Assembly (NCBI RefSeq): GCF_000328665.1
Contig: NC_019977.1
Coordinates: 2,100,011-2,164,010, forward strand
Direction: 5' to 3'
DNA length: 64,000 bases
Origin: Methanomethylovorans hollandica DSM 15978
GTDB taxonomy: Archaea > Halobacteriota > Methanosarcinia > Methanosarcinales > Methanosarcinaceae
Positions within the stretch are counted from its first letter, which is position 1. Every line of letters begins with the position of its first letter. This document shows positions 1 to 64,000 of this stretch, piece by piece. The notes below the pieces were generated by a model, which searched no databases, was not told the DNA's origin, and saw only the letters and a list, made by a program, of their open reading frames with translations. Both the position numbers and the translations under genes were made by a program.

Positions 1-104
1 GTACTGTGTTGCAAGTGGAACGAAAAGGCTATGAACAGTTAAAGATAGCAGATAATACATAAAATGCAAGAAATAAAGTAAGTAGAAATATGGTAGGTTA
101 TATC

Positions 105-3100
105 ATGAAAACGCGTTTAGGTTTTGCTATATATTTAGTATTGATACTGCTGGCAGGTGGGGCAATTGCGATCCCAAGCATTTCTGACCACTCTCCAGCC
201 AGCGATCTGACTTCAACAGTTGGTGATAGCCAAGATTTCAGTGTTAACATAAATGAAACTGCTGATGTTACCTGGTTTTTGAATGGGACACTGGTCAACA
301 CAGATGAAGCAGTAACCACTTCTACATATTCAAATGACGATGCATCCGCTGGAGTATATAATGTTACAGCAGTAACACAGAATGCCAATGGAACTGACCA
401 GTATATCTGGATTTGGACTGTAAATAGTACACCTTTGACTATAACAGGCTACAACCCCGATGACACTACCCCAGAATCCATAACAGGAGAATCAGTAAAT
501 TTTGATGTCACACTCAACCAGGAAGCTGAGATAAGATGGCTTATTAACGGAACAGAAGTGGATACAGCAACAGGTGCTTCAGACTCATATTCAAACAGCA
601 CAGCTCTTGCCGGAAGACATAATGTAACGGCTGTTGCATCGAACATGAACGGTACTGAACAGAGAACCTGGGATTGGACGGTCACAAACGCAACAAATGA
701 AACACTGTCCATTACAGATTTCAGGCCTACTGATACCACCCCAGAATCGACCACCGGAACTCCAATAGAATTTAATATTACACTCAACCAGGAAGCTGAG
801 ATAAGATGGCTGATCAATGGAACCGTTGTGGATACAGCAACCGGCACTTCTGATTTATATACTAACAGTACGGCTGTTCCAGGAACATATAATGTAACGG
901 CAGCTGCATCGAATGCAAATGGCTCTGCTCAACAAATATGGGGTTGGACGGTCACAAGCGCAACAAATGAAACATTATCCATTACAGATTTTACACCCAC
1001 TGACACCACTCCAGAATCTATCACAGGAACTTCAATGGAATTTAATGTTACACTCAACCAAGAAGCTGAGATAAGATGGCTGATCAATGGAACTGTTGTG
1101 GATACAACAGCTGGAACTTCTGATTCATATTCTAACAGTACGGCTGTTCCAGGAACATATAATGTAACGGCAGCTGTATCAAATGCAAATGGCTCTGCTC
1201 AACAGATATGGGACTGGAAGGTTTCAAATGCTGAGATCGGATCTCCCGAGATCACAGGTTTCACTCCTGAAGAGGACCCTGCAAGTGTGGTGGGTGCTTA
1301 TCAGAATTTTACAGTTGAAACTAATCAGGATGTCGATATCGAATGGTATATCGATGGAGATCTGGAGCAAACCAACGAATCTGTATCATTTGCAGCATTA
1401 AATGTTTCGGATAAGGCTACAGGTTCCTATAATGTAACAGCGATAGCATCAAATGAAAATGGAGATGCTCAGAAGAGATGGACATGGACAGTAGCTTCAA
1501 AAACATATCTGAGTGGTGACCGTATATGGGACGCTGATGCCAATCAGTCTCTTGATTATACATGGACGGCCCTGAGCTACTCCGGTTTTTACTATGACCT
1601 TGATACAGGAGAAGGATCAGAGACCATGACCGTGCATCTTGACAGCAGGTCTGACAGATCTATTGACAGAGAGGATCTGGAGTATGAAACCACACCTATA
1701 ACTACTGATTTTGAGTATGGCAATTGGGGTAAGTATCAGGTCATAGGTTTCATGGCCGAGAAATATTTCGCAGGATATCTGGACACTACTCGGTTTACTG
1801 ACGAGATAAGTGTCATGTCGGACGGCATACTCTCTAAAGTGCTCTTAGATGAAAGTGATAAAAAATCACTATATGCAGGCTCAAGCCTTACCCTGGAACA
1901 AGGTTATGCCCTGAACATAGTAGAAGTAGACGTGAACGGTAACAATGTGTATGTAACCCTTTCCAAGGATGGCTCACAAGTTGATGAGACCATAGTAAGA
2001 GATAATGGTACCTATGTCTATGAAGCCGAAATGGGAGACAGTAATGATGTCCCAATAATAGCGGTGCATTTCGGCAATGTATTCCTGGGTACTGAGGCCA
2101 GTGCAGTGTTCATAGATGCTATTTTCCAGATATCTGATGAATACATAAGCGTTGATTCCGGTGACAGCTATGGGGTCATGGAAGTTCAGACCGTGAGCAA
2201 CGAGAAGATAACCATGCAGAATGATGATTCGATCTCCCTCAATAAGGGCAAGGTAACCAATATAATGGGTAAACTGGAATTCATCGTTGCTGATGACTCT
2301 ACTCTGAGATTTGCTCCTTTTGTTGACATGTCAGAAACTGGAACCTATGAACTAAGAGGTACTGTTTCAGAGGAAGAGGCCTTTGAATGGACACCTCTGA
2401 ACTTCGAGGGGTTTTACTACAACATTGATGAGGGGATAGGCACCGAAAAACTTGAGATAACTGAATTATCCGGCAGGACCATTGACGACGGGAATCTGGT
2501 ATATACTTCAACTCCGGAGGATGTGAGTTTCGAGTACGATGACTGGGGAGATTTTGAAGTAATAGGATTCATGGCTGACAAATACTTTGCAGGTTATCCA
2601 AAAAATGATTTCACAAATGAGGTAAGCCTTGTTTCACAGGGTCAGCTCTCCAAAGTGCTTCTGGACAAAAGTGATAAAACATCGTTAGTCTCAGGTTCAT
2701 CTTTAGTACTGGAAGAGGGTTATGCACTGAGCATTGTAGAGGTTGACGTGAACGGCGACACAGTGTATATACGGCTTACAAAGGATGGCGATCAGATAGA
2801 TGATGACATTATTTCCTCAGACGCGACCTATGCCTATAAAATGAATGTAGGGGATGTTGATGATGTACCTGTCATAGCGGTTCACTTCCAGGATGTATTC
2901 CAGGGAACAGAAAGTAGTGCTGTTTTTGTAGATGGCATCTTCCAGATATCAGATGAGTATGTATCTGTAGAAAGTGGTGAAGCCTTTGGTGAGATGGAAG
3001 TGACCGGTATCTCGGAAACCGGCATTACAATGGAGAACGAAGATTCAATATCACTTTCAAGGGACAAAGAAGTCTCTGTTATGGGTGACATTAAGTTCAA

Positions 3101-4076
3101 GGTGGCTGATGACAGTACTGTACGGTTCTATCCCTTCGTGGAAGTGGAAACAGCTGCATCTGAAGCACTCATTATAGATAATAATGAGGTAGTAACCCAG
3201 GGCGTTCCAATGAATATAACGGTCACTTCCAGAGGTATGGCTGTAGGCAATGCCACGTTGAAATTAGATAGCGAAAATATTGGCTCCACTTCTAATGAAG
3301 GAACACTCCGATATACACCCGATCAAACTGGTAACTTCACCATCACTGCAGAAAAAGATGGATATGCCTCTGCAACCTCGAATTTAGAGGTAATATCTTC
3401 TCAGGATGAATCAAGAAAGATGACCATCGATATCATTCCAGAAGAAGTTTTTGAAGGAACTACTGTTGAATTCCGCGTACTTAAGGCAATCGGCGGAGAA
3501 GCCATTGAAGGAGCAGAAGTGGCTTTCGATGGTAGGCCTATAGGTAACACTTCAAGTAATGGTAACATTACCCATACGGTTACAGAAGTGGGCATACACA
3601 AGCTGACTGTTTCAAAGCCCGGATTATTGGACGCAGAACTTAACTTTGAGGTAAAGGAGCTTGCTGCCAGGTTCACCTTTACGAACCTGCAGATATCACC
3701 CCTTGAAGTGAGAGCCGGAGATGAGGCAACTTTCTCTGTGGATGTATCGAACACTGGCACAGCACCTGGGAACTATACTGTTGAACTGAAGATCAATGGT
3801 ACTGTGGCAGACTCCCAAGCAGTGACACTTAACAACGGAAATTCCACAACACTAAAATTCGTCCATGTGGAAGAGGAGCCAGGTACATACATTGCTTCAG
3901 TGCGTGAACTGAACAGTACCTATGAAGTACTTGAGAAATCAGGTACTATATGGTATATCCTAGGGGGTATAATCCTGCTGGCTGCAGCAGGGGTTGGATA
4001 CCTCTTTACAGCTGGCGGCTGGACAGTGGAAATGGCAAAGGCGAAAATAAATGAATTTATCGGTTCTATCCGATAA
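105..4076 (+). CDS. S-layer-type surface glycoprotein with Ig-like repeats and tandem S-layer domains
   Basis: A 1323-residue secreted, membrane-anchored envelope protein. I use the ATG at 105 rather than 90 because it gives a compact signal peptide (KTR, then a hydrophobic run to about residue 23). Residues about 25-470 hold five Ig/PKD-like modules with a recurring W-x-INGT ... YNVTA pattern; three are almost identical. About 475-760 and 765-1030 are two copies of the Methanosarcina S-layer duplication domain; each has a GFYY-D motif, a VIGFMA-KYFAGY motif and a closing ADDST-RF motif. Two Ig-like modules and a CARDB-like module follow, then one membrane segment near residues 1283-1305 and a short charged tail. 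NxS/T sites are very frequent, suggesting N-glycosylation. This is the family of the Methanosarcina S-layer proteins, but the added Ig array suggests an accessory or adhesive surface protein rather than the main lattice subunit (inference). Confidence 0.85.
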   Translation: MKTRLGFAIYLVLILLAGGAIAIPSISDHSPASDLTSTVGDSQDFSVNINETADVTWFLNGTLVNTDEAVTTSTYSNDDASAGVYNVTAVTQNANGTDQYIWIWTVNSTPLTITGYNPDDTTPESITGESVNFDVTLNQEAEIRWLINGTEVDTATGASDSYSNSTALAGRHNVTAVASNMNGTEQRTWDWTVTNATNETLSITDFRPTDTTPESTTGTPIEFNITLNQEAEIRWLINGTVVDTATGTSDLYTNSTAVPGTYNVTAAASNANGSAQQIWGWTVTSATNETLSITDFTPTDTTPESITGTSMEFNVTLNQEAEIRWLINGTVVDTTAGTSDSYSNSTAVPGTYNVTAAVSNANGSAQQIWDWKVSNAEIGSPEITGFTPEEDPASVVGAYQNFTVETNQDVDIEWYIDGDLEQTNESVSFAALNVSDKATGSYNVTAIASNENGDAQKRWTWTVASKTYLSGDRIWDADANQSLDYTWTALSYSGFYYDLDTGEGSETMTVHLDSRSDRSIDREDLEYETTPITTDFEYGNWGKYQVIGFMAEKYFAGYLDTTRFTDEISVMSDGILSKVLLDESDKKSLYAGSSLTLEQGYALNIVEVDVNGNNVYVTLSKDGSQVDETIVRDNGTYVYEAEMGDSNDVPIIAVHFGNVFLGTEASAVFIDAIFQISDEYISVDSGDSYGVMEVQTVSNEKITMQNDDSISLNKGKVTNIMGKLEFIVADDSTLRFAPFVDMSETGTYELRGTVSEEEAFEWTPLNFEGFYYNIDEGIGTEKLEITELSGRTIDDGNLVYTSTPEDVSFEYDDWGDFEVIGFMADKYFAGYPKNDFTNEVSLVSQGQLSKVLLDKSDKTSLVSGSSLVLEEGYALSIVEVDVNGDTVYIRLTKDGDQIDDDIISSDATYAYKMNVGDVDDVPVIAVHFQDVFQGTESSAVFVDGIFQISDEYVSVESGEAFGEMEVTGISETGITMENEDSISLSRDKEVSVMGDIKFKVADDSTVRFYPFVEVETAASEALIIDNNEVVTQGVPMNITVTSRGMAVGNATLKLDSENIGSTSNEGTLRYTPDQTGNFTITAEKDGYASATSNLEVISSQDESRKMTIDIIPEEVFEGTTVEFRVLKAIGGEAIEGAEVAFDGRPIGNTSSNGNITHTVTEVGIHKLTVSKPGLLDAELNFEVKELAARFTFTNLQISPLEVRAGDEATFSVDVSNTGTAPGNYTVELKINGTVADSQAVTLNNGNSTTLKFVHVEEEPGTYIASVRELNSTYEVLEKSGTIWYILGGIILLAAAGVGYLFTAGGWTVEMAKAKINEFIGSIR
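439..1240 (+). repeat. Three tandem 270-bp coding repeats
   Basis: Inside the surface-protein gene the same stretch beginning cactcaacca recurs at 511, 781 and 1051, exactly 270 bp (90 codons) apart, and most of the surrounding unit is conserved at DNA level. Units run roughly 436-705, 706-975 and 976-1245. Flanking modules at 170-430 and 1245-1500 share the fold but not the near identity, so the three central units look like recent duplications. Confidence 0.85.
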
Positions 4077-4081
4077 ATTCA
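4052..4081. terminator. Palindromic hairpin between convergent genes
   Basis: A perfect 12-bp stem (4052-4063 with 4070-4081) with a 6-nt loop. It spans the stop codon of the surface-protein gene and abuts the stop of the convergent regulator gene at 4083. It is symmetric, so it could act for both transcripts. Confidence 0.6.
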
Positions 4082-4082
4082 A

Positions 4083-4604
4083 TTAACCTATTTTTTTTGA
4101 CACTCTTTCTATTGCCTCTATCAGGCTGTTCTTTGGCATGATGGTAGCCACCGGAATCCTCAATATTTTTTCTACTGTTGAACTTACAATTGGTGCACAT
4201 ACCAGTGCACGAGCTCCTTCACGTTCTGCTTTAACTGCTGCAATTATGGCTTCCTCTATAGAGGTTGCAGAATATTCCCTGATAGTACAGAGGTTTCCCC
4301 CTATCTTTTTCTTTGTCTCTCTTATATTATCAAGCACAGGTCTTGCAGCAATTACCGCGATAAAACTTCCTTTTTCAGAATTTTGCAGTCTTTTTATGGT
4401 TCTGACTATCTGTCTCAATGTTTTCATGTTAGGCTCTCTTTTGCCTGACATTATCTTATACAAAGTACTTGCAGGCATATTTGCCTCCTGAGCAAATTCC
4501 ACCGCATTCAAACCCAAATCTTCTTTCATTACCCTGGATAATGTTTTTTGGAACTCCTCATAAGAGGCCAGTATAGCATCTACTACTTCATCTGATGATT
4601 CCAT
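4083..4604 (-). CDS. XRE-type HTH transcriptional regulator with PrpR-like C-terminal domain
   Basis: A 173-residue cytoplasmic DNA-binding protein. Residues about 20-70 form a lambda-repressor-like helix-turn-helix (AVEFAQEANMPASTLYKIMSG followed by REPNMKTLRQI). Residues about 80-170 form a compact alpha/beta domain: a hydrophobic strand ending in ARPVLD, then IREYSATSIEEAI, GARALVCAPIVSS and VATIMP. This resembles the ligand-sensing N-terminal domain of PrpR-type regulators and is a common archaeal arrangement. The gene is divergent from the NitT/TauT-type ABC operon, with 161 bp between start codons, so it probably regulates that operon, itself or both. The ligand is unknown. Confidence 0.75.
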   Translation of the reverse strand: MESSDEVVDAILASYEEFQKTLSRVMKEDLGLNAVEFAQEANMPASTLYKIMSGKREPNMKTLRQIVRTIKRLQNSEKGSFIAVIAARPVLDNIRETKKKIGGNLCTIREYSATSIEEAIIAAVKAEREGARALVCAPIVSSTVEKILRIPVATIMPKNSLIEAIERVSKKIG

Positions 4605-4638
4605 GTTCTTTCCTTATATCTGATAAAATATCCGCATA

Positions 4639-4710
4639 AGGAAAATGTACCGACAATATTTATACTTTCAGGAAAATTCCTTTGTAGCTCACAGGAAACA
4701 TTAAATATAG
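4639..4710. promoter_or_regulatory. Divergent promoter region with candidate operator
   Basis: TATA-like boxes point both ways: tttatac on the regulator side (about 4654-4665, read on the minus strand) and ttaaatatag at 4701-4710 on the ABC side. Between them lies the inverted repeat AGGAA-AA-TTCCT (4670-4681). The half-site AGGAAA recurs at 4639 and 4693. A regulator binding here could control both promoters; this is inferred from position only. Confidence 0.4.
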
Positions 4711-4765
4711 CTCAGTAGAACGAGTTCATTATTAAGATTCACCATTGAGAAAAAGAGGTGGAATT

Positions 4766-5773
4766 ATGTACAGCAAACAAATTAACAAAATAATAGGGGC
4801 CATTTTAATCATCACTGCTATGATGGCTATTGCATTTATTTCAGGTTGCACTGAACCTCAACAGAAAAAGGAACTGACAGAGATAAAATTCGGATACCAG
4901 CCCAGTACTCATCAGATAGCGTATCTGACAGCAAAGGACAAAGGCATGTGGAACACGAGCCTGGCACCTTTGGGTATAGTGAAAACAAGTGATAATCTGT
5001 TCCCAAGTGGAGCCCCCGAAATGACAGCTATGCTTTCAGGAGACCTTGACGTGGCGTATGTGGGGGCCGCACCATTCATATCTGCTCTGAGTGAGGGGCT
5101 CGATGCCAAAATAGTGGCTGCTGTTCAGGTACAGGGCTCTGATCTCGTAGTACGCACAGGTGTACCTTATGAGAAGCCTGAAGATCTCAAAGGACTGAAG
5201 ATAGCTACATTCCCGCCAGGGACTATTCAGGATACACTGCTTAGAAACTGGCTGAAAACAAATAACATTGACCCGGACAGAGATGTGACCATCCTGCCTA
5301 TGACATCTGCAGACGCTGTAACAGCCATCTCAGCCGGCCAGGTGGATGCTGTGTTCCTGCCACATCCCTCACCAACTGAAATAAAGGAAAAGGGTTATGG
5401 AAGAACTGTAATCCAGTCCGGAGAGATCATGCCTAACCATGCATGTTGTGTCGTTGTGGTCAGTGGAGATCTCATCAAGAATCACCCTGAAGTAGTGAAG
5501 CAGATAGTTAAGACACATGTAGATGCTACAGAGTACAACAATGCGCATCCTGATGAAGCGGCCCAGATCTATGCGGCTGATCAGCAAATGAATATAACCA
5601 TTGTCCAGCACTCAATTAATGAATGGGATGGCACATGGGTGTCAGATCCGCATCTGATCGTAAACTCAACAGTGGATTATGCAAATATACAGTATGAACT
5701 GGGATATATAAAGAAACCACTAACGGAAAAAGATATATTTGATATGTCTTTTTATGATTCCTTACAAAACTAA
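4766..5773 (+). CDS. NitT/TauT-family ABC transporter substrate-binding lipoprotein
   Basis: A 335-residue extracytoplasmic solute receptor. The ATG at 4766 is preceded by agaggtgg, which favours it over the TTG at 4745. The signal peptide ends in a lipobox-like FISGC (Cys28), so the mature protein is probably lipid-anchored. The body has the SsuA/TauA/NrtA-type periplasmic-binding fold: KFGYQPSTHQIAYLTA strand and helix, then GDLDVAYVGAAPFISA, GLKIATFPPGT and AGQVDAVFLPHPSP. It is the first gene of a three-gene importer operon. The family takes up nitrate, sulfonates, taurine or thiamine precursors; the sequence does not tell me which substrate is used here. Confidence 0.85.
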   Translation: MYSKQINKIIGAILIITAMMAIAFISGCTEPQQKKELTEIKFGYQPSTHQIAYLTAKDKGMWNTSLAPLGIVKTSDNLFPSGAPEMTAMLSGDLDVAYVGAAPFISALSEGLDAKIVAAVQVQGSDLVVRTGVPYEKPEDLKGLKIATFPPGTIQDTLLRNWLKTNNIDPDRDVTILPMTSADAVTAISAGQVDAVFLPHPSPTEIKEKGYGRTVIQSGEIMPNHACCVVVVSGDLIKNHPEVVKQIVKTHVDATEYNNAHPDEAAQIYAADQQMNITIVQHSINEWDGTWVSDPHLIVNSTVDYANIQYELGYIKKPLTEKDIFDMSFYDSLQN

Positions 5774-5823
5774 GAGCATTGACAGCAATTTACATGAAGT
5801 AGCAAGGAGTCCTGTAGGCAGAC

Positions 5824-6651
5824 ATGATAAAAAAAATAATACACGCAGTAAAGAGCAGAGCAGTGGAGACCATTTCCATAGTCTCTGCCCTTCTGCTGTG
5901 GCAAATGACAGCGGATCTTATAGTTCGCAATAAGTTCTTTCTGCCAAGTGTCCTTGATGTAATTTCTGCTGCATTAATGATAGTTCAGCGCCCATCGGTT
6001 TTAGAAATAGGGGCATTGGCCATAGAAATACCGGTGGTTTTAGTTGACCTCTTGCAAAGCCTGTTACATTTTTCCATAGGCATGGTAGCAGCCTTGTTCG
6101 TAGGAATACCCGTAGGCATGATCATGGGCTGGTTCACAACATTGAACAGAGTACTTGATCCGATCATTGAGATGTTAAGGCCTATACCCCCACTTGCCTG
6201 GATACCTTTTGCGATAATATGGCTGGGCCTCACTCCTGTATCAGCCGGTTTTCTGATCTTTATTGGAGCTGTGTTTCCCATTATTATTAACACTTTCACA
6301 GGCCTTAAGAACGTACCACGGATATATGTAGAAGCTGCCAAGGTACTTGGATGCAGGCAGGACCGTGATCTTATAAGATACGTTGCCCTTCCTTCTGCTC
6401 TACCGTCAATTGCAGCTGGTATAAGGATAGCTATGGGCGTGGGGTGGATGTGCCTGGTGGCTGCGGAGATGTTCGGTGTGAGCAAATACGGACTAGGTTT
6501 CAAGATATGGCATCATTACCACCTTCATCAGATGGACTTGGTGCTCGTATACATGATGGTCCTGGGCCTTCTGGGGCTTTTGATTGACAAGACCCTCAGA
6601 TATGTTATCGATGAACACCTGCTCAAATGGCAGGCAGGAGTTGTCAGATAA
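5824..6651 (+). CDS. NitT/TauT-family ABC transporter permease
   Basis: A 275-residue inner-membrane permease of the SsuC/TauC type with about six hydrophobic segments. The EAA-like cytoplasmic loop (EAAKVLGCRQDRDLIRYVALP, about residues 174-194) docks the ATPase. The start has an aaggag 15 nt upstream, rather far, so translation may be partly coupled to the preceding gene 50 nt away. The stop overlaps the ATPase start as TAATG. Confidence 0.85.
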   Translation: MIKKIIHAVKSRAVETISIVSALLLWQMTADLIVRNKFFLPSVLDVISAALMIVQRPSVLEIGALAIEIPVVLVDLLQSLLHFSIGMVAALFVGIPVGMIMGWFTTLNRVLDPIIEMLRPIPPLAWIPFAIIWLGLTPVSAGFLIFIGAVFPIIINTFTGLKNVPRIYVEAAKVLGCRQDRDLIRYVALPSALPSIAAGIRIAMGVGWMCLVAAEMFGVSKYGLGFKIWHHYHLHQMDLVLVYMMVLGLLGLLIDKTLRYVIDEHLLKWQAGVVR

Positions 6652-7418
6652 TGGGAAAAGTAGAAATAAACAATATTACCCGCGTGTTCAGAAAAGAAGG
6701 TGCACCTGAAACCCTTGCATTAGATAACGTGAGTCTTAACATAAATGATAAGGAGTTTGTATGTTTCGTTGGACCTTCTGGTTGCGGTAAGACCACTCTT
6801 CTGCGCATTATTGCCGGACTTGATACTCCAGATTCAGGAGAAATACTATTGGATGGAGCAAAAATATCCATACCGGACTCAAAAAGAGGCATGGTATTTC
6901 AGGAATATTCGCTGTTCCCCTGGAGAAACGTCACCGAAAACATCATCTTTGGCCCGGAAATGAAAGGCATTCCCAGAAAAAAAGCGAAAGAAGATACTGA
7001 AAAATACCTTGAGCTGGTGGGCCTTACCCAGTTCAGGAATAGTTTCCCTCATGAACTATCCGGAGGTATGCGACAAAGAGTTGCTATTGCCCGTGCACTT
7101 GCAAATGAACCGGAAGTATTGCTCATGGATGAACCTTTCGGTGCACTGGATGCTCAGACAAGGAACGCGTTACAGTATCAGTTGCTGGATATATGGGATA
7201 AGAAGCACATAACCATCCTATTCGTCACCCATAGTGTGGATGAAGCTGTATTTTTGGCCGACAGGATAGTAATTATGACAGCAAGGCCCGGAAAGATTAA
7301 AGAAGTAATAAATGTGGGTCTTCCACGTCCCAGAATACGAACAAGCCCTGAAGCAAACCAGCTGAGGACCACCGTATTAAAATTACTTTCCGAAGAAAGA
7401 AAGGAAAGAATTGATTAA
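6651..7418 (+). CDS. NitT/TauT-family ABC transporter ATP-binding protein
   Basis: A 255-residue ABC ATPase. Walker A is GPSGCGKT (41-48), the Q-loop is FQEYSLFPW, the signature is LSGGMRQR, Walker B is LLMDEPFGALD and the switch histidine is in THSVDEA. The ATG at 6651 overlaps the permease stop by one base (TAATG), so the two are translationally coupled. It powers the importer formed with the genes at 4766 and 5824. It ends 26 bp from the stop of the convergent beta-helix gene. Confidence 0.9.
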   Translation: MGKVEINNITRVFRKEGAPETLALDNVSLNINDKEFVCFVGPSGCGKTTLLRIIAGLDTPDSGEILLDGAKISIPDSKRGMVFQEYSLFPWRNVTENIIFGPEMKGIPRKKAKEDTEKYLELVGLTQFRNSFPHELSGGMRQRVAIARALANEPEVLLMDEPFGALDAQTRNALQYQLLDIWDKKHITILFVTHSVDEAVFLADRIVIMTARPGKIKEVINVGLPRPRIRTSPEANQLRTTVLKLLSEERKERID

Positions 7419-7443
7419 GCTAAAATAGCTGGTTCAAAATAAC

Positions 7444-7875
7444 TCATTCGGAACGTACTATCACTTTCGTTCCGGCCTCTATATCCTTTATGCTGACCTT
7501 GCCTACCAGTTCCAATAGTGTCTCAGCTTTTACAAAACCCACCGAACAGCCTGGTCGCACAAGCATCTGCCCACCACATGTAGCAGAACCTGCGATATCG
7601 ACATCATCCATTAGTGTAAGGTCTTTGTCCACCTGTAAGCTACCCCTTATCTCACAGTGCGGACCAATGATCGCATTATGTGCCTGCACATCCCCTTTGA
7701 CCAGAGAGTTCTTCCCAAGTTCCAGATTTCCTTCAACTCTCAGTTCCTGCCAGAAGTTACAGCTTGCGCCGACTATCAGATTGCCTTTGAGCAGAACACT
7801 ATTCTCAAAGTATGCTTTTTTCTGGATGATGTAGGTATTAGAACCGGGATGGTATTTGATAAATTCTGTATTCAT
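7444..7875 (-). CDS. Left-handed beta-helix / bactofilin-like protein
   Basis: A 143-residue cytoplasmic protein built of short hexapeptide-like turns, visible as repeated hydrophobic-x-G spacing (LLKGNLIVGASC, LRVEGNLELGKN, LVKGDVQAHNAIIG, IRGSLQVDKDL, DIAGSATCGG). This is the signature of polymer-forming bactofilin-like or gamma-class acyltransferase-like beta-helices. No catalytic motif or acyl-CoA-binding extension is visible, so a structural or polymer role is at least as likely as an enzyme. GTGAT just upstream of the start is a plausible ribosome binding site. The partner is unknown. Confidence 0.65.
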   Translation of the reverse strand: MNTEFIKYHPGSNTYIIQKKAYFENSVLLKGNLIVGASCNFWQELRVEGNLELGKNSLVKGDVQAHNAIIGPHCEIRGSLQVDKDLTLMDDVDIAGSATCGGQMLVRPGCSVGFVKAETLLELVGKVSIKDIEAGTKVIVRSE

Positions 7876-7970
7876 TTTATCACTGGTACAAGATGATGCA
7901 ACTAAGAACGTGTATTATAGGCTGGCCTCTCATATATATTAGTTTCATAAGAGGCTATTTGAGAAAGCTG

Positions 7971-8663
7971 CTATAAATGCCATAATGCAAGCGTGATCAA
8001 TGAAAGAGAACTTGCAACAATGCTATCTTCTCCTATACCCCAGAAACCTTCAGAGTTCTGTGCTTGCATAAGCCAGTCAATAGAAACTTTAAGCTCTTCC
8101 CTCAAACCTATCATTAAAAGTGACTGCATCACTATATTGCTGGTTGCTATGTTCTTCCATCCACCATCAGGTCCGCGTTTTTCAAGCAACCAGCGTGCTC
8201 TTCCATCTATAAGGTCACGATATTCATCCTGGGTAGCACCCTGTTTTACCAAAGCCATGATCACCAGCGCAGTGGTTCCAGGATGTTCCCATTCAGGCCC
8301 ATAGTTATCAAATAACCATCTGCAACCTTCCGGATCATGAATACCCATATCTGCAAGGGCTATGAGGGAATATGTGGTATCGTACACGTTACGGTCCCAG
8401 GAGCCTTCTTTTTTTTGTGAAAGAAGCCATTGCCCCGCATCCGGGAAGATCAGACCCATATGAAAAAGAGAAGAGATCACTCTTGCAGTTTCTCTTACAT
8501 TCCCTCCCCAGGGTGGATTGCCTTTGAGCCAGACAAGGCGAGCAGTATGCCGGCTGGGAAGTTTCCATGCGCCGCGAGCCCAGACCACGCGGGAGATCTC
8601 CTTGGTGGAATCAGGTTGTTGTATATCGATCCAATCAAGTGCCTTTGATATCCTGGGGTCCAT
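7971..8663 (-). CDS. Prenyltransferase / squalene-cyclase-repeat protein
   Basis: A 230-residue protein of alpha-alpha barrel (terpenoid cyclase/protein prenyltransferase) repeats. QW-like motifs are visible: QKKEGSWDRN, RGPDGGWKN and QNSEGFWGIG, each followed by helices such as SLIALADMGI or ALVIMALVKQG. At 230 residues it is much shorter than a squalene-hopene cyclase (over 600), and I see no DXDD acid motif, so it is probably not a cyclase. Stand-alone proteins of this repeat are common in Methanosarcinales and have no firm function. Confidence 0.65.
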   Translation of the reverse strand: MDPRISKALDWIDIQQPDSTKEISRVVWARGAWKLPSRHTARLVWLKGNPPWGGNVRETARVISSLFHMGLIFPDAGQWLLSQKKEGSWDRNVYDTTYSLIALADMGIHDPEGCRWLFDNYGPEWEHPGTTALVIMALVKQGATQDEYRDLIDGRARWLLEKRGPDGGWKNIATSNIVMQSLLMIGLREELKVSIDWLMQAQNSEGFWGIGEDSIVASSLSLITLALWHL

Positions 8664-8968
8664 GAAATATAATATACGGGTCTGTATTTAGTGTTTTTCT
8701 AGCAATGCATCCTATACCTGTGCCTCTTAGCATACTCTGCTTTTTTTCCGGGATTCCATTGGTTCACATGACTGTAATAGCCGGTTACCCTGGATACAGG
8801 ATCAGTTACCGGACTTGAGCATAGCGGGTATATTTCACTTACACCTCTGGAAGTATACCCCTTATAACATATGGAAAAATGAGGGGAGAAACAGAAATAA
8901 ACAAAACAATATAAAAATGTATTGTGCAGGGATCATAGACTTTTCCCCGCACAAAAAGTGTACGAAAC
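8664..8968. other. Intergenic region, 305 bp, no gene seen
   Basis: It separates two minus-strand genes. An inverted repeat, GGGTATA at 8826-8832 and TATACCC at 8854-8860 with extra inner pairing (ACTT/AAGT), lies about 110 bp beyond the stop of the Mrp/NBP35 gene and may be a transcript end. No open frame or tRNA is recognisable. Confidence 0.4.
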
Positions 8969-9808
8969 TTACACCTGTTTTTTAAATCCAACAACAGAAT
9001 CTACTATCTTTGTGAATTCCCTTGACCACTCAGTGGAATCGGCATCCAGAGTATGCACCTTTCCGCTATCCTCGATCTCAGCGAGCTTTGGATCCATGGG
9101 CAAAGCGCCAAGCACCGGCACATCAAAGTCCTTGGCTGCCTTTTCAACTCCACCTTTACTGAAAAGATCTATTCTCTCATCACAATGAGGGCAGATGATC
9201 ACACTCATATTCTCCACTATGCCGATCACAGGAACCTTTAGCATATGGGCGAAGGTAATAGACTTGCGTACACTTACCAGTGCCATGTCCTGAGGTGTAG
9301 TGACGACCACAGCACCATCGATCTTTTCAATGAGCTGAGCAATGCTGAGGGGCTCATCACCGGTTCCCGGTGGCAGGTCAACGATCAGGTAATCAAGCTT
9401 TCCCCATGAAACATCTTCCAGGAACTGTTTGATAGCTGCCATCTTGGCCGGTCCTCTCCATATCACTGGAGAATCCTTGTCCTCAATTAGTAAGGCAATG
9501 GACATAACTTTGAGGTTATCTGTCACTGATACTGGAACAATGCCTTTCTCGTCCACTTCAGGTCTTTTGTCCTCTATCCCGAACATCTTGGGAATGCTTG
9601 GTCCGTGAATGTCACCGTCAAGGAGACCAACTTTGAATCCTTTTCGGGCAAGCTGGGCAGCAAGATTGGCTGCAACAGTACTTTTGCCGACCCCACCTTT
9701 TCCACTCATTACCATTATCTTGTTCTTAATAGCCCTCATATTGGCAACTAATTTTGATTCCTGTGGTTTCTGGAGCAGATCCTGCGTTTTCTGAACTTTC
9801 TTGTCCAT
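8969..9808 (-). CDS. Mrp/NBP35-family Fe-S carrier ATPase
   Basis: A 279-residue cytoplasmic P-loop protein. The deviant Walker A is GKGGVGKST (36-44), with GDIHGPSIPKMFG, the Walker B-like DYLIVDLPPGTGDEP and a C-terminal CPHC motif near residue 210 that can bridge a [4Fe-4S] cluster between subunits. This is the ApbC/NBP35 family of Fe-S cluster scaffold or carrier proteins, which in methanogens can transfer clusters to apo-proteins. A ribosome binding site aggtga precedes the start. It lies just downstream of the DUF134 gene on the same strand (53 bp), a recurring pair in archaea and sulfate reducers. Confidence 0.88.
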   Translation of the reverse strand: MDKKVQKTQDLLQKPQESKLVANMRAIKNKIMVMSGKGGVGKSTVAANLAAQLARKGFKVGLLDGDIHGPSIPKMFGIEDKRPEVDEKGIVPVSVTDNLKVMSIALLIEDKDSPVIWRGPAKMAAIKQFLEDVSWGKLDYLIVDLPPGTGDEPLSIAQLIEKIDGAVVVTTPQDMALVSVRKSITFAHMLKVPVIGIVENMSVIICPHCDERIDLFSKGGVEKAAKDFDVPVLGALPMDPKLAEIEDSGKVHTLDADSTEWSREFTKIVDSVVGFKKQV

Positions 9809-9861
9809 ATTGTTTCACCTGAATGATAATTCAAATTTTAAGAGATATCCGTGCATGTGGC

Positions 9862-10197
9862 TTATGCTGACCTTCTGCAACCTTTGTTTTCCTCTCCGAC
9901 AGTGACATAATCCCCGCCTGAGATCTCGATAGCTTTCCCATTAGTGAGAGCAAAAGTAACTTTTCTTCTGGCACTTTGCAGATCTTCCCAGAAGGCTCTT
10001 CTTGATATCCCCATTTTAAGGGATGCCTCTTCCTGTGTAAGACCTTCAAGATCCACAAGACGCAAAGCCTCAAGTTCTTCTATTGCAATACAAACTACCT
10101 CCAGTTCACGTAGAGGCACTCCTCTTGGTTTAAAATAGATCACTTCCGGAGTAAGCTCCACACGTCGTGGGCACTTAGGACGTCCTCGCTCTTTCAT
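9862..10197 (-). CDS. DUF134 (UPF0251) family HTH protein
   Basis: A 111-residue protein. It begins with a conserved [10 protein letters not shown] segment, followed by YFKPRGVPL and a sigma-70 region-4-like helix-turn-helix ([22 protein letters not shown], about residues 52-75). It ends in a Cys-containing tail. DUF134 proteins are small putative DNA-binding proteins often found beside Mrp/NBP35 and NifX-like genes, as here, and are suspected to be regulators of Fe-S or metal-cofactor genes. No target is proven. The ribosome binding site is weak. Confidence 0.8.
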
Positions 10198-10268
10198 AGC
10201 ATTTTTTCACAATGGATATTAATTATATATAGTTTCCTACAGTCAAAAGTGACCCGATGTAGAAAGGG

Positions 10269-11252
10269 TCAAGATGCTTTATAATATCTTCCATTTTTGG
10301 ATACGATACTTATTATATCGTCAGAGGAGATCAGTTTTTCCAGAATAGGAGTCAGTTGTGCACTTGAGATACCAAGGGATGCACATATTTGCTCGCAAGT
10401 GCAAGGCCTTCTAAGTATAAGGTCATAAACCTCTTCTCCCAAATTTTCGTGCTGCATGCTTGACCTTTCTCGTCTCAGGCCTTTGAGTACCAGTTTCACT
10501 CTATCCCTTCCAAGCTCTGCACCAAATCTGTGTGCTATCTCCTTTAATCTTATTTCTGCCACCGGAACAATGAACTTCTCCGCAGATGGCCTGCTGACAG
10601 TTAGTATCTCTATCTCGTCCGGATCAATGGTTTTAATGACCTCTATAAGCTTGGTAATCTCCTCATCCGTACTATTCACCAGATACCCATTGGTTGAATC
10701 AACAAGCATTACCTCAATCCCAAGTCTGGGACATTTTTCCAGATCTTTCATTGCCTGCAACCCTTTAATGATGTTATTAAGTCGTATACCTTCAACAGGC
10801 CTGTGTATGGCTCTGAACGTATCTTCATTGCCAGAAACAAGGGTTGCTATTACAAGATCTGCTTCAGCAAGATTGGAACGCACGTCATCCCTGTCCACAA
10901 GAGAAGAATTTGTTAGCACACAAACAGATTGATCTGTGATCTGTTTTACTCCTAGTATCATTGATCCAAGTGAAAGGTTAAGTGTGGGTTCGCATGTACC
11001 GGAAAAAGTAATATAATCAAGGTTTTCGATATTCCTGTGAAAAGATCTGATCCCCTCCACCACTTCTTTGGTGGTGACGGCTCCTGTAACATTTTCCGGT
11101 GCTTTTACCATATTATCTACATGTCCCAACTGACAATAGACACAATCAAAATTACAATTCTTCTTTGAATCCTTTCTTTTGATCACATCGATACCCAAGG
11201 ACCTTCCAAGCCTTCTTGAAAGAATGGGACCATAGATAATTCTTGATTTCAT
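10269..11252 (-). CDS. Radical SAM protein with C-terminal winged helix (COG0731-like)
   Basis: A 327-residue Fe-S enzyme. The radical SAM motif is C33-x3-C37-x2-C40 (CNFDCVYC), followed by TFSGTCEPTL, which matches the GGE-like SAM-binding strand. The C-terminal 60 residues (LGEEVYDLILRRPCTCEQICASLGISSAQL) look like a winged-helix domain. The family is COG0731-like, related in sequence style to wybutosine enzymes but without the TYW1 flavodoxin domain; the reaction is unknown. It shares the strand of the DUF134/Mrp genes with a gap of 71 bp, so it could be co-transcribed with them. Confidence 0.75.
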   Translation of the reverse strand: MKSRIIYGPILSRRLGRSLGIDVIKRKDSKKNCNFDCVYCQLGHVDNMVKAPENVTGAVTTKEVVEGIRSFHRNIENLDYITFSGTCEPTLNLSLGSMILGVKQITDQSVCVLTNSSLVDRDDVRSNLAEADLVIATLVSGNEDTFRAIHRPVEGIRLNNIIKGLQAMKDLEKCPRLGIEVMLVDSTNGYLVNSTDEEITKLIEVIKTIDPDEIEILTVSRPSAEKFIVPVAEIRLKEIAHRFGAELGRDRVKLVLKGLRRERSSMQHENLGEEVYDLILRRPCTCEQICASLGISSAQLTPILEKLISSDDIISIVSKNGRYYKAS

Positions 11253-11288
11253 TTATTCTACGACCTAAGTATTATTGATGTGTATTAT

Positions 11289-11999
11289 TCAAAACTCCAC
11301 AGAATATCCTGCAAAAACATCGACAAAAGCATCCGGATATTTCATCCTGATCTCTTCTTTATGAGCTGTACAATGACCCGCACCTATCAAATGCATGCCT
11401 TTGAATAGACCATATTCCTGGCTGTCGTGCAGACCACCCACGATACCAACTACATTACCATAAGAAGAAGCCGCATCCAATATTGCAGGAAGCCCAGGGT
11501 GGGCGCAACCAGTTATAACATACAGTCCTTTACTGGAATACAGTATCAAAGATTGTTCTTTTATTTCTTTTCCAAGCTCGCCAGTCGTGTAGATTCCTTT
11601 ACATATCTCCTGAGGTTCTTTTATCTCATACAACCTCGGATTCATGGAAACATCCACCTCCGAAAAAGAGAGATAAGTACCCCCCTGTTTTCTCCTTGTA
11701 GAGATCTCTCTTTTCAGATTGGATGAAAAACTTGCCGGTATAAAGATGTCCACATCTGACTGCATATTGAGGAAAGTTGGCACACCGCCAATGTGATCCC
11801 AGTGCTGATGAGATAGCACCAGAATGTTAACATCTTCAGGAGAAAAACCAAGTTTTGCCATATTTGCCAGAAGAACATGGCCATCCCAACCAGTGTCAAA
11901 AAGAATATTATGCCCTGCAGTTTCAATTAAGCAAGAAAAACCCCACCCGCTATTCAAACCTTTCTTTGCTTCATTATCATAAATTACCGTAAGCTTCAT
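11289..11999 (-). CDS. Metallo-beta-lactamase-fold hydrolase (COG1237-like)
   Basis: A 236-residue enzyme of the metallo-beta-lactamase superfamily with SHQHWDHIGG at residues 63-72, an early FDTGWDG and a late VVGIVGGLHD. It resembles the COG1237 group, which includes an enzyme implicated in 7,8-dihydropterin (methanopterin) synthesis. I start at 11999 because GGAG sits about eight bases upstream and the extra 49 residues in a longer frame look non-coding and would overlap the divergent gene. The substrate is unproven; a role in methanopterin synthesis is possible but inferred from family name only. Confidence 0.75.
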   Translation of the reverse strand: MKLTVIYDNEAKKGLNSGWGFSCLIETAGHNILFDTGWDGHVLLANMAKLGFSPEDVNILVLSHQHWDHIGGVPTFLNMQSDVDIFIPASFSSNLKREISTRRKQGGTYLSFSEVDVSMNPRLYEIKEPQEICKGIYTTGELGKEIKEQSLILYSSKGLYVITGCAHPGLPAILDAASSYGNVVGIVGGLHDSQEYGLFKGMHLIGAGHCTAHKEEIRMKYPDAFVDVFAGYSVEF

Positions 12000-12140
12000 A
12001 TTGATACTCCGAACCGACAATAATCGCCTCTTATTGAACCATATTAAACACATGTGAGAATAAATATATATAACTATCTGAAAAGTCTTAAATATAAAAT
12101 CTCCATATAGAGAATATAAGAAATGATAGGAGAATAATTT

Positions 12141-14075
12141 TTGCACTATGGTCTTGGTATTGATACCGGTGGAACGTACACCGATGCTGTCCTTTTAAGA
12201 GGATCAGACGGTATGATCGTAGATTCTAAAAAAGCGTTTACCACATATCCTGACCTCCAGATCGGCATAAGTTCGGTTCTGGATGCCCTTGACCAGGAAC
12301 TGCTTAGCCAGGTCAACCTCGTGTCAGTCTCTACCACTCTTTCCACTAATTCGTTACTTGAAGGCACAGGAACCCCGGTGGGACTTATACTCATTGGGCA
12401 GCACCCTGTGGATAAGGAATTCCCCACTACGGATTTCATTGTGGTTCCTGGCGGCCATGGTCCAAGCGGTGAGGAGGAAGTGCCCTTAGATAGTGAAGTT
12501 ATCAGGGAGTTTGGCATCGGGACAAAGGACAAAGTGTCAGCATATGCTATCTCAGCCTTCTTTGGTACAAGGAACCCCGACCATGAACTGCGGGCAAAAT
12601 CCCTGATCCAGAAGATAACTGGTAAACCTGTCGTATGTGGTCACGAACTTTCCCAGGAACTAGGAGCCTATGAAAGGGCAGTGACTGCTGTGCTTAATGC
12701 TCAATTGATACCTGTTACGCATCATTTCGTCAGCGCTGTGATGGCAGATATCAGGAAAAGAGGTATAGATGCCAGGATGCTGATGCTGAAATGTGACGGT
12801 TCTGTGTACAATCTGGAGGATGCTCTGGAAAAGCCTATTGAGACCATTTTTTCCGGCCCTGCTGCAAGTCTTCTCGGAGCATCGTATCTTGCAAAACTGG
12901 ACACATGTGCAGCTATAGATGTGGGAGGAACCAGTACCGATGTATCTGCCATATACCACGGAGTACCGGAAATAAGCGCTTCGGGTTCTATGGTGGGTGG
13001 GTGGAAAACAAGAGTAAGAGCTATGAAGATGGAAACTTCAGCCACTGGTGGAGACAGCCATGTATGGATAACTGATGGAAAAGTGAAGATAGGCCCCAGA
13101 CGTGTTATTCCCCTGTGTGTTGCTGCTATTAAGTATCCAGGTCTGTTGCAGAAACTTAATCTTATGAGGCTGCTGCCCCGTAAGTCACTGGATGAGAACT
13201 ATCAGCCCACCAAATTCTTTGTACGGACCGGCTATGCTAGCAATGGGCTGAATAATGAGGAAGCTGAAATGCTTCAGCATATCGGAAGCGACCCTATCAG
13301 CATACATGAACTCTATAAATATATGCATGCCATGCCTTCCGGAAAGATAATTGATTCACTTATAAAGAAAAGACTGGTGCAAGCTATTGGTTTCACTCCT
13401 ACGGATGCTTTGCACGTGAGAGGAGAATACACTGCCTGGAACCTGGATGCTTCCCACATGGGTGCTGAGCTCCTTTCCCGCCACAACGGCAGTAAGAAAT
13501 ATGAATTTTGCACCCATGTGAAAGAACATGTGGCAAGGAATATGGCATACAGTCAGATGGCTTTTCTTTTGCCTGAAAGGTCCAGACCCCTTGTGGATGA
13601 CCTGCTGAGTGGTCTGTATCCGGCAAAGTTCAGCCTGAAATTGCCTATTGTATTATTGGGAGGACCTGTAAAAGCATATTCAGAGGAAATGTCTGCACTT
13701 TTAGATGCTGAAATTATTGTCCCGGAACATGCAGATGTGGGGAATGCAGTGGGAGCTCTTGCCGGAAAAGGCGTCAAGAAAGTTGAAGTGCTGATCATGC
13801 CAGTGTCCATAGAAAAACCTGCAGAGGATTTCCTTATCTTCTATCCGGGTGGAAGGGAACATGTTGTAGATTACAGAGAAGCCTTTGAGAGAGCAAGGCA
13901 GATCGGACTGGACATGGTGCTTGAATATGAAAATAGATGCGGGGTAAGCAAAGAAGAGACCCAGACTAATATTTCAGTGAAGAACATTTCTCCTGAGAAC
14001 TGGCCTTATCCACCTCTGGAAACCAGGATTACCGTTGTGGGCATAGGCAATCCCATGATGATAATAAAGAAATAA
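12141..14075 (+). CDS. Hydantoinase/oxoprolinase-family protein
   Basis: A 644-residue protein of the ASKHA fold. The N-terminus GIDTGGTYTDAVLL is the phosphate-1 motif of hydantoinase/oxoprolinase N-domains; AAIDVGGTSTDVSAI (about 255-269) is the second nucleotide motif of HyuA. Family members hydrolyse cyclic amides such as hydantoin or 5-oxoproline with ATP, or carboxylate ketones. The one here lacks a neighbouring HyuB-like subunit, so the reaction is unknown. The start is TTG at 12141, with ataggaga upstream and no in-frame ATG nearby. It is divergent from the MBL gene and followed by the NifX-like pair. Confidence 0.8.
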   Translation: MHYGLGIDTGGTYTDAVLLRGSDGMIVDSKKAFTTYPDLQIGISSVLDALDQELLSQVNLVSVSTTLSTNSLLEGTGTPVGLILIGQHPVDKEFPTTDFIVVPGGHGPSGEEEVPLDSEVIREFGIGTKDKVSAYAISAFFGTRNPDHELRAKSLIQKITGKPVVCGHELSQELGAYERAVTAVLNAQLIPVTHHFVSAVMADIRKRGIDARMLMLKCDGSVYNLEDALEKPIETIFSGPAASLLGASYLAKLDTCAAIDVGGTSTDVSAIYHGVPEISASGSMVGGWKTRVRAMKMETSATGGDSHVWITDGKVKIGPRRVIPLCVAAIKYPGLLQKLNLMRLLPRKSLDENYQPTKFFVRTGYASNGLNNEEAEMLQHIGSDPISIHELYKYMHAMPSGKIIDSLIKKRLVQAIGFTPTDALHVRGEYTAWNLDASHMGAELLSRHNGSKKYEFCTHVKEHVARNMAYSQMAFLLPERSRPLVDDLLSGLYPAKFSLKLPIVLLGGPVKAYSEEMSALLDAEIIVPEHADVGNAVGALAGKGVKKVEVLIMPVSIEKPAEDFLIFYPGGREHVVDYREAFERARQIGLDMVLEYENRCGVSKEETQTNISVKNISPENWPYPPLETRITVVGIGNPMMIIKK

Positions 14076-14241
14076 AAATATTAATTTTTACACTTACAGT
14101 AAACTAATCTTTTATTTATATAAGACAAGGTTGTATTAAATTTAGTATATTAAGTTTTCGAGGTATGTATTTATATTTTATCTCATATTAGAGTAAATAA
14201 CAATAAAGAATAGACTTAAAAATACGTAATATAAACGGGCC

Positions 14242-14574
14242 ATGAGCAAAATGAAGATATGCGTTACTACGAAGGACAATGGTCCTGAAGCGAAAACTGA
14301 CCCACATTTTGGAAGATGTGCATATTTTATGTTCTTAGATACGGACACCATACAGCATGAATTTGTGAAGAATCCCTATGCTGCTGAATCCCAGGGTGCT
14401 GGCGTGCAGGCTGCACAGTATATTGCAGACCAGGGAGCAGACATGCTGATCTGCGGGAACCCTGGCCCAAATGCCGTATCAGTAATGGAAACTGCAGGCA
14501 TAAGGATAGTGAAGTATCCCGAAATGAAAGCTACGGAAGCTGTACAAAAATTTCTTGAAACAAATGATATTTAA
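14242..14574 (+). CDS. Dinitrogenase iron-molybdenum cofactor (NifX/NifB-C) family protein 1
   Basis: A 110-residue single-domain protein of the NifX/NafY fold: KICVTTKDNG, then DPHFGRCAYF, QAAQYIADQGADMLICGNPGPNA and a final KYPEMKATEAVQKFL. Such proteins bind metal-cofactor precursors in nitrogenase assembly, but stand-alone versions occur widely in non-fixing anaerobes. No nif structural genes are present in this window. The start could also be the ATG at 14251. It ends 11 bp before a paralogue and lies upstream of two MinD-ferredoxin ATPases. Confidence 0.82.
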   Translation: MSKMKICVTTKDNGPEAKTDPHFGRCAYFMFLDTDTIQHEFVKNPYAAESQGAGVQAAQYIADQGADMLICGNPGPNAVSVMETAGIRIVKYPEMKATEAVQKFLETNDI

Positions 14575-14585
14575 AAGGTGAAAAT

Positions 14586-15011
14586 ATGAAGATATGTGTA
14601 CCATCTATGGGTGAAACTGGCCTGGAAGACCAGGTCGGACAGCATTTTGGAAAAGTTTTGAACTATATTATGTACGATACAGAAACCAGCGAAGTTTCAG
14701 TAATACCCAATACAAGTGAGCACAATGGCGGAGTAGGCCTGCCTCCTGAACTGATGTCCCAAAATGGAGTCAGTGTTATGCTTTGCGGAGGTCTTGGGAC
14801 AAAAGCTGTTGCAATGTTTGAGCAATATGGAATAGAAGTATATGTGGGAGCGCAGGGCACTATCTGGGATGCTCTGAAAGCATGGGAAACAGGAAAATTA
14901 CAAAAGGCAACCATGGACAACGCATGCACTTCTCATGAACACGACGACCACAATCATAGCCATGATCATCACAATCATCACAGTCATGATCACGGTCATC
15001 AGCACCACTAA
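14586..15011 (+). CDS. NifX-family protein 2 with histidine-rich tail
   Basis: A 141-residue paralogue of the preceding gene: KICVPSMGETGLEDQVGQHF, then LPPELMSQNGVSVMLCGGLG and YVGAQGTIWDALKAW. After residue about 115 it carries a tail of alternating His, Asp and Asn (about 17 His in the last 27 residues), a likely Ni/Zn/Fe/Co-binding or storage segment. The ribosome binding site aaaaggtg sits just upstream. It is in one operon with its paralogue and the two ATPases that follow. Confidence 0.85.
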   Translation: MKICVPSMGETGLEDQVGQHFGKVLNYIMYDTETSEVSVIPNTSEHNGGVGLPPELMSQNGVSVMLCGGLGTKAVAMFEQYGIEVYVGAQGTIWDALKAWETGKLQKATMDNACTSHEHDDHNHSHDHHNHHSHDHGHQHH

Positions 15012-15062
15012 AGTTCACATCCTCTGCAGAATGACAACAACATAAAAAGTAACAGAGGCTTC

Positions 15063-15908
15063 ATGAGAATAGCAGTAGCAAGTGGCAAAGGAGGTACTGG
15101 TAAGACCACAGTGTCCCTTAACCTTGCATTATCCCTTGGAAATGTTCAGCTCCTCGACTGTGATGTAGAAGAGCCGAACTGCAATCTGTTCCTGGACCAT
15201 AAACTTGAAAAAGTAGGAGATGTGGAGATCCAGGTACCTTTTATTTCAAAAGAAAAGTGTGATCTGTGTATGAAATGTGTAGATGTCTGCCGTTTCAACG
15301 CACTTGTTAAACTGCCTAAAAACCTCATGTTCTTTCCCAAATTATGCCATGGCTGTGGAGCATGTTCCATTATATGCCCACAGGGTGCTATATATGAGGA
15401 AGCAAGATCCATCGGGACCATTGAAAGGTCCGTTTCAAAAAATTGCGGCACAGAGCTATATCAAGGTCTATTGAATATCGGCGAGCCTATGGCCTCTCCT
15501 ATAATCCATGCACTTAAAACACATATTGATGATACAAGGACCGTGATCATAGACTCTCCGCCAGGTACTGCATGCCCGGTCATTTCTGCCATAACCGGGG
15601 CAGATTACTGTGTGCTTGTCGCTGAGCCCACACCTTTTGGATTACATGACCTGTCACTCGCAGTGGAACTGGTAAAAGAAATGTGTATCCCATATGGAGT
15701 GGTGATCAACAGATGTGACATAGGCGATGAAAGAGTGGAAAGATATTGTTCTGAGAACAACATTCCGGTGCTTATGAAGATACCAAATGAAATGAAAATA
15801 GCTGAACTGTACTCTAAGGGTATTCCTTTCGTGCTGCAAATGCCACACTGGAAAGAAAAGTTCCTTTATATGTTCAGACAACTCCAAGCGCTGATAGGAA
15901 GGTGTTGA
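15063..15908 (+). CDS. MinD-superfamily ATPase with inserted ferredoxin domain 1
   Basis: A 281-residue P-loop ATPase. Walker A is GKGGTGKTT (8-16). After QLLDCDVEEPN, a 2x[4Fe-4S] ferredoxin module is inserted: Cys 66, 69, 72, 76 and Cys 95, 98, 101, 105. The MinD-type VIIDSPPGTACPV follows. This is the COG1149 family, nearly always encoded as a tandem pair next to NifX-like and Mrp/NBP35 genes. It probably couples ATP hydrolysis to electron delivery or Fe-S handling (inference; no established substrate). The stop is immediately followed by the next gene with a shared aaggtg ribosome binding site. Confidence 0.85.
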   Translation: MRIAVASGKGGTGKTTVSLNLALSLGNVQLLDCDVEEPNCNLFLDHKLEKVGDVEIQVPFISKEKCDLCMKCVDVCRFNALVKLPKNLMFFPKLCHGCGACSIICPQGAIYEEARSIGTIERSVSKNCGTELYQGLLNIGEPMASPIIHALKTHIDDTRTVIIDSPPGTACPVISAITGADYCVLVAEPTPFGLHDLSLAVELVKEMCIPYGVVINRCDIGDERVERYCSENNIPVLMKIPNEMKIAELYSKGIPFVLQMPHWKEKFLYMFRQLQALIGRC

Positions 15909-15909
15909 A

Positions 15910-16782
15910 ATGCCACAAAAGATCACTGTTATCAGTGGCAAAGGTGGTACCGGCAAGACCACTCTTACAGCGGCTTTTGCTTCCCTCGCGAACAAAGTCC
16001 TGATAGCAGATTGTGACGTGGATGCTGCGGATATTCATCTGATACTGGATCCAGAATCGACCAGTAAAATGGATTTCTATGGCATGGAAGTAGCTTCAAT
16101 CAACGAGGACAAATGTTCTGCCTGTGGCTTATGTGTGGAAAGATGCAGGTTTGGTGCTATCTCAAAAGAATTGGTGATCGATGCACATATCTGCGAAGGA
16201 TGTGGCGTATGCTCGCTTATCTGTCCTGAAAATGCCATAACAATGAAGGAACATAAAGCTGGAGAAATATTCAGATCTGTAACAAGATTTGGTCCTTTAA
16301 TTCATGCGAGGTTAGGAATAGGAGAAGAGACCGGCGGAAAACTGGTCTCGATGGTTAGAAAGATCTCCAGTGAAATGGCTGCAGAGAATGACATTGATAT
16401 AATTATTATAGACGGACCTCCGGGAACAGGATGCTCTGTAATTGCTTCCATATCTGGCGTGGACCTTGTATTCATAGTTACAGAACCAAGTGTATCAGGG
16501 ATACATGACCTTGAGAGGGTACTTGAGGTCACTGCTCATTTTGGGATAAAGGCAGTTGTCTGTATCAACAAATACAACATCAATGAAGAAAAAACAGCAA
16601 ATATAGAAGAATTCTGTAAAATTAAAGGTATTGATGTAGTAGGCAAGCTCCCTCTGAGTGACATCCCCATTAAAGCAATGCTTGAAAGCCAAACAGTTAT
16701 AGAATATGATGATAGCATATTTTCCGGAGCAGTTAGGGACATGTGGCGTAAGATAATGACATGCGATACGTTGAAAGAATAA
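15910..16782 (+). CDS. MinD-superfamily ATPase with inserted ferredoxin domain 2
   Basis: A 290-residue paralogue of the preceding gene with the same layout: Walker A GKGGTGKTT (10-18), ADCDVDAADIH, ferredoxin Cys 69, 72, 75, 79 and 95, 98, 101, 105, then IIIDGPPGTGCSV. The start is one base after the previous stop, so the two are translationally coupled and probably form a heterodimer (inference). It is the last gene of the cluster; 650 bp of non-coding DNA follows. Confidence 0.85.
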   Translation: MPQKITVISGKGGTGKTTLTAAFASLANKVLIADCDVDAADIHLILDPESTSKMDFYGMEVASINEDKCSACGLCVERCRFGAISKELVIDAHICEGCGVCSLICPENAITMKEHKAGEIFRSVTRFGPLIHARLGIGEETGGKLVSMVRKISSEMAAENDIDIIIIDGPPGTGCSVIASISGVDLVFIVTEPSVSGIHDLERVLEVTAHFGIKAVVCINKYNINEEKTANIEEFCKIKGIDVVGKLPLSDIPIKAMLESQTVIEYDDSIFSGAVRDMWRKIMTCDTLKE

Positions 16783-17431
16783 AAGATGAGAGGTGGAATT
16801 TTTAAACTAGATGCACAATGAAAGGCATCTAAAAAGTAATTGCTAAAAAGTATTGTAATGAGAGACCAAGTTTACCTTAAAGCTTTCCTATGTGCGTTAA
16901 GTCATCAGTTGTCAGCTTAGTATTCTTATGTTCTGCCCTGCACATTGTTGGTTACTATCCATCCGAGCAAAGTATAATTTTTATGGGTATTCAGAAAAAA
17001 TATTGATTTTTTACGTTTTTGTTGGAGGAGGTAATTCTGGATGGATGGTAACACAACTTAGATTGTATTAAGCTTTTATTAGATATAAATATTACTGTGT
17101 TACCAAACATTATTTGCACCTTTTATTGTAGCTTATTATTTGAAAAAATACACTCTGCATTTGTACACAAATATTTTAAATCAATTAAATTTAAGTTATA
17201 ACATTCTATTTGAAATGGCTAATAACATATGGATTACTACTACAGGCATAGGGGTAGTATACCATCAGTTAAGGTAACATAAAAGATGCCACGATGTAAT
17301 ACATTAATAGAACATGTTTAAAGAAAAAACAACCATTCATCACCTTTTTATTGCATTATCACCTTTCTTTTAATAAGAATAGGAGAAACTTTTCATATAC
17401 CTATTCACTAAAAAGAGGAGGAAGAAAAGAT
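16783..17431. other. Intergenic region, 649 bp, rich in inverted repeats
   Basis: No convincing gene. A 7-bp stem TAGATGC/GCATCTA (16808-16831) follows the MinD operon. At 16947-17105 two overlapping long stems compete (see separate entry). The rest is AT-rich, with a TATA-like aagtataattttta at about 16970. A strong ribosome binding site (gaggagg, 17415-17421) at the right edge serves the Sm-like gene at 17432. Confidence 0.45.
16947..17105 (+). ncRNA. Candidate structured RNA or mobile-element relic with two competing stems
   Basis: Bases 16951-16964 pair with 17039-17052 over 14 bp (one G-T wobble), extended by GTTG/CAAC at 16947-16950 and 17054-17057 with one bulged base. The right arm also belongs to a second perfect 10-bp inverted repeat, 17046-17055 with 17096-17105. 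The two stems cannot form together. A ggaggagg followed by ATG (17041) lies at the right arm but opens only a six-codon frame. It could be a switch-like leader, a small RNA or a MITE relic. I cannot show it is transcribed. Confidence 0.35.
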
Positions 17432-17608
17432 ATGCAATCATTCATTGTTGAACACTATCTGCAAAAAAATGTAGATGTATATTGTGGTGGACCAGATACC
17501 TTCCAGGGAATAGTTGAAGCCTGTGCTGATGGAGTCCTTACTCTCAGGAAAGAGGACAAGTACACTCACATAGCTATTGACAAGATCATCGCTATCTGGG
17601 AGAAATAA
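17432..17608 (+). CDS. Small Sm/Lsm-like protein
   Basis: A 58-residue protein. The ATG at 17432 has an agaggagg ribosome binding site, which rules out the longer frame from 17351. The pattern is that of a short five-strand Sm barrel: V-V-Y-GG, TFQGIVEACADGVLTLR (Sm1-like G-V-x5-DG-L), then YTHIAIDKIIAIWE (Sm2-like). It is smaller than archaeal Lsm (70-80 residues) and lacks a clear RG motif. It could be an RNA-binding protein of methanogens or simply share the small barrel fold. Confidence 0.65.
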   Translation: MQSFIVEHYLQKNVDVYCGGPDTFQGIVEACADGVLTLRKEDKYTHIAIDKIIAIWEK

Positions 17609-17617
17609 TTCATCCGA

Positions 17618-17642
17618 GAGTAGAAAGTTTTACTTTCTACTC
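17618..17642 (+). terminator. Perfect 10-bp hairpin after the Sm-like gene
   Basis: GAGTAGAAAG (17618-17627) and CTTTCTACTC (17633-17642) flank a 5-nt loop, starting 9 bp after the stop of the Sm-like gene. There is no long T tract, so it may be a 3'-end stabiliser rather than a terminator. Confidence 0.55.
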
Positions 17643-17947
17643 CAATAGCTGCACATTTCGCAGTGTTCCGATGCTTCACAATGGCAAAAATAAACAGAGT
17701 AAGCTGCGGAAGATTTAAGAGACTGTATGCAAAAATAATTTTGCACTATACTTATTTGATTCAACCCATCATAACTAAAATAACCTTCTCTTTTGTTTAT
17801 AAAGAGATATTTGCAGGCTTAACGGCCGTTTACATGTGGATTATTTTTGTTATGATGTCCCTTGACAATATAACAAACATTCATTATAATTATCAAAGTG
17901 CTTTTATTGGAGAAGCGAGATAAGATTAAGTATAGCAGGGGATAGAT
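17643..17947. other. Intergenic region, about 300 bp
   Basis: Beyond the hairpin I see AT-rich DNA with an 86-codon frame (17663-17923) that I do not believe: no ribosome binding site and no recognisable fold. The promoter of the small membrane gene at 17948 should lie here. Confidence 0.35.
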
Positions 17948-18136
17948 ATGTCCAGCATCCTTAACAAAAAAGCTGGTGGATCTCACCCACTGGCAAATGC
18001 GACTCTGGATTATGCAGAGGTCCTTATTGCACTTCTTATCCTGATACTATTAGCGCTTTCAATAGACAGGGCAGTAGATTTTTTTAGCCTGATAAAAGCA
18101 GTTCTTTGTCCTGGCGGTTTCTCATACGGGCCATAA
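17948..18136 (+). CDS. Small single-span membrane protein, unknown
   Basis: A 62-residue protein I do not recognise. It has a polar N-terminus (LNKKAGGSHPLANATLDYAE), one strongly hydrophobic segment at about residues 25-41 (VLIALLILILLALSI) and a short amphipathic tail ending CPGGFSYGP. A purine-rich gcaggggataga precedes the ATG. It is convergent with the PGF-CTERM gene. Coding status is moderately supported by composition only. Confidence 0.45.
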   Translation: MSSILNKKAGGSHPLANATLDYAEVLIALLILILLALSIDRAVDFFSLIKAVLCPGGFSYGP

Positions 18137-18154
18137 AATGCCTGAAACATAAAT

Positions 18155-18178
18155 AAAAAAGAAAGAAAGAAAGAAAGA
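18155..18178. repeat. GAAA microsatellite
   Basis: A run of A followed by about five GAAA units between two convergent genes. It is complementary in character to the T/C-rich end of the next gene and may help end transcription; no further function is seen. Confidence 0.6.
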
Positions 18179-18187
18179 GGATTTTTC

Positions 18188-18823
18188 TTATTTCCTCTTT
18201 TCTACGAACAGAAGTGCAATGAATGCGAAAATAGCTGAAAACACTACAAATCCTGGGGTCGAAGGTACAGATACAGCACCCTTAGGTTGTTCTCCGAAAT
18301 TAAGGGCTTCAATTGCATCGATATCTGAACCAGGGGACCTGCCAGAAATACTTGTTTCCCTATCTTCGATCTTCACATATCTTGCCCAATCGAGATCTGA
18401 ATCACCAAGATCGAACTCAGCAGTTCCTATTCCCTCACCCAGGGATTCCCACGCATCCATATCCTGGCTGACAAAAACTTCATATGCTTCAGGGGTGTCC
18501 ATACCATAGAAAATCTGGTCGGTCTCATATACTCTCAGGTCATCCCCTTCTTCATCAAGGATTACCTCATTCGCACCCATATCAACTACCACATATCCGC
18601 CGCCCAATGACATTGGTTCGATCTTTTTCAGATCTACGACGCCTATAATATAACTATCAAGATTGTTGATATTGGCCGTCCCCCCTAATTCCTTTTCAAC
18701 AACAATGTTAGCATAGGCACGACTGTCAGTTCCCGGGTTTCTCTCATCTGCAAATGCAACGATCGAGAAAGAGAACATAAGAATCAACGATATGATCATA
18801 TACGATATTCTTCTTTTTTGCAT
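18188..18823 (-). CDS. PGF-CTERM-anchored secreted protein
   Basis: A 211-residue exported protein. I start at 18823 (MQKRRISYM) because gggtggtcgc lies directly before it. A signal peptide runs to about residue 25. The mature part contains a jelly-roll-like region (VVVDMGANEVILDEEGDDL then YEVFVSQDMDAWESLGEG and WARYVKIED), reminiscent of discoidin/F5-8C-type domains. The C-terminus has STPGF, a hydrophobic span and KRK: the archaeal PGF-CTERM signal processed by archaeosortase A and replaced by a lipid. The function on the cell surface is unknown. Confidence 0.75.
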   Translation of the reverse strand: MQKRRISYMIISLILMFSFSIVAFADERNPGTDSRAYANIVVEKELGGTANINNLDSYIIGVVDLKKIEPMSLGGGYVVVDMGANEVILDEEGDDLRVYETDQIFYGMDTPEAYEVFVSQDMDAWESLGEGIGTAEFDLGDSDLDWARYVKIEDRETSISGRSPGSDIDAIEALNFGEQPKGAVSVPSTPGFVVFSAIFAFIALLFVEKRK

Positions 18824-18949
18824 GCGACCACCCATAGTGAATTGTCATAATTGATACTTACTTATCTGTAGATAAAACTATCTGTATTTTCAGAGAATAC
18901 TCTGCATCTAAAGCACAGCATATTGAAAAAAAGAATGCCTGCTGAGGTA

Positions 18950-20389
18950 TTAGTTATTATTCCTTATTCTATCCGACCTCCCTGCAAAAGATGCCCATGG
19001 CAGTGTACAGAGTGGGCATTCCGGGCCAAAACCAGCAGCTGCATAACCTCGCATTCCACCTGCTACGTTGAAAACCTGATCAAAACCTTTTTGTTTCAGA
19101 ATACTGGCAGCCATGCTTGATCGTTGCCCGCTTCCGCATATAAGAACTGTTTCTTCTGCAGGATCAAGTTCCACATACCTCTCCCTCAACTCAGCTACAG
19201 GAATATTGAGAGCATTCTGAATATGGGAAGTTTTGTATTCACTTAATGCCCGAACATCCACAAGGACAGCTCTCCTGCCTTGGTTCACCCGCTGATTCAA
19301 TTCATGGGAAGATAGCTGTGGTACATGCGCTGTAGGATAACCGGCAGTGACCCATGCATACATACCACCGGCCAAATACCCATAAACTCTGTCAAGTCCC
19401 ACCCTGTGCAACTGTCTGGAAGCCTCAACGGCCTGTCCATATCCTTCGCAGACCAGGAGTATGTCTTTATCCGGAGGAAGCAACCATCCTGCAAAGGTTG
19501 GAAAATTACCATTCATATCAATGCTGTACGCTCCTGGAACGTGTTGTCCTCCAAATGCTTCAAAGTTGCGTACATCCAGCACCAGAACATTGTTATCGGC
19601 TGTCAGAGAGGAAAACGCAGGGGGCTCAAGCTCTTCCAGAGAGGGCAAATCAATAACCTTTACAGGACCTTGTCGATTGATATCGGTACACCTGCTGAAA
19701 TGATCAGGTGCATCGGGCATACCATGTGTCAGAGAGTCTATGAATTTCCTACGATCATTTATCTTCAGTGCATAGTTGAATTTCTTTTCGTACCCTATAG
19801 TGCTTGTTCTCTTTGCAGCCATTGCCCTGCCACAGAGAGAACCTGCACCGTGGGCAGGATACACTTCACAGGTATCGGGTAATCTCATAATTTTCTCATG
19901 GAGACTGTCATAAAGTTTGGAAGCAAGTTCCTCCGCTCTTCCTGGAAATAGATCAGGACGGCCCACATCCCCTACAAAAAGAGTATCTCCACAGAACAAT
20001 GCCACCGGATCTTCTCCCCGGGACCTGTCAGTCACCACATAGGAAATGTGTTCAGGAGTGTGTCCTGGGGTTTCAAGCACCTTTATGGTCATATCTTCCA
20101 TCTCAAAAGAATTGCCTTCTAGGAGAGGTACATGATCAAAATCGAAATTAGCAGACCTGGGGCCACATATAGCGGCTCCGGTCTTCTCTGCCAGATCCAT
20201 GTGCCCGGATATGAAATCTGCATGCAGGTGAGTTTCAAGTATATACTTGATCCTGGTTCCCATCTCTCTTGCAACTTCAATATATATTTCAGGATCGCGG
20301 CGAGGATCTATTATAGCGCATTCCTTGTCCCCGCCCAAAAAATAGGAACTATGTGCTATCTTTTTGGTAAAAAACTGCTGTATTATCAT
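18950..20389 (-). CDS. MBL-fold / double-rhodanese sulfur-transfer protein (persulfide dioxygenase-like)
   Basis: A 479-residue cytoplasmic protein. Residues 1-235 are a glyoxalase II/ETHE1-like metallo-beta-lactamase domain (HLHADFISGH at 54-63, ETPGHTPEH, FCGDTLFVGDVGRPDLF). Two rhodanese domains follow: one near 260-355 with CEGYGQ in the active loop, one near 370-460 with CGSGQRS. A C-terminal CPLC pair is an extra. Such fusions handle glutathione or CoA persulfide and other sulfane sulfur. In a strict anaerobe oxygen-dependent persulfide oxidation is puzzling, so detoxification or sulfur trafficking is more likely (inference). It is divergent from the DtxR-like gene. Confidence 0.85.
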   Translation of the reverse strand: MIIQQFFTKKIAHSSYFLGGDKECAIIDPRRDPEIYIEVAREMGTRIKYILETHLHADFISGHMDLAEKTGAAICGPRSANFDFDHVPLLEGNSFEMEDMTIKVLETPGHTPEHISYVVTDRSRGEDPVALFCGDTLFVGDVGRPDLFPGRAEELASKLYDSLHEKIMRLPDTCEVYPAHGAGSLCGRAMAAKRTSTIGYEKKFNYALKINDRRKFIDSLTHGMPDAPDHFSRCTDINRQGPVKVIDLPSLEELEPPAFSSLTADNNVLVLDVRNFEAFGGQHVPGAYSIDMNGNFPTFAGWLLPPDKDILLVCEGYGQAVEASRQLHRVGLDRVYGYLAGGMYAWVTAGYPTAHVPQLSSHELNQRVNQGRRAVLVDVRALSEYKTSHIQNALNIPVAELRERYVELDPAEETVLICGSGQRSSMAASILKQKGFDQVFNVAGGMRGYAAAGFGPECPLCTLPWASFAGRSDRIRNNN

Positions 20390-20491
20390 TTAATTCACTC
20401 CCATTTTGTATATTGGTTATTTTGTTTATCTAGAAATAAATGACTTATAAATATATATGACCTTAAAGTCCCTCATATCTATAGCACTTAT

Positions 20492-21004
20492 TTGAATAAC
20501 AATCCAAATAACAATTTGGAATTTGATACAATATCAAAAAACTTAAATAAATCCTATTTGCTACAAGAATTCATGGAAGTGTTTACCGGACTGGAAGTAT
20601 CCCCGCGAAAAGTTGATTACCTGAAGTTCCTTCTCAAAAAAGAAGAAACTGTGCGTACGACTGACATATCATCCGAACTCAAAGTGGACCCATCCACTAC
20701 AACAAAGACCCTTGCAGATCTTGCCTCTCAGGGATATGTGGACCATGTACCCTACAGAGGAGTACGGCTGACAGAAAGGGGTAAAGAATATGCCCAGTTC
20801 CTTATCCACCGACATAACATTTTAAGCTTGCTTTTGACACATTATGGCCTCTCTGCCGAAGAATCCTGCCATGAGGTGTCCAGGTTCGAAGCGTATGTTT
20901 CAAGAGATGCTGTAGAGAAGATATGTGCTTCAATGGGTCATCCTGCTGTAAGCGCCTGTGGGAAAATCCCTCATGGATCATGCAGAATAGGGGATATTGC
21001 CTGA
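20492..21004 (+). CDS. DtxR/MntR-like metal-dependent regulator
   Basis: A 170-residue protein with a winged helix at about 38-95 (VDYLKFLLKKEETVRTTDIS, LKVDPSTTTKTLADLASQGYV, VRLTERGKEYA). A DtxR-type dimerisation/metal domain follows (HRHNILSLLLTHYGL, ESCHEVSRFEAYVSRDAVEKI) and the C-terminal tail is Cys-rich. The metal-ligand pattern H-x2-x-E-C-H-E is typical of MntR/IdeR. It lies directly upstream of a metal ABC importer on the same strand, so it probably represses that importer when metal is plentiful. The start is uncertain: TTG at 20492 follows a TATA box (ttataaatatata, about 20445) and has no ribosome binding site; the ATG at 20573 is the alternative. Confidence 0.75.
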   Translation: MNNNPNNNLEFDTISKNLNKSYLLQEFMEVFTGLEVSPRKVDYLKFLLKKEETVRTTDISSELKVDPSTTTKTLADLASQGYVDHVPYRGVRLTERGKEYAQFLIHRHNILSLLLTHYGLSAEESCHEVSRFEAYVSRDAVEKICASMGHPAVSACGKIPHGSCRIGDIA

Positions 21005-21029
21005 TTAGAACGGTACTTTAATTATAGAT

Positions 21030-21063
21030 GTTTGGTATGAGACCAAACTTTTTGGATATATGG
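21030..21063 (+). promoter_or_regulatory. Candidate operator and TATA box of the metal importer operon
   Basis: GTTTGGT and ACCAAAC form a perfect 7-bp inverted repeat (21030-21036, 21042-21048), just upstream of a TATA-like ggatatatgg (21054-21063). A protein bound here would cover the TFB recognition element. The adjacent DtxR-like gene is the obvious candidate regulator (inference). Confidence 0.45.
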
Positions 21064-21095
21064 AATAAAAATGAGAGTTCAATGAAAGGTGGAAT

Positions 21096-22034
21096 ATGAA
21101 CAAACTAATAAAACCATTAGTTATCTGTGCGATCTGTGCTATATTGCTTTTTAGCGGTTGTACTGAGAAAGCACAGAATAAGAATACAGAAACTTCGGCT
21201 GATGAACTGGTAGTTGCCGTAAGCGTTCTTCCACAGGCAGAATTTGTGGAACAGATAGGAGGAGATAAAGTTCGCACCGTGGTAATGATCCCTTCCGGAG
21301 CAAGCGTGCATACATACGAACCCACTCCAAATCAACTGAAGGATCTCAGCAAAGCACAGATCTATGTAAAGGTAGGATCGAACCTGGATTTTGAACTTGT
21401 CTGGATGGATGACCTCCTGTCTGTTAACCCTGATATGTATGTAGTGAACTCATCTGAAGGTATCCAGTTCAGGAGCATAGAAGAACATGCTGAAGAAGAA
21501 GCCAACACTTCAGAAGAGCAAATGGAAGAAGAGGAACGTGAACATACAGGTCTTGATCCGCATGTCTGGACTTCACCTCAGAAAGCAAAGATAATTGTCA
21601 AGAACATATATGACGGACTTGTGGCCGTTGACCCTGAGAATGAAGAAACATACAAACAGAACTATGATGTTTACATCACCAAACTGGATGAAGCAGATGC
21701 CAAACTGAAAGCTGCACTTGCCGGAAAAGAAGGAAGCAGTTTCATTGTGTATCATCCTGCGTGGGGATATCTTGCAGATGATTACGGGTTACATGAGATC
21801 TCCATAGAAATAGAAGGCAAGGAGCCAAGCGCACAGGATATGCAAAAGCTGATCGACACTGCTAAAGAAAAAGGAATAAAGGTCATCTTCGTACAAAAAG
21901 GTTTCAGCACATCAAGCGCCCAGACCATTGCCAAGCAGATAGGCGGAGAAGTGGTGGAGATAGACCCACTTGCAAAGGATTATATAGATAACTTGGGTAG
22001 GGTTTCTAATGCATTTGCAAAAGGACTGGCATAA
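21096..22034 (+). CDS. znuA: Zinc/manganese ABC transporter substrate-binding lipoprotein (ZnuA-like)
   Basis: A 312-residue receptor of the cluster A-I metal family. The lipobox LLFSGC is near residue 23. Metal-ligand positions are ASVHTYEP (His1), LDPHVWTSP (His2) and YHPAWGYLADDYGL (His3), with a final Asp/Glu in VVEIDPLAKDY. An acidic stretch between the first two (EEHAEEEANTSEEQMEEEER, about 130-150) corresponds to the charged, metal-binding loop of ZnuA proteins, here with few His. The ribosome binding site is aaaggtgg. It heads the operon with the ATPase and permease; zinc is more likely than manganese, but this is inferred. Confidence 0.85.
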   Translation: MNKLIKPLVICAICAILLFSGCTEKAQNKNTETSADELVVAVSVLPQAEFVEQIGGDKVRTVVMIPSGASVHTYEPTPNQLKDLSKAQIYVKVGSNLDFELVWMDDLLSVNPDMYVVNSSEGIQFRSIEEHAEEEANTSEEQMEEEEREHTGLDPHVWTSPQKAKIIVKNIYDGLVAVDPENEETYKQNYDVYITKLDEADAKLKAALAGKEGSSFIVYHPAWGYLADDYGLHEISIEIEGKEPSAQDMQKLIDTAKEKGIKVIFVQKGFSTSSAQTIAKQIGGEVVEIDPLAKDYIDNLGRVSNAFAKGLA

Positions 22035-22784
22035 ATGACAGAGGTCGTAGAGCTTCAGGACATATGGGTGAGTTATGGTGACGTCACAGTACTGGAGGCA
22101 GTTGACCTTACAGTACAGGATAAGGATTTCCTGGGAATCATTGGCCCAAACGGAGGAGGGAAAAGTACACTTCTTAAAGTAATCCTGGGCCTCATAACCC
22201 CTGACAAAGGGATTGTGAAGCTTCTGGGCGACAATCCCGTAAAGACGCGCAAACATGTGGGGTATGTACCCCAATATGCCTCCTTCAATCTAAATTTCCC
22301 TATCAGTGTCTTGGAAGTAGTCCTTATGGGACGCATGAACACGGTCGGACCTTTAAGGAGATACGGTAAAAAGGACCATGATGCTGCACAGGAAGCTCTG
22401 AAGAAGGTCAAGATGTTGGAATACAAGGACCGGCAGATCAGTGAGCTTTCCGGCGGACAGCGTCAGAGGGTGTTTATAGCCAGGTCACTTGTAACCGACC
22501 CAAAACTCCTGATACTTGATGAACCAGCAACAGGAGTAGACTTTGTCATGCAGAAAGAGTTCTACGAACTGTTACAGGAACTTAAACAACACATAGCTAT
22601 TATCATGGTCTCTCATGATATCAGCGCTATTTCTGTCTACGTGGACAAGGTAGCATGTCTTAATAGAAATTTACACTATCACAATTCCAAGGAACTAAGT
22701 CCGGAGGATCTTGAAGCCTCCTATGTATGCCCGGTGGAAATGATTGCACACGGGATGCCACACAGAGTGCTTAAACTACATTGA
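22035..22784 (+). CDS. znuC: Zinc/manganese ABC transporter ATP-binding protein (ZnuC-like)
   Basis: A 249-residue ABC ATPase. Walker A is GPNGGGKST, the Q-loop is YVPQYASF, the signature is LSGGQRQR, Walker B is LLILDEPATGVD and the switch is MVSHD. The start immediately follows the receptor stop (TAAATG). It partners the receptor at 21096 and the permease at 22797. Confidence 0.9.
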   Translation: MTEVVELQDIWVSYGDVTVLEAVDLTVQDKDFLGIIGPNGGGKSTLLKVILGLITPDKGIVKLLGDNPVKTRKHVGYVPQYASFNLNFPISVLEVVLMGRMNTVGPLRRYGKKDHDAAQEALKKVKMLEYKDRQISELSGGQRQRVFIARSLVTDPKLLILDEPATGVDFVMQKEFYELLQELKQHIAIIMVSHDISAISVYVDKVACLNRNLHYHNSKELSPEDLEASYVCPVEMIAHGMPHRVLKLH

Positions 22785-22796
22785 GGTAGTAAAAAC

Positions 22797-23612
22797 ATGA
22801 TAGAGATCCTTCAGTATGATTTTATGAGAAATGCCCTGTTCACTGCGATCCTTGTAAGCATAGCCTGTGGAATAATAGGCGTCTATGTTGTTGTCAAGAA
22901 GATCGTGTCCATTAGCGGAGGAATCTCCCATGCTTCTTTTGGTGGCGTTGGCCTTGGATATTTCCTTGGCATTAATCCCCTTTATGGCCTCATACCCTTC
23001 AGCCTCTTTTCCGCCCTGGCAATGGGGCTTGTGAGCAAACGTGCAAAGATGTCCGAAGATACTGCTACTGGTATACTCTGGTCGCTGGGCATGGCCATAG
23101 GGATCGTTTTTATCAACCTGACACCAGGCTATGCACCTGACCTGATGACCTATCTTTTCGGTAATATTCTCACGGTTTCAACATCTGACCTATATGTAAT
23201 GCTTGCTCTGGACGCCCTCATAGTGGTGATCGTATATGTGTTCTATAAAGAGTTCATGGCAATGTGCTTCGATGAGGAATTTGCATCTGTTATAGGAGTT
23301 CCCGTAGAACGCATGTATCTACTCCTTTTATGCCTCATAGCCCTCACTATTGTGTTACTCATAAAAGTAGTTGGCATAATCCTTATCATCGCCCTGCTTA
23401 CAATGCCTGCTTCACTGAGTGCACATTATACGCATAACCTGCGTAACATGATGTACCTATCCATGTTCTTTGGAGCATTTTTCAGCATTACAGGCCTTTC
23501 CCTGTCCTACCTTCTGGATATCCCATCGGGTGCGACCATCATCCTGGTGATGGCAGGAGTATACATCATCCATTTCATATACGACGGACTTACAAAGAAA
23601 GTACACGCCTAA
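22797..23612 (+). CDS. znuB: Zinc/manganese ABC transporter permease (ZnuB-like)
   Basis: A 271-residue ABC-3 family permease with seven to eight hydrophobic segments. The N-terminal ISGGISHASFGGVGLGYFLG motif is diagnostic for metal-type permeases, and the cytoplasmic FDEEFASVIGVPV loop contacts the ATPase. Spacing from the ATPase stop is 12 bp. It ends convergent with an SMR-type exporter. Confidence 0.9.
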   Translation: MIEILQYDFMRNALFTAILVSIACGIIGVYVVVKKIVSISGGISHASFGGVGLGYFLGINPLYGLIPFSLFSALAMGLVSKRAKMSEDTATGILWSLGMAIGIVFINLTPGYAPDLMTYLFGNILTVSTSDLYVMLALDALIVVIVYVFYKEFMAMCFDEEFASVIGVPVERMYLLLLCLIALTIVLLIKVVGIILIIALLTMPASLSAHYTHNLRNMMYLSMFFGAFFSITGLSLSYLLDIPSGATIILVMAGVYIIHFIYDGLTKKVHA

Positions 23613-23633
23613 CAAGGAATGAAAATAAGGTGA

Positions 23634-23957
23634 TCATTGTAGATAGCTGCTTAAATGCAATCCTACAACTCCTACTATAACCAGTACTATAGATATTATT
23701 TTTACAAGGGACATTGGTTCATGAAAACCCACGTATCCGATAATCGAGATCATTGCCACGCCAAGACCAGCCCATATAGCATAGGCAACACTTACATCTA
23801 TCTTTTTCAGGGCGATGGTAAAAGACACAAAACTGATACCATAGAACACAAATATCAATATTGATGGCAACATTCGTGTGAACCCTTCGGACAGTTTCAT
23901 ACATGTGGTCCCGCATATCTCGAACAGTATGGCAGCAGCAAGGTATAGATAACTCAT
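23634..23957 (-). CDS. Small multidrug resistance (SMR/EmrE-like) transporter
   Basis: A 107-residue protein with four transmembrane helices. The essential membrane glutamate is present in ILFEICGTTCMK (Glu13) and the GXG-type motif is IWAGLGVAMIS. Conserved positions match the QacE/EmrE family, which forms dual-topology dimers exchanging protons for cationic compounds; Gdx-type guanidinium exporters are the alternative. It is a single-gene unit. Confidence 0.85.
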   Translation of the reverse strand: MSYLYLAAAILFEICGTTCMKLSEGFTRMLPSILIFVFYGISFVSFTIALKKIDVSVAYAIWAGLGVAMISIIGYVGFHEPMSLVKIISIVLVIVGVVGLHLSSYLQ

Positions 23958-24248
23958 AATCCTCCTTTATGTTTTTTAGATCTTGTGAGAAAATTGAATT
24001 TAGTTAGCAGCAGTGTTTGACACCTAATTATAAACAATTTCCTCTGAGTCGAACATGTCTACAAGAGAGAAAACATAACATTATAGAAATGTAGCTTCCG
24101 GAAGGTAAAATCAGCTTTCTGTTGTTTCTCCAAAATAAAGATGACTTTAATTAAAAGGAGGCGAATGTTATTTACAATTATCAATACCTTGCCATAACGA
24201 TAAGTGTATATACCAACACCCTCTTTTTTTAAATAGGGTGCGTGTTTC

Positions 24249-26030
24249 GTGTATAAGTTCTCCACAGGCAGAAGTGGCTGTTCAAGAACTATGGCTTTTG
24301 TTTCTGCAATAGCCCTTATTTTGTTATTACTTTTGCCAATTGCATCTGCCCGGGATTATTCTCTTGAAAGTGCAATTTTAAATGTCACAGTATCTCCTGA
24401 GGGCATAGTTCATGTTCAGGAGTTCCTCACATATCACTTTGATGGCACATTTTATGAGGTATACAGGCAAGTATACCCTCCACCTGGAGGTTCCATGGAG
24501 AATATACAGGGCTACTGCGAGGGAAGTTCGTGTGATTTTTACGTGAATGATATTTACGGAGGTTATGAACTCGTAGGCAGGCTCCCGTCTCCGACACCGG
24601 AAAATATCACCTTTGTCACTTCTTATGACTACTATGGCGGCCTCAAAGTATACAACGATGTCTCAGAGCTGCACTACAAATTCTGGGGAGATGAATGGGA
24701 AAAGCCTGTCCATAACCTTGCAGCAACCGTTACCATCGTTCCCTCCAAGGGCTCTGAGATAACCTACTGGCTACATCCGAACGACTATACCAAAACCGCG
24801 ACCATAAATGATAATACGATCACAGTGCAGGCAACTGATATCCCTGCCAATAGCTGGTACGAGATACGGGCCATCTTTCCAAGGCTCACTTCACCGGACT
24901 CAAGATATGTGACCATGTATGATCAGAACGCTAAGTTCCAAATATTCCGTATAGAATCTCAGTACGCACTGAAGCAGAAGGCTCTGTATGTGGTTTTCAT
25001 AGTATATGTGCTTCTGGCATTATCTCTTCTTATAGCTCCGTTCTATCTGTACTTCAAATATGGGAGGGAACCTGACATAGCATACGAGGGTATCTACGAG
25101 CGTGAACTGCCATATGATTCCAGCCCGGCTGTGGTCAATGCCATGATGAAAGGTGCAATCGGCCTACCTACAATAGAAGGTTTTGCTGCTACAGTAATGG
25201 ATCTTATACACCGGGATTATCTGAGTATAGATGACAGCAACCCACAGGACATTGTGCTGCATATTAATGTCCCGGAAAGGAAAAAAGGAAATTCCTCTGG
25301 ACTTCTGGATTTCGAGCAGGATGTGCTGGACCTTATCATAAGTCATTCGGATGCACGCCAGTTGCATTGGAAAGAGTTTCATTCCAGGCTCAAAAAAGGC
25401 ACATCCTTCTATAATTTCATAAATTCGTGGAATAAAAAGGTGAAGGCTCATATAGATCTTGAAAAGCTCTTCATCGAAAAAGGTGCCACGAAAATGGACT
25501 ATTTTGCGGGCATACTTTTCCTTGTATCCCTCCTTAGCCTTTTCGCTATTCCCTGGCTGGGAGACTCGTCTGCTTATCCGATAATTAAAAAATTGGGTTT
25601 CATGCCTATAATCATTGCATTCAGTTCACCTGTTGTGTTTGTCCTCAATGCCAGATACAGGACCGTTCTGGGCAGATGGACCCCGGAAGGTAAGCTTTTT
25701 GTAGATCGCTGGAAGAACTTCAAGAAATATCTCACAGACTTCTCTGCTCTGAAGGACCATGCTCCGGGGTCGGTGAAGATCTGGGACCATTATATGGTAT
25801 ATGCTATGGCGCTGGGTGTGGCGGAAGAAGCACTCAAAAACATGTCTTTAATAATTCCAAAAGAGGAGTTCAGGACAAGCCACTTCCGTAACAGGGTCTA
25901 TGTTACAGGCTATACTTCAGATTTCAGCCATGCTTACCAGGTATCCGCCCCAAAGTCATCTTCAGGAGGAAGCAGCGGAGTAGGCGGTTCCGGAGGTGGT
26001 TTTGGTGGTGGCGGAGGCGGTGCGAGGTAA
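24249..26030 (+). CDS. DUF2207 membrane protein with glycine-rich tail
   Basis: A 593-residue protein. The GTG at 24249 has a ggtg eight bases upstream; an internal ATG at 24291 would also leave a signal peptide. After a signal sequence (to about residue 34) comes the extracytoplasmic DUF2207 domain (LESAILNVTVSPEGIVHVQE, about 36-230), a membrane span near 248-268, a cytoplasmic winged-helix-like region, two more spans near 415-460, and a final Ser/Gly tail of about 25 residues. The DUF2207-LemA pair is widespread; a link to membrane stress or membrane protease function is suspected but not established. Confidence 0.8.
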   Translation: MYKFSTGRSGCSRTMAFVSAIALILLLLLPIASARDYSLESAILNVTVSPEGIVHVQEFLTYHFDGTFYEVYRQVYPPPGGSMENIQGYCEGSSCDFYVNDIYGGYELVGRLPSPTPENITFVTSYDYYGGLKVYNDVSELHYKFWGDEWEKPVHNLAATVTIVPSKGSEITYWLHPNDYTKTATINDNTITVQATDIPANSWYEIRAIFPRLTSPDSRYVTMYDQNAKFQIFRIESQYALKQKALYVVFIVYVLLALSLLIAPFYLYFKYGREPDIAYEGIYERELPYDSSPAVVNAMMKGAIGLPTIEGFAATVMDLIHRDYLSIDDSNPQDIVLHINVPERKKGNSSGLLDFEQDVLDLIISHSDARQLHWKEFHSRLKKGTSFYNFINSWNKKVKAHIDLEKLFIEKGATKMDYFAGILFLVSLLSLFAIPWLGDSSAYPIIKKLGFMPIIIAFSSPVVFVLNARYRTVLGRWTPEGKLFVDRWKNFKKYLTDFSALKDHAPGSVKIWDHYMVYAMALGVAEEALKNMSLIIPKEEFRTSHFRNRVYVTGYTSDFSHAYQVSAPKSSSGGSSGVGGSGGGFGGGGGGAR

Positions 26031-26051
26031 GTCAAGAAAAGAGGGAAAAAG

Positions 26052-26624
26052 ATGATACAAGATGTATTATGGATAATAGGTGTAGTTCTTGTTATAGTGT
26101 TGCTTGTTGCAGTGTTTGTCTTTTCCATTTATAACAAACTAATAGTACTGCGCAACAGGGTGGAGAATGCATGGGCTCAGGTAGACGTCCAGCTTAAGCG
26201 CAGATTCGACCTGATACCCAATATAGTGGAAACAGTAAAAGGCTACGCAAAGCATGAGAAATCTGTGTTTGACGAGGTCACAAAAGCCAGATCTGCATGG
26301 ATGTCGGCATCTACTGTAGGCGAGGCTGCACAAGCATCTAATATGCTTACCAATGCATTGAAGTCCTTATTTGCTGTTGCAGAGGCATATCCTGAACTTA
26401 AGGCCAATGAAAATTTCAAGCAATTGCAGCAGGAACTCTCACAGACCGAAGATAAGATCGCCTATAGCAGGCAGTTCTACAACGATACTGTTATGAAATA
26501 CAATATTTCCATCCAGCAGATACCGAACAATATAGTTGCAGGTATGTTCCATTTTGAAAAGAAGGAATTGTTAGAGACCACAGAAGAGGAAAAGATCACT
26601 CCAAAGGTGAATTTTGAGTCATAA
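26052..26624 (+). CDS. lemA: LemA family protein
   Basis: A 190-residue protein with one N-terminal membrane helix ([20 protein letters not shown]) and a long alpha-helical cytoplasmic body. The LemA signature is clear: [30 protein letters not shown], then [17 protein letters not shown] gaggg ribosome binding site and 21-bp spacing place it in an operon with the DUF2207 gene. Role unknown; LemA is often paired with DUF2207/TPM-like proteins. Confidence 0.9.
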
Positions 26625-26639
26625 TTCTTAAGCCGGTTG

Positions 26640-26671
26640 AACAGGCTATAGTTTTTTTCCTCCTTTTTTTC
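26640..26671 (+). terminator. T-rich transcript end after lemA
   Basis: Two runs of seven T (ttttttt cctcc ttttttt) follow a weak GCC/GGC stem. Archaeal RNA polymerase terminates at such T tracts. Confidence 0.5.
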
Positions 26672-26906
26672 AGATCATGATCTTCAATAATCATTGCTGT
26701 TCAGGTCATAACTATGCTCTCACACTCCGTATTTATGCCATATGATCCTATAATAGGCTTCATTTTCTATACACGGAAGAATATTTTAAAGATCACTTTG
26801 AATTCAGAACATTTATTTTTTACCGGACAATTATAAAATCATGAGCTTCCAATAAATAGAAGTAGTTTAACATTATTCTGGAAATATATTTAGGACATGA
26901 TGAGCA

Positions 26907-27986
26907 ATGAGATTAAACCTTATCCAATTTCTGGCAAATTGTTCCCTTATGATGTCTGGTATCTTTATACCTGTTTTTGCGAGATCCCTTGGAGCTTCAT
27001 ACTTTGAAGTTGGCCTCATCAGTGCCTTTTTTGCAGCAGCTTCCTTTTTTTCTTCATTCATGTTTGGGAAAGCCGCGGATATAAATCGTCTGCGACCTAT
27101 AATTCTCGCAGGCCTTGCAGTGTCTGCAGTGTCTTTCTTCATGCAAATATTCGCTCATAATGCCGCTTCACTTGCCGTGGTACGTGCAATGGTGGGTTTC
27201 AGCGTAGGAGTATATCCGGCTGCCCTTATTGTTAGCGTGTATTATGAAAAAGAAAGTATCGGCAAATTCAGCTCTTTTGGTTCCCTTGGCTGGATGGTGG
27301 GGTACCTAGTTGCCGGTTTCATAGGAAATATAGAGCATCTTTTCATTTTATCATCGCTTTTTTTCACCATCGCTTTTTTTGCAGCTTTTGGGCTTGCTGA
27401 TGTACAGAAACCTTCTATTTCCGTGAGTTATTTTTCATTGGCTGCTTTCAGAAAGAACCTTGATGTCTATCTGTCAATGTTCCTGAGGCATATGGGTGCA
27501 ATTGCTGTGTGGATCATTTTACCTCTGTACATGGCTTTCCTTGGTGCTTCTAATTTCTGGATAGGAGTTATATACGCCATCAACCCTTCCATACAATTCA
27601 TAATTATGCGCAGGCTTGATAAGTTCAGCAACGAATGGCTCATCAAATGGGGAATTATCATTTCCGGGATATCTTTTGTAAGCTATTCTCTGGCACAAGA
27701 TTTTTATTCCATTGTTCCTGGGATGGTATTGATAGCCTTTGGGTGGTCATTCTTATACGTAGGTGCAAATCAGCTGGTTGTAGAGCGAAGCATTGAAAAA
27801 GCAAGTTCTGTAGGTATTTTGAATTCCTCCATATCTGCAGCGGACATTGCAGGATCGATAATAGGAGGAATTATCATGCAATACTTTGGTTTCAGGCAAA
27901 CAATGCTGTTCGCTGCGATATGTTCAATACTGTCTATAATGGTTTTTAGCTGGATGAACAGATCTTCGCAAAAGGGTTCAATTTAA
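26907..27986 (+). CDS. MFS transporter
   Basis: A 359-residue membrane protein with about eleven hydrophobic segments. An MFS loop 2-3 motif is visible (FGKAADINRLRPIILAG), and the GWMVGYLVAGFIG segment matches helix 5 of drug/sugar exporters. It is a little shorter than the usual 400 residues, mostly in loops. Substrate unknown. Single gene, followed by the MazG-like gene after about 46 bp. Confidence 0.8.
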   Translation: MRLNLIQFLANCSLMMSGIFIPVFARSLGASYFEVGLISAFFAAASFFSSFMFGKAADINRLRPIILAGLAVSAVSFFMQIFAHNAASLAVVRAMVGFSVGVYPAALIVSVYYEKESIGKFSSFGSLGWMVGYLVAGFIGNIEHLFILSSLFFTIAFFAAFGLADVQKPSISVSYFSLAAFRKNLDVYLSMFLRHMGAIAVWIILPLYMAFLGASNFWIGVIYAINPSIQFIIMRRLDKFSNEWLIKWGIIISGISFVSYSLAQDFYSIVPGMVLIAFGWSFLYVGANQLVVERSIEKASSVGILNSSISAADIAGSIIGGIIMQYFGFRQTMLFAAICSILSIMVFSWMNRSSQKGSI

Positions 27987-28032
27987 ATCGATATAATTTA
28001 GTTGTCATTTGATATCAAAGCATGTGTGGTCA

Positions 28033-28368
28033 ATGAACATGGTCATGAATTCAGATGATTGCAATGGAAAGCTCGTAAGAGATAAGATCCCTTACATTAT
28101 CAGGCAGAGTAGCAGAAAACCTGTGTATCACCGGGCTTCCGAGGAAGAATATATTACAAAGCTGCTGGATAAACTTGTAGAGGAGACAAATGAGTTCAAG
28201 TCTTCTCCTTCTGAAGAAGAACTTGCAGATATATTAGAAGTGATCTTGGCTCTTTCAGACATTTTTGGATTTGGCCTTGATAATGTTGATGATATTCGCT
28301 CTTCAAAGCTCAAAGATAGAGGCGGTTTTAGGGAAAGATATATTCTGGAAACAGTAACTCATGAATGA
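28033..28368 (+). CDS. MazG-like / phosphoribosyl-ATP pyrophosphohydrolase-like protein
   Basis: A 111-residue all-helical protein. KLVRDKIPYIIR opens it; the NTP-pyrophosphohydrolase core is visible as LLDKLVEETNEF ... EEELADILEVILAL, with the E-x2-E ... E-x2-D acidic ligands for Mg. It belongs to the all-alpha NTP-PPase (MazG-like) superfamily, which hydrolyses non-canonical or alarmone nucleotides. I start at the ATG at 28033; a TTG at 28009 is in frame. Substrate unknown. Confidence 0.75.
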   Translation: MNMVMNSDDCNGKLVRDKIPYIIRQSSRKPVYHRASEEEYITKLLDKLVEETNEFKSSPSEEELADILEVILALSDIFGFGLDNVDDIRSSKLKDRGGFRERYILETVTHE

Positions 28369-28479
28369 ATCAATACATAGCTCGTATTTTCCCCCATGAA
28401 CACTTTTATAATCAAGTAAAGCATGTTTTCATTAGAATTTTCAGATATCATCTCAGATAATTGCCAGAGGGAATATTTC

Positions 28480-28902
28480 ATGATGAAATATGTCAGCGGT
28501 TTTCAAAAATTGGTCATCAAGGCAATTATTTTGATGATGATTGTGGTCATTCTCAGCTCCACTCTGGAAATAGGATGGATAATCCTTAGTGACTTGGTCA
28601 ACCCCCCGGTAATGTTCCTTAACGTAAAAGAAGTACTGGATATATTCGGCCTTTTCTTCCTAGTCCTTATCGGTATTGAATTATTGGAAACTATAAAGAT
28701 GATCATCAATGAATCTACATTGAACGTTGATGTGATCATACTTGTAGGTATTACTGCAATTGTAAGAAAAGTAATGATTATCGATCTGAAAACCACTCCT
28801 CCAATGTTCCTGGTAGGGATGGGTATACTGGTGATCGCTCTGGCAGGAGCATATTATCTAATTAACAAATCAGGCAAAGAGTTCAGATGTGAACTTAAAT
28901 GA
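28480..28902 (+). CDS. PsiE-like membrane protein
   Basis: A 140-residue protein with four hydrophobic segments, of the phosphate-starvation-inducible PsiE family: FLNVKEVLDIFGLFFLVLIGIELLETIKM is the diagnostic stretch, then VGITAIVRKVMIIDL. I start at 28480, where agaggg lies eight bases upstream, rather than 28423. Role unknown; phosphate control is not shown in the sequence. Confidence 0.75.
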   Translation: MMKYVSGFQKLVIKAIILMMIVVILSSTLEIGWIILSDLVNPPVMFLNVKEVLDIFGLFFLVLIGIELLETIKMIINESTLNVDVIILVGITAIVRKVMIIDLKTTPPMFLVGMGILVIALAGAYYLINKSGKEFRCELK

Positions 28903-29001
28903 ATATACTGAAACCGGATGTTCACAATCATATATTTACAGATTTTTTACCCTTAAATGAGTTGTTGCCCATAAAAAAGAAGAACATTTCCTGATGCTCT
29001 G

Positions 29002-29372
29002 TCAGCTAACCAGTTCACCATATGCCCTTTTCAGTTCATTTTTTGGATTACTACCGTATTTGAACTTTAATTTCTGTGAAAGTGCCTGGATAGTGACTGT
29101 CCATTCTGATCTGCTGCCATTTTCACATACCTTTGAGTGTAGTTCATTCCACCAGCTATCTGGCTGCCCCATTTCCCTAAAAAGCCTTTCCTTTCATCTT
29201 CAGCTTGTTGTCTTGCATCCTCTACCACTTTCTTCACTATTTCGGATGTCAATTTGGCAAAAACACTATGATCCTTTGTGACGATGAGAGTAAAACTATT
29301 ATATGCAAGGCCCATTATTTTCGGTTTATGGAGGGGGCCTATTATTGAAACTACATTTCCATTGTCAGACAT
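29002..29372 (-). pseudogene. Frameshifted small protein gene
   Basis: A gene with a good ribosome binding site (ggtggg) reads from 29372 through IIGPLHKPKIMGLAYNSF and a charged helix to about NYTQRYVKM near 29100, then meets a stop at 29067. From about 29110 a second frame (offset by two) reads a plausible continuation, WTVTIQALSQKLKFKYG followed by KNELKRAYGELVS and a stop at 29002. So one indel, or a deletion with loss of frame, breaks it. I recall longer archaeal proteins with the same ends, which would suggest an internal deletion too, but I cannot confirm that. Function of the family unknown. Confidence 0.6.
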
Positions 29373-29489
29373 ATTCCCACCTCAATATTATATTTAGACT
29401 TATTTAGAAATTAAAGTATTTTAACCTATGGACCAGATGAAAAATACGATTGAAATATCGTTGTGACGGTTTTTTCATGGGAATGGCAA

Positions 29490-30377
29490 TTAATTGTCTT
29501 TCCTTACAGGATCCCTTGCACTCACCATAAACGCAGAGATCAGCACCAGAACACAGCCTATGAATACGTTAATTCCAAGTTGAACGCCCAGTAATGTAAC
29601 ATCAAACAGGACACCACTCACAGGTTCTATCAATGAAAGCAGGGAGCCTGTTTGTGCTTCAACCTGAGAGAACCCTATTATAGTAAGGAAGGCCCCTATC
29701 CCTATGGATACGGCTCCAAATGATGCGAGCACATTGAGATTTTCTACGAATATGTTCCAGGGAGTACTGAATGCAAAAGGTGTCATAAGTAAGCAACTAA
29801 TTCCCATTGACCAGAACGCTATCCCCATTTCCGGATATTCGTCTTTCATGAGCCGTATGTTCATGATCAGAGTAGCCGCAAGGATACCTGAAAATATGCC
29901 TGAGAGGATTCCTGACAGATAAACAGGATCTGTCTGAAGTCCTGAAAATCCACCTTCTGGTCTTATCACAAGTATTATACCTGTAATAGCTATGACCATT
30001 GAATAGATACTTCCTCTGGCTATCTTTTCTTTCAGTACGAAAGGCGAGGCTATCATGACATAGATGGGGGATGTATATTCAAGCAATATGGCGATCGAAA
30101 AACATGTGGTTTTGACACAATAGAAATAGAATAACATGTTCACTACAGTGATAATTCCCTGCAGTGCCAGTAATTTCTTTTTTTTCCGAAGCATGATCTG
30201 GGATAGATTTCCGGTAATAAGAATAACCAGAAGTATCAACAGAACACCGAAGAACAATCTATAGAAGATCATAGATGGAATGGCCATTGCATGTATATGA
30301 GCCAGGAATATGCCTGTTGTCCCATAGAAAACACACCCAAGAAGTATGGCCAGATGTCCTTTCTTGCCTTCTAACAT
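29490..30377 (-). CDS. EamA/DMT-family transporter
   Basis: A 295-residue membrane protein with ten predicted helices in two EamA halves (LGCVFYGTTGIFLAHI at the start of half one; SGIFSGILAATLIMNIRLM at the start of half two). The ALLEYTSPIYVMIASPFVLKEKI-like segment with Glu before the re-entrant proline is typical of drug/metabolite exporters of the RhaT/YdcZ type. Substrate unknown. Single gene. Confidence 0.85.
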   Translation of the reverse strand: MLEGKKGHLAILLGCVFYGTTGIFLAHIHAMAIPSMIFYRLFFGVLLILLVILITGNLSQIMLRKKKKLLALQGIITVVNMLFYFYCVKTTCFSIAILLEYTSPIYVMIASPFVLKEKIARGSIYSMVIAITGIILVIRPEGGFSGLQTDPVYLSGILSGIFSGILAATLIMNIRLMKDEYPEMGIAFWSMGISCLLMTPFAFSTPWNIFVENLNVLASFGAVSIGIGAFLTIIGFSQVEAQTGSLLSLIEPVSGVLFDVTLLGVQLGINVFIGCVLVLISAFMVSARDPVRKDN

Positions 30378-30598
30378 AGGATACAGAAGTCTAAGGTTTC
30401 TTAAAAATATTGCGTGACATCAGATATCTCAGAAAAAGCTTGCCCCACATATACTAGAGTCCGTTTATGGCTGATGCTATATGGACAAAGATAATTATCA
30501 CTAATTACAAAAGGCTGCAATTTACCAACGAGAAAAATAGTATTGAGAACTACTAAAAGAAGGTAAGTATATAACCCAGATTAAAATAATTTTTTTAA

Positions 30599-30805
30599 TT
30601 AACTTACTAAGCATTCATGCTTATTATTGGTGTAACATGTAAAGCTTTTATTGCAGTTAGTACATCTGGATGCAGACTTATATTTTGCTCCGAAAGCAGC
30701 AGGATCCCCCTGTTTCAATGAGACGCATATTATCTGCTGTCCTAATGGTACCGTAGCAAAAATTTGAGTTTCACAACTTGGACATATTATGTTCTCTCTT
30801 GTCAT
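30599..30805 (-). CDS. Small zinc-ribbon protein
   Basis: A 68-residue protein with two CxxC knuckles, CPSC (9-12) and CTNC (about 48-51), plus a late C-x-H-E-C segment, that could bind one or two zinc ions. No other domain. It sits next to another CxxC protein on the same strand (145 bp gap). Function unknown; possibly nucleic-acid binding. Confidence 0.6.
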   Translation of the reverse strand: MTRENIICPSCETQIFATVPLGQQIICVSLKQGDPAAFGAKYKSASRCTNCNKSFTCYTNNKHECLVS

Positions 30806-30950
30806 TTATGTACTCCATTAACTTCATTAAAAAATTACATCACGTAATTTTATATTTTTAAGAAAACAATGAAAAAATCATATGGCAGAAATATTTTCAT
30901 ATATCTGCCTTTGAATTAAGTTATAGAATTAGATATCTGTTAGTACAGAT

Positions 30951-31145
30951 CTAATATCTGGCTGGTCTATGCTTCTGGTAGCATTCTCTGCAGTACACTG
31001 GCCTGTCACCGGATGGGACGAAAGGTACTTCAGTTTCCTGTTTACAGTCTGCGCAAGTTGCTTTGTGCATTTCTCTTGGGCCACTTGGTCTGAAGCCACC
31101 GCTTCCACCGCTTCTACCGCTTCCGCCTCTACTATCGAATCTCAT
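30951..31145 (-). CDS. RG-rich CxxC-x17-CxxC small protein
   Basis: A 64-residue protein: a Gly/Arg/Ser-rich N-terminus (RGGSGRSGGSGGFRP) followed by CADC and CREC knuckles spaced as in the CxxC-x17-CxxC family. RG-rich tails plus a zinc knuckle suggest RNA binding. It has a long leader with two hairpins (31178-31239). Related small proteins in methanogens have been linked to cold adaptation; for this copy that is inference. Confidence 0.75.
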   Translation of the reverse strand: MRFDSRGGSGRSGGSGGFRPSGPREMHKATCADCKQETEVPFVPSGDRPVYCRECYQKHRPARY

Positions 31146-31559
31146 ATATTTTACTTTCCTTTATTTAGGTAGTTCGCCTCAGCAAAAGCTGAGATCGAGA
31201 ATTTTCGCATGACAGGTTTGATCTGATCTTGATCAGATCTCTACTTTATGCTACGATCAACTCTTTGTTGTGAAATCAATAAACTAAAAGAAGAACACAA
31301 GAATGATATAATCCTTTTATTAAATCGACAAACACTCGAACTCTAGTTATAGAAACACACACATACTATATAAGCATGTTGCACTCAATATACTCTTGAC
31401 TTCTAAATATATATCTGGAATGAATATACATATAAAACAAAGTCAGTAATTACTTACTATTAACTCATTCCCCGGCAATCCTGTTGCCATAAATCTGATT
31501 GGTGTAAAATTCAATTTTATGAAAGAACATGCTTATATGATGGAAGATCTACTATTGTC
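31146..31559 (-). promoter_or_regulatory. 414-bp region: long structured leader of the RG/CxxC gene and promoter of the YwbE-like gene
   Basis: Read on the minus strand, a TATA-like cttatatag lies at about 31360, implying a leader of roughly 190 nt for the gene at 31145. The leader holds a 6-bp stem with AAAA tetraloop (31178-31193) and a palindrome GATCTGATC-TT-GATCAGATC (31220-31239) that can fold as a 7-bp stem. The right-hand part should contain the plus-strand promoter for the gene at 31560. Confidence 0.45.
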
Positions 31560-31769
31560 ATGAGCTCAGGCAATATAAGAGGGAATATTAAAACAGGTTT
31601 GAATGTGGGAATTGTTCTGAAAAAAGATCAATCTACCGGAAGGATAACACGTGGTGTTGTGAAGAGGATATTAACCAATTCTTCAACTCATCCACATGGA
31701 ATCAAAGTGCAATTAGAAGACGGCTGTGTAGGAAGAGTTAAGGAAATCTATACCTCAGATACCGCTTAA
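31560..31769 (+). CDS. YwbE family protein (DUF2196)
   Basis: A 69-residue basic protein made of one small beta barrel: GNIKTGLNVGIVLKKDQSTG, then RGVVKRILTNSSTHPHGIKV and a final GCVGRVKEI. This is the YwbE/DUF2196 signature; the family is widespread and its function is unknown. The KOW-like look hints at nucleic-acid binding. Confidence 0.85.
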   Translation: MSSGNIRGNIKTGLNVGIVLKKDQSTGRITRGVVKRILTNSSTHPHGIKVQLEDGCVGRVKEIYTSDTA

Positions 31770-31826
31770 GGTCCAGTTTTATCCTATGGAACCAAAATAT
31801 GTATCAATTTATCCGATCCTCTATTA

Positions 31827-32666
31827 ATGGGTGATATGATGCACAGAGAGATCGATGAAGAACTGCCGGGAACTGAAAGAATGCCTGTACTGTTCATAGG
31901 ACATGGCTCGCCTTTGAATATAATTCTAAATAACAGCTATACAGACAGCCTAGTGCGTCTTGGAAAAAGCCTTCCAAAGCCCAGGGCCATACTGGTAGTT
32001 TCAGCACACTGGCTTACAAATGGAACATATGTCACATGCAATGAAAAACCAAGACTTATCTATGATTTCTACGGTTTTCCCCGCGAATTGTATGGGGTAA
32101 AGTACTCCAGCCCTGGATCACCTGACATCGCAAGGCTTACGTGCGCAACAGTACGCAAAGTGCAGGTCAAATGCAGTAATGATTGGGGGCTGGATCATGC
32201 TTCATGGGCTGTCTTAAAGCACATGTACCCAAAAGCCGACATCCCTGTTTTCGAAATGAGCCTGGATTACTCCTTTAATGAATGGCATCCCAAAATGATC
32301 CAGCATCATTACGATCTGGCATCAGAACTTGGAGAATTGCGCAAAAAGGGTGTTTTGATCATTGGAAGTGGTAATATAGTCCATAACTTGGGGATGCTCG
32401 ATTTTCGTAACATCGATGCAAAACCTTTTGACTGGGCTGTGGAATTTGATGAAAAAGTAAAATACAATCTACTTTCAGGGAACCACAGGGACCTCATTGA
32501 TTACCGGAATATGGGAAGAACTGCACATTTTGCAGTGCCTACTCTTGAACACTATTTGCCTATGATCTATGCTCTAGCCTTGCAGAAAAAAGATGATCAT
32601 TTGGAGTTTGTGCATGAAGGGTTCCAGTATGGTTCAGTTTCCATGAGAAGTTTCCGTATAGGCTGA
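31827..32666 (+). CDS. DODA-type extradiol ring-cleavage dioxygenase family protein (YgiD-like)
   Basis: A 279-residue protein of the LigB/DODA superfamily: FIGHGSP (metal His), VSAHW, WGLDHASW and VLIIGSGNIVHNLG are all in place. Bacterial YgiD and plant DODA cleave L-DOPA with O2. An O2-dependent reaction is unlikely in a methanogen, so either a residual oxygen-defence role or another metal-dependent reaction is probable. ATGs at 31836 and 31839 directly after gggtgat are alternative starts. Confidence 0.85.
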   Translation: MGDMMHREIDEELPGTERMPVLFIGHGSPLNIILNNSYTDSLVRLGKSLPKPRAILVVSAHWLTNGTYVTCNEKPRLIYDFYGFPRELYGVKYSSPGSPDIARLTCATVRKVQVKCSNDWGLDHASWAVLKHMYPKADIPVFEMSLDYSFNEWHPKMIQHHYDLASELGELRKKGVLIIGSGNIVHNLGMLDFRNIDAKPFDWAVEFDEKVKYNLLSGNHRDLIDYRNMGRTAHFAVPTLEHYLPMIYALALQKKDDHLEFVHEGFQYGSVSMRSFRIG

Positions 32667-32727
32667 TCCCATACAAGGAAGTGTTATTAACGTATTAACG
32701 TATGAATAAGTTACAGAAGGAAGTGTC

Positions 32728-32749
32728 AGGACAGGCCAGGGGCTGTCCT
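32728..32749. terminator. Hairpin between convergent genes
   Basis: AGGACAG (32728-32734) and CTGTCCT (32743-32749) form a perfect 7-bp stem with an 8-nt G-rich loop, between the DODA-like gene and the STAND gene. Just upstream is a tandem 8-mer attaacgt-attaacgt. Confidence 0.5.
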
Positions 32750-32810
32750 CATTTATGGATATCATCAGGGATTCCTGCCCATAATTCACTTTCAGTACAT
32801 ATTCTCTGTT

Positions 32811-34436
32811 TTAGTCTTCTTGTCGCAATTCTCTTAGTATGACAACAAGATCATTCTTTACTATTTCAGCATGATGAGGAAGTTTCAGATTTTCAAATGT
32901 TTCAAGTGCTTCACCATAGGATTTTGCTGCTTTTTCGAGATTATTGTTCATATCTTCAACATCTGCCATGCAAGTGTATGCCATCCCAAGGTTCTTCCAA
33001 GCCATTGCATATTGCAGGGAGAATTCTTTGAGGGTTCTTGCTTTGATGGCTTCCTCATAGGCTCCTATAGCTTTTTCCAGGTTTTTCTTCCTCTCGTCAA
33101 CTGCTGCCAGGTCACTGTATGCAAGTCCCACATTGTTCCAGTTCATTGCATGGTCCATAGGGAATTCGTCCAGCGTGTACACTTTGAGCGCGTTCTCATG
33201 TGCTATGATGGCTTTTTCCAGGTTTGGTTTTCTTTCTTCCACCGCTGCCATATCCCTATATGCAAATCCCAGACTACTCTGGACCATTGCGTGATCGAGG
33301 GGAAATTCTTCCGGGGGTCTTAATCTCAGTGCTTGTTCATATGCTTTGACAGCGGCTTTCAAGAACTCGGCTTTTTGTACCCTGACGAGAGAATACGAGG
33401 AAGCTTCGTTGCCAATACCTGTAAGGACAGCGTAATTTAGCGAAAAGGTGTCTACCATCTCATTGAGGACCAAGAGTTTCGATGCTGTTTCATTGAGTTT
33501 AACTATCTTTTCCAGATATACTTCTTCAAAATGGATCTTGTTTTGATCACGTACAGAAACTAATTCACTGCCTTTAAGCGGACCAAGCACATGTTCCCAC
33601 TCTAATTCAGCATCAGGGTGATCCTTTGTATAGACGGTTTCTATCAGTGCATAAGGGAACAGATGATTTCCCTCATATATGCCACACATATGCAGCTTCT
33701 TTATTATTCTTAATAGTTCTTTTTCCCTTTCCATAAGAGCATCATATCTTCTTCTCATTTCATGCAATTTCATGAAAACAGAACCAAGGGTCCCGTCAAA
33801 ATCTATATATTCCCACTTGATATCTTCTCTTTCACCTATTCTCTGAGCTTCATCTTTGGAGATAAGACCAATGTCAATAATATTATTGCCAAAAATAGTT
33901 CCAATATCAACCTTTTTACTCACAAGTTCTAACTTCTCATCGCTCTGACAAGTTGCAACGATGAGAAAATGTTTAGCCTTGATCATATCCATTATCTTTC
34001 CAAAACTGCTCATTCCAACAAATCTGTCAAGATCGTCTAGGATAACAATTTCAATGTTCATCCCATAATTATCTGCAAACGGATAATCCCCTGAATCAAG
34101 ATCTTCAGGGAGGGGAATGATCACATCGACCAGGGAACCCATGCTTTTCAGTACTTCAAAGGCAGTTCTGGTCTTGCCGGCAAGGGCATTTCCCCTGATC
34201 AACACGCTCTTATCTTCAAGCAACAGGTTTCTCAGGATCTCATCTTCTTCACGTGGACGATATTTGCAATAAGGCCTATCCCCCAGCATGTCATTTGGTT
34301 CAAGTCTTGCACCGGATATCCATTTTCGTGTTAAAGACTTTTTTTGCTTTTTTTTCCTTTCAGAATACTTATCGTACAGACCATATAAGAATTTCACACG
34401 AGAAAAAGGAACAGATTCTTTAGTATCACCACTCAT
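32811..34436 (-). CDS. STAND-type P-loop NTPase with C-terminal TPR repeats
   Basis: A 541-residue protein. I start at 34436 because ggtg lies six bases upstream; a longer frame starts at 34490. After a basic segment (Lys-rich, 27-38) comes the NTPase: Walker A GNALAGKT (82-89), Walker B IEIVILDDLD (128-137) and an ATCQSDEK sensor-like strand. A helical winged-helix-like region leads to three or four TPR-like repeats of about 50 residues (about 370-525), each with EKAI-AYE-AL and a DHAM-x-LG-AY-D-A pattern. No N- or C-terminal effector is visible. It could be a signalling or self/non-self sensor; the partner is unknown. Confidence 0.7.
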   Translation of the reverse strand: MSGDTKESVPFSRVKFLYGLYDKYSERKKKQKKSLTRKWISGARLEPNDMLGDRPYCKYRPREEDEILRNLLLEDKSVLIRGNALAGKTRTAFEVLKSMGSLVDVIIPLPEDLDSGDYPFADNYGMNIEIVILDDLDRFVGMSSFGKIMDMIKAKHFLIVATCQSDEKLELVSKKVDIGTIFGNNIIDIGLISKDEAQRIGEREDIKWEYIDFDGTLGSVFMKLHEMRRRYDALMEREKELLRIIKKLHMCGIYEGNHLFPYALIETVYTKDHPDAELEWEHVLGPLKGSELVSVRDQNKIHFEEVYLEKIVKLNETASKLLVLNEMVDTFSLNYAVLTGIGNEASSYSLVRVQKAEFLKAAVKAYEQALRLRPPEEFPLDHAMVQSSLGFAYRDMAAVEERKPNLEKAIIAHENALKVYTLDEFPMDHAMNWNNVGLAYSDLAAVDERKKNLEKAIGAYEEAIKARTLKEFSLQYAMAWKNLGMAYTCMADVEDMNNNLEKAAKSYGEALETFENLKLPHHAEIVKNDLVVILRELRQED

Positions 34437-34517
34437 TCGCAGCACCTTCAACACAAATGTTCCATCTTGCAGGATATATATTTTATGCACTGCTGCTTTA
34501 AAAAATCACATTTATGC

Positions 34518-34586
34518 TCAATAGGTCCTTGGATTTCTGACTGAAGCACCTTTTGCCTGAATATCCTTTACGGGGTCAATGATCAT
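34518..34586 (-). CDS. Possible 22-residue peptide or gene remnant
   Basis: ATG at 34586 with ggaaggt six bases upstream opens a 22-codon frame (MIIDPVKDIQAKGASVRNPR then TY) ending 81 bp before the STAND-TPR start on the same strand. The frame is open further upstream to about 34650 (LLPEGIKEGYT). So it is either a short leader peptide or the 3' end of a lost gene. I do not recognise it. Confidence 0.3.
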   Translation of the reverse strand: MIIDPVKDIQAKGASVRNPRTY

Positions 34587-34620
34587 GGTATAACCTTCCT
34601 TTATGCCTTCAGGCAAAAGG
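34549..34620. repeat. 13-bp perfect inverted repeat
   Basis: CCTTTTGCCTGAA at 34549-34561 and TTCAGGCAAAAGG at 34608-34620, separated by 46 bp that contain the start of the short frame at 34586. It could be a large hairpin in the leader of the STAND-TPR transcript or recombination ends of a small element. Confidence 0.75.
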
Positions 34621-34642
34621 AGAAGTATGCATCTATGAGAAT

Positions 34643-35650
34643 TTATTCCCTCACTTTAATAACGGGGAAATGTGAAGAAGTCCCATCCTTCATGCTGTCC
34701 TGATCTGTAGGGTTTCTTTCAGTGATCACTTCCCAGGTTAAACCATCAGTTGTGACAGTTATGGTACCGTGGTGATCTGTTCTGTAAATCGTGGATACGT
34801 TCTGCAATCTTTCGAGGATCTCAGCATGAGGATAGCCATAGTCATTATCTGTGCCCACTGAGATAATACTTATGCCAGGACTTACCTCTTCAATAAAGCT
34901 TGCTCCGGAAGCATCAGTGCTAGCATGGTGACCCACCTTGAGGATATCGGAATCCACATAATAGCCTTCATATATGATGCTGTCTTCCGTTTCAAGGCCT
35001 GCATCTCCCATGAGCAGGAACGAGACATTATTATCTATGATCCTGAGAACTATTGAATTCTCATTGATCTCTTTGGAGTGCTGTTTCTGCGGGTTCAGTA
35101 CCTGGACCTGTATGCCGGGAGCAAAGTCCAGAGCTTTCCCTCTTTCTGCTACCTGGAAAGAGATGCTTTTATTTTCAATGATACCAAGCATTTCTTCGTA
35201 TATCTGTGTTGTATGAGGATAGCCCGAGTCCACGAAATTACCTACAGGATATTCATTAAGGATTGTGAGAAGGCCGCCTATGTTGTCCTCATGCGGATGG
35301 GTCGCTACCACATAATCAAGGCTGGATATTCTCAGCTCCCTGAGAAATACTGAAACACTCGCACCCTTATCCCTTCCACCGGCATCTATAAGCATTGTCG
35401 CATTGGCACATTCAACGAGAATGGAGTCACCCTGCCCAACATCTATAAAGTGGATTGTCAGGTTGTCTATTTGAGTGTCAGATGATACTTGTTCATGCAA
35501 AGCATCTTGATCTACAAAAGCGTTCTCATCAAGGCCAGTAGTAGTATTATTTGGGGGCTGAACCGCAGATCCGGGCGGGCGTTCCTTTGGCTCTCCTAGC
35601 AGGACACCTAGCATCACTAGCACAATGAAAGCTATTAGTATCCATTTCAA
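34643..35650 (-). CDS. Secreted ComEC/Rec2-like metallo-beta-lactamase protein
   Basis: A 335-residue protein with an N-terminal hydrophobic signal or anchor (residues 3-19). The MBL domain is of the ComEC-C type: IHFIDVGQGDSILVE, LIDAGG, ATHPHEDNIGG, LLMGDAG and LKVGHHAS. The usual H-x-H-x-DH is HPHEDN, a family variation common in ComEC-like proteins. The C-terminus has a small beta domain (TDHHGTITVTTDG). Bacterial ComEC uses this domain on DNA at the cell surface; here no channel domain is present. It lies upstream of the STAND-TPR gene on the same strand but separated by about 200 bp. Confidence 0.85.
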   Translation of the reverse strand: MKWILIAFIVLVMLGVLLGEPKERPPGSAVQPPNNTTTGLDENAFVDQDALHEQVSSDTQIDNLTIHFIDVGQGDSILVECANATMLIDAGGRDKGASVSVFLRELRISSLDYVVATHPHEDNIGGLLTILNEYPVGNFVDSGYPHTTQIYEEMLGIIENKSISFQVAERGKALDFAPGIQVQVLNPQKQHSKEINENSIVLRIIDNNVSFLLMGDAGLETEDSIIYEGYYVDSDILKVGHHASTDASGASFIEEVSPGISIISVGTDNDYGYPHAEILERLQNVSTIYRTDHHGTITVTTDGLTWEVITERNPTDQDSMKDGTSSHFPVIKVRE

Positions 35651-35817
35651 TTCCTTTTTGATTATATCCCCTCTACACAGCAGATAAAATAAGCGTTGAG
35701 ACCTAATGCAGATAAAGTTTTCTTGTGAGAGGTCATGGAATATATTTTAGTGAGAGTAGATTAGAAAAATTGAGGATATGGTACAATCAATTTATATATA
35801 ATTATTTGATCCATATT

Positions 35818-36582
35818 CTACACCAGCAGCAATCCCCGCTGCCAGTCGTTCACAATGCGTATACCTACCCGTGTATCGTCTACCTCTCCTTTCTTTTTAA
35901 GGCAGTTTGCCTGCCGGCCAATGAGTTCGAGCACATCATAAGAGTCCTGGCTCTCGATGGTCACCTTGTAGAAGGCTTCCAGGGCAGTTCTGTTCTCAGC
36001 ACACATTTTCTCTATGATCTTCAAAGCCACCCCTATGGGATCCTTCAGATGAGTAGCGTCCTTTATACCAAGCATCCCCTGAATGTATTCGTCATGCTCA
36101 TCAAAAGGTATCACTCCCGGGGTATCGATGAACTTGATCCGGGAACCAGCATTCACGAGCTGTACCCCTTTTGTGTGGCCTGAGATGGAAGAAGTGCTGG
36201 TTCTGTGCCTTCCTACCACGCCATTGATTACGGAAGATTTCCCGGTATTGGGATATCCAAGGCTTCCGACAAGTATGTCCCGGTCCTTAATGTTGGCGAG
36301 TTCAAGGATCCTGTGCCTTAGCATTGTTGTGCCGAACCTCTCTTTGCTGGATATGAATACAACAGGAGCAATCTTAGACAGGAGGGATTTCTTTTTCTCA
36401 AGGGTTTCCTGAGATACAAGATCACATTTGCTCATGACTATGATAAAAGGTTTCTTTGCACGTACTATTTCAGCTTCCACCTCGCTGTTCCTTGTCTCAT
36501 CCGGAAAACGGGCATCTACCACTTCAAGCAGGACATCAGCCTTTCTGATGACATCCTTTACCATTACCTTGTAGCTTGCCAT
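35818..36582 (-). CDS. Circularly permuted GTPase (YlqF/YawG-like)
   Basis: A 254-residue cytoplasmic GTPase with motifs in permuted order: G4 (VMSKCDL, about 49-55) and G5 (FISSKE) come before G1 (GYPNTGKSS, about 108-116), G2 and G3 (DTPG). The N-terminal DVLLEVVDARFPDETRN segment is typical of the ribosome-assembly GTPases of this group (RbgA, Nog2, archaeal MJ1464-like). It probably acts in large-subunit assembly (family knowledge). Confidence 0.88.
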   Translation of the reverse strand: MASYKVMVKDVIRKADVLLEVVDARFPDETRNSEVEAEIVRAKKPFIIVMSKCDLVSQETLEKKKSLLSKIAPVVFISSKERFGTTMLRHRILELANIKDRDILVGSLGYPNTGKSSVINGVVGRHRTSTSSISGHTKGVQLVNAGSRIKFIDTPGVIPFDEHDEYIQGMLGIKDATHLKDPIGVALKIIEKMCAENRTALEAFYKVTIESQDSYDVLELIGRQANCLKKKGEVDDTRVGIRIVNDWQRGLLLV

Positions 36583-36651
36583 GGTACACGTAATGCTCCA
36601 TGAGCATATAAGGATGTCAGAATAGGCCCTCGATAGAAGTCCGGTCTACAA

Positions 36652-37962
36652 TTATTTTTCATTCCCGGAGGCAGAAAAGGTGTCTATTCTTCTTGCAAGC
36701 CTATAGGAAATATCCGACAGATAAGCAGTACCCCATGCAGCCACAACAAGTGCACCAAGCAGATCAAAGAACATATCACGCATCGTATCATCAATCCCGT
36801 GCTGTGTTAAAAACGCATCCATCTCAAACTTAGCTACCATCTCATCTGTAAGGAATTCGAGGATCTCCCATATTACACCTGCTGCGAGGATGAAAAGAAG
36901 GATGAATACAAACATGAATTTGGGAGGTATGTATAACTCATCAGTGTAGATATCAATGGCCCTTATCACCACATATCCTGCAGCTGCAATTACACTTGCA
37001 GAAAGTGCATGGGTCAGGTTGTCCCATCTTGCTACTGTTTCATAGAATGACACAGTACCTAGCGTATGCAAGAAAACGGCAAGAGTGATCCACAATGCCA
37101 GGCTGGGATCGAGTGAGATATAGTATTTATGGGTAAGGACAATTGGCACAAAAGTAATGCCCAATGCTATAATTGCATTAAGTACTACATGGGTGTCCTT
37201 CAAATATATCCCAACGAACATCATTATCAACAGACATGCCTGCATGACCCTTGTTGCAAGCTCTAGTTTTTTTTTCGATATACCAAGCAATTTACGGATA
37301 GGTTCAGGTGGTCTAGCTGATGTGTATGCGGGAACGTCCCGTTCATCCTTTGAGGGAAATCTAACTATACTGGGAATAGATCCTCCTCTGGATCTAAAGT
37401 ACCATCCAAAGATAAGACCTGCGACAATACCTGCAACTGTAGCATACATGAACTCATACATTACCGCAGTGTTGACAGCTTCCTTGGACCTGCCATCTAG
37501 AATGAAACTTGTTCCAATATTTGTGTCCAGTAACCATTGCATAAGGTACCATAGACCCGATATTGCAAGAGTGGTAATGAAAACGAAAAGAATTGCAAAT
37601 TTGTGATTCATTTTCACAGAAGTGAACCAGTTGATCTCTGCAGCTAACAGCAGTGCAATAGTTGCTACTGAGATATAATGAAGTATACTGCTGGAAAAAA
37701 ACTGATAATCTATTGCATTTCCAACTATTGGTAATGCAACTAACATTAAAAGATACCATGGTGGCATGATTGACAAATTCTTAAAGAACAATGCTGGAAG
37801 GAGTATTATACAGATAGCGAATGAACTAAGGATACCCCATGTATATCTGCCATCCATAAAATCCATGAAGGTCAGAAAAACCAGGCCCGATAGGATCATC
37901 CAGGATAAGATCGCATTTCTAGAGGTATTTAAAAGAAGTTTGCTAAGCTTATCTCTGTCCAT
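36652..37962 (-). CDS. DUF2238 (YjdF-like) multi-span membrane protein
   Basis: A 436-residue integral membrane protein with about eleven or twelve hydrophobic segments. The C-terminal half holds the DUF2238 core: YETVARWDNLTHALSASV, GVIWEILEFLTDEM and DTMRDMFFDLLGAL. Conserved Asp/His/Glu within membrane helices suggest metal or lipid chemistry, but no function is established. The N-terminal half has only hydrophobic helices. It is divergent from the RND exporter operon. Confidence 0.75.
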   Translation of the reverse strand: MDRDKLSKLLLNTSRNAILSWMILSGLVFLTFMDFMDGRYTWGILSSFAICIILLPALFFKNLSIMPPWYLLMLVALPIVGNAIDYQFFSSSILHYISVATIALLLAAEINWFTSVKMNHKFAILFVFITTLAISGLWYLMQWLLDTNIGTSFILDGRSKEAVNTAVMYEFMYATVAGIVAGLIFGWYFRSRGGSIPSIVRFPSKDERDVPAYTSARPPEPIRKLLGISKKKLELATRVMQACLLIMMFVGIYLKDTHVVLNAIIALGITFVPIVLTHKYYISLDPSLALWITLAVFLHTLGTVSFYETVARWDNLTHALSASVIAAAGYVVIRAIDIYTDELYIPPKFMFVFILLFILAAGVIWEILEFLTDEMVAKFEMDAFLTQHGIDDTMRDMFFDLLGALVVAAWGTAYLSDISYRLARRIDTFSASGNEK

Positions 37963-38212
37963 ATTACATCACTTAAATGTCAGGTCTAAACTTTATTGTG
38001 TAGTAGATAATGTTATAAGAATATATAAGTCTGTCAGAGTGCGGATTATCGAACTTCAGATCAATTATATTTCTCCGGTCTTTGTGCCGTGCACTTTTAA
38101 CATCTTTTGAGATCAAGTTTTCTCACATATAATAGTAGACTCATTATATTAATTAATGGTTGATAATAGCAAATTATATATTCATTTAGTATTGTACTAC
38201 TAACAGCATATC

Positions 38213-40537
38213 ATGTCTGTAAAACAAATATTTGAGAAAATTGGGGAATTTGTAGAAAAATCACCCAAAAAAATACTTGCGACAGCCATTATCTTGATGC
38301 TATTGTCATTCATAGGTGCAGGCCTGATAGAACAGAGAAGCGGTACAGATACATTTGTTAAAAAGAATTCTGAGACATACCAGAACTATGACCATCTATA
38401 CAAACAAAACTTTGGTAGTGAGGTCATAGTTGTACTTGTGGAATCTGATGATGTAAGAGAGTCCGAAGTGTTGGAGGCCATTAACAGCTTTGACAGGATA
38501 ATTGAGCAAGACAAGGATGTAGAGAATGTAGTCAGTATGGCATCGCTCATCAAAAGTGCATCCTATTCTGCAACAGGCCGTTCAGAGATTCCTGATGATA
38601 ACACCATCCTGACATTGATCGACCAATTGCCATCTGCTTACGTTGAGCAGTTCATGCCAGACACCACACATACGCTCATAATGATCCAGATGCCTGGCAG
38701 TATAAATGAAGATAACAAGAAAAGGGTCCTTGCTCAAGTAGAAAAAACAGTAGAGATAGTTGACTTTCCAGCAGGTACCACTGCTGTGGCCACTGGTGAG
38801 CCGGCATACATAATAGCGATGTCAGAAGAAATGACCTCCAGTCTTGGAAGCATGTTGTTCCTTGCTTTCGTTCTGATGATAATAGGGCTTAAGATAGTTT
38901 TCAGACATGTTAGATGGTCCTTGCTTCCAATACCGGTTATCCTTGTGGGCTTGATTTATACATTTGGAGCCATGGGTTTGCTGAGCATTCCCATGACTAT
39001 GGCATCAATGGCAGTATTTCCAATCCTTATCGGACTGGGAGCAGATTATGCGATCCAGTTCCAGAGTAGGATCGAAGAGGAGCTCGCAAAGGGAGAGTCT
39101 GCCGAAGAGGCAATAATCGATACGATAAAACACACGGGGCCTGCAGTAGCTATTGCGGTCACGGCAACATCTTTAGGTTTTATAGCGCTGTTCATTTCTC
39201 CTGTTCCCATGATACAGGACTTTGGAAAGATGAGTCTTGTAGGAGTGATCCTGTGTTACCTTGTTGCAATGTTCGTGTTGGTCGCTCTACTATACAGGCT
39301 CGATAGAAGATCATTGGAAAAAGAAGCAGAAAAGAACTTGAAAAAAGAACTTAATGGAAATAAAACAACCGCAGAGCCAACAACAGAGCATAACTCACCT
39401 CTTGGGACATTCCTTGCAAGAGTTTCTCTGCTGACAACAAAACACTATATGATCGTCATCGTACTAGCATCTATTTTTGCAATTGCGGGACTATATGCAG
39501 ATGAACATGTCGGAGTACAGACAGACACAAAGGACTTTGTGCCTCAGGACATGCAGGCACTTCAGGACCTTAACAAGCTTAACAGGGTCATGGGGGGTAG
39601 CGACCAACTAAGTATAATAATCAGGGCAGACGACATAATGGACCCGGACCTGCTACAATGGATGGTCGATTTCAGTGAACTGGAAGAGGAACGCCACAAC
39701 CAGATAACAGGCTCTGGCAGCATTGGTTCATTAATATACTCTGGCTATGGCTCAATACCTTCTGATAAGGACACAGTAATTTCTATAACAGACAGTATGT
39801 CTTCTGTCATTACTGACCAGTACATTGAAGGCGGGAACCTTGGTGTTCTTAACCTTAAACTTGAGAGCAATCTGCAAACACAACAGGTATCTAATATCAT
39901 TGAGGCAGTTGAAAATGATCTGCAGTGGTATGCTCCTCCGCCTGGGGTCACAGTCACTGTCACGGGCAATAAAGTAACAGAAACTTCCATTATAGGTGCC
40001 CTTACATCAGGCAGGACTGCCATGGGTTACCTGGGAATGGCTATTATCTTTATAGGCATGTTACTGATCTACAGGGACTGGATGAAATCCCTGGCAACAA
40101 TACTGCCTATAGTGATGGTCACGGGATGGCTCGGCGGAGTGATGTACCTGTCGGGTATGGAATACAATCCGCTTACAGCCACACTCGGTGCTCTTGCAAT
40201 AGGGATAGGGGCAGAGTTCACTATCCTTATGCTGGAACGTTATTTTGAAGAACGTGACAGGGGACTGGAGCCACTTGATGCCATGGAGACGGCTGCACTT
40301 AGAATAGGACCAGCGATCCTTGCATCAGGTTTTACTGTGATATTCGGTTTTTCAGCTCTTGTAGCATCATCATTCCCAATGCTGCGTGGTTTTGGGATCG
40401 TTACGGTGATAGCTGTAGCTTTTTCATTATTCAGCACCATTGTCGTCCTGCCACCTATTATGGTTAACCTAGACAGGTGGAGATCAGGACGCAAAGCATC
40501 AAAAAAATATATAGAAGATAATAAGGTGAATATATGA
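38213..40537 (+). CDS. RND/MMPL-family exporter (HAE3 type)
   Basis: A 774-residue membrane protein with two RND halves: one N-terminal helix plus a large outer loop, then five helices (AMSEEMTSSLGSMLFLAFVL onward), repeated after about residue 400. GLGADYAIQFQSRIEEEL and AIGIGAEFTILMLERYFEE are the matching helix-4 motifs with Asp/Glu for proton coupling. This archaeal HAE3 branch exports hydrophobic compounds such as lipids; the substrate is unknown. Its stop overlaps the start of the surface-protein gene by 4 bp (ATGA), and a TrmB regulator follows, so the three form one operon. Confidence 0.88.
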   Translation: MSVKQIFEKIGEFVEKSPKKILATAIILMLLSFIGAGLIEQRSGTDTFVKKNSETYQNYDHLYKQNFGSEVIVVLVESDDVRESEVLEAINSFDRIIEQDKDVENVVSMASLIKSASYSATGRSEIPDDNTILTLIDQLPSAYVEQFMPDTTHTLIMIQMPGSINEDNKKRVLAQVEKTVEIVDFPAGTTAVATGEPAYIIAMSEEMTSSLGSMLFLAFVLMIIGLKIVFRHVRWSLLPIPVILVGLIYTFGAMGLLSIPMTMASMAVFPILIGLGADYAIQFQSRIEEELAKGESAEEAIIDTIKHTGPAVAIAVTATSLGFIALFISPVPMIQDFGKMSLVGVILCYLVAMFVLVALLYRLDRRSLEKEAEKNLKKELNGNKTTAEPTTEHNSPLGTFLARVSLLTTKHYMIVIVLASIFAIAGLYADEHVGVQTDTKDFVPQDMQALQDLNKLNRVMGGSDQLSIIIRADDIMDPDLLQWMVDFSELEEERHNQITGSGSIGSLIYSGYGSIPSDKDTVISITDSMSSVITDQYIEGGNLGVLNLKLESNLQTQQVSNIIEAVENDLQWYAPPPGVTVTVTGNKVTETSIIGALTSGRTAMGYLGMAIIFIGMLLIYRDWMKSLATILPIVMVTGWLGGVMYLSGMEYNPLTATLGALAIGIGAEFTILMLERYFEERDRGLEPLDAMETAALRIGPAILASGFTVIFGFSALVASSFPMLRGFGIVTVIAVAFSLFSTIVVLPPIMVNLDRWRSGRKASKKYIEDNKVNI

Positions 40538-41643
40538 TCACTCTTAAAAATTTAAAGTTTATTTCGATCGCAATTCTATTACTCAGTAGTATGCAGTTTG
40601 CATCTGCGGGTATAGACGAGAATGTTGTCGCTGAAATTGCAAGCGATTACTATGATGTGTACGGATCTCCTAATCTGATAGCAAACCTCGCTTGTGATGA
40701 AGTGTTTGAGAGAGGAGAAAAAGGCATCCTTTATGTGAATATACTGAACAATGGGCAGATCACAGGATTTGAAGCCAATGAGGATGAGATAGAAGATGAT
40801 ATAGATGAGTACGGTGAAACACTCACCCGCACTTATATGTCAAGCGAACTTCTGTCAGACCGGGCGATAACAACAGCAGATTCTATGACAGCAACACTTT
40901 CACTTGTTGACCCCGATGCTCCCATAAAGATAGAACAGGATACTTTACTCCTGGGTTCACTGAACGCCGGCAAATCCCTATCTACACCCGCCGAATTCCC
41001 TATAGAAATATACGACAATGCAAAAGCTGGCACTTACGATCTGCAGCTTTATATTGCATACAGGTCCCAGAAGGATTCTGCGGTAACACCTCCTTACGGT
41101 GATACCAACTACTGGTATGAGGATATGAACCAGACAATGATCCTTCAAGTAGTCGTTGAAGAAGAACCGTATTTCAGGATAGATAATGTTGAATCTGATC
41201 TGCGGGCTGGCGATGAAAAAACCATCAATGTAACATATACCAATACAGGAGAGCAGATAGCACGTGAATGTATTGCAAGGATAAGTGTTGTAGATCCTTT
41301 CACAACCACAGACGATCAGGCATATCTGGGAGACATGCATCCCGGCGAGTCAAGGACCGCAATATTCGATCTCAATGTGGCAAAAGATGCGACCGTAAAG
41401 GAGTATTCAATAAGCAGTGAGATAAAATATAAGGACGAACAAGATAAAAGCCAATATTCGGATAATCTTAAATTACCTGTGTATGTTGGTCCTGCAGAAT
41501 CCCTTAATGCCTCTGTTGCAGTTGGACTTGTGCTTCTTGTAGGTATCATCGGTACTCCGGTATATATGATCTCCAGGAAGAGGAAGCAGAATAATTACAA
41601 GAAATATCTGGATAACAAAGAAACAAAGGCAAATGACAAATAA
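40534..41643 (+). CDS. Membrane-anchored COG1361-type surface protein
   Basis: A 369-residue exported protein: signal peptide to about residue 26, a region of beta-sandwich character, a CARDB/NEW3-like module (about 205-320: YFRIDNVESDLRAGDEKTIN), one membrane span near 328-350 and a basic cytoplasmic tail (RKRKQNNYKKYL). COG1361 proteins are envelope components of Methanosarcinales. Overlap with the RND gene suggests it works as the exporter's outer partner, much as periplasmic adaptors do in bacteria (inference). Confidence 0.82.
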   Translation: MITLKNLKFISIAILLLSSMQFASAGIDENVVAEIASDYYDVYGSPNLIANLACDEVFERGEKGILYVNILNNGQITGFEANEDEIEDDIDEYGETLTRTYMSSELLSDRAITTADSMTATLSLVDPDAPIKIEQDTLLLGSLNAGKSLSTPAEFPIEIYDNAKAGTYDLQLYIAYRSQKDSAVTPPYGDTNYWYEDMNQTMILQVVVEEEPYFRIDNVESDLRAGDEKTINVTYTNTGEQIARECIARISVVDPFTTTDDQAYLGDMHPGESRTAIFDLNVAKDATVKEYSISSEIKYKDEQDKSQYSDNLKLPVYVGPAESLNASVAVGLVLLVGIIGTPVYMISRKRKQNNYKKYLDNKETKANDK

Positions 41644-41666
41644 AAGTATCCTGTGAAAGTATTATT

Positions 41667-42464
41667 ATGAACAACTTGATAGAATCACTTCAACAACTAG
41701 GTCTGACAACCTACGAAGCTAAAGTGCTCATAGCACTTACACGCTATGGTAGCGGAACTGTGGCGGATATCCATGCATTATCGGGTATCCCCCGCTCTGC
41801 CGTGTACGGGGTGATCACCAAACTTGACGATAAAGGAATTATCGAGACACAGCATACCAAACCCATGCGTTACAGAACACTATTTCCGAACCAGATCATT
41901 GACAGGCTGAAAGTGAATTATGAAAATGCTGTTGAAACATCTCTTGAGCAACTTGAGAAGATTTATCATGCACCTGATACCTTAGTAGAGGAAGATGGAG
42001 TATGGAACATCAGTGGTGTGAAGAACGTTACTGATAAGATAGTCCAGATGCTGGACTCGGCTAAAGAAGAAATAATACTTGCATTAACCTATCCTTCTTT
42101 GGACAAGGCCACCGAAACATATCCTGTCATGGAGATCATCACAACAAAACTTCAGGAAAAGATAGATAAGGGTCTTAAAGTAAAGATCACTATCAATGAA
42201 CAGCAGGCAAGATGTGGTCAGCAGACAGGTAAAAATCCTATTTGTGGTGCAGAGGTAAGAGTCTATTCCACAGAAGACAGCGCTCATCCTTTGAAGGGGG
42301 GAATTATTGTGATCGATGATAAAGAACTTCTTATCGTCACAGTTAAAGATGATCCTACTCCCCCTAACCTTACTGCCACATGGTACAACGGAAAGGAACA
42401 GGTTTCAATTTTCAGGCATTTTATAGAGGTAGAATGGAATGCATCCAGACCTCTGGAACGCTGA
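41667..42464 (+). CDS. TrmB-family transcriptional regulator
   Basis: A 265-residue protein: N-terminal winged helix (LTTYEAKVLIALTRYGSGTV, ADIHALSGIPRSAVYGVITKL), a linker coiled segment (about 90-105) and a C-terminal effector domain of the TrmB type (MLDSAKEEIILALTYPSL, then KGLKVKITINEQQ and a final GKEQVSIFRHF). It closes the RND/surface-protein operon, so it probably senses the exported compound and controls the operon. The ligand is unknown. Confidence 0.85.
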   Translation: MNNLIESLQQLGLTTYEAKVLIALTRYGSGTVADIHALSGIPRSAVYGVITKLDDKGIIETQHTKPMRYRTLFPNQIIDRLKVNYENAVETSLEQLEKIYHAPDTLVEEDGVWNISGVKNVTDKIVQMLDSAKEEIILALTYPSLDKATETYPVMEIITTKLQEKIDKGLKVKITINEQQARCGQQTGKNPICGAEVRVYSTEDSAHPLKGGIIVIDDKELLIVTVKDDPTPPNLTATWYNGKEQVSIFRHFIEVEWNASRPLER

Positions 42465-42670
42465 GGAAATGCCATATTTTGAACATTCCTATCCCATTGA
42501 ACTCACATTGTGTGCCTTCTTTCATCCCTTTAAATATCTATTCACTGAAAACATAAGGAGACCATTATATTAGACCGCAGATCTAATGAGGTTATTTGCT
42601 GTCCTCTTTGTATTGGATATATTTTTTGGAATCAGTACATTTATGAGCCTTCCCGCCGTCCCTACTATTA

Positions 42671-44176
42671 ATGAAGGATAGTGAAAAGGAAATTATTTCC
42701 ACTCTTAAGTATGTCTGCCACATGAAACATGAGTTCATGCTGTCGGAGATAAAGAATTACATTACAAGTGACATGTCCGTAGAACAGATCTATGATATTA
42801 TTAAGCCATTTCTGTACGAGCTGGACATTGATGCCATTCCGGAAGGTGCTGATTTCAGAATGAGGCTGTCTCCTCCTGCAACAGTGATGCAACTTACCGA
42901 GGAAGAAGTAAAGAAAACTGAGATTTTCTTAAGGTCTGCAGTGGTGTCGGCAAAACTGCAAACAGTTATCGAGCAATACATCAGCAAAAAGACCGCAAAG
43001 CAGTGGGATGATCCGGTCGTTCTGGACAGGATCAGAAAAGCAGTCGTAGGTCAGAAGAACGCTTATTGGAGAGAAGGCAGTTCCAGGAAGATCTCTTATG
43101 AAAAAGGCTACAATGTGCTGGGATACCTTGCTTATCACTTCCCGGTGTATTTTGTGCAGTTCCAGCATATGTTATATGACATGGCTCAGGCCGGTATTCT
43201 CAAAACACGCATGAAGATCCTTGATGTGGGCACAGGTCCGGGCACAGTGCCTCTGGCTATTGCCGATTTCTACAAAAGGCTGGAAGGTCGCAAGGCCGAC
43301 ATCTACTGTGTGGAACTGTACGATGAGAATATCGAGGCTTTCAACTCCCTTGTTCCAAACTATGCTTCGGATTCCATAAATCTGCACGAGCCTGTAAGAT
43401 CAGATATACGTAAAATAAAGCCAGAAAGTCTGCCTGAGAATATCGACCTTATGGTGTTCTCGAATGTGCTCAATGAGATAAAAGATATTACCATAGAGCA
43501 AAAAGCGGACATCGTGCTAAAAATGGCTCAAAGACTGGCATCTGATGGCAGTATACTTGTAATAGAGCCCGCAGACAGAGCAAACTCAGTGGAGCTACGC
43601 AGGCTGAGCATTGCGCTCAAGGAAGCTGGTCTTGGCATATATGCCCCATGTTCCTTCATATGGGGTGCAGGCTGCAGCCTTGAAGAATGCTGGAGCTTCG
43701 GGCAAAAGCAGGACATCAATCCAACACTCCTGATGCGCAAACTTGCAGAGTGTGATGAGCCGTACCGTTATATCAATACTGACATTAAGTACTCTTATTT
43801 TATAGTAAGAAAGGATGGCCTAACCAAAGAGTGCTACAGAGTCGCGCCCAAAGCAAAGTTTGCACGTTTCTCCAAAATGAGTACGCACAAAGATAAGCGT
43901 ATCAATGTAGTATGTTCCCTAATGTCAGGTGATCTGGGTGATGAAAAGTACAGCCTTTACAAAATGTGCGACGGCACTTCCAGAAAAGCAGTCTATGCAG
44001 TAATTCCATGGCATAATGTGACTGAGGACAATAGTCTTATTAAACGGGCAGATTACGGAGAGATACTGGAGCTTTATGATGTACTCGTGAACTATAATAA
44101 GGAGAAGGATGCCTATAATCTTCTTCTTAGCAAAGGAAGTACAGTTTACCGGGCAGGTGATGAAAGAGACGATTAA
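42671..44176 (+). CDS. Rsm22-like SAM-dependent methyltransferase
   Basis: A 501-residue protein. The N-terminal 170 residues are helical; the Rossmann methyltransferase core follows: ILDVGTGPGTVPLAIADF (SAM motif I, about 183-200), YCVELYDENIEAF (motif II), IDLMVFSNVLNEI and GSILVIEPADRAN. A Cys cluster (PCSFIWGAGCSLEEC, about 322-336) matches the Fe-S-binding-like region of the Rsm22 family, mitochondrial and archaeal small-subunit assembly methyltransferases. No ribosome binding site is seen before the ATG. Confidence 0.75.
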   Translation: MKDSEKEIISTLKYVCHMKHEFMLSEIKNYITSDMSVEQIYDIIKPFLYELDIDAIPEGADFRMRLSPPATVMQLTEEEVKKTEIFLRSAVVSAKLQTVIEQYISKKTAKQWDDPVVLDRIRKAVVGQKNAYWREGSSRKISYEKGYNVLGYLAYHFPVYFVQFQHMLYDMAQAGILKTRMKILDVGTGPGTVPLAIADFYKRLEGRKADIYCVELYDENIEAFNSLVPNYASDSINLHEPVRSDIRKIKPESLPENIDLMVFSNVLNEIKDITIEQKADIVLKMAQRLASDGSILVIEPADRANSVELRRLSIALKEAGLGIYAPCSFIWGAGCSLEECWSFGQKQDINPTLLMRKLAECDEPYRYINTDIKYSYFIVRKDGLTKECYRVAPKAKFARFSKMSTHKDKRINVVCSLMSGDLGDEKYSLYKMCDGTSRKAVYAVIPWHNVTEDNSLIKRADYGEILELYDVLVNYNKEKDAYNLLLSKGSTVYRAGDERDD

Positions 44177-44312
44177 TGGTCTTTTTCTCTTATTTGATCT
44201 CACCGGGTGCTTTATTTACTAGCCGATAACTACGAATTGATTTGAAGTTTAAGAAGTTCTTTAATATGTGCACACCCATATTATGAATTGTCAGTTCAGG
44301 AGGGTGAAATTC

Positions 44313-45647
44313 ATGAGCAGATCACAATTCATAATATACGCATCATTAACTGTGCTTTTTGTATATATGGCAGTAGCAACAGTATTTGCAGGCAACACGG
44401 CAGTTTCCGAGCCTTCGATGGCGATTACAGATAAGGTAATATCTTCTACGGTAGGTGGCGTGATCTCCAATACAGGGACGATCACTGAAATGGATACGAT
44501 CAGCGTTGATCCCAGCTACTATAATACGATGTTGCAGCCCGGAACCAGTGAGAACTTCACCGTTACCGTGACCAACATGGAAGATGCTGCGATCACAGTT
44601 AATCCGACAATGGTTATCACACCATATACTTACAGTTTCATGGACGAGAGCTGGATCACAATAACTCCTGCACAGGAAGTTCTAGAGGCAGGAGAAAAGG
44701 CACAGTTCGGAATAAAGATATCTGTCCCTGAGGATGCTAAAGTAGGGAACTATGCTGCAACGCTGACCTTTATGGAAAATGTGCCTGAAGGAGATATACT
44801 GTACCAGGGATTCCCGGGCACTGTACAGTTAAACGTAGATGTCTGGATACCCCCTAAGGTGGAGATCCTCACAACGTACGTATACGACAGGGTTGAAGCA
44901 GGTAAAGTATACGACTATGAGATCATGCTCAGGAATACCGGTGATTCCGAAGTAACTATTGATCCGAAGCTTGTGGAGAACATGTACTACCCCTACCCCA
45001 TGAGCGCAGAAGCACGCCCGATGGCAATGGATTCTGCAGTATCTATGCCATATTATGGCGGATATGAGCAGGCCTTTGGAAAAGATGCGATCACCATAAC
45101 TGGTCCTTCAACCATAAAGCCTGGAGAAACAGTTGTTGTAAAGGTACAGGTTAAGGTACCTGCTGATGCAAAAGGAGATTTCTCCGGCAGCATAGATCTG
45201 AACATAGATGATCCGGGTATCCAGGATTATGAAGAGATGGTACACCTCAGCTTCCATGTGGCAGTGCAGCCTGAAAAGCCCTATGAGATCCCCTTTAAGG
45301 TAAATGACAATGGAACCGTCACTATTGAGCTAAGATCATATATATATGATGTGTATCCTTCAAACAGCATTGCAGATCCATCCTTTGAAGTAAAGCTCAC
45401 AGATCCAGATGGCAAGGAGGGCAAAGCTGTGCAGAAAGCTGTGCAATATGCAGGTTCAGTCACAATGGGAAATGTTCCCTATCCGGTATTCAAGGTATCC
45501 GGGAATAATTCAGAATATCAGGAATACTCAAAGAGCTATGTGGAAACATATACATTAAAGGCATCTGCAGGCCAATGGACACTGTCAGTAATGCCACATA
45601 ACACGGAGAACTTTGAGTACTCCATAAGTGCCGAACCTTCCCAATGA
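44313..45647 (+). CDS. Secreted surface protein with NEW3/CARDB-type modules
   Basis: A 444-residue exported protein. I start at 44313, where aggagggtg lies upstream, not at 44268. The signal peptide runs to about residue 26 (ending VFAGN). Two beta-sandwich modules (about 65-160 and 190-320) have the NEW3 pattern PGTSENFTVTVTN and PGETVVVKVQVKVPADAKG; a third, less regular domain ends the protein without a membrane anchor. It is probably an envelope-associated or released protein. Function unknown. Confidence 0.75.
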   Translation: MSRSQFIIYASLTVLFVYMAVATVFAGNTAVSEPSMAITDKVISSTVGGVISNTGTITEMDTISVDPSYYNTMLQPGTSENFTVTVTNMEDAAITVNPTMVITPYTYSFMDESWITITPAQEVLEAGEKAQFGIKISVPEDAKVGNYAATLTFMENVPEGDILYQGFPGTVQLNVDVWIPPKVEILTTYVYDRVEAGKVYDYEIMLRNTGDSEVTIDPKLVENMYYPYPMSAEARPMAMDSAVSMPYYGGYEQAFGKDAITITGPSTIKPGETVVVKVQVKVPADAKGDFSGSIDLNIDDPGIQDYEEMVHLSFHVAVQPEKPYEIPFKVNDNGTVTIELRSYIYDVYPSNSIADPSFEVKLTDPDGKEGKAVQKAVQYAGSVTMGNVPYPVFKVSGNNSEYQEYSKSYVETYTLKASAGQWTLSVMPHNTENFEYSISAEPSQ

Positions 45648-45650
45648 AAC

Positions 45651-45710
45651 GAGGTGAAGTTGCCAGCCTGACGGGAACTAGAGGGGAAGCTGGCACCTCA
45701 CACCTTTTTT
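45651..45710 (+). terminator. Stem-loop terminator with T tract
   Basis: GAGGTG ... TGCCAGC pairs with GCTGGCA ... CACCTC (45651-45697) with a 4-nt bulge and an internal loop, followed by cctttttt at 45703-45710. Confidence 0.7.
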
Positions 45711-45974
45711 ACTTCTATTGATATGGATGTTATCAATTAACAATAGGCCAGAGGGTTTTTGATCTATATTAAAACCGACCAGAAAGCTTCCAGGCACTTA
45801 TTTTTGATCTCCTGCTATCTTTAGCTGCATTACGGCATCAGAAATACCCCATAGATCATCACATCATGGAAGTATTACGTTTAAAATATTAGCACTTCAT
45901 TTTTATTCTATTAATTACATTAAATTAACTTGTGGACATTCCAGTCCATTTCCAAATCCGGAAGGTCAAGTCAG
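45711..45974. other. Intergenic remainder before the fusion gene
   Basis: About 265 bp after the terminator hold no gene. AT-rich DNA near 45890-45920 may contain the promoter of the next gene; ggaaggt at about 45960 is its ribosome binding site. Confidence 0.4.
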
Positions 45975-47942
45975 ATGAATATAAATACTTTGGTAGATCC
46001 CCAGAAGAAGTGTGCGCCAAAGCCCAAAAGTCTTGGGCCTGTATCCAGTCTTGAAGAACATGTGAACCCTGACTGGTGGAAGAAGATATTCAATTCCCTC
46101 TATCTGAAGACAGATGCTGATGTAGTAGGTGATTCCGAGATAACCAGGGAAGAGATCGATATGTTCCTATCCGTTCTGAACCTTGCGCAGGAGAGTAAGA
46201 TCCTGGACCTGTGTTGCGGACAGGGACGCCACTCCATGGAAGTATCAAGAAGAGGGTTCAAGAACGTGGAAGGACTGGACAGATCTCATTACCTTATTCA
46301 GAAAGCAAAAAGCGTTGCTAAAAGAGAAGGCCTGAATGTTCGTTTCAGGGAAGGGGATGCACGTAAAACACCCTATTCGACTGATAATTTTGATGCTGTG
46401 TTCCTGCTGGGGAACAGTTTTGGTTACTTTGAGACATCCGAAGAGGATCTGAGGGTGCTGAATGAAGTAAAAAGAGTGCTTAAACCCTGGGGAAAAGTCC
46501 TGCTGGACGTGACTGATGGCTCTTACCTGAAATCAAATTATCAGCCCAGGTCCTGGGAATGGATTGATAAGCACAACTTCGTGTGCAGGGAACGTTCTCT
46601 ATCTCTCGATGATCAGAAACTGATCTCCAGGGAGGTAATAGTCAATGATGAACAGGGTGTCATTGCCGATCAGTTCTATGCTGAAAGGCTGTACACACAA
46701 GAGTCACTTCAGGAGCTCCTCAAAAAGGCTGGTTTCAGTGATGTTGAGGTCGTAAACTCCATTGGATCTAACAGTAAGAGGAACCAGGACCTTGGCATGA
46801 TGGAGAAGCGCATAATAATCACTGCTAACCTGCGCAAGGAATGGACAGAACCTAAAAAGAAGGTCCATGCAATACAAAAGGATGTAGTGGTAGTATTCGG
46901 TGATCCGTCCAAGAGAGATTCTCTGAAGCCATGCGGTGTTTTTGATGATGATGATCTGTATACCATTGACCAATTAAAAGGTGCTCTTAAGGAAAGAGGA
47001 GAATATTCTTTCAAGTTCCTGGATAACCATGACACCCTGATACAGGATCTGCAACGCCTTAAGGGAAAAGTGGATTTCATTTTCAACCTTTGTGATGAAG
47101 GTTATTCTAACGATCCACTGAAAGAACTGCATGTGCCGGCTTTGCTTGAGATTCTGGGTATACCTTATACCGGATCAGGTCCTCAATGTCTTGCTTTCTG
47201 TTATGATAAAGCTCTGGTAAGGGGTATTGCTAAGGATCTTGGCGTGCCTGTTTCCGAAGGTATAGTCATTAAGGCGGAGGATGTTCTGTTCGAAGTGCCT
47301 ATGCAGTTCCCTGTAATAGTCAAACCCAACTTCGGGGATTCAAGTTTCGGACTCAATCAGCACAGTGTATGCCATAACCGTGATGAGGTTGTAAGGGCTA
47401 TCTATGACATAAGAGAGGGTCTGGGCTATGATAAGCCCATCCTTGTTGAAGAGTTCCTCACAGGAAAGGATCTGAGCATAGGCATCATAGGAAATCCTCC
47501 GGAGAACTATACGGTTTTACCCATTATAGAGGAGGACTATTCTGAACTTCCTTCCGAATTACCCAGGATGTGCGGTTATGAGGCAAAATGGATCCCTGAT
47601 TCCCCATACTGGAAGATCCATTCCATTGCAGCTGAAATTCCAAAGGATGTTGAAGAGTTCATACTGGAATGCAGCTTAAAGATGATAACAAGGCTCGAGT
47701 GCAGGGATTACACGCGTCTGGACTGGCGTATGGATGCAGCCGGCAACCCAAAGCTACTGGAAGTAAATCCCAATCCCGGATGGTGCTGGGACGGACACCT
47801 GGCTAAAATGGCGGCCTTGGCAGGCATCTCCTATCCGGAAATGATCGCCAGCATCCTCAAAAGCACAGATGAGAGGATAACCGGGGCAGAACCGGTCAAG
47901 AGTTCGGGACCAGTTCCTGAATTTAAATTTGAGCTCTGTTAG
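45975..47942 (+). CDS. SAM methyltransferase fused to D-Ala-D-Ala-ligase-like ATP-grasp
   Basis: A 655-residue fusion. I start at 45975 (ggaaggt upstream); the frame is open from 45930. Residues about 60-285 are a class I methyltransferase (ILDLCCGQGRHSMEVSRRG motif I; DAVFLLGNSFGYF motif IV). Residues about 300-635 are an ATP-grasp ligase like Ddl: IPYTGSGPQCLAFCYDKALV, FPVIVKPNFGDSSFG, ILVEEFLTGKDLSIG and YTRLDWRMDAAGNPKLLEVN, with the final Mg-binding E-x-N. Methanogens of this group have no D-Ala peptidoglycan, so it probably joins a different amino-acid-like substrate that is also methylated, perhaps for a peptide-like natural product or cofactor (inference). Confidence 0.8.
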   Translation: MNINTLVDPQKKCAPKPKSLGPVSSLEEHVNPDWWKKIFNSLYLKTDADVVGDSEITREEIDMFLSVLNLAQESKILDLCCGQGRHSMEVSRRGFKNVEGLDRSHYLIQKAKSVAKREGLNVRFREGDARKTPYSTDNFDAVFLLGNSFGYFETSEEDLRVLNEVKRVLKPWGKVLLDVTDGSYLKSNYQPRSWEWIDKHNFVCRERSLSLDDQKLISREVIVNDEQGVIADQFYAERLYTQESLQELLKKAGFSDVEVVNSIGSNSKRNQDLGMMEKRIIITANLRKEWTEPKKKVHAIQKDVVVVFGDPSKRDSLKPCGVFDDDDLYTIDQLKGALKERGEYSFKFLDNHDTLIQDLQRLKGKVDFIFNLCDEGYSNDPLKELHVPALLEILGIPYTGSGPQCLAFCYDKALVRGIAKDLGVPVSEGIVIKAEDVLFEVPMQFPVIVKPNFGDSSFGLNQHSVCHNRDEVVRAIYDIREGLGYDKPILVEEFLTGKDLSIGIIGNPPENYTVLPIIEEDYSELPSELPRMCGYEAKWIPDSPYWKIHSIAAEIPKDVEEFILECSLKMITRLECRDYTRLDWRMDAAGNPKLLEVNPNPGWCWDGHLAKMAALAGISYPEMIASILKSTDERITGAEPVKSSGPVPEFKFELC

Positions 47943-48252
47943 AAGCAGCGTAGGGAGTGAATTTTAGTATTGGCCCATGTCTTGATGATGTGGGCTTTGA
48001 TTCTATTTTTGGTGATGTGCAGCATTCTATACATCAGATACTATTTCAGAATTATGATTCAGTGTATCGATTCCTAATTCTATGATAAGAACGGAACCCG
48101 AATATTCTGTAGACATTGACACGAAAGATGCTTATTAATTGCACAAATTGTACATAGAACAATTCCATCATTAAAAACAATTGAATCACTGCCTTAATCG
48201 TAATTGTAATTTTAATATAAATTTTTGTAGAAAGTGTTTCGATGTCAAAATA
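47943..48252. other. Intergenic region, 310 bp
   Basis: The hairpin at 47973-47995 ends the fusion gene. From about 48100 the DNA turns AT-rich, marking the left edge of the compositional island. No gene seen. Confidence 0.5.
47973..47995 (+). terminator. Hairpin and T-rich tail after the fusion gene
   Basis: GCCCATGTC (47973-47981) pairs with GATGTGGGC (47987-47995) over 9 bp with two G-T wobbles and a 5-nt loop; a T-rich stretch follows to about 48011. Confidence 0.5.
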
Positions 48253-51200
48253 CTATAGGATATCCTCCCTTACCATGTAACCAACGACAGATTCTTTCTC
48301 AATTAAAAAATTTAATACAACTAAAAGTTCTTGTTTCAATTTTACAGTTTTTCTTATATCTTCCCGATTCTTATAACTGTACTTCTTCACAATATTTTCT
48401 ATATAATAAATGGTATTTGTCTCTAACTTCTCATTCCATAAATTCTGATTAGTAGTCAATATTTCAGAAATCCAAGATATGCCATTGTTAAGATAGTTAC
48501 TTCCTATACCATTTAACAATTTTGAAATTGAATAAAGGGTAGAAGTACAAGGCCCTATCTTTTTTATTATATTTGCAAAGAATCGTCTATTAGCATCTGT
48601 TAGTGTTTGCCAATCTGTGTCTTTTTCGTTCCAGTAGGTTTGAGCGAAAAGATAACTTTGCACAATACTTTTTACATCCTTTTGTTTATCACCATCTTTA
48701 CATAAATCAACTACTTTCTCATAAAACATATCCCATACTTTCCAGAAATTATTGTAGCTATTCAACCTATATTCTGCTACTATGAATTCTTCAAATAAGT
48801 CAGCTATAGCTTCTGAACTGCTGAAATTATCAATAAATGGCCTTAGATAAGTAGGAATATCTTGTTCAGAGGAACTCAACGTAAAATATGCTAGTTTTTT
48901 TAAAAAGGAGTGCCCAGTGTTATAATCAACTATTTTCTTGGTTCTGTTAGATAATAGTTCTTTTGCAAAAGTGGAAATAATAGACTGAGCAATTATTTTA
49001 TGCTCGTTATTGTCGGTATTTAATGGGATTATCTTAAAAGCTGTTTTTAATATACGTGGATCTAATTGCTCGATATTTTTTAAATCATCAAATGATATCT
49101 TGTTCTCGATGACTTTTTTTATATCTTCTTCATTCTCTGTTAAGAACTTTTGATTCACTTCCGTATATAAGTCATGTGTATTTCTTACATATTTTCCATA
49201 TCGAAGATCTTTTTTTAATGCTTCATATCTCGGTTTTAGGAGTAAATATCCGAAAAGTAAAGATTGAGCCTCTTTGAAATTTACTGACCATATACTATCG
49301 ATTCCTATAATAGCGAATTCATTGAATTCTGTTCCTGCCATGCCAAAAGTTTCGTCTTTAAACATGGTTAATATCAAAATTATTTTTATTTTTATTTTAT
49401 CTTCTGGAAATTTTTGAAGCAATAGAGGAAGAACAGAAAGTGTTGACTGTGTTCCATCTGATACTTGATATTTGTAATTTGGCTGTAAAGAATGACAAGC
49501 AACATTTAGAACGACCTCTTTACAAAAAATTCTATCATCTGCACTGATATCTCCAAAGTACTCTCTTAATAAAATAGAGCAAACCTCTGCAGGGATGGAA
49601 TAATTAAAAAGATAGAACGTATCTTCAGGGGCTTGCTCTAAAGTATAAACTATTTCTTTAACTTCTTTCAATGCAAGCTGAGGATTATTTTCATATTGTG
49701 TATATTGTTGATGTCTTTGATCATTTTGTATTTTATATTTAGCCCATAATTTTAATCTGCCGTATTTCATTGGTTCCAAGTCATTTTCTACTGATCTGTC
49801 TATGTATTTTCTTAGTTCAGAATCGATCTCAGGGTTTAAATGAATAACAAAACCATCTTCTTTTTCTTCGATTGTAGGTTTAATTTTTCTTTTGTCCATC
49901 CTTGCTAGAAAGAGTCGCCATGTTTTATCATCTTCAGTTTCATCTTGCTTGTTTGGTAGTTTTTGATGATATTCGTCAAGAATATTCCATATAATTCTTT
50001 GTTTTCTATCTGCCTCATTTTCGCTAATATCTTTGCTCCTAAAAAGCTGATAGTTTAAAATTATATTCTCTATGGATAGCTTTCGGTGTTTATCATCACA
50101 AGCTTCTCTCCTCTCGTCTGCATATATTTCTTTTTTGTAGTCTATCCTAAATCCAGCTAAACCCAAAAGGGTATTATTATTGTATTGTTCAGAGAATAAT
50201 CTTTGGGTGTCATAGAATAGTAATTGCTTAGTTTGGAATAGCGCCATTGCAACATTAAAAGTTTTATCGGGATATGCTAAAACAATGCTAGTTACTACTG
50301 CTGTAATAGAAGCTGATTTCGAGTTTTTTAGCAAAAACAATAGCAGCCTTTCTAAAGTCTGTTGATCTGTATATTTCCCAAAATCTAAGAGAAATTTCTC
50401 TAAAGCCATATGGATTGATTCAAGTAGATAAGTAGATCCTTTTGTACCTCTATAAGTGTTCCAAAGTCTATCATTAATGTATTGCTTATAAGTGCGATCA
50501 TCAATTGTGACTTCTACTTCTTCAATTTTGTCTTCATATTTTGCAAAGTCCGACTTTGCATAACAGTCAACTACTTTGTTAGTAAATTTGATTATAAAAA
50601 GGATTGTTTTCTCGGGAGAACGTTTAAGTAACCAATAAATAGGTGTTTGAAATGCACTTGATGGATAGTAATTTTGATGATTTTCTTCTATACAAAAATA
50701 CTTTTCAATTTCCATTATTGAATACGACTCAAATTTTTCTTTTTCAGGGATTTGGAACCAAAATAAATCTGCAAGTTTTAATATGCAATCGGGAAGTGTC
50801 TTAATAACTTCAATGTTTTCCATGCATTTAATCAAAATAGTATTTACCATATCATAATATGGATCTCCGTATCTTTTCCATTTATTATTTAATATGTTTT
50901 CAAAGATCTGATTTAATTCATATTTGATTTCGGATGCACCAGATAAAATAGTTTTGCAAAGATTTTCTTTGACATCACCATGAGAATAGTAGCTATCTTT
51001 TTGAACTAGCCATTGATAATACTTTAAAGCTATTAGACTAGATAATTTTGTGGTTTTTCCGTGCTTGAATTTGCCATTCCAATCGTATATTATGGGTAAT
51101 AAAAAAGAAGTATTTTCCACTCCTATCTGATTCAAAAATTTATACGTAAATTCTATAAGACTATTCCACCCCTCACCCTTGGGTTTGGAAAATATATATT

Positions 51201-52959
51201 CTATTGGATACAAATTTAATTTTTTAATTCCTAATTGTGTAATGAATTCGTAATCAACTTCTTTGCAGGCAATTTTTAGTAAAAATGATATTCTTTTCAG
51301 TAGTTCTTGGTTATTCTCTAGCAATTTCTCTTCAAACAATTCAAAGAAAGTATCTGAATAATCAGAAAGTAAAATCGATATTAAAATCTCATCTTTCCAA
51401 TATAATTGAATCTTTTCATCATCGATTGCTTCTTCAATGAATTGTTGAATTGATTCATCTTTTAATAATAACTTTTCTGAGACCCAATTTCTAAAACTTC
51501 TACGAATCGGAAGCTCTTCTCCAATTCGTTCAAAAAAATCTAAATTATTAGACCTTTTTAAATATGCATTTTGAATTATTCTCTCTAATGCCCATTCTTC
51601 ATAAATATCTTGAGTAATGAAGTAACCTGCTGTATTATATTCTAATATTCCATCATGGTATAATTCTTCCAAAATATATGGATCACAATTTGGGGTCACA
51701 AAGAATTGAGATTCTTTAACTCTTTGCAAAGCAATATGTAAAAAGCATTGTTCCCTTGTTGACTTTGATTTTTTAATTTCTTTATTCCACAAATTGTTTC
51801 TAAAATTCAAATAACCAAGGTTTTCTTTTGTATAGTACTTTAGGTATTCTTTCAAATAGAACGAATTTTTGATAAGTTCTATTACTTTTTTATCCTCTGG
51901 AAGTATGAACCCATGCTTCTGGGATAGTTCAATTAATTTGCCTTCATCTAGAGTTTGTAGATCTATATTGTAAGGTATAATCTTATAAATTTCAATAAAT
52001 TGGTAATTGAGATCTTCTAAATAGTTAGTTCTTGTAGTAAAAATAATCTTCCAATTGTTTTTTATCATGGCAGATAGACACTCTTTAAAAGGATCTGTAT
52101 TTTGTAGATCCAATAATCTTTCTGCCGAATCAATGACAATAATCTTATTTTCTTCCTCTCTATGAGCTTCTATAAAATCTTGTAAATTAAAATTTGAAAA
52201 TAGAACCTTTATGTTGCCTACGTTAAACTCATTAGACTTAAAAATATAGAATGGAATCTTCTTTTCTAATTCTTGGTAATATTTTTTAATGACAGCAGTT
52301 TTTCCTACTCCTCCAACTCCACTTAAGATTATTATCTGTCTTTCACTAATGTTATTTTTAATCTTTTGTAAAATGTTACTTCTGTCAATTTCTATTTTTT
52401 CAGTATCGAACTCTATATATGTTTGAATTTGAGATAGCAATGACTCTGTACTTTTTTCTTTTTCTTTTAAAAGGGTAATAATACTTCCATCTAACAAAAA
52501 GAAGTGAGATGCTATATTTTCATTGGTAGTTGTTACAAAAGGGGATTCAAAAAAGCTTGCTGTTCTCCAATCGATTTCAATACTTAAATCATTGGCTCTT
52601 TGTTCTATAGTTTTTTTTGTTTTTGGAGCATCTTGCCCTGTTCCTTTAGTCCAGTCCAGATTTGTATAAACAATAATTTTAGTAATATCGGGGTAATCTC
52701 TTTTGCTTTTGTTTAACATTTCAGTGAAATCATCGAGATGATCTTTCAAAGGAGTCTCATAAAATTTTGCTTGCCAACCGATTACCTCCCCTTCTTTATT
52801 AATAGGGTTTGTCTCAATCCCAGATTGGTTTTTGTATCGAAAAATGCCCGGAGTCTTGTCGTATTCTTGACAAAAAAGAGAATAGCATAACCACTCAAAA
52901 TTTCTGTGAGGATTGTCACTAAACTTTGCTTTAAATATATTCCAATCTGGTTTAATCAT
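48253..52959 (-). CDS. Avs-like antiviral STAND NTPase with N-terminal nuclease-like domain
   Basis: A 1568-residue protein. Residues 1-150 look like a PD-(D/E)XK/Cap4-type endonuclease domain: E22 in an early helix, G47-I48-E49, then Q63-A64-K65 (IGWQAKF). The NTPase follows: Walker A GVGGVGKT (214-221), Walker B IIVIDSAE (273-280) and WKIIFTTRTN near 303-313, as in STAND ATPases. About 1,200 mostly helical residues with no recognised motif make up the rest, the place where Avs proteins recognise phage proteins. The length and order match Avs (antiviral STAND) sensors. The gene is visibly AT-rich compared with both neighbours, suggesting transfer. No partner gene is adjacent; Avs proteins need none. 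Assignment to a known Avs class is not possible by eye. Confidence 0.72.
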   Translation of the reverse strand: MIKPDWNIFKAKFSDNPHRNFEWLCYSLFCQEYDKTPGIFRYKNQSGIETNPINKEGEVIGWQAKFYETPLKDHLDDFTEMLNKSKRDYPDITKIIVYTNLDWTKGTGQDAPKTKKTIEQRANDLSIEIDWRTASFFESPFVTTTNENIASHFFLLDGSIITLLKEKEKSTESLLSQIQTYIEFDTEKIEIDRSNILQKIKNNISERQIIILSGVGGVGKTAVIKKYYQELEKKIPFYIFKSNEFNVGNIKVLFSNFNLQDFIEAHREEENKIIVIDSAERLLDLQNTDPFKECLSAMIKNNWKIIFTTRTNYLEDLNYQFIEIYKIIPYNIDLQTLDEGKLIELSQKHGFILPEDKKVIELIKNSFYLKEYLKYYTKENLGYLNFRNNLWNKEIKKSKSTREQCFLHIALQRVKESQFFVTPNCDPYILEELYHDGILEYNTAGYFITQDIYEEWALERIIQNAYLKRSNNLDFFERIGEELPIRRSFRNWVSEKLLLKDESIQQFIEEAIDDEKIQLYWKDEILISILLSDYSDTFFELFEEKLLENNQELLKRISFLLKIACKEVDYEFITQLGIKKLNLYPIEYIFSKPKGEGWNSLIEFTYKFLNQIGVENTSFLLPIIYDWNGKFKHGKTTKLSSLIALKYYQWLVQKDSYYSHGDVKENLCKTILSGASEIKYELNQIFENILNNKWKRYGDPYYDMVNTILIKCMENIEVIKTLPDCILKLADLFWFQIPEKEKFESYSIMEIEKYFCIEENHQNYYPSSAFQTPIYWLLKRSPEKTILFIIKFTNKVVDCYAKSDFAKYEDKIEEVEVTIDDRTYKQYINDRLWNTYRGTKGSTYLLESIHMALEKFLLDFGKYTDQQTLERLLLFLLKNSKSASITAVVTSIVLAYPDKTFNVAMALFQTKQLLFYDTQRLFSEQYNNNTLLGLAGFRIDYKKEIYADERREACDDKHRKLSIENIILNYQLFRSKDISENEADRKQRIIWNILDEYHQKLPNKQDETEDDKTWRLFLARMDKRKIKPTIEEKEDGFVIHLNPEIDSELRKYIDRSVENDLEPMKYGRLKLWAKYKIQNDQRHQQYTQYENNPQLALKEVKEIVYTLEQAPEDTFYLFNYSIPAEVCSILLREYFGDISADDRIFCKEVVLNVACHSLQPNYKYQVSDGTQSTLSVLPLLLQKFPEDKIKIKIILILTMFKDETFGMAGTEFNEFAIIGIDSIWSVNFKEAQSLLFGYLLLKPRYEALKKDLRYGKYVRNTHDLYTEVNQKFLTENEEDIKKVIENKISFDDLKNIEQLDPRILKTAFKIIPLNTDNNEHKIIAQSIISTFAKELLSNRTKKIVDYNTGHSFLKKLAYFTLSSSEQDIPTYLRPFIDNFSSSEAIADLFEEFIVAEYRLNSYNNFWKVWDMFYEKVVDLCKDGDKQKDVKSIVQSYLFAQTYWNEKDTDWQTLTDANRRFFANIIKKIGPCTSTLYSISKLLNGIGSNYLNNGISWISEILTTNQNLWNEKLETNTIYYIENIVKKYSYKNREDIRKTVKLKQELLVVLNFLIEKESVVGYMVREDIL

Positions 52960-53390
52960 GTATTTGAATTCATTCCAACATCTTATAAATAAATCGTTTT
53001 CATAGGTTCATAGTGAAAAAGTTCTAAATCGCTTTCAGAATGTAGAAATATGGCATAATATACAGATTTTTATTTAATCGGGTGATAAAGGAATCAATAT
53101 GGTAAAAATAATTACTGTGTATCTAAAAGCCATGCACACAGCTTACAGATTCTGATTTCTTCTTGCTATAAGACGTTAATACATAGCTCCAATTATTATA
53201 TTTGTATTTTAATCCCTCGGTGCTTCATCGTCTATAGATTTTCAATTCTTTCAACTTAGCATTCTTTGTGTCTATAATCCTCTATTTTCGGATCAGTTCT
53301 CAGAATAGAGAGGGTCTATTATCTCGCCTACCTAACCATTCTTACACGAAAAATGTATGTATCTCTCCGAGCATGTAATAACCAGATACG
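52960..53390. other. Intergenic region, 431 bp
   Basis: It holds the divergent promoters of the Avs-like gene (minus) and the UbiD-type gene (plus). The left part is AT-rich like the island; composition normalises near 53340. I see no tRNA, attachment site or further gene. A T/A-rich stretch near 53190-53215 could carry a TATA box. Confidence 0.45.
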
Positions 53391-54650
53391 ATGAGAGAAT
53401 TTATAGAACAGCTAAGAAGCAATGGCAAGATCACGGATATCAGGCAGAGTGTTTCAAGGGAGTTCGAAGCACCCAGGATAGCGAAAAAGACACCTGGACC
53501 TGTGTTTTTCCATGATATCGAGGGAAAGAAAGCGATCATGAACCTGCTGGGTACGCGGGATGAGCTTGCAGTCATGCTCGGAGTGCCCCGGGATATGATC
53601 ATTCAGAAACTTTCTGAAGTCCAGCCGAACGGGGAGGTAGTAATAGTTTCGGGGTCTCCTACAATGGAAGTTGTGGATGAGGAGGTTGACCTGTACAGCC
53701 TCCCCATTATGAAACATTTTGCAAAGGACGGAGGTCTTTACATCACTGCCGGTATCGTGGTCAGTGAGTACGAAGGCTCCATGAATGCATCCATACACCG
53801 CCTGATGGTGCTTGATAAGGATAAGCTGGCTGCAAGGCTTGTGCCTCCGAGGCATACCTATGTATTGCACAAAAAGGCTGCTTCAAAGGTAGACAAACTG
53901 CCGATAGCAATTGTCATAGGTGCCGATCCGGTAATAACGTTCGCCTCAACCACCCGTGTGCCCGTAGGAACAGAATTCCACTATGCAGCAGCTCTTAGAG
54001 GTGCTCCGGTGGAATTGTTCGCATGCAGCAATGGCGTGAAAGTTCCTCACGCTGAGATCGTACTGGAAGGTTACATCGACCCTGTGGAACGTGTGTCAGA
54101 AGGACCATTTGTTGATATCACCGGCACTTATGACGAGATACGTCCTGAACCTGTTATACACATTACAAAGATCATACACAGGAAAGATCCCATTTATCAC
54201 GGCATCCTTCCGGCGGGACCGGAACACCTGCTTATGATGGGTGTGCCATACGAACCTAAAATATACAGAGCTGTGAGCGAGGTGACCACAGCGAAGAACG
54301 TGGTGCTCACAGAAGGCGGATGCTGTTATCTGCATGCAGTGGTGCAGATCGAAAAGCAGACCGAAGGTGATGGAAAGAACGCTATCATAGCAGCCTTTGC
54401 AAGCCACACAAGCCTTAAGCATGTGGTGGTAGTGGACGAGGACATCGATATCTTCGACCCGAAGGACGTGGAGTTCGCCATTGCGACCCGCGTAAAGGGC
54501 GACATGGATGTCATGATCATTACCAATGTCCGGGGAAGTTCCCTGGACCCGCGGGGCGCACCTGACGGCACAACTACAAAAATAGGTATAGATGCCACTA
54601 AAGTCCTGAAACAGGTGGAGATATTTGAAAGGGCGAAGATGCCCGAGTAG
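53391..54650 (+). CDS. UbiD-family decarboxylase (trans-anhydromevalonate 5-phosphate decarboxylase)
   Basis: A 419-residue prenylated-FMN-dependent decarboxylase. UbiD motifs: PGPVFFHDIEGKKA, NASIHRLMVLDKDKLAARLVP (prFMN/metal-binding), GTEFHYAAALRGAPVELF, EGPFVDITGTYD (catalytic Glu region). In archaea this branch decarboxylates trans-anhydromevalonate 5-phosphate to isopentenyl phosphate. The next two genes are the large and small subunits of phosphomevalonate dehydratase, which makes its substrate; that context is the main evidence for the specific role. A UbiX-type prenyltransferase should be elsewhere in the genome. Confidence 0.88.
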   Translation: MREFIEQLRSNGKITDIRQSVSREFEAPRIAKKTPGPVFFHDIEGKKAIMNLLGTRDELAVMLGVPRDMIIQKLSEVQPNGEVVIVSGSPTMEVVDEEVDLYSLPIMKHFAKDGGLYITAGIVVSEYEGSMNASIHRLMVLDKDKLAARLVPPRHTYVLHKKAASKVDKLPIAIVIGADPVITFASTTRVPVGTEFHYAAALRGAPVELFACSNGVKVPHAEIVLEGYIDPVERVSEGPFVDITGTYDEIRPEPVIHITKIIHRKDPIYHGILPAGPEHLLMMGVPYEPKIYRAVSEVTTAKNVVLTEGGCCYLHAVVQIEKQTEGDGKNAIIAAFASHTSLKHVVVVDEDIDIFDPKDVEFAIATRVKGDMDVMIITNVRGSSLDPRGAPDGTTTKIGIDATKVLKQVEIFERAKMPE

Positions 54651-54657
54651 GTGGACC

Positions 54658-55836
54658 ATGTATCTTACAACAGAAGAACAGGCAATGCTCGATGGCGAAG
54701 AAGGCGAAACACTTCGGAAGGCCATTGAGATACTGGTTTCCCTGGGCGATATTTACGGTGCTGACAGGCTAATTCCTGTCAAGAGCGCACAGATTGCCGG
54801 TGTTTCCTACAAGACCATAGGCGATGCAGGCCTGGAATGGATATCTGATCTGCATGGCAAAGTAAGGATCCCCTCCATACTCAATCCTGCGGGCATGGAC
54901 CTGCAGGACTGGGAAAAAATGCGGATAGATCCGGAATTTGCACATAAACAACAGCTTATTATTGAAGCTTACGAAAAACTGGGTATCAGCTCCAAATGCA
55001 CGTGTACTCCCTATTATCTGGAAGGATTCAATGCCATCTGCGCAGATCACCTTGCATGGAGCGAGTCATCCGCAGTCTCCTATGCAAATTCCGTCATCGG
55101 GGCAAGGACTAACCGTGAAGGTGGTCCATCAGCTCTCTCGGCAGCCCTTGTGGGCAAGACTGCCAACTATGGATACCATCTCGATGAGATGCGCAAACCC
55201 ACAGTATCGGTTACAGTGGATTATGAACTGAAGGGCTCTGATTACGGTGCCCTTGGGTATATCGTAGGGAATATAGTGGGCAGCAGAGTGCCTTTGTTCA
55301 TCCTGAAAGGCAAGCCTGACAATGAAGAGCTGAAGTCGCTGGGTGCTGCCATGGCCGCTTCCGGAGCTGTTGCCCTGTATCATGTGGAAGGCGTTACCCC
55401 TGAAGCAAGGAAGAACAAATTTGCAAGGCCCGATGAGAACATAGTCATCGAGGAAAGTCAGATAAGGGAAATATACGACAAGACAAAACCCGACATCAAT
55501 GACCTGGATATCATAACAATAGGCTGTCCGCATTGTTCCCCGGCCGAACTTTCTCTGATAGCAGGATTGCTTGAAGGCACGACCGTTAGTAAGGAAGTGT
55601 GGATCTGCACTTCCAGGGAAGTTGCAAACAAGTATGCTGGAATTGTAAAGTCCATTGAGAAAAGCGGGGCAAAAGTGATCTGCGATACATGTATGGTCGT
55701 ATCACCGGCAACTGAAAAATATAAGGCGATGATGGTGAATTCCGGCAAAGCCCTGGCATACGTACCCGGTATGTGTGGGGTTCCCACCCTCTTTGGTGAT
55801 ATCTATAAATGTATCAGGGAGGCGGTGAAGGAATGA
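54658..55836 (+). CDS. Phosphomevalonate dehydratase large subunit (aconitase X)
   Basis: A 392-residue aconitase X catalytic subunit. I start at 54658 (MYLTTEEQAML), with aggtgg just before, overlapping the UbiD stop. The Fe-S cluster cysteines are in SSKCTCTPYY (about residue 112), GCPHCSP (about 290) and DTCMV (about 342). YGADRLIPVKSAQIAGVSYKTIG and NSVIGARTNREGGPSA are aconitase X signatures. With the small subunit it dehydrates mevalonate 5-phosphate to trans-anhydromevalonate 5-phosphate in the archaeal mevalonate pathway. Confidence 0.88.
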   Translation: MYLTTEEQAMLDGEEGETLRKAIEILVSLGDIYGADRLIPVKSAQIAGVSYKTIGDAGLEWISDLHGKVRIPSILNPAGMDLQDWEKMRIDPEFAHKQQLIIEAYEKLGISSKCTCTPYYLEGFNAICADHLAWSESSAVSYANSVIGARTNREGGPSALSAALVGKTANYGYHLDEMRKPTVSVTVDYELKGSDYGALGYIVGNIVGSRVPLFILKGKPDNEELKSLGAAMAASGAVALYHVEGVTPEARKNKFARPDENIVIEESQIREIYDKTKPDINDLDIITIGCPHCSPAELSLIAGLLEGTTVSKEVWICTSREVANKYAGIVKSIEKSGAKVICDTCMVVSPATEKYKAMMVNSGKALAYVPGMCGVPTLFGDIYKCIREAVKE

Positions 55837-56237
55837 AGGTCAAGTGCCGGACCATTTCCAGAGGCTGTGCAGAGGGGGAAGTGCTGATTACGAGTGATAC
55901 CATCTCGTTTTTGGGTAACATAGATCCTAAGACCGGGAAAGTGGTGGATGGCAACCATGAACTTTTCGGGCAGTCGATCAAGGACAAGGTCTTGGTCTTC
56001 CCTCATGGGAAGGGCTCGACTGTGGGTTCATATGTAATATACCAGCTCTTCAAGAACGGCGTTGCCCCTGCAGCCATGATCAACCTGGAATCTGAGCCTA
56101 TAGTTGCTGTAGGTGCTATTATTTCTGCCATACCGCTGGTTGACAGACTGGAGAAGGATCCAGGTTCCATCCTCAAGAATGGCATGTCCATAAAAGTAAA
56201 TAGTAGTGAAGGGTATGTCGAAGTACCTGAAGGATAA
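55833..56237 (+). CDS. Phosphomevalonate dehydratase small subunit (DUF126)
   Basis: A 134-residue swivel-domain subunit. The ATG at 55833 overlaps the large-subunit stop (ATGA), showing translational coupling; ggaggcggtgaagga supplies the ribosome binding site. The catalytic motif is VFPHGKGSTVGSYVIYQL, followed by NGVAPAAMIN. It completes the three-gene operon with the UbiD decarboxylase. Confidence 0.9.
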   Translation: MKVKCRTISRGCAEGEVLITSDTISFLGNIDPKTGKVVDGNHELFGQSIKDKVLVFPHGKGSTVGSYVIYQLFKNGVAPAAMINLESEPIVAVGAIISAIPLVDRLEKDPGSILKNGMSIKVNSSEGYVEVPEG

Positions 56238-56280
56238 TGACCCTGAAAATGCAAAAAGTTACTGAAAAAGTGGGGTACTA

Positions 56281-57387
56281 ATGGAAATTTGTCTGAGGTG
56301 GAAAAGAAAGAACGCTTTCAGCCTTGCTGCGCTTGCACCATTGCTGCCCAGTATACGCAGAGTTAAAACACCCACTGACGGTATAATGATCTATAGTCTG
56401 GTGACCAGGCAGGCAGCAAGCGTTTTCAGGGAAGTGCAGAATGCAACCACCAATTCAATTTTCATAGCTGGTGGCCCTCATCCATCTGGAGATCCTGAAG
56501 GCACTTTGCGATACTTTGATTATGTGGTGATAGGTGAAGGTGAAGCAACACTTCCAGAGCTTGTACAAACGTTGCTGCAAGGTGGAGATGTGAGCACTGT
56601 CAAAGGTATCGCCTACAGGGATACCGATGGAAAAATAATCTTCACTCCAAAAAGGGAGCCTATAGAACTGGATGATTTCCCCTGTTTCGATCCGCATCTT
56701 ATCAAAGCTCCCATAGAGATCAGCCGGGGATGTCCCTGGAAGTGTAAATACTGCCAGATCCCACAGATGTTCGGCAGTAAAGTAAGGCACCGCAGTATAG
56801 ATTCCATAGTGAAGTATGCTCAGCACTATAAGGACCTGAGGTTCGTTTCATCTAATTCGTTCGCCTATGGAGGCGATGGTATACATCCGAGGTTCGATAA
56901 GGTGGAAAAACTACTGGAAGCGTTGCATGCGATCGGGAACAAGGACATTTATTTTGGTACTTTTCCTTCGGAAGTGAGACCAGAGTTCGTGACAGACGAA
57001 TCTCTGGAAATGGTGAACAAGTATTGTACCAATGACAGGATCAGTCTTGGTGCACAGTCCGGCAGTGAATGTGTTCTTAGAGAGATCCGCAGGGGTCACA
57101 GTGTAAGGGAAGTAGAAATAGCCGTTGAACGTTGTTTTGAACATGGGATCACACCTACTGTTGACTTTATCCTGGGTTTCCCTGATGAAACCGAAGAAGA
57201 GCAGGAGATGAGCCTTGAACTTATAAAGTGGATATGCATCAAAGGCGGTGAAGTGCGGGCACATTATCTTGAACCTTTGCCTGGAACACCTTATGCTCGT
57301 GTGTCTCCAAGCAAGGTAAGCGAAAAGGTTAACAGTGAACTTGGCAAGCTTGCTCTGAACGGCAAGATAACGGGTTCATGGGAGTGA
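56281..57387 (+). CDS. B12-binding/radical SAM protein (TIGR04013-like)
   Basis: A 368-residue protein: an N-terminal Rossmann-type cobalamin-binding-like domain (residues 1-125; no DxHxxG is visible), then a radical SAM core with CPWKCKYC (about residues 152-159) and downstream FVSSNSFAYGGDG, SLGAQSGSECVLREIRRGHS and FILGFPDETEEEQ. It resembles the methanogen group TIGR04013, found mainly in archaeal methanogens, function unknown. It is separated from the mevalonate operon by 43 bp, so co-transcription is possible. Confidence 0.82.
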   Translation: MEICLRWKRKNAFSLAALAPLLPSIRRVKTPTDGIMIYSLVTRQAASVFREVQNATTNSIFIAGGPHPSGDPEGTLRYFDYVVIGEGEATLPELVQTLLQGGDVSTVKGIAYRDTDGKIIFTPKREPIELDDFPCFDPHLIKAPIEISRGCPWKCKYCQIPQMFGSKVRHRSIDSIVKYAQHYKDLRFVSSNSFAYGGDGIHPRFDKVEKLLEALHAIGNKDIYFGTFPSEVRPEFVTDESLEMVNKYCTNDRISLGAQSGSECVLREIRRGHSVREVEIAVERCFEHGITPTVDFILGFPDETEEEQEMSLELIKWICIKGGEVRAHYLEPLPGTPYARVSPSKVSEKVNSELGKLALNGKITGSWE

Positions 57388-57418
57388 ATGTTCTGTGATG
57401 ATCTGGGTATTGTAGCTT

Positions 57419-58123
57419 TCAAAGCAGGTGCTCTTCGAATTTCCCATTACAAAATACCATGACCCTCACTTTTTGACCTTTACTCAGCTTGCGCATCATG
57501 CGGTCATAGATGCTCTGGACATGTTTCAGGTGGTTTTTTTTAAAATGTGCACTGACCGTTTCCAGAAACCATATATGATGCTTAAGGTATGCTGTTTCGT
57601 ATTCTTTTGTCAGGGACGCTATACTGGCGCATTCTTCATCGGTTATCTCTGAATGATAGCATCCATGTTCGTTCAGACCGCTGATCTGTCTCCAGTCCAT
57701 TTTCCCGGACTCATCTGCTTCACGGTGCAGCATGTACGGATAAAGCCTGCAGATCAAGGGCCTGTCTTCGTAGATCCGACATCTTCCTCCTTCAAGGAAC
57801 ATGCATGACCCATCTTCTTTGGTACGCAGCGCGTAGCCGGAAACATAGAAAGCCCCGTTGTTATCGCAAAATTCAAAATATGGCGCAGGTTTCAAGGTAT
57901 CAGATGCTATTTCCCTGATACGGCGTACTTCCGGATCAAGCAGGAAAATATGATCGTTGAACTCATGAGTACAGCATTTTGCGCACATATCACACTCAAA
58001 GCCTACCTCTTTGATGATCTCGCAGAGCTTTTCCACTGGGTATTCCTCCAGATCATGGAGCTCTATTTTTATGTCAAGTATCTGTTCTTCTATAGATGGT
58101 CTGGCTACAATGACCAACTCCAT
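57419..58123 (-). CDS. YkgJ-family cysteine-cluster protein
   Basis: A 234-residue protein with the zinc- or Fe-S-chelating CxxxCxxCC pattern CDMCAKCCTHEF (about 44-55) and GRCRIYEDRPLICRLYPY (about 115-132). These are the two halves of the YkgJ/UPF0153 metal-binding module. The C-terminus is a basic helical tail. Function unknown; some members are linked to tRNA or flagellar proteins in bacteria. Confidence 0.82.
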   Translation of the reverse strand: MELVIVARPSIEEQILDIKIELHDLEEYPVEKLCEIIKEVGFECDMCAKCCTHEFNDHIFLLDPEVRRIREIASDTLKPAPYFEFCDNNGAFYVSGYALRTKEDGSCMFLEGGRCRIYEDRPLICRLYPYMLHREADESGKMDWRQISGLNEHGCYHSEITDEECASIASLTKEYETAYLKHHIWFLETVSAHFKKNHLKHVQSIYDRMMRKLSKGQKVRVMVFCNGKFEEHLL

Positions 58124-58306
58124 TGATGATGACCAACATTTGACCGGTACGTTATTAAGTCTATCTTCAATGTATTCTGAAGGCTTTCCGCAGCAAGGTC
58201 AAAAAAGAGCAATGTTCCCGTAAAGTTTAATTATGAGCATCGCCTCTAATGCTAAACTTACTTATGATTACATTATCGATATTCAAATATTACATGAGGA
58301 TTCATA

Positions 58307-58480
58307 ATGGGTAAAACAGGCAGCATAGTATGGGCAAAGGTCAAAGGAAGAAAAGGTAGGACCATAAAGGTAAAGAAAGCAGAGGAAGCTAAGGCACACC
58401 CCGGCCCTGCACAGAGGTATATGGCATCGGGTGCAAAGAGAAGATTCATAAGGCGCTCTCCGAAATCTATAGTCAAGTAA
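58307..58480 (+). CDS. DUF5350-type small basic protein
   Basis: A 57-residue, very basic protein ([20 protein letters not shown], then [18 protein letters not shown] and a Lys/Arg-rich end). The gaggattcata before the ATG gives a ribosome binding site. It matches the small DUF5350 family restricted to methanogens. The charge suggests RNA or ribosome association. A 7-bp hairpin follows the stop. Confidence 0.75.
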
Positions 58481-58500
58481 AGATTATTCTTTTTTCAATG

Positions 58501-58535
58501 GCAGAGTATTCATAGTGTTTTCGATATCACTCTGC
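58501..58535 (+). terminator. Hairpin and T-rich tail after the DUF5350 gene
   Basis: GCAGAGT (58501-58507) and ACTCTGC (58529-58535) pair perfectly; gatttttcactttttg follows. Confidence 0.6.
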
Positions 58536-58585
58536 GATTTTTCACTTTTTGTCTTTAAGTGGGTTTGACCAAACTCATGCGTAAA

Positions 58586-58597
58586 GGATATATAGAA
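58586..58597 (+). promoter_or_regulatory. TATA box of the thermosome gene
   Basis: aggatatataga lies about 75 bp before the start codon, implying a start of transcription near 58620 and a leader of about 45 nt that contains aaggagg at 58648-58654. This is a strong archaeal promoter match, expected for a chaperonin gene. Confidence 0.6.
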
Positions 58598-58664
58598 CTA
58601 CAATCATTAAAAAACGTCTGATAAAACTAATCCCTTATTACACTATTAAGGAGGATAAATACAA

Positions 58665-60320
58665 ATGGCAGGACAGATGGCTGGACAGCCGATTTTCATC
58701 TTAAGAGAAGGAAGCCAGAGAACAAAAGGCAGAGACGCTCAGAGCAACAACATTATGGCCGCAAAGGCAGTTGCAGAAGCAGTGAGGACTACCCTGGGAC
58801 CAAAAGGCATGGACAAGATGCTGGTGGACAGTCTCGGAGATGTTGTTATCACCAATGATGGTGCAACCATTCTTAAAGAAATGGATATAGAGCACCCGGC
58901 TGCAAAAATGATCGTAGAGGTCTCCAAGACCCAGGACGATGAAGTGGGCGATGGTACCACCACAGCAGCAGTAATAGCAGGCGAACTGCTGAAAAAAGCA
59001 GAAGAGCTTATAGAGCAGGACGTTCACCCAACTATTATCGCTTCCGGGTACAGGCTTGCTTCAGAAAGGGCTGCAGATATCCTTCAAACCCTTTCAAAGA
59101 AAGTCACCATTAATGATGAGGCTATTCTCTTGAACATCGCCGGGACAGCAATGACCGGAAAAGGTGCAGAGGCTACCAAGGACGTGCTTTCCAGGATCGC
59201 AGTATCCGCTATTAAGAGCATTGTTGACACTACCGACGGTAAGAATAAGGTAGAGATGGACAACATCAATGTCGAAAAGAAGGTTGGAGCACGTATCGAG
59301 GAATCCGAGCTCATCACCGGTATGATCATCGATAAAGAGCGTGTGCACAGCAATATGCCCAAAAAGGTTGTAAATGCAAAGATAGCTCTTATCAATATAG
59401 CTATCGAGCTTAAGGAAACCGAAGTTGACGCAGAGATCTCAATAACATCCCCCGACCAGTTACAGTCCTTCCTTGACCAGGAAGAAAAGATGATAAGGAG
59501 CATCGTCGAGAAGATTGTGGCAAGCGGTGCAACTGTTGTATTCTGTCAGAAGGGTATCGATGATATGGCACAGCACTTCCTGTCCAAGAGCGGTATCTTC
59601 GCAGTGAGGCGTGTCAAGAAGAGCGATATGCAGAAGCTGGCCAGAGCAACAGGCGGCAGGCTCATTACCAACCTCGATGAGATCACAGCCGAGGACCTGG
59701 GCAAAGCACAACTTGTAGAAGAGAAGAAGGTCGGCGGCGACGAGATGACCTTTATCACTGGTTGCGAAAACCCCAAGGCAGTCTCAATTTTGCTGCGCGG
59801 CGGTACCGAGCATGTCATAGATAACATCGAAAGAGCACTGCACGATGCACTGAGAGTGGTCGGAGTTGCTATAGAGGATGAGACACTGGTCGCAGGCGGC
59901 GGTTCACCTGAGGTAGAACTCGCACTGAGACTCTATGAGTATGCAGCGACCCTCAGCGGCAGGGAACAGCTTGCAGTTAAGGCATTCTCAGAGGCACTTG
60001 AGATCATCCCAAGAACACTTGCAGAGAACGCAGGACTTGACCCCATAGACAAGCTCATGGAGCTGCGTGCTCACCACGAGAAGGGATCCAAGACTGCAGG
60101 TCTTAATGTGTACACTGGCGAGATCATTGATATGTGGGAAGCTGGCGTTGTGGAACCTCTCAGGGTCAAGACCCAGGCGATCAATGCAGCTGCAGAATCT
60201 GCTGTTATGATCCTCAGGATCGATGATATCATTGCTTCAACCCGTGCACCCGCAGGTCCATCTGGCGCAGACATGATGCCAAACATGCCACCAGGAATGG
60301 GCGGCATGGGCATGGAATAA
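58665..60320 (+). CDS. Thermosome subunit (group II chaperonin)
   Basis: A 551-residue chaperonin subunit. All nucleotide-binding motifs are present: [36 protein letters not shown], and near the end [11 protein letters not shown]. The C-terminus is a Gly/Met-rich tail ([14 protein letters not shown]), typical of thermosomes. The protein forms a double ring that folds cytoplasmic proteins with ATP. An aaggagg ribosome binding site ten bases before the ATG suggests high expression. Confidence 0.95.
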
Positions 60321-60339
60321 ACAAATTCCAATAGAACAG

Positions 60340-60380
60340 AGCGCAGTACATCTGCGCTTACATCTCTTTTTTATTTATTT
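60340..60380 (+). terminator. Thermosome terminator
   Basis: AGCGCAG (60340-60346) and CTGCGCT (60352-60358) form a perfect 7-bp stem with a 5-nt loop; tctctttttta-type T tracts follow to about 60380. Confidence 0.7.
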
Positions 60381-60398
60381 GTTTATAAAAGAAAAAAA

Positions 60399-61514
60399 TT
60401 ACTTTTCAAGACAATGGAGTATGTCTGCCGGATTATATCGAGTTTTTATGATCCTGGTCCTTCCACGCATGCCCTTTCCAGAAAAATCTGCATCTATATA
60501 CTGCAAAGCGTTAAGTTTCTGTACCAGCTCATAGAAGCGAGTGTATCCAAGTTGCGTGATTTCATGGAATTCCTTGTAAAGTTCCCCTGTTTGAGGGTCC
60601 TTGCCCTGAGCTATTAGACGTAGCAATGTTTTCTCATGTTCATTAAGGGAAACTATGCTCCTGCACAGGTGTAAAAGTCGGGAAGCTTCGTATGCTTTTT
60701 CCACATCTTCTATAGAAACTGTACGACTTGCTTTTCTCTCTGCGTTCAGGCCAGCTCTCTTGAGCAGATCTATCCCTATGCGCAGGTCACCTGTAAGGTC
60801 TGTGTACTCAACTATCTTTTCCTGTACCTCAGAGGGTACAACATGTGGAAAGAATGCGTGGTACACCCTATTATTGATAATGTCCTGCAACTCACCATAC
60901 TCATACCTTGGAAAAGCGATCTCTTCCGGCAAAAAGACAGATCCGACCCTGGGATCGAACTTGTACATGGCACCAGTATCGCTCACAATAGCTATAACCC
61001 CGATACGTGCTCCTGTGTATTGTTCATGTGCTCTTAGGAGAGAGTACATAACCTCATCGGCATGACCTTCATGAAAAAGGTAGTTGATATCATCAAGGGC
61101 AACCACGAGTATCTTGTCAGAGGCTATAAGGTGGTTCACAACCTTCTGGAAAACTTTTCCGAAGGACACTCCCGAAGAAGGGGGAGAAACCTTTAGCAGA
61201 TTTTCATATATCTTAGCCATAACGGCAAAGCGAGTGGAATCTATCTGACAGTTGACCTTCACAAAGACTACATTCTTGACATGTTCCTGCAGCTCAGCGA
61301 ATACCTTTTTGATGGCTGTTGTCTTTCCGGTGCCCGGGGGACCGCTTATGAGACAGTTGAGAGGCCTCATGCCTCTTGCAGCAGGTCTGAGAGTAAATTT
61401 GAGTGACTGCAACTGGCTATCTCTGTGAGCAAAATATTCAGGAACATGATCTAGTTCAAGTATTTCGGGATTCCTGAAAATAGTTTCGTCCCACATTAAC
61501 ATGTCCTTGCTCAA
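60399..61514 (-). CDS. Orc1/Cdc6-family replication initiator
   Basis: A 371-residue AAA+ ATPase. Walker A is GPPGTGKT (58-65), Walker B is VVALDDINYL (DD in place of the usual DE) and sensor-type ARIGVIAIVSDTG follows. The lid domain contains the GDLRIGIDLLKRAGLNAE sensor-2 motif. The C-terminal 90 residues form a winged helix (GYTRFYELVQKLNALQYID). Methanosarcinales carry two such genes; the aspartate-rich Walker B fits the second, less studied type. I found no origin recognition boxes nearby. Confidence 0.85.
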   Translation of the reverse strand: MSKDMLMWDETIFRNPEILELDHVPEYFAHRDSQLQSLKFTLRPAARGMRPLNCLISGPPGTGKTTAIKKVFAELQEHVKNVVFVKVNCQIDSTRFAVMAKIYENLLKVSPPSSGVSFGKVFQKVVNHLIASDKILVVALDDINYLFHEGHADEVMYSLLRAHEQYTGARIGVIAIVSDTGAMYKFDPRVGSVFLPEEIAFPRYEYGELQDIINNRVYHAFFPHVVPSEVQEKIVEYTDLTGDLRIGIDLLKRAGLNAERKASRTVSIEDVEKAYEASRLLHLCRSIVSLNEHEKTLLRLIAQGKDPQTGELYKEFHEITQLGYTRFYELVQKLNALQYIDADFSGKGMRGRTRIIKTRYNPADILHCLEK

Positions 61515-61614
61515 TCAGATGCCTCCTTGTTAATTAAGTAAATTACATTATATTAATATAAAATGTTGTTTCAATTAGTTATGAATAATCTATCTGAAAA
61601 TACGGTTCCGTATA

Positions 61615-62142
61615 TCAAAGGTATTTTCTCATCACAATAGCATCCGAATTAGCCATATCATTGAAAAATCCATGTATCCTTTTTGTTTCCCTGAAACCAT
61701 CGCTCTCATATATCTTTTTTGCAGGCATCCACTGAACTGAAACTATCAGGATCATGCTTGAAATATTGTATTTTTCAGTAACCTTGCTGGACAGTTCTGA
61801 AAACAATAGTTTTCCATATCCTTTTCCACGATACTTTTTAAGGATACCTATTGAAGAGACATACAGCTCTGACCCTGTAGCGTCATGGACACTGGTGATG
61901 CTGTGGCCCAGATAGAACATATCTTCCCTTACATTTTCCGAGTAATTCCAGATCTCTGAAGATATATATCCGCAAACATGCCCTGCTACTTCCAGGACCA
62001 GGAACCCATCTGGAAAAGTTGTGATGCGATCTCTGAAAACCGTTATGTCCTCATGCACATTCTCACAAAAAGATTCGTGTTCTATGTCCATAATATGCGC
62101 GATATCGTTTACTGTAGCACTCCGGACCAGTATATCTTGCAA
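61615..62142 (-). CDS. GNAT-family acetyltransferase (RimI-like)
   Basis: A 175-residue enzyme of the GNAT fold: IMDIEHESF at the start, GFLVLEVAGHVCGYISSE, then the acetyl-CoA loop KYRGKGYGKLLFSEL and VSVQWMPAKKIYESDGF. This is the RimI/N-terminal-acetyltransferase layout. In archaea these enzymes acetylate protein N-termini. The final MVMRKYL-type strand is present. Single gene downstream of the cysteine desulfurase. Confidence 0.82.
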   Translation of the reverse strand: MQDILVRSATVNDIAHIMDIEHESFCENVHEDITVFRDRITTFPDGFLVLEVAGHVCGYISSEIWNYSENVREDMFYLGHSITSVHDATGSELYVSSIGILKKYRGKGYGKLLFSELSSKVTEKYNISSMILIVSVQWMPAKKIYESDGFRETKRIHGFFNDMANSDAIVMRKYL

Positions 62143-62190
62143 CTAACCACCCATCCAACACTATGTGATAGTATTCTTGTTAATATACTT

Positions 62191-63372
62191 TTACGCAACA
62201 AGTGTAGCTATATCTGAAACAGTTTCTACAAGTGCCTCTACTTCTTCCATAGTGTTATAGAGGGCAAAGGATGCACGTACTGTGCCTTTAAGACCAACAC
62301 TCTGTATTGCGGGCATGGCACAATGGTAACCACTGCGCACGCATATCTTACGTGTCTGGTCAAGTATAATGGCCACATCATGCGGATTCATTCCCCGCAC
62401 ATTGAAAGATACAACTCCTGCCCTGTTCTGAGGACCATATACCTGGACCTGAGGTATCTCGGCAAGCAGGGAAGCAGCTTTCTTTGCCAGTATTGTTTCA
62501 TGCTTTTCTATATCCTCAATGCCTGTATCCCGTACATATTCCACAGCTCTGCCAAGACCAATGACTCCGGGAATATTGGGTGTACCTGCCTCAAAGCGTG
62601 CAGGGCTTGCCTCTATCTGGTAACTGTCTATTGATACAGAACTAACCATGCCTCCACCTAAGTACATTGGTTCAATTGAATCAGGATCCCTGAGACAGAG
62701 AACACCAGTTCCCTGCGGGCCCAGTAATCCTTTGTGCCCCGGAGTTACCAGAAAATCCATACCTAATTCTTTTATGTTCAGCGGCATGTGTCCCGCGGAC
62801 TGGGAGGCGTCTATGAGCACCTGCGCACCATTTTTATGTCCGATTCTGGTAATCTTCCTGACATCCTGAATGGAGCCGAAAACATTGGTCACATGGTTGA
62901 CAGCCACCAGACGCGTGTTATCTTTTAGTGCTAGATCGATCTGCTCAGGTGCTACAACTCCTTCTTCATTGGCCTGTACAACTGTTACCTCTACTCCATG
63001 GTCACGTAACCTCAACCAGGGCAACAGATTGGAGTGGTGTTCCACAATGGATACGATCACATGGTCGCCAGGATGCCACTGCAGGCCGTACGCCACCATA
63101 TTTATACTTTCTGTGGCATTGCGGGTAAAAACAGTTCCAGTAACATCAGTATTAAGGAATGATGCAATTGTTTCTCTGGCATCTTCGTACTTATCGGTAG
63201 TCATCCGTGCAAGCCTGTGGGCTCCTCTGCCATGATTGGCGGCATATTTGTAAAAATATTCCTCCATGGCTTTTACTGCCGGCACAGGGGTCTGTGTTGT
63301 GGCAGCATTGTCCAGATATATAAATTCCTCAAGAAGAGGAAAATCCTTTCTTATTGCTGGGAGATCGTACAT
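62191..63372 (-). CDS. Cysteine desulfurase (SufS/CsdA-like)
   Basis: A 393-residue PLP enzyme. I start at 63372 (MYDLPAIRKDFPLLEE), where taggt lies upstream, rather than 63471. PLP motifs: DNAATTQTPVPAV, NATESINMVAYG, EHHSNLLPWL, LIDASQSAGH, and Lys in TPGHKGLLGPQGTG. The catalytic Cys is in VRSGYHCAMPA. It releases sulfur from cysteine for Fe-S clusters and thio-modifications. A tiny Cys protein lies 40 bp upstream on the same strand and the YcaO thioamidation gene is divergent, so it could supply sulfur to either (inference). Confidence 0.88.
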   Translation of the reverse strand: MYDLPAIRKDFPLLEEFIYLDNAATTQTPVPAVKAMEEYFYKYAANHGRGAHRLARMTTDKYEDARETIASFLNTDVTGTVFTRNATESINMVAYGLQWHPGDHVIVSIVEHHSNLLPWLRLRDHGVEVTVVQANEEGVVAPEQIDLALKDNTRLVAVNHVTNVFGSIQDVRKITRIGHKNGAQVLIDASQSAGHMPLNIKELGMDFLVTPGHKGLLGPQGTGVLCLRDPDSIEPMYLGGGMVSSVSIDSYQIEASPARFEAGTPNIPGVIGLGRAVEYVRDTGIEDIEKHETILAKKAASLLAEIPQVQVYGPQNRAGVVSFNVRGMNPHDVAIILDQTRKICVRSGYHCAMPAIQSVGLKGTVRASFALYNTMEEVEALVETVSDIATLVA

Positions 63373-63412
63373 GCGACCTAATACGCCAGCCTGTAAAAAA
63401 TAGTTTTGCAGG

Positions 63413-63568
63413 CTATTTTGCCTGAAGACCACCGACCATGAAACGGTACAGGTCCATATCTTCTGGATCAAGCCTGCCTTTTATGACCCCACCGACCACT
63501 GTATAGCAATCAGTGGATGAACGGCAGGAATCGTTTTTCCTACTTTTCTCTTGTGTTTTTGTATTCAT
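63413..63568 (-). CDS. Tiny cysteine-containing protein upstream of cysteine desulfurase
   Basis: A 51-residue protein: a Lys/Glu-rich start, then DSCRSSTDCYTVVGGVIKG and a final helix (DPEDMDLYRFMVGGLQ). The ATG at 63568 has gaggtg five to six bases upstream, better than the longer frame from 63634. I do not recognise the family. Position suggests an operon with the desulfurase, perhaps as a small sulfur-carrier or regulator (inference). Confidence 0.5.
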   Translation of the reverse strand: MNTKTQEKSRKNDSCRSSTDCYTVVGGVIKGRLDPEDMDLYRFMVGGLQAK

Positions 63569-63764
63569 ATTACACCTCATCTCTCTTTTTAGACAGGACA
63601 AGCCTTCTGGCATTATTATACACATAATAAACATATTTATTTTTGTGGGGCTTGCTGAGCCTCACATTTGTTTTTTAATATATAAATATTTAACGCTTAT
63701 TAAATATAAGAGATAAAATTGACGTCGAAAAACATATAATACATGCAGGAGAGTTTCGATACTA
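63569..63764. promoter_or_regulatory. Divergent promoter region between the desulfurase operon and ycaO
   Basis: A TATA-like ttaatatataaatattt at about 63676-63692 reads toward the YcaO gene; cataaataaatatg-type sequence near 63630 (minus strand) reads toward the small Cys gene. Confidence 0.4.
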
Positions 63765-64000
63765 ATGCCTGAGATTATCATAGACGAATCACTTACCTAC
63801 ATAGAGGGAACCCAGCGTGTGTTCACGGAAGAGGAAACCCTTCAAAGGGTGCAGCCCCTGCTCAAGGATATTGGAGTGACCCGTATTGCCAACATCACCG
63901 ACCTCGACAAGATAGGCATACCCGTATTCTCCAGCATCAGGCCCAGCGCCGCTGAGGGTGCCATCTCAGTATACTCCGGAAAGGGAGCTAATGAGGTGCA
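63765..64000 (+). CDS. ycaO: YcaO-type McrA thioamidation protein (partial, cut by window end)
   Basis: The first 78 codons are present (MPEIIIDESLTYIEGTQRVF, then EEETLQRVQPLLKDIGVTRI, NITDLDKIGIPVFSSIRPSA). This is the start of the methanogenesis marker 1 / YcaO protein that converts a glycine of methyl-coenzyme M reductase to thioglycine with ATP and a sulfur donor. An aggag lies 13 bases before the ATG. The ATP-binding residues of YcaO lie beyond the window. A TfuA partner, if any, is outside. Confidence 0.85.
   Translation, partial: MPEIIIDESLTYIEGTQRVFTEEETLQRVQPLLKDIGVTRIANITDLDKIGIPVFSSIRPSAAEGAISVYSGKGANEV

Follow-up and report, generated by a model that had tools for sequence, protein, structure and literature searches.

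A methyltransferase and an ATP-grasp ligase share one reading frame

The window, by which we mean the whole 64,000-nucleotide stretch of Methanomethylovorans hollandica DSM 15978 DNA analysed here, holds at 45,975–47,942 on the forward strand a single open reading frame of 655 codons plus a stop, whose coordinates are exact. Upstream lies a gene for a 459-residue protein and downstream a convergent gene for a 1,568-residue Avs4 defence protein; we saw no evident pathway partner at this locus. Pfam recognises two domains in the one chain: Methyltransf_25 at residues 76–173 (72.4 bits, cut-off 27) and Dala_Dala_lig_C at residues 442–628 (92.3 bits, cut-off 24). The methyltransferase half as a whole spans residues 29–286 (46,059–46,832; all parts of the fusion gene given here are on the forward strand) and the ATP-grasp half residues 301–636 (46,875–47,882; 301–640 in structural alignment by VIA-align). 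Between them is a linker, residues 287–300 (46,833–46,874), that is variable in alignments and has pLDDT below 50 at residues 294–298. A model of the full-length fusion has a mean pLDDT of 82.8 and a pTM of 0.54, so we make no claim about the arrangement of the two domains.

We placed the start at the ATG at 45,975, a methionine that is the same in close relatives and is preceded, 8 bases upstream, by the ribosome-binding-site-like GGAAGGT (45,960–45,966). An alternative TTG start at 45,930 was dropped because close relatives, L009, L026 and L027 among them, have no in-frame start before the methionine at 45,975; the L010 and L028 fusions do have an in-frame start upstream of the equivalent methionine. 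The joining of the two domains, the central claim of the original prediction, is confirmed: a chance run-on or frameshift artefact is ruled out because all 80 loci kept from the genome_contigs search match both halves. The host genome (2.71 Mb, two contigs) carries one full-length copy and no second, and at E 1e-5 nothing else in it matches the ligase half.

Purifying selection acts on both halves: dN/dS was 0.03–0.07 in each half for four of five pairs (three close relatives and one Methanolobus), the fifth (L032) having a saturated dS that gave no estimate. An alignment of 46 full-length fusions showed 57–91% identity to the host protein. Residue conservation was scored over the 74 of 90 sequences left once those more than 90% identical had been removed; L034 and L035 were left out of the conservation, tree and neighbour counts, L034 being included in alignment A1. 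Residues W34, W35, S193, W194, E195, W196, C533, K538, W539, R581, D583, W584 and R585 are invariant in all 74. The motifs of both domains are intact, as had been noted at the outset, with SAM motif I and the ATP/Mg residues kept.

The ligase half has a Ddl fold without Ddl specificity residues

Against solved D-Ala-D-Ala ligases (Ddl) and D-Ala-D-Lac ligases, VIA-align gave a best Z-score of 29.0 for the ligase half, over 308 residues with an rmsd of 3.3. The catalytic residues of the ATP-grasp fold are retained, K450, K538, R581 and D583 in all 74 fusions and E596 and N598 in 73, the other having a gap.

Three motifs characterise this half. At residues 309–327 (46,899–46,955), the family-specific GDPxKxDxxKPxxxFDxDD replaces the GGxSxExE motif of Ddl; indeed, the full Ddl signature, GGxSxE(R/H)E(V/I)S, is absent from the fusion and present in both Ddls of our joint alignment, one of which passes NCBIfam (from locus L041) while the other was recognised by motif. 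In Ddl, the glutamate of this N-terminal motif binds the substrate amine; in the fusions, the invariant acidic residues D324, D326 and D327 occupy its place. The omega-loop motif CGYEAKW (residues 533–539; 47,571–47,591) has C533, Y535, K538 and W539 in all 74 sequences, W539 standing at the position of the Ddl loop tyrosine. The third motif, NPNPGWCWDGH (residues 598–608; 47,766–47,798), covers metal and nucleotide contacts and the acceptor side: N598, N600 and G602–H608 are identical in 73 of 74 fusions, the remaining one having a gap, and GWCWDGH replaces the acceptor-side loop of Ddl while the ATP/Mg residues are unchanged. Together, W539, W584, W603 and W605 may form an aromatic cage. One study describes DdlB Ser150 and Tyr216 as kept in Ddls whose sole product is D-Ala-D-Ala (PMC7691350). 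The fusion retains the first of the pair (S456, serine in 72 of 74 and alanine in 2) and has tryptophan for the second.

Profile scores and phylogeny agree with the motifs. Among the 25 of 83 NCBIfam matches listed, every Ddl model is under its cut-off (PRK01372, 133.4 versus 243; TIGR01205, 120.3 versus 245.65), in contrast to a control Ddl that adjoins the fusion in an Atribacteria contig (L041) and passes with 480.7 versus 262. The same 25 matches, our sole comparison with such enzymes, contain no RimK-, CofF- or MptN-type cofactor ligase; within that scope, no resemblance of the pocket to that of a ligase for an established archaeal cofactor came to light. In a 30-row tree, some of whose branches are long, the four Ddls form one clade (support 100/100) and the ten fusions fall outside it. 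We found no alanine racemase C-domain in the host genome, against 8 of 14 control genomes with such a domain. For Methanobacteriales and Methanopyrales, a pangenomic study of pseudomurein, in the part that concerns archaeal Ddl orthologues, calls the evidence for them uncompelling (PMC11915815).

We therefore rejected identity as a D-Ala-D-Ala ligase on the NCBIfam scores, motifs, clade and missing racemase domain. Like Ddl, the ligase half has the ATP-grasp fold, the ATP/Mg residues and a serine at the DdlB Ser150 position; unlike Ddl, it has its own N-terminal motif, loop tryptophan, GWCWDGH segment and clade, and a methyltransferase fused to it. Thus the earlier description as D-Ala-D-Ala-ligase-like holds for the fold, and the specificity residues, clade and listed cut-offs set the protein apart from Ddl; the residue comparison proposed with it was made against Ddl and separates the two at the N-terminal motif, the loop tryptophan and GWCWDGH. 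The mismatch with a D-Ala wall that had been remarked upon is borne out by the absent racemase C-domain and by the listed Ddl cut-offs, none of which is reached.

The methyltransferase half is closest to NmbA among solved structures

Separate modelling of residues 18–300 gave a class I methyltransferase, a Rossmann core with a cap, at pLDDT 88.7. In the alignment, SAM motif I is ILDLCCGQGRH (residues 76–86; 46,200–46,232), and the cap carries PRSWEW (residues 191–196; 46,545–46,562), in which S193 to W196 are present in 74 of 74 sequences and R192 in 71, with histidine in the other three.

The best match in profile searches of the PDB was 9ri2 (153 bits, E 5.9e-44; the next match had 102 bits), named by its entry title as the bacillithiol methyltransferase NmbA of Chlorobaculum tepidum. 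Positions 15–250 of the methyltransferase-half profile align to NmbA 14–246, through core and cap, and by eye the two have F-x-P-R and ER-LS stretches in common. Identity is 24–28% (24% and 28% in structural searches), which is below the lower limit of 35% that the NmbA authors state for their network in the section describing it (PMC12719100). According to the relevant parts of two papers, NmbA methylates the cysteine nitrogen, that is, the cysteinyl amine, of bacillithiol (PMC6282198, PMC12719100). The fusion is thus like NmbA in having a class I methyltransferase that profile-matches it over core and cap, and unlike NmbA, which is stand-alone, in being joined to an ATP-grasp, at 24–28% identity. 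BshC, the one bacillithiol marker we used, was detected in 2 of 20 genomes (19 with the fusion and one, G395, with a stand-alone methyltransferase only; several are incomplete metagenome-assembled genomes, MAGs) and was not found in the host genome; bacillithiol itself is therefore probably not the acceptor in most of them.

The 50 structural neighbours listed by VIA-align (Z 24.8–21.1) comprise N-, C- and O-methyltransferases, so structure alone leaves the acceptor atom unfixed. NmbA is among them at Z 22.9, as are the N-methyltransferases CypM, GSMT and TylM1, and SeMT, PsmD and TleD represent the C- and O-methyltransferases; the top Foldseek row is CypM, a peptide N-terminal methyltransferase. 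The glycine sarcosine N-methyltransferase GSMT of Methanohalophilus has the same class I fold (Z about 22), but its profile alignment with the methyltransferase half is confined to residues 16–174, and the fusion scores 49.8 bits on NCBIfam GlySarMtaseBact, under the cut-off of 350. PHROGs gave only weak methyltransferase matches.

The fusion is broadly but patchily distributed

At least 590 stretches in genome_contigs matched, 586 of them encoding some relative. The best 80 matches are 62–94% identical, all in both halves, the shortest (L038) covering residues 97–636. Most are from MAGs. The lineages represented are Methanosarcinaceae, Methanophagales, Lokiarchaeota, Jordarchaeia and Nitrososphaerota, together with Planctomycetota, Atribacterota, Desulfobacteraceae, Aminicenantes, Spirochaetes, Zixibacteria, Stahlbacteria, TA06 and others. 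The nearest named relatives among the matches listed are Methanosarcinaceae archaeon UBA470 (94%), a Methanococcoides sp. EBM-47 MAG (91%) and Methanomethylovorans sp. MAG 282 (89%). The supposition that the fusion is peculiar to Methanosarcinaceae does not hold: the same fusion occurs at about 57–70% identity across many bacterial and archaeal phyla, and within the family it is patchy and falls into two branches.

At E 1e-100, 37 of 246 sampled genomes of the host phylum have the fusion, some copies being partial or containing stops. Each of four further phylum samples contains one or more genomes known beforehand to carry it: full-length copies were found in 6 of 198 genomes from the phylum of Desulfonema, fusions in 4 of 199 Planctomycetota and in 26 of 148 genomes from the phylum to which a Lokiarchaeota genome belongs, and a close copy in 1 of 251 Chloroflexota, the seed genome alone. 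By these counts the gene is broad but patchy. Co-occurrence of the two domains, a survey of which had been suggested, holds in all 80 kept loci.

To look for split genes, we used the methyltransferase half as query in three phylum samples and the ligase half as query in the 246 genomes. The methyltransferase half occurs at 60% identity or more in 31 genomes of the three samples, at 32 places, of which 31 are open frames of 639–711 residues, long enough for both halves; the remaining one (G703) is a 487-residue frame in a locus that ends, seemingly where the contig does, 573 bases past the match. Two copies are in two reading frames (L224 in G241 and L225 in G063); these resemble MAG genes broken by a stop or a frameshift but may be natural splits. 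Internal stops interrupt the copies in G181 and G168. A phage collection yielded 20 records, each matching one half only and none covering 80% of the query.

A quickly built tree of 86 fusions, with SH-aLRT as its only support measure, intermixes phyla on short inner branches. The host protein sits in a fully supported Methanomethylovorans/Methanolobus branch, and other Methanosarcinaceae (L012–L017) form a separate supported one. The pattern is consistent with the fusion having moved between lineages in one piece, with MAG binning errors or paralogy as alternatives.

Neighbouring genes differ between lineages

Of 163 loci, many of which belong to close relatives, 16 have the most frequent cluster of neighbours. 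At E 1e-5, no Pfam family is found more than three times among the 69 adjacent genes that are co-directional and non-redundant (at least 100 residues, gap under 250 bases). Neighbours that recur are limited to particular lineages: CitMHS, AstE/AspA, M32 carboxypeptidase and CorA, together with MgtE as judged by eye. CitMHS-cluster transporters adjoin the fusion or lie within three genes of it in several archaeal lineages; an AstE/AspA hydrolase is beside it in TA06, Desulfonema and Desulfobacteraceae (in Desulfonema, the two genes as called overlap by 16 bases); and M32 carboxypeptidases flank it in deltaproteobacterial contigs. In a Zixibacteria contig, a pair that by eye encodes an ABC transporter lies 16 bases upstream of the fusion. 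Four Nitrososphaerota contigs have a neighbour that looks, again by eye, like a gamma-glutamylcyclotransferase, on the opposite strand.

Some non-fused relatives of the ligase half adjoin amino-acid enzymes

Eight genomes of the host phylum that lack an intact fusion encode ATP-grasps 32–37% identical to the ligase half, and a KamA-like gene is beside the ATP-grasp in all six loci examined from those eight genomes (L216–L221). Two (L216 and L219) read KamA, ATP-grasp, ATP-grasp::GNAT; two (L218 and L221) read KamA, ATP-grasp::GNAT, with a second ATP-grasp per the ligase-half search; and L217 reads KamA::ATP-grasp, ATP-grasp, GNAT. The fusion resembles these five operons in that their ATP-grasps are non-Ddl relatives of its ligase half, and in that in four of the five a GNAT, a capping-type enzyme, is fused to the ligase as the methyltransferase is here; it differs in having a methyltransferase rather than a GNAT, in being a lone gene rather than part of an operon, and in that the aminomutase is present there. 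No KamA-like open reading frame was found at E 1e-8 in loci with an intact fusion, many of which extend just 1.5 kb or so to either side of it.

The sixth locus, L220, holds a broken fusion: segments matching residues 4–166 (with an internal gap) and 560–647 of a related fusion remain, and between them are an ATP-grasp gene, genes resembling GNAT and AblA (the latter with 531.5 bits against a cut-off of 525.4) and a 165-residue open reading frame. This single MAG contig may reflect an insertion, replacement by a related system or an assembly error.

Other relatives vary in their surroundings. In Thioflavicoccus, a stand-alone ATP-grasp has around it KamA and diaminopropionate/diaminobutyrate genes (SbnA, an ornithine-cyclodeaminase-like gene and a diaminobutyrate transaminase). 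Sinorhizobium plasmid ATP-grasps, which are equally close (31–34%), have no aminomutase nearby in the annotation given, nor do ATP-grasps joined to a peptidase-like part. No non-fused group was recovered as a resolved sister of the fused clade in the 30-row tree.

Proposed function

Ligation plus methylation, as first suggested, is still the most economical account of the gene. Specifically, we favour, at just short of an even chance, a stand-alone bifunctional enzyme, an amino-acid ligase and amine N-methyltransferase that would make an N-methylated dipeptide-like metabolite. The ATP-grasp half would convert the carboxylate of an amino acid or amino-acid-like acid to an acyl phosphate and join it to the amine of a second amino acid in an amide ligation; the NmbA- and CypM-like half would then use SAM to N-methylate the free alpha-amine of the product, or instead that of the first building block. 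We favour this reading because the catalytic residues and Ddl fold are kept, because D324, D326 and D327 are invariant at the place of the Ddl N-terminal motif, because non-fused, non-Ddl ATP-grasps adjoin amino-acid enzymes (KamA-like and diaminopropionate/diaminobutyrate genes), because NmbA is the best profile match with CypM, GSMT and TylM1 as structural neighbours, and because 31 of 32 methyltransferase-half places are in frames long enough for both halves. We infer, further, that both halves are catalytic, that the substrates are amino acids, that methylation is on N rather than C or O, in which order the steps run and that a free metabolite results. The C- and O-methyltransferase neighbours, the 24–28% identity to NmbA and the unfused methyltransferases weigh on the other side, as do the lack of a conserved neighbour gene, the Sinorhizobium ATP-grasps and the lack of a resolved non-fused sister.

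Both domain families are already known, and we found no description of a methyltransferase–ATP-grasp fusion in the open-access literature searched. Its conservation and breadth would surprise a specialist: methanogens, Planctomycetes, Asgard archaea and sulfate reducers alike keep about 57–70% identity, and the tryptophan-rich ligase motifs are near-invariant. This high identity, these motifs and the lack of a conserved operon suggest that the fusion probably makes something specific from common precursors. One gene may suffice, which makes the product directly testable, and its identity would settle the role of such 'D-Ala-D-Ala ligases' in archaea without a D-Ala wall. A bolder proposal, which we regard as conceivable but somewhat doubtful, is that scattered, largely anaerobic archaea and bacteria have in common one unrecognised N-methylated dipeptide-like molecule, made by a gene passed whole between the domains of life and doing the job that known solutes or thiols do elsewhere.

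Within the reading we favour, two role hypotheses for the product, a compatible solute and a low-molecular-weight thiol, have some support. The first, a neutral or zwitterionic N-methylated (pseudo)dipeptide acting as a solute, is on present evidence unlikely. N-acetylglutaminylglutamine amide is a solute in other microbes, and its synthetase is a GNAT/ATP-grasp fusion making a dipeptide solute; as generally described, that enzyme joins a capping enzyme to an ATP-grasp as here, with acetylation there in place of methylation. The lysine-2,3-aminomutase-like genes beside related non-fused ATP-grasps, with GNATs too in five loci, the genes inside the broken L220 fusion and the CitMHS-cluster transporters near several archaeal fusions all point towards a solute. 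The relevant part of a study of Methanosarcina mazei reports that ablA and ablB make N-epsilon-acetyl-beta-lysine (PMC1224877). Unlike that beta-lysine system, intact fusions have no adjacent aminomutase (within flanks often of about 1.5 kb), only the broken L220 copy having one, in a single MAG contig that may be misassembled; the CorA, MFS and (by eye) MgtE-like neighbours are compatible with many readings.

Modification of a protein, in which the ATP-grasp would add an amino acid to the protein (RimK-like in effect) and the methyltransferase would methylate it, we consider improbable. A stand-alone, highly conserved enzyme lacking pathway partners suits this idea, as do CypM at the top of the Foldseek search and a stand-alone methyltransferase behind SET-domain genes at one locus (L160, below), but presence in 37 of 246 genomes is unusually patchy for a core modification, and enzymes with the Ddl fold usually link amino acids that are free.

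The thiol hypothesis, within our preferred reading of a bifunctional ligase and N-methyltransferase, seems to us quite improbable: by analogy with NmbA, the ligase would add cysteine, or add to cysteine, and the methyltransferase would methylate the cysteinyl amine. NmbA is the closest solved methyltransferase by a clear margin, aligned through the cap with two stretches in common by eye, and the rarity of BshC in the genomes tested makes bacillithiol an improbable acceptor; however, identity is under the NmbA authors' limit, no known thiol gene recurs beside the fusion, and the gamma-glutamylcyclotransferase-like neighbour was named by eye and is on the opposite strand. Identity as a true D-Ala-D-Ala or D-Ala-D-X ligase, serving some cryptic cell wall, has the fold, Pfam domain and catalytic residues in its favour but is scarcely credible given the listed NCBIfam scores beside that of the control Ddl, tryptophan for the loop tyrosine in all 74 fusions, the separate clade and an alanine racemase C-domain that was not found in the host genome.

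Relatives of the methyltransferase half also occur unfused

Unfused methyltransferases 40–52% identical to the methyltransferase half exist (L157–L159). The genomes that carry them have ligase-half matches of only 28–35% identity, those at 33–35% (G329 and G366) having the Ddl motif; this type of methyltransferase can therefore act without the ligase of the fusion. At L160, a stand-alone methyltransferase in this identity range lies behind two SET-domain genes. At L162, another in the same range follows a DUF885 gene and a possible ATP-grasp, with a YheCD match under the curated cut-off.

Genes flanking the fusion

Upstream of the gene that fuses a methyltransferase to a Ddl-fold ATP-grasp ligase, positions 42671-44176 (+) of the window encode an Rsm22-like methyltransferase protein of 501 amino acids with an extra N-terminal region; an Rsm22-like protein gene precedes the fusion both here and at three related loci (L026-L028). 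Convergent to the fusion, this methanogen carries an Avs4 anti-phage gene (48253-52959, -; 1568 amino acids), which was assigned by its match to NCBIfam NF041815 with 2113 bits against a cut-off of 1500. Judged by eye, a UbiD-like ORF at 53391-55836 (+) is followed by an aconitase X-like ORF; the two recall the pair of the archaeal mevalonate pathway.

In four Nitrososphaerota contigs (L060, L072, L078 and L087), a gene resembling gamma-glutamylcyclotransferase by eye is convergent with the fusion.

Separate, broken and alternative architectures

Stand-alone methyltransferases also occur. At L160 (6939-8642, +), two small adjoining SET-domain genes, preceded by an ABC-transporter-like gene (by eye), are immediately followed by a methyltransferase sharing 51-52% identity with the methyltransferase half of the fusion; at L162 (4568-8859, +), a DUF885 gene, a possible ATP-grasp with a YheCD match under the cut-off, and a 40% identical methyltransferase are consecutive.

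On one MAG contig (L220:1991-6894, -), the methyltransferase-ATP-grasp gene is broken, with ATP-grasp, GNAT-like and AblA-like genes lying between its two ends, an arrangement that may reflect insertion, replacement or a MAG artefact.

In operons at five further archaeal loci (L216, L217, L218, L219 and L221), Ddl-like ATP-grasps are combined with a GNAT and a KamA-like aminomutase, and the domain fusions differ from one operon to another; perhaps these operons constitute a pathway for a beta-amino-acid peptide or solute. Proteins of about 720 amino acids at L018, L019, L148 and L226 join a Ddl-like ATP-grasp to a C-terminal part that by eye resembles an M28/M20-type peptidase.

Follow-up and report, generated by a model that had tools for sequence, protein, structure and literature searches.

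The window, a stretch of 64,000 nucleotides from the chromosome of Methanomethylovorans hollandica DSM 15978, contains an avs4 gene at positions 48253-52959 (stop codon included) on the minus strand. The open reading frame starts with ATG, encodes 1568 amino acids and is free of defects. On one side the gene is flanked by a methyltransferase/ATP-grasp fusion gene and on the other by genes for UbiD, the large and swivel subunits of AcnX and a B12-radical SAM protein. The UbiD-AcnX neighbours presumably belong to the archaeal mevalonate branch. A preliminary description of this DNA called the gene solitary, and so it appears: the flanking genes are all housekeeping genes, and a scan of ten other window proteins, taken from both sides, rendered no convincing defence gene.

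The match to the Avs4 models is far beyond chance, with 2113.4 bits to NCBIfam NF041815 (equivalog cut-off 1500; profile positions 1-1579 of 1579 covered) and 2290 bits to the PADLOC Avs4 model, end to end (1-1570 of 1570). The PADLOC models for Avs1, Avs2, Avs3 and Avs5 were unmatched; at E-values up to 1 there was, besides Avs4, a weak hit to mad8 (18.7 bits). In a phmmer search of the PDB, E. coli Avs4 (8dgf, entitled "Avs4 bound to phage PhiV-1 portal") aligned over the full length with 1764 bits and approximately 50% identity, and the annotated avs4 products on E. coli and Salmonella plasmids are likewise about 50% identical over 1568 residues. The protein is thus Avs4 (AVAST type 4), a specific and structurally solved family of anti-phage proteins. 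The preliminary description was right that this methanogen chromosome encodes a STAND NTPase of the Avs family whose N-terminus is a PD-(D/E)XK nuclease, as the Avs4 models and the conserved residues confirm, but its placement as merely Avs-like was too cautious, since NF041815, PADLOC and 8dgf all give Avs4. The explanation as a whole, an Avs4 protein that most likely entered the genome horizontally and in which portal binding would lead to a STAND oligomer and DNA cleavage, is held with high confidence.

Effector, NTPase and sensor domains

The N-terminal effector (residues 1-160, positions 52480-52959, minus strand) is a PD-(D/E)XK nuclease with the residues E22, E49 and Q63-x-K65. Among ten full-length homologues aligned, E22, E49 and K65 are invariant and residue 63 is Q or E. 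The STAND/AAA NTPase and the helical region that follows it occupy residues ~161-560 (51280-52479, minus strand). Its P-loop, GVGGVGKT at 214-221, follows the pattern GxGG[VI]GKT found in 10/10 homologues, with G214, G216, G217, G219, K220 and T221 invariant and the variable positions differing between homologues. The Walker B motif is IDSAE (276-280), of which D277, S278, A279 and E280 are invariant in all ten. The nuclease residues, the P-loop position and the DSAE ending of Walker B had been given earlier and agree with the translation of the open reading frame.

The nearest Pfam family for the nuclease is PF13156, Mrr_cat_2, a family of restriction endonucleases (20.2 bits, just below the cut-off of 22; E=6e-4). 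The domain was earlier described as PD-(D/E)XK/Cap4-like; the first part of this holds, but the domain lies nearer to Mrr than to Cap4, and Mrr-like is the better description because Mrr_cat_2 is the nearest family. Residues 1-100 are 65% identical to E. coli Avs4. A low-confidence model gives the element order alpha-beta-beta-alpha-beta-alpha-beta, with residues 1-69 at a pLDDT below 50, too poor for fold comparison, so that it is the homology to 8dgf that supports a nuclease fold.

In Pfam the NTPase domain by itself matches only generic families (AAA, 26.6 bits, above the cut-off; nSTAND3, 18.6 bits, below its cut-off). In a Foldseek search with the model of this region the best match was Avs4 in 8dgf (E=1.5e-50), and Avs3 in 8dgc came at rank 12. 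An alignment to 8dgf with VIA-align, which mainly tested residues 159-406, gave Z=24.0; the domain placement of 8dgf was not reproduced in it, given an rmsd of 32.6 over 388 residues.

The C-terminal helical-repeat sensor comprises residues ~561-1568 (48256-51279, minus strand). It was initially thought to hold no known motif, which is wrong: it corresponds to the portal-sensing region of Avs4, with a predicted fold like that of 8dgf. Residues 501-1568 were modelled as a solenoid of helices, interrupted only by beta-hairpins predicted at 813-828 and 1026-1043. In a structural search 8dgf was its first match (TMq 0.70, 1072 columns, 47% identity), with unrelated helical-repeat proteins ranking far behind. 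The mean pLDDT values of the AlphaFold models are 59 and 67; this moderate confidence is due to input alignments of only five sequences, and the models therefore serve as additional support for the conclusion, not as its basis.

The sensor half shows approximately 42-66% identity to E. coli Avs4 outside residues 901-1000 and 1201-1300. Between archaeal and bacterial copies it is conserved to about the same degree as the NTPase half and most of the protein. The two excepted blocks are less conserved than the rest in an alignment of ten sequences; residues 1201-1300 have 35% identity to E. coli Avs4 and four invariant positions among the ten.

Putative trigger and mode of action

Because conservation in the sensor is similar to that in the remaining protein, the trigger is most likely the same as for E. 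coli Avs4, namely the portal protein, of HK97 fold, of tailed viruses, here those of archaea. A literature search found no experimental work on archaeal Avs4 among the papers covered, and the portal as trigger is inferred by homology at approximately 50% identity. By analogy with EcAvs4, the C-terminal helical-repeat half would bind the portal of an infecting tailed virus directly, and binding would permit the ATP-loaded STAND domain to assemble into an oligomer. The EcAvs4 oligomer is a tetramer (Gao et al. 2022). The clustered N-terminal PD-(D/E)XK nucleases might then cut viral as well as host DNA, and this cleavage would abort the infection by killing or arresting the infected cell. Cleavage of phage and host genomes after sensing of terminase or portal has been reported for the nucleases of Avs1-Avs4 (PMC12931631).

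The preliminary description suggested that the trigger might be new, on the premise that archaeal viruses do not share a recognisable terminase and portal with all phages. For methanogens this premise, read as a lack of these proteins, is too strong. Blf4, a lytic methanogen virus, encodes both a portal and a large terminase (PMC8540584), and so does a Methanosarcinales provirus (genome G050, contig 38), whose portal has 330 bits to PF04860 with a cut-off of 39. There is thus little to argue for a new trigger, since methanogen viruses encode these proteins in recognisable form and the sensor is conserved at a level similar to most of the protein; the trigger is probably not new.

The provirus lies at 12000-24000 of its contig as a head-tailed module with adjacent genes for TerL, portal, a ClpP-type protease and an HK97-type capsid protein, and it is a candidate source of a trigger for archaeal Avs4. 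The genome of M. hollandica itself has no PF04860 portal gene in a profile search, so there is no resident virus to show what the window Avs4 faces.

The protein might descend from Avs4 and yet have a sensor that, in archaea, has been adapted to recognise some viral protein different from the portal. This is improbable, though it deserves more weight than the other alternatives. It would agree with the low conservation of residues 901-1000 and 1201-1300 and with the range of viruses in the order. MetSV, for instance, is non-tailed. This virus too is named among the viruses of Methanosarcinales (PMC8540584), and PF04860 portal matches were found in merely 3 of the 186 genomes of the order, one of them above the cut-off. 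On the other hand, outside the two weak blocks the sensor half is conserved nearly as the NTPase half is, the predicted sensor fold is kept, and both blocks are poorly matched to all other family members as well, the few invariant positions in 1201-1300 being a property of the ten homologues together. A more specific version, in which archaeal Avs4 has acquired specificity for a methanogen-virus virion protein unseen by bacterial Avs4, with the changes centred on the same two blocks, is slightly less probable again.

As an intact receptor in a cultured methanogen, the window Avs4 could readily be used to test whether bacterial and archaeal tailed viruses have the portal pattern in common, and it is a convenient test object because it is archaeal, intact and probably horizontally acquired.

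Genomic site and probable origin of the gene

The GC content of avs4 is 30% in a region of 43%, the lowest among 49 non-overlapping open reading frames of at least 110 residues in the window. The gene lies in DNA (outer limits 48087-53341, from G141 contig 67 and G144) for which the congeners have nothing corresponding at this intergenic position. In G141 contig 67 the sequences matching the window up to 48011 and from 53342 are joined with ~61 bp between them, so this contig spans the site and lacks avs4. In G144 the sequence matching 48016-48086 is kept and followed by 494 bp or more. Another contig of G141 carries 1.2 kb of different sequence there. The content of the site upstream of the UbiD gene (window 48012-53341; L057, L059 and L060) thus differs for each congener contig (~61 bp, at least 494 bp or 1.2 kb) and from the avs4 of the window, which suggests that the site is variable. 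None of the versions compared showed a mobile-element gene.

A profile search of 186 genomes of the order found no Avs4 in other Methanomethylovorans genomes. Two of the 186 have an Avs4 above the cut-off, and the same two were found among 393 genomes sampled from the phylum. Avs4 is also rare in the sampled Bacillota (4/348, a count that includes G509, which was taken into the sample by choice). The closest sampled relative of the window protein is from Bacillota (G570, 57% identity). In a tree of 13 rows the window protein and E. coli Avs4 are found in a clade with 96/100 support, nested in the Avs4 clade with 100/100. Both archaeal copies lie inside the bacterial family, and the branch order within the clade is unresolved. 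A single archaeal lineage for the two copies was considered and is neither established nor rejected by the support of 71/51 for their sister relation.

The gene probably entered the M. hollandica chromosome by horizontal transfer, in view of its GC content, its absence from the spanning congener contig and its bacterial closest relative. A gain in this lineage is likely, the alternative being loss in the congeners. Carriage by a virus was also considered and there is no sign of it: the viral contigs of IMG/VR rendered no relative of the window Avs4, with search patterns that reach close relatives only, and the one match in phage records is weak and partial.

A transferred gene can also persist as a relic, inactive or without a role in defence, and the atypical base composition, the absence from congeners and the lack of a resident virus portal in the host genome would all fit such a remnant. 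It is nonetheless very unlikely here, because the reading frame is intact across 1568 codons with its start and end in agreement with the family ends, the catalytic residues and those of both Walker motifs are retained, and neutral decay would have disrupted a gene that has diverged from its relatives to ~50% identity. That the protein belongs to the STAND NTPases beyond the Avs clade and merely resembles Avs has next to no probability despite the generic Pfam matches of its NTPase domain, since the full-length scores exceed the Avs4 equivalog cut-off, which by itself refutes this reading, 8dgf aligns end to end, and the strongly supported Avs4 group of the tree contains the window protein.

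More divergent relatives were encountered in another Methanosarcinales genome (L065:528-5627, G062 contig 2) and in two Bacillota (L099 and L100, from G735 and G635). These proteins of ~1700 amino acids match Avs4 only from residue ~142-160 onwards, score 558-580 bits with the Avs4 models, far under the equivalog cut-off, and have unrelated N-terminal regions of ~270-300 residues. They appear to combine a divergent sensor of the Avs4 type with an exchanged effector, an arrangement common to archaea and bacteria. Another relative of the divergent lineage, from a genome of the same family as M. hollandica (L064:505-6509, G157 contig 1), is split into open reading frames of 421 and 1250 amino acids. 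It looks broken by a transposon because the two are separated by a transposase gene of the IS4/5 family that lies on the other strand.

Comparison with known systems

Avs homologues have reportedly been found in bacteria and archaea by Gao et al. (Science 2022). AVAST genes are known in rumen archaea, where they constitute 5.6% of archaeal systems (PMC11834463). The window gene adds a cultured methanogen in which a member of this structurally understood, NLR-like family of immune receptors is present and intact.

The second Methanosarcinaceae Avs4 (L061:13586-18271, G160 contig 27) is also intact, with 1561 amino acids, E at residue 63, 2059 bits (above the equivalog cut-off) and 55% identity to the window protein. 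It is likewise solitary but found at another, unrelated site, where it adjoins ABC-transporter and MoxR/von Willebrand-type genes (neighbours assigned from their sequences). The Avs4 proteins of Bacillota (Neobacillus pocheonensis L002, Paenibacillus L003 and G570) are encoded on bacterial chromosomes or contigs and have 50-57% full-length identity to the window protein, and a consistent difference in domain content was not seen. Avs3, solved with bound PhiV-1 terminase (8dgc), has the same plan of an N-terminal effector, a STAND NTPase and a long helical sensor; however, its identity to the window protein in the structural match is ~11%, and sensor and trigger differ.

The closest characterised system is the Avs4 of E. 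coli plasmids (8dgf; for example pETN48 avs4, WP_000240574.1). The two proteins have the same length, domain order, catalytic residues and P-loop residues and, as predicted here, the same sensor fold, with ~50% identity overall, and both are single-gene systems. They differ in that the E. coli gene is located on a conjugative plasmid while the window gene is archaeal and chromosomal among housekeeping genes, and in that the window protein lacks an insertion of ~19 residues near residue 107. Apart from its archaeal host and its probable horizontal acquisition, the window gene is an ordinary Avs4 and not a new kind of system.
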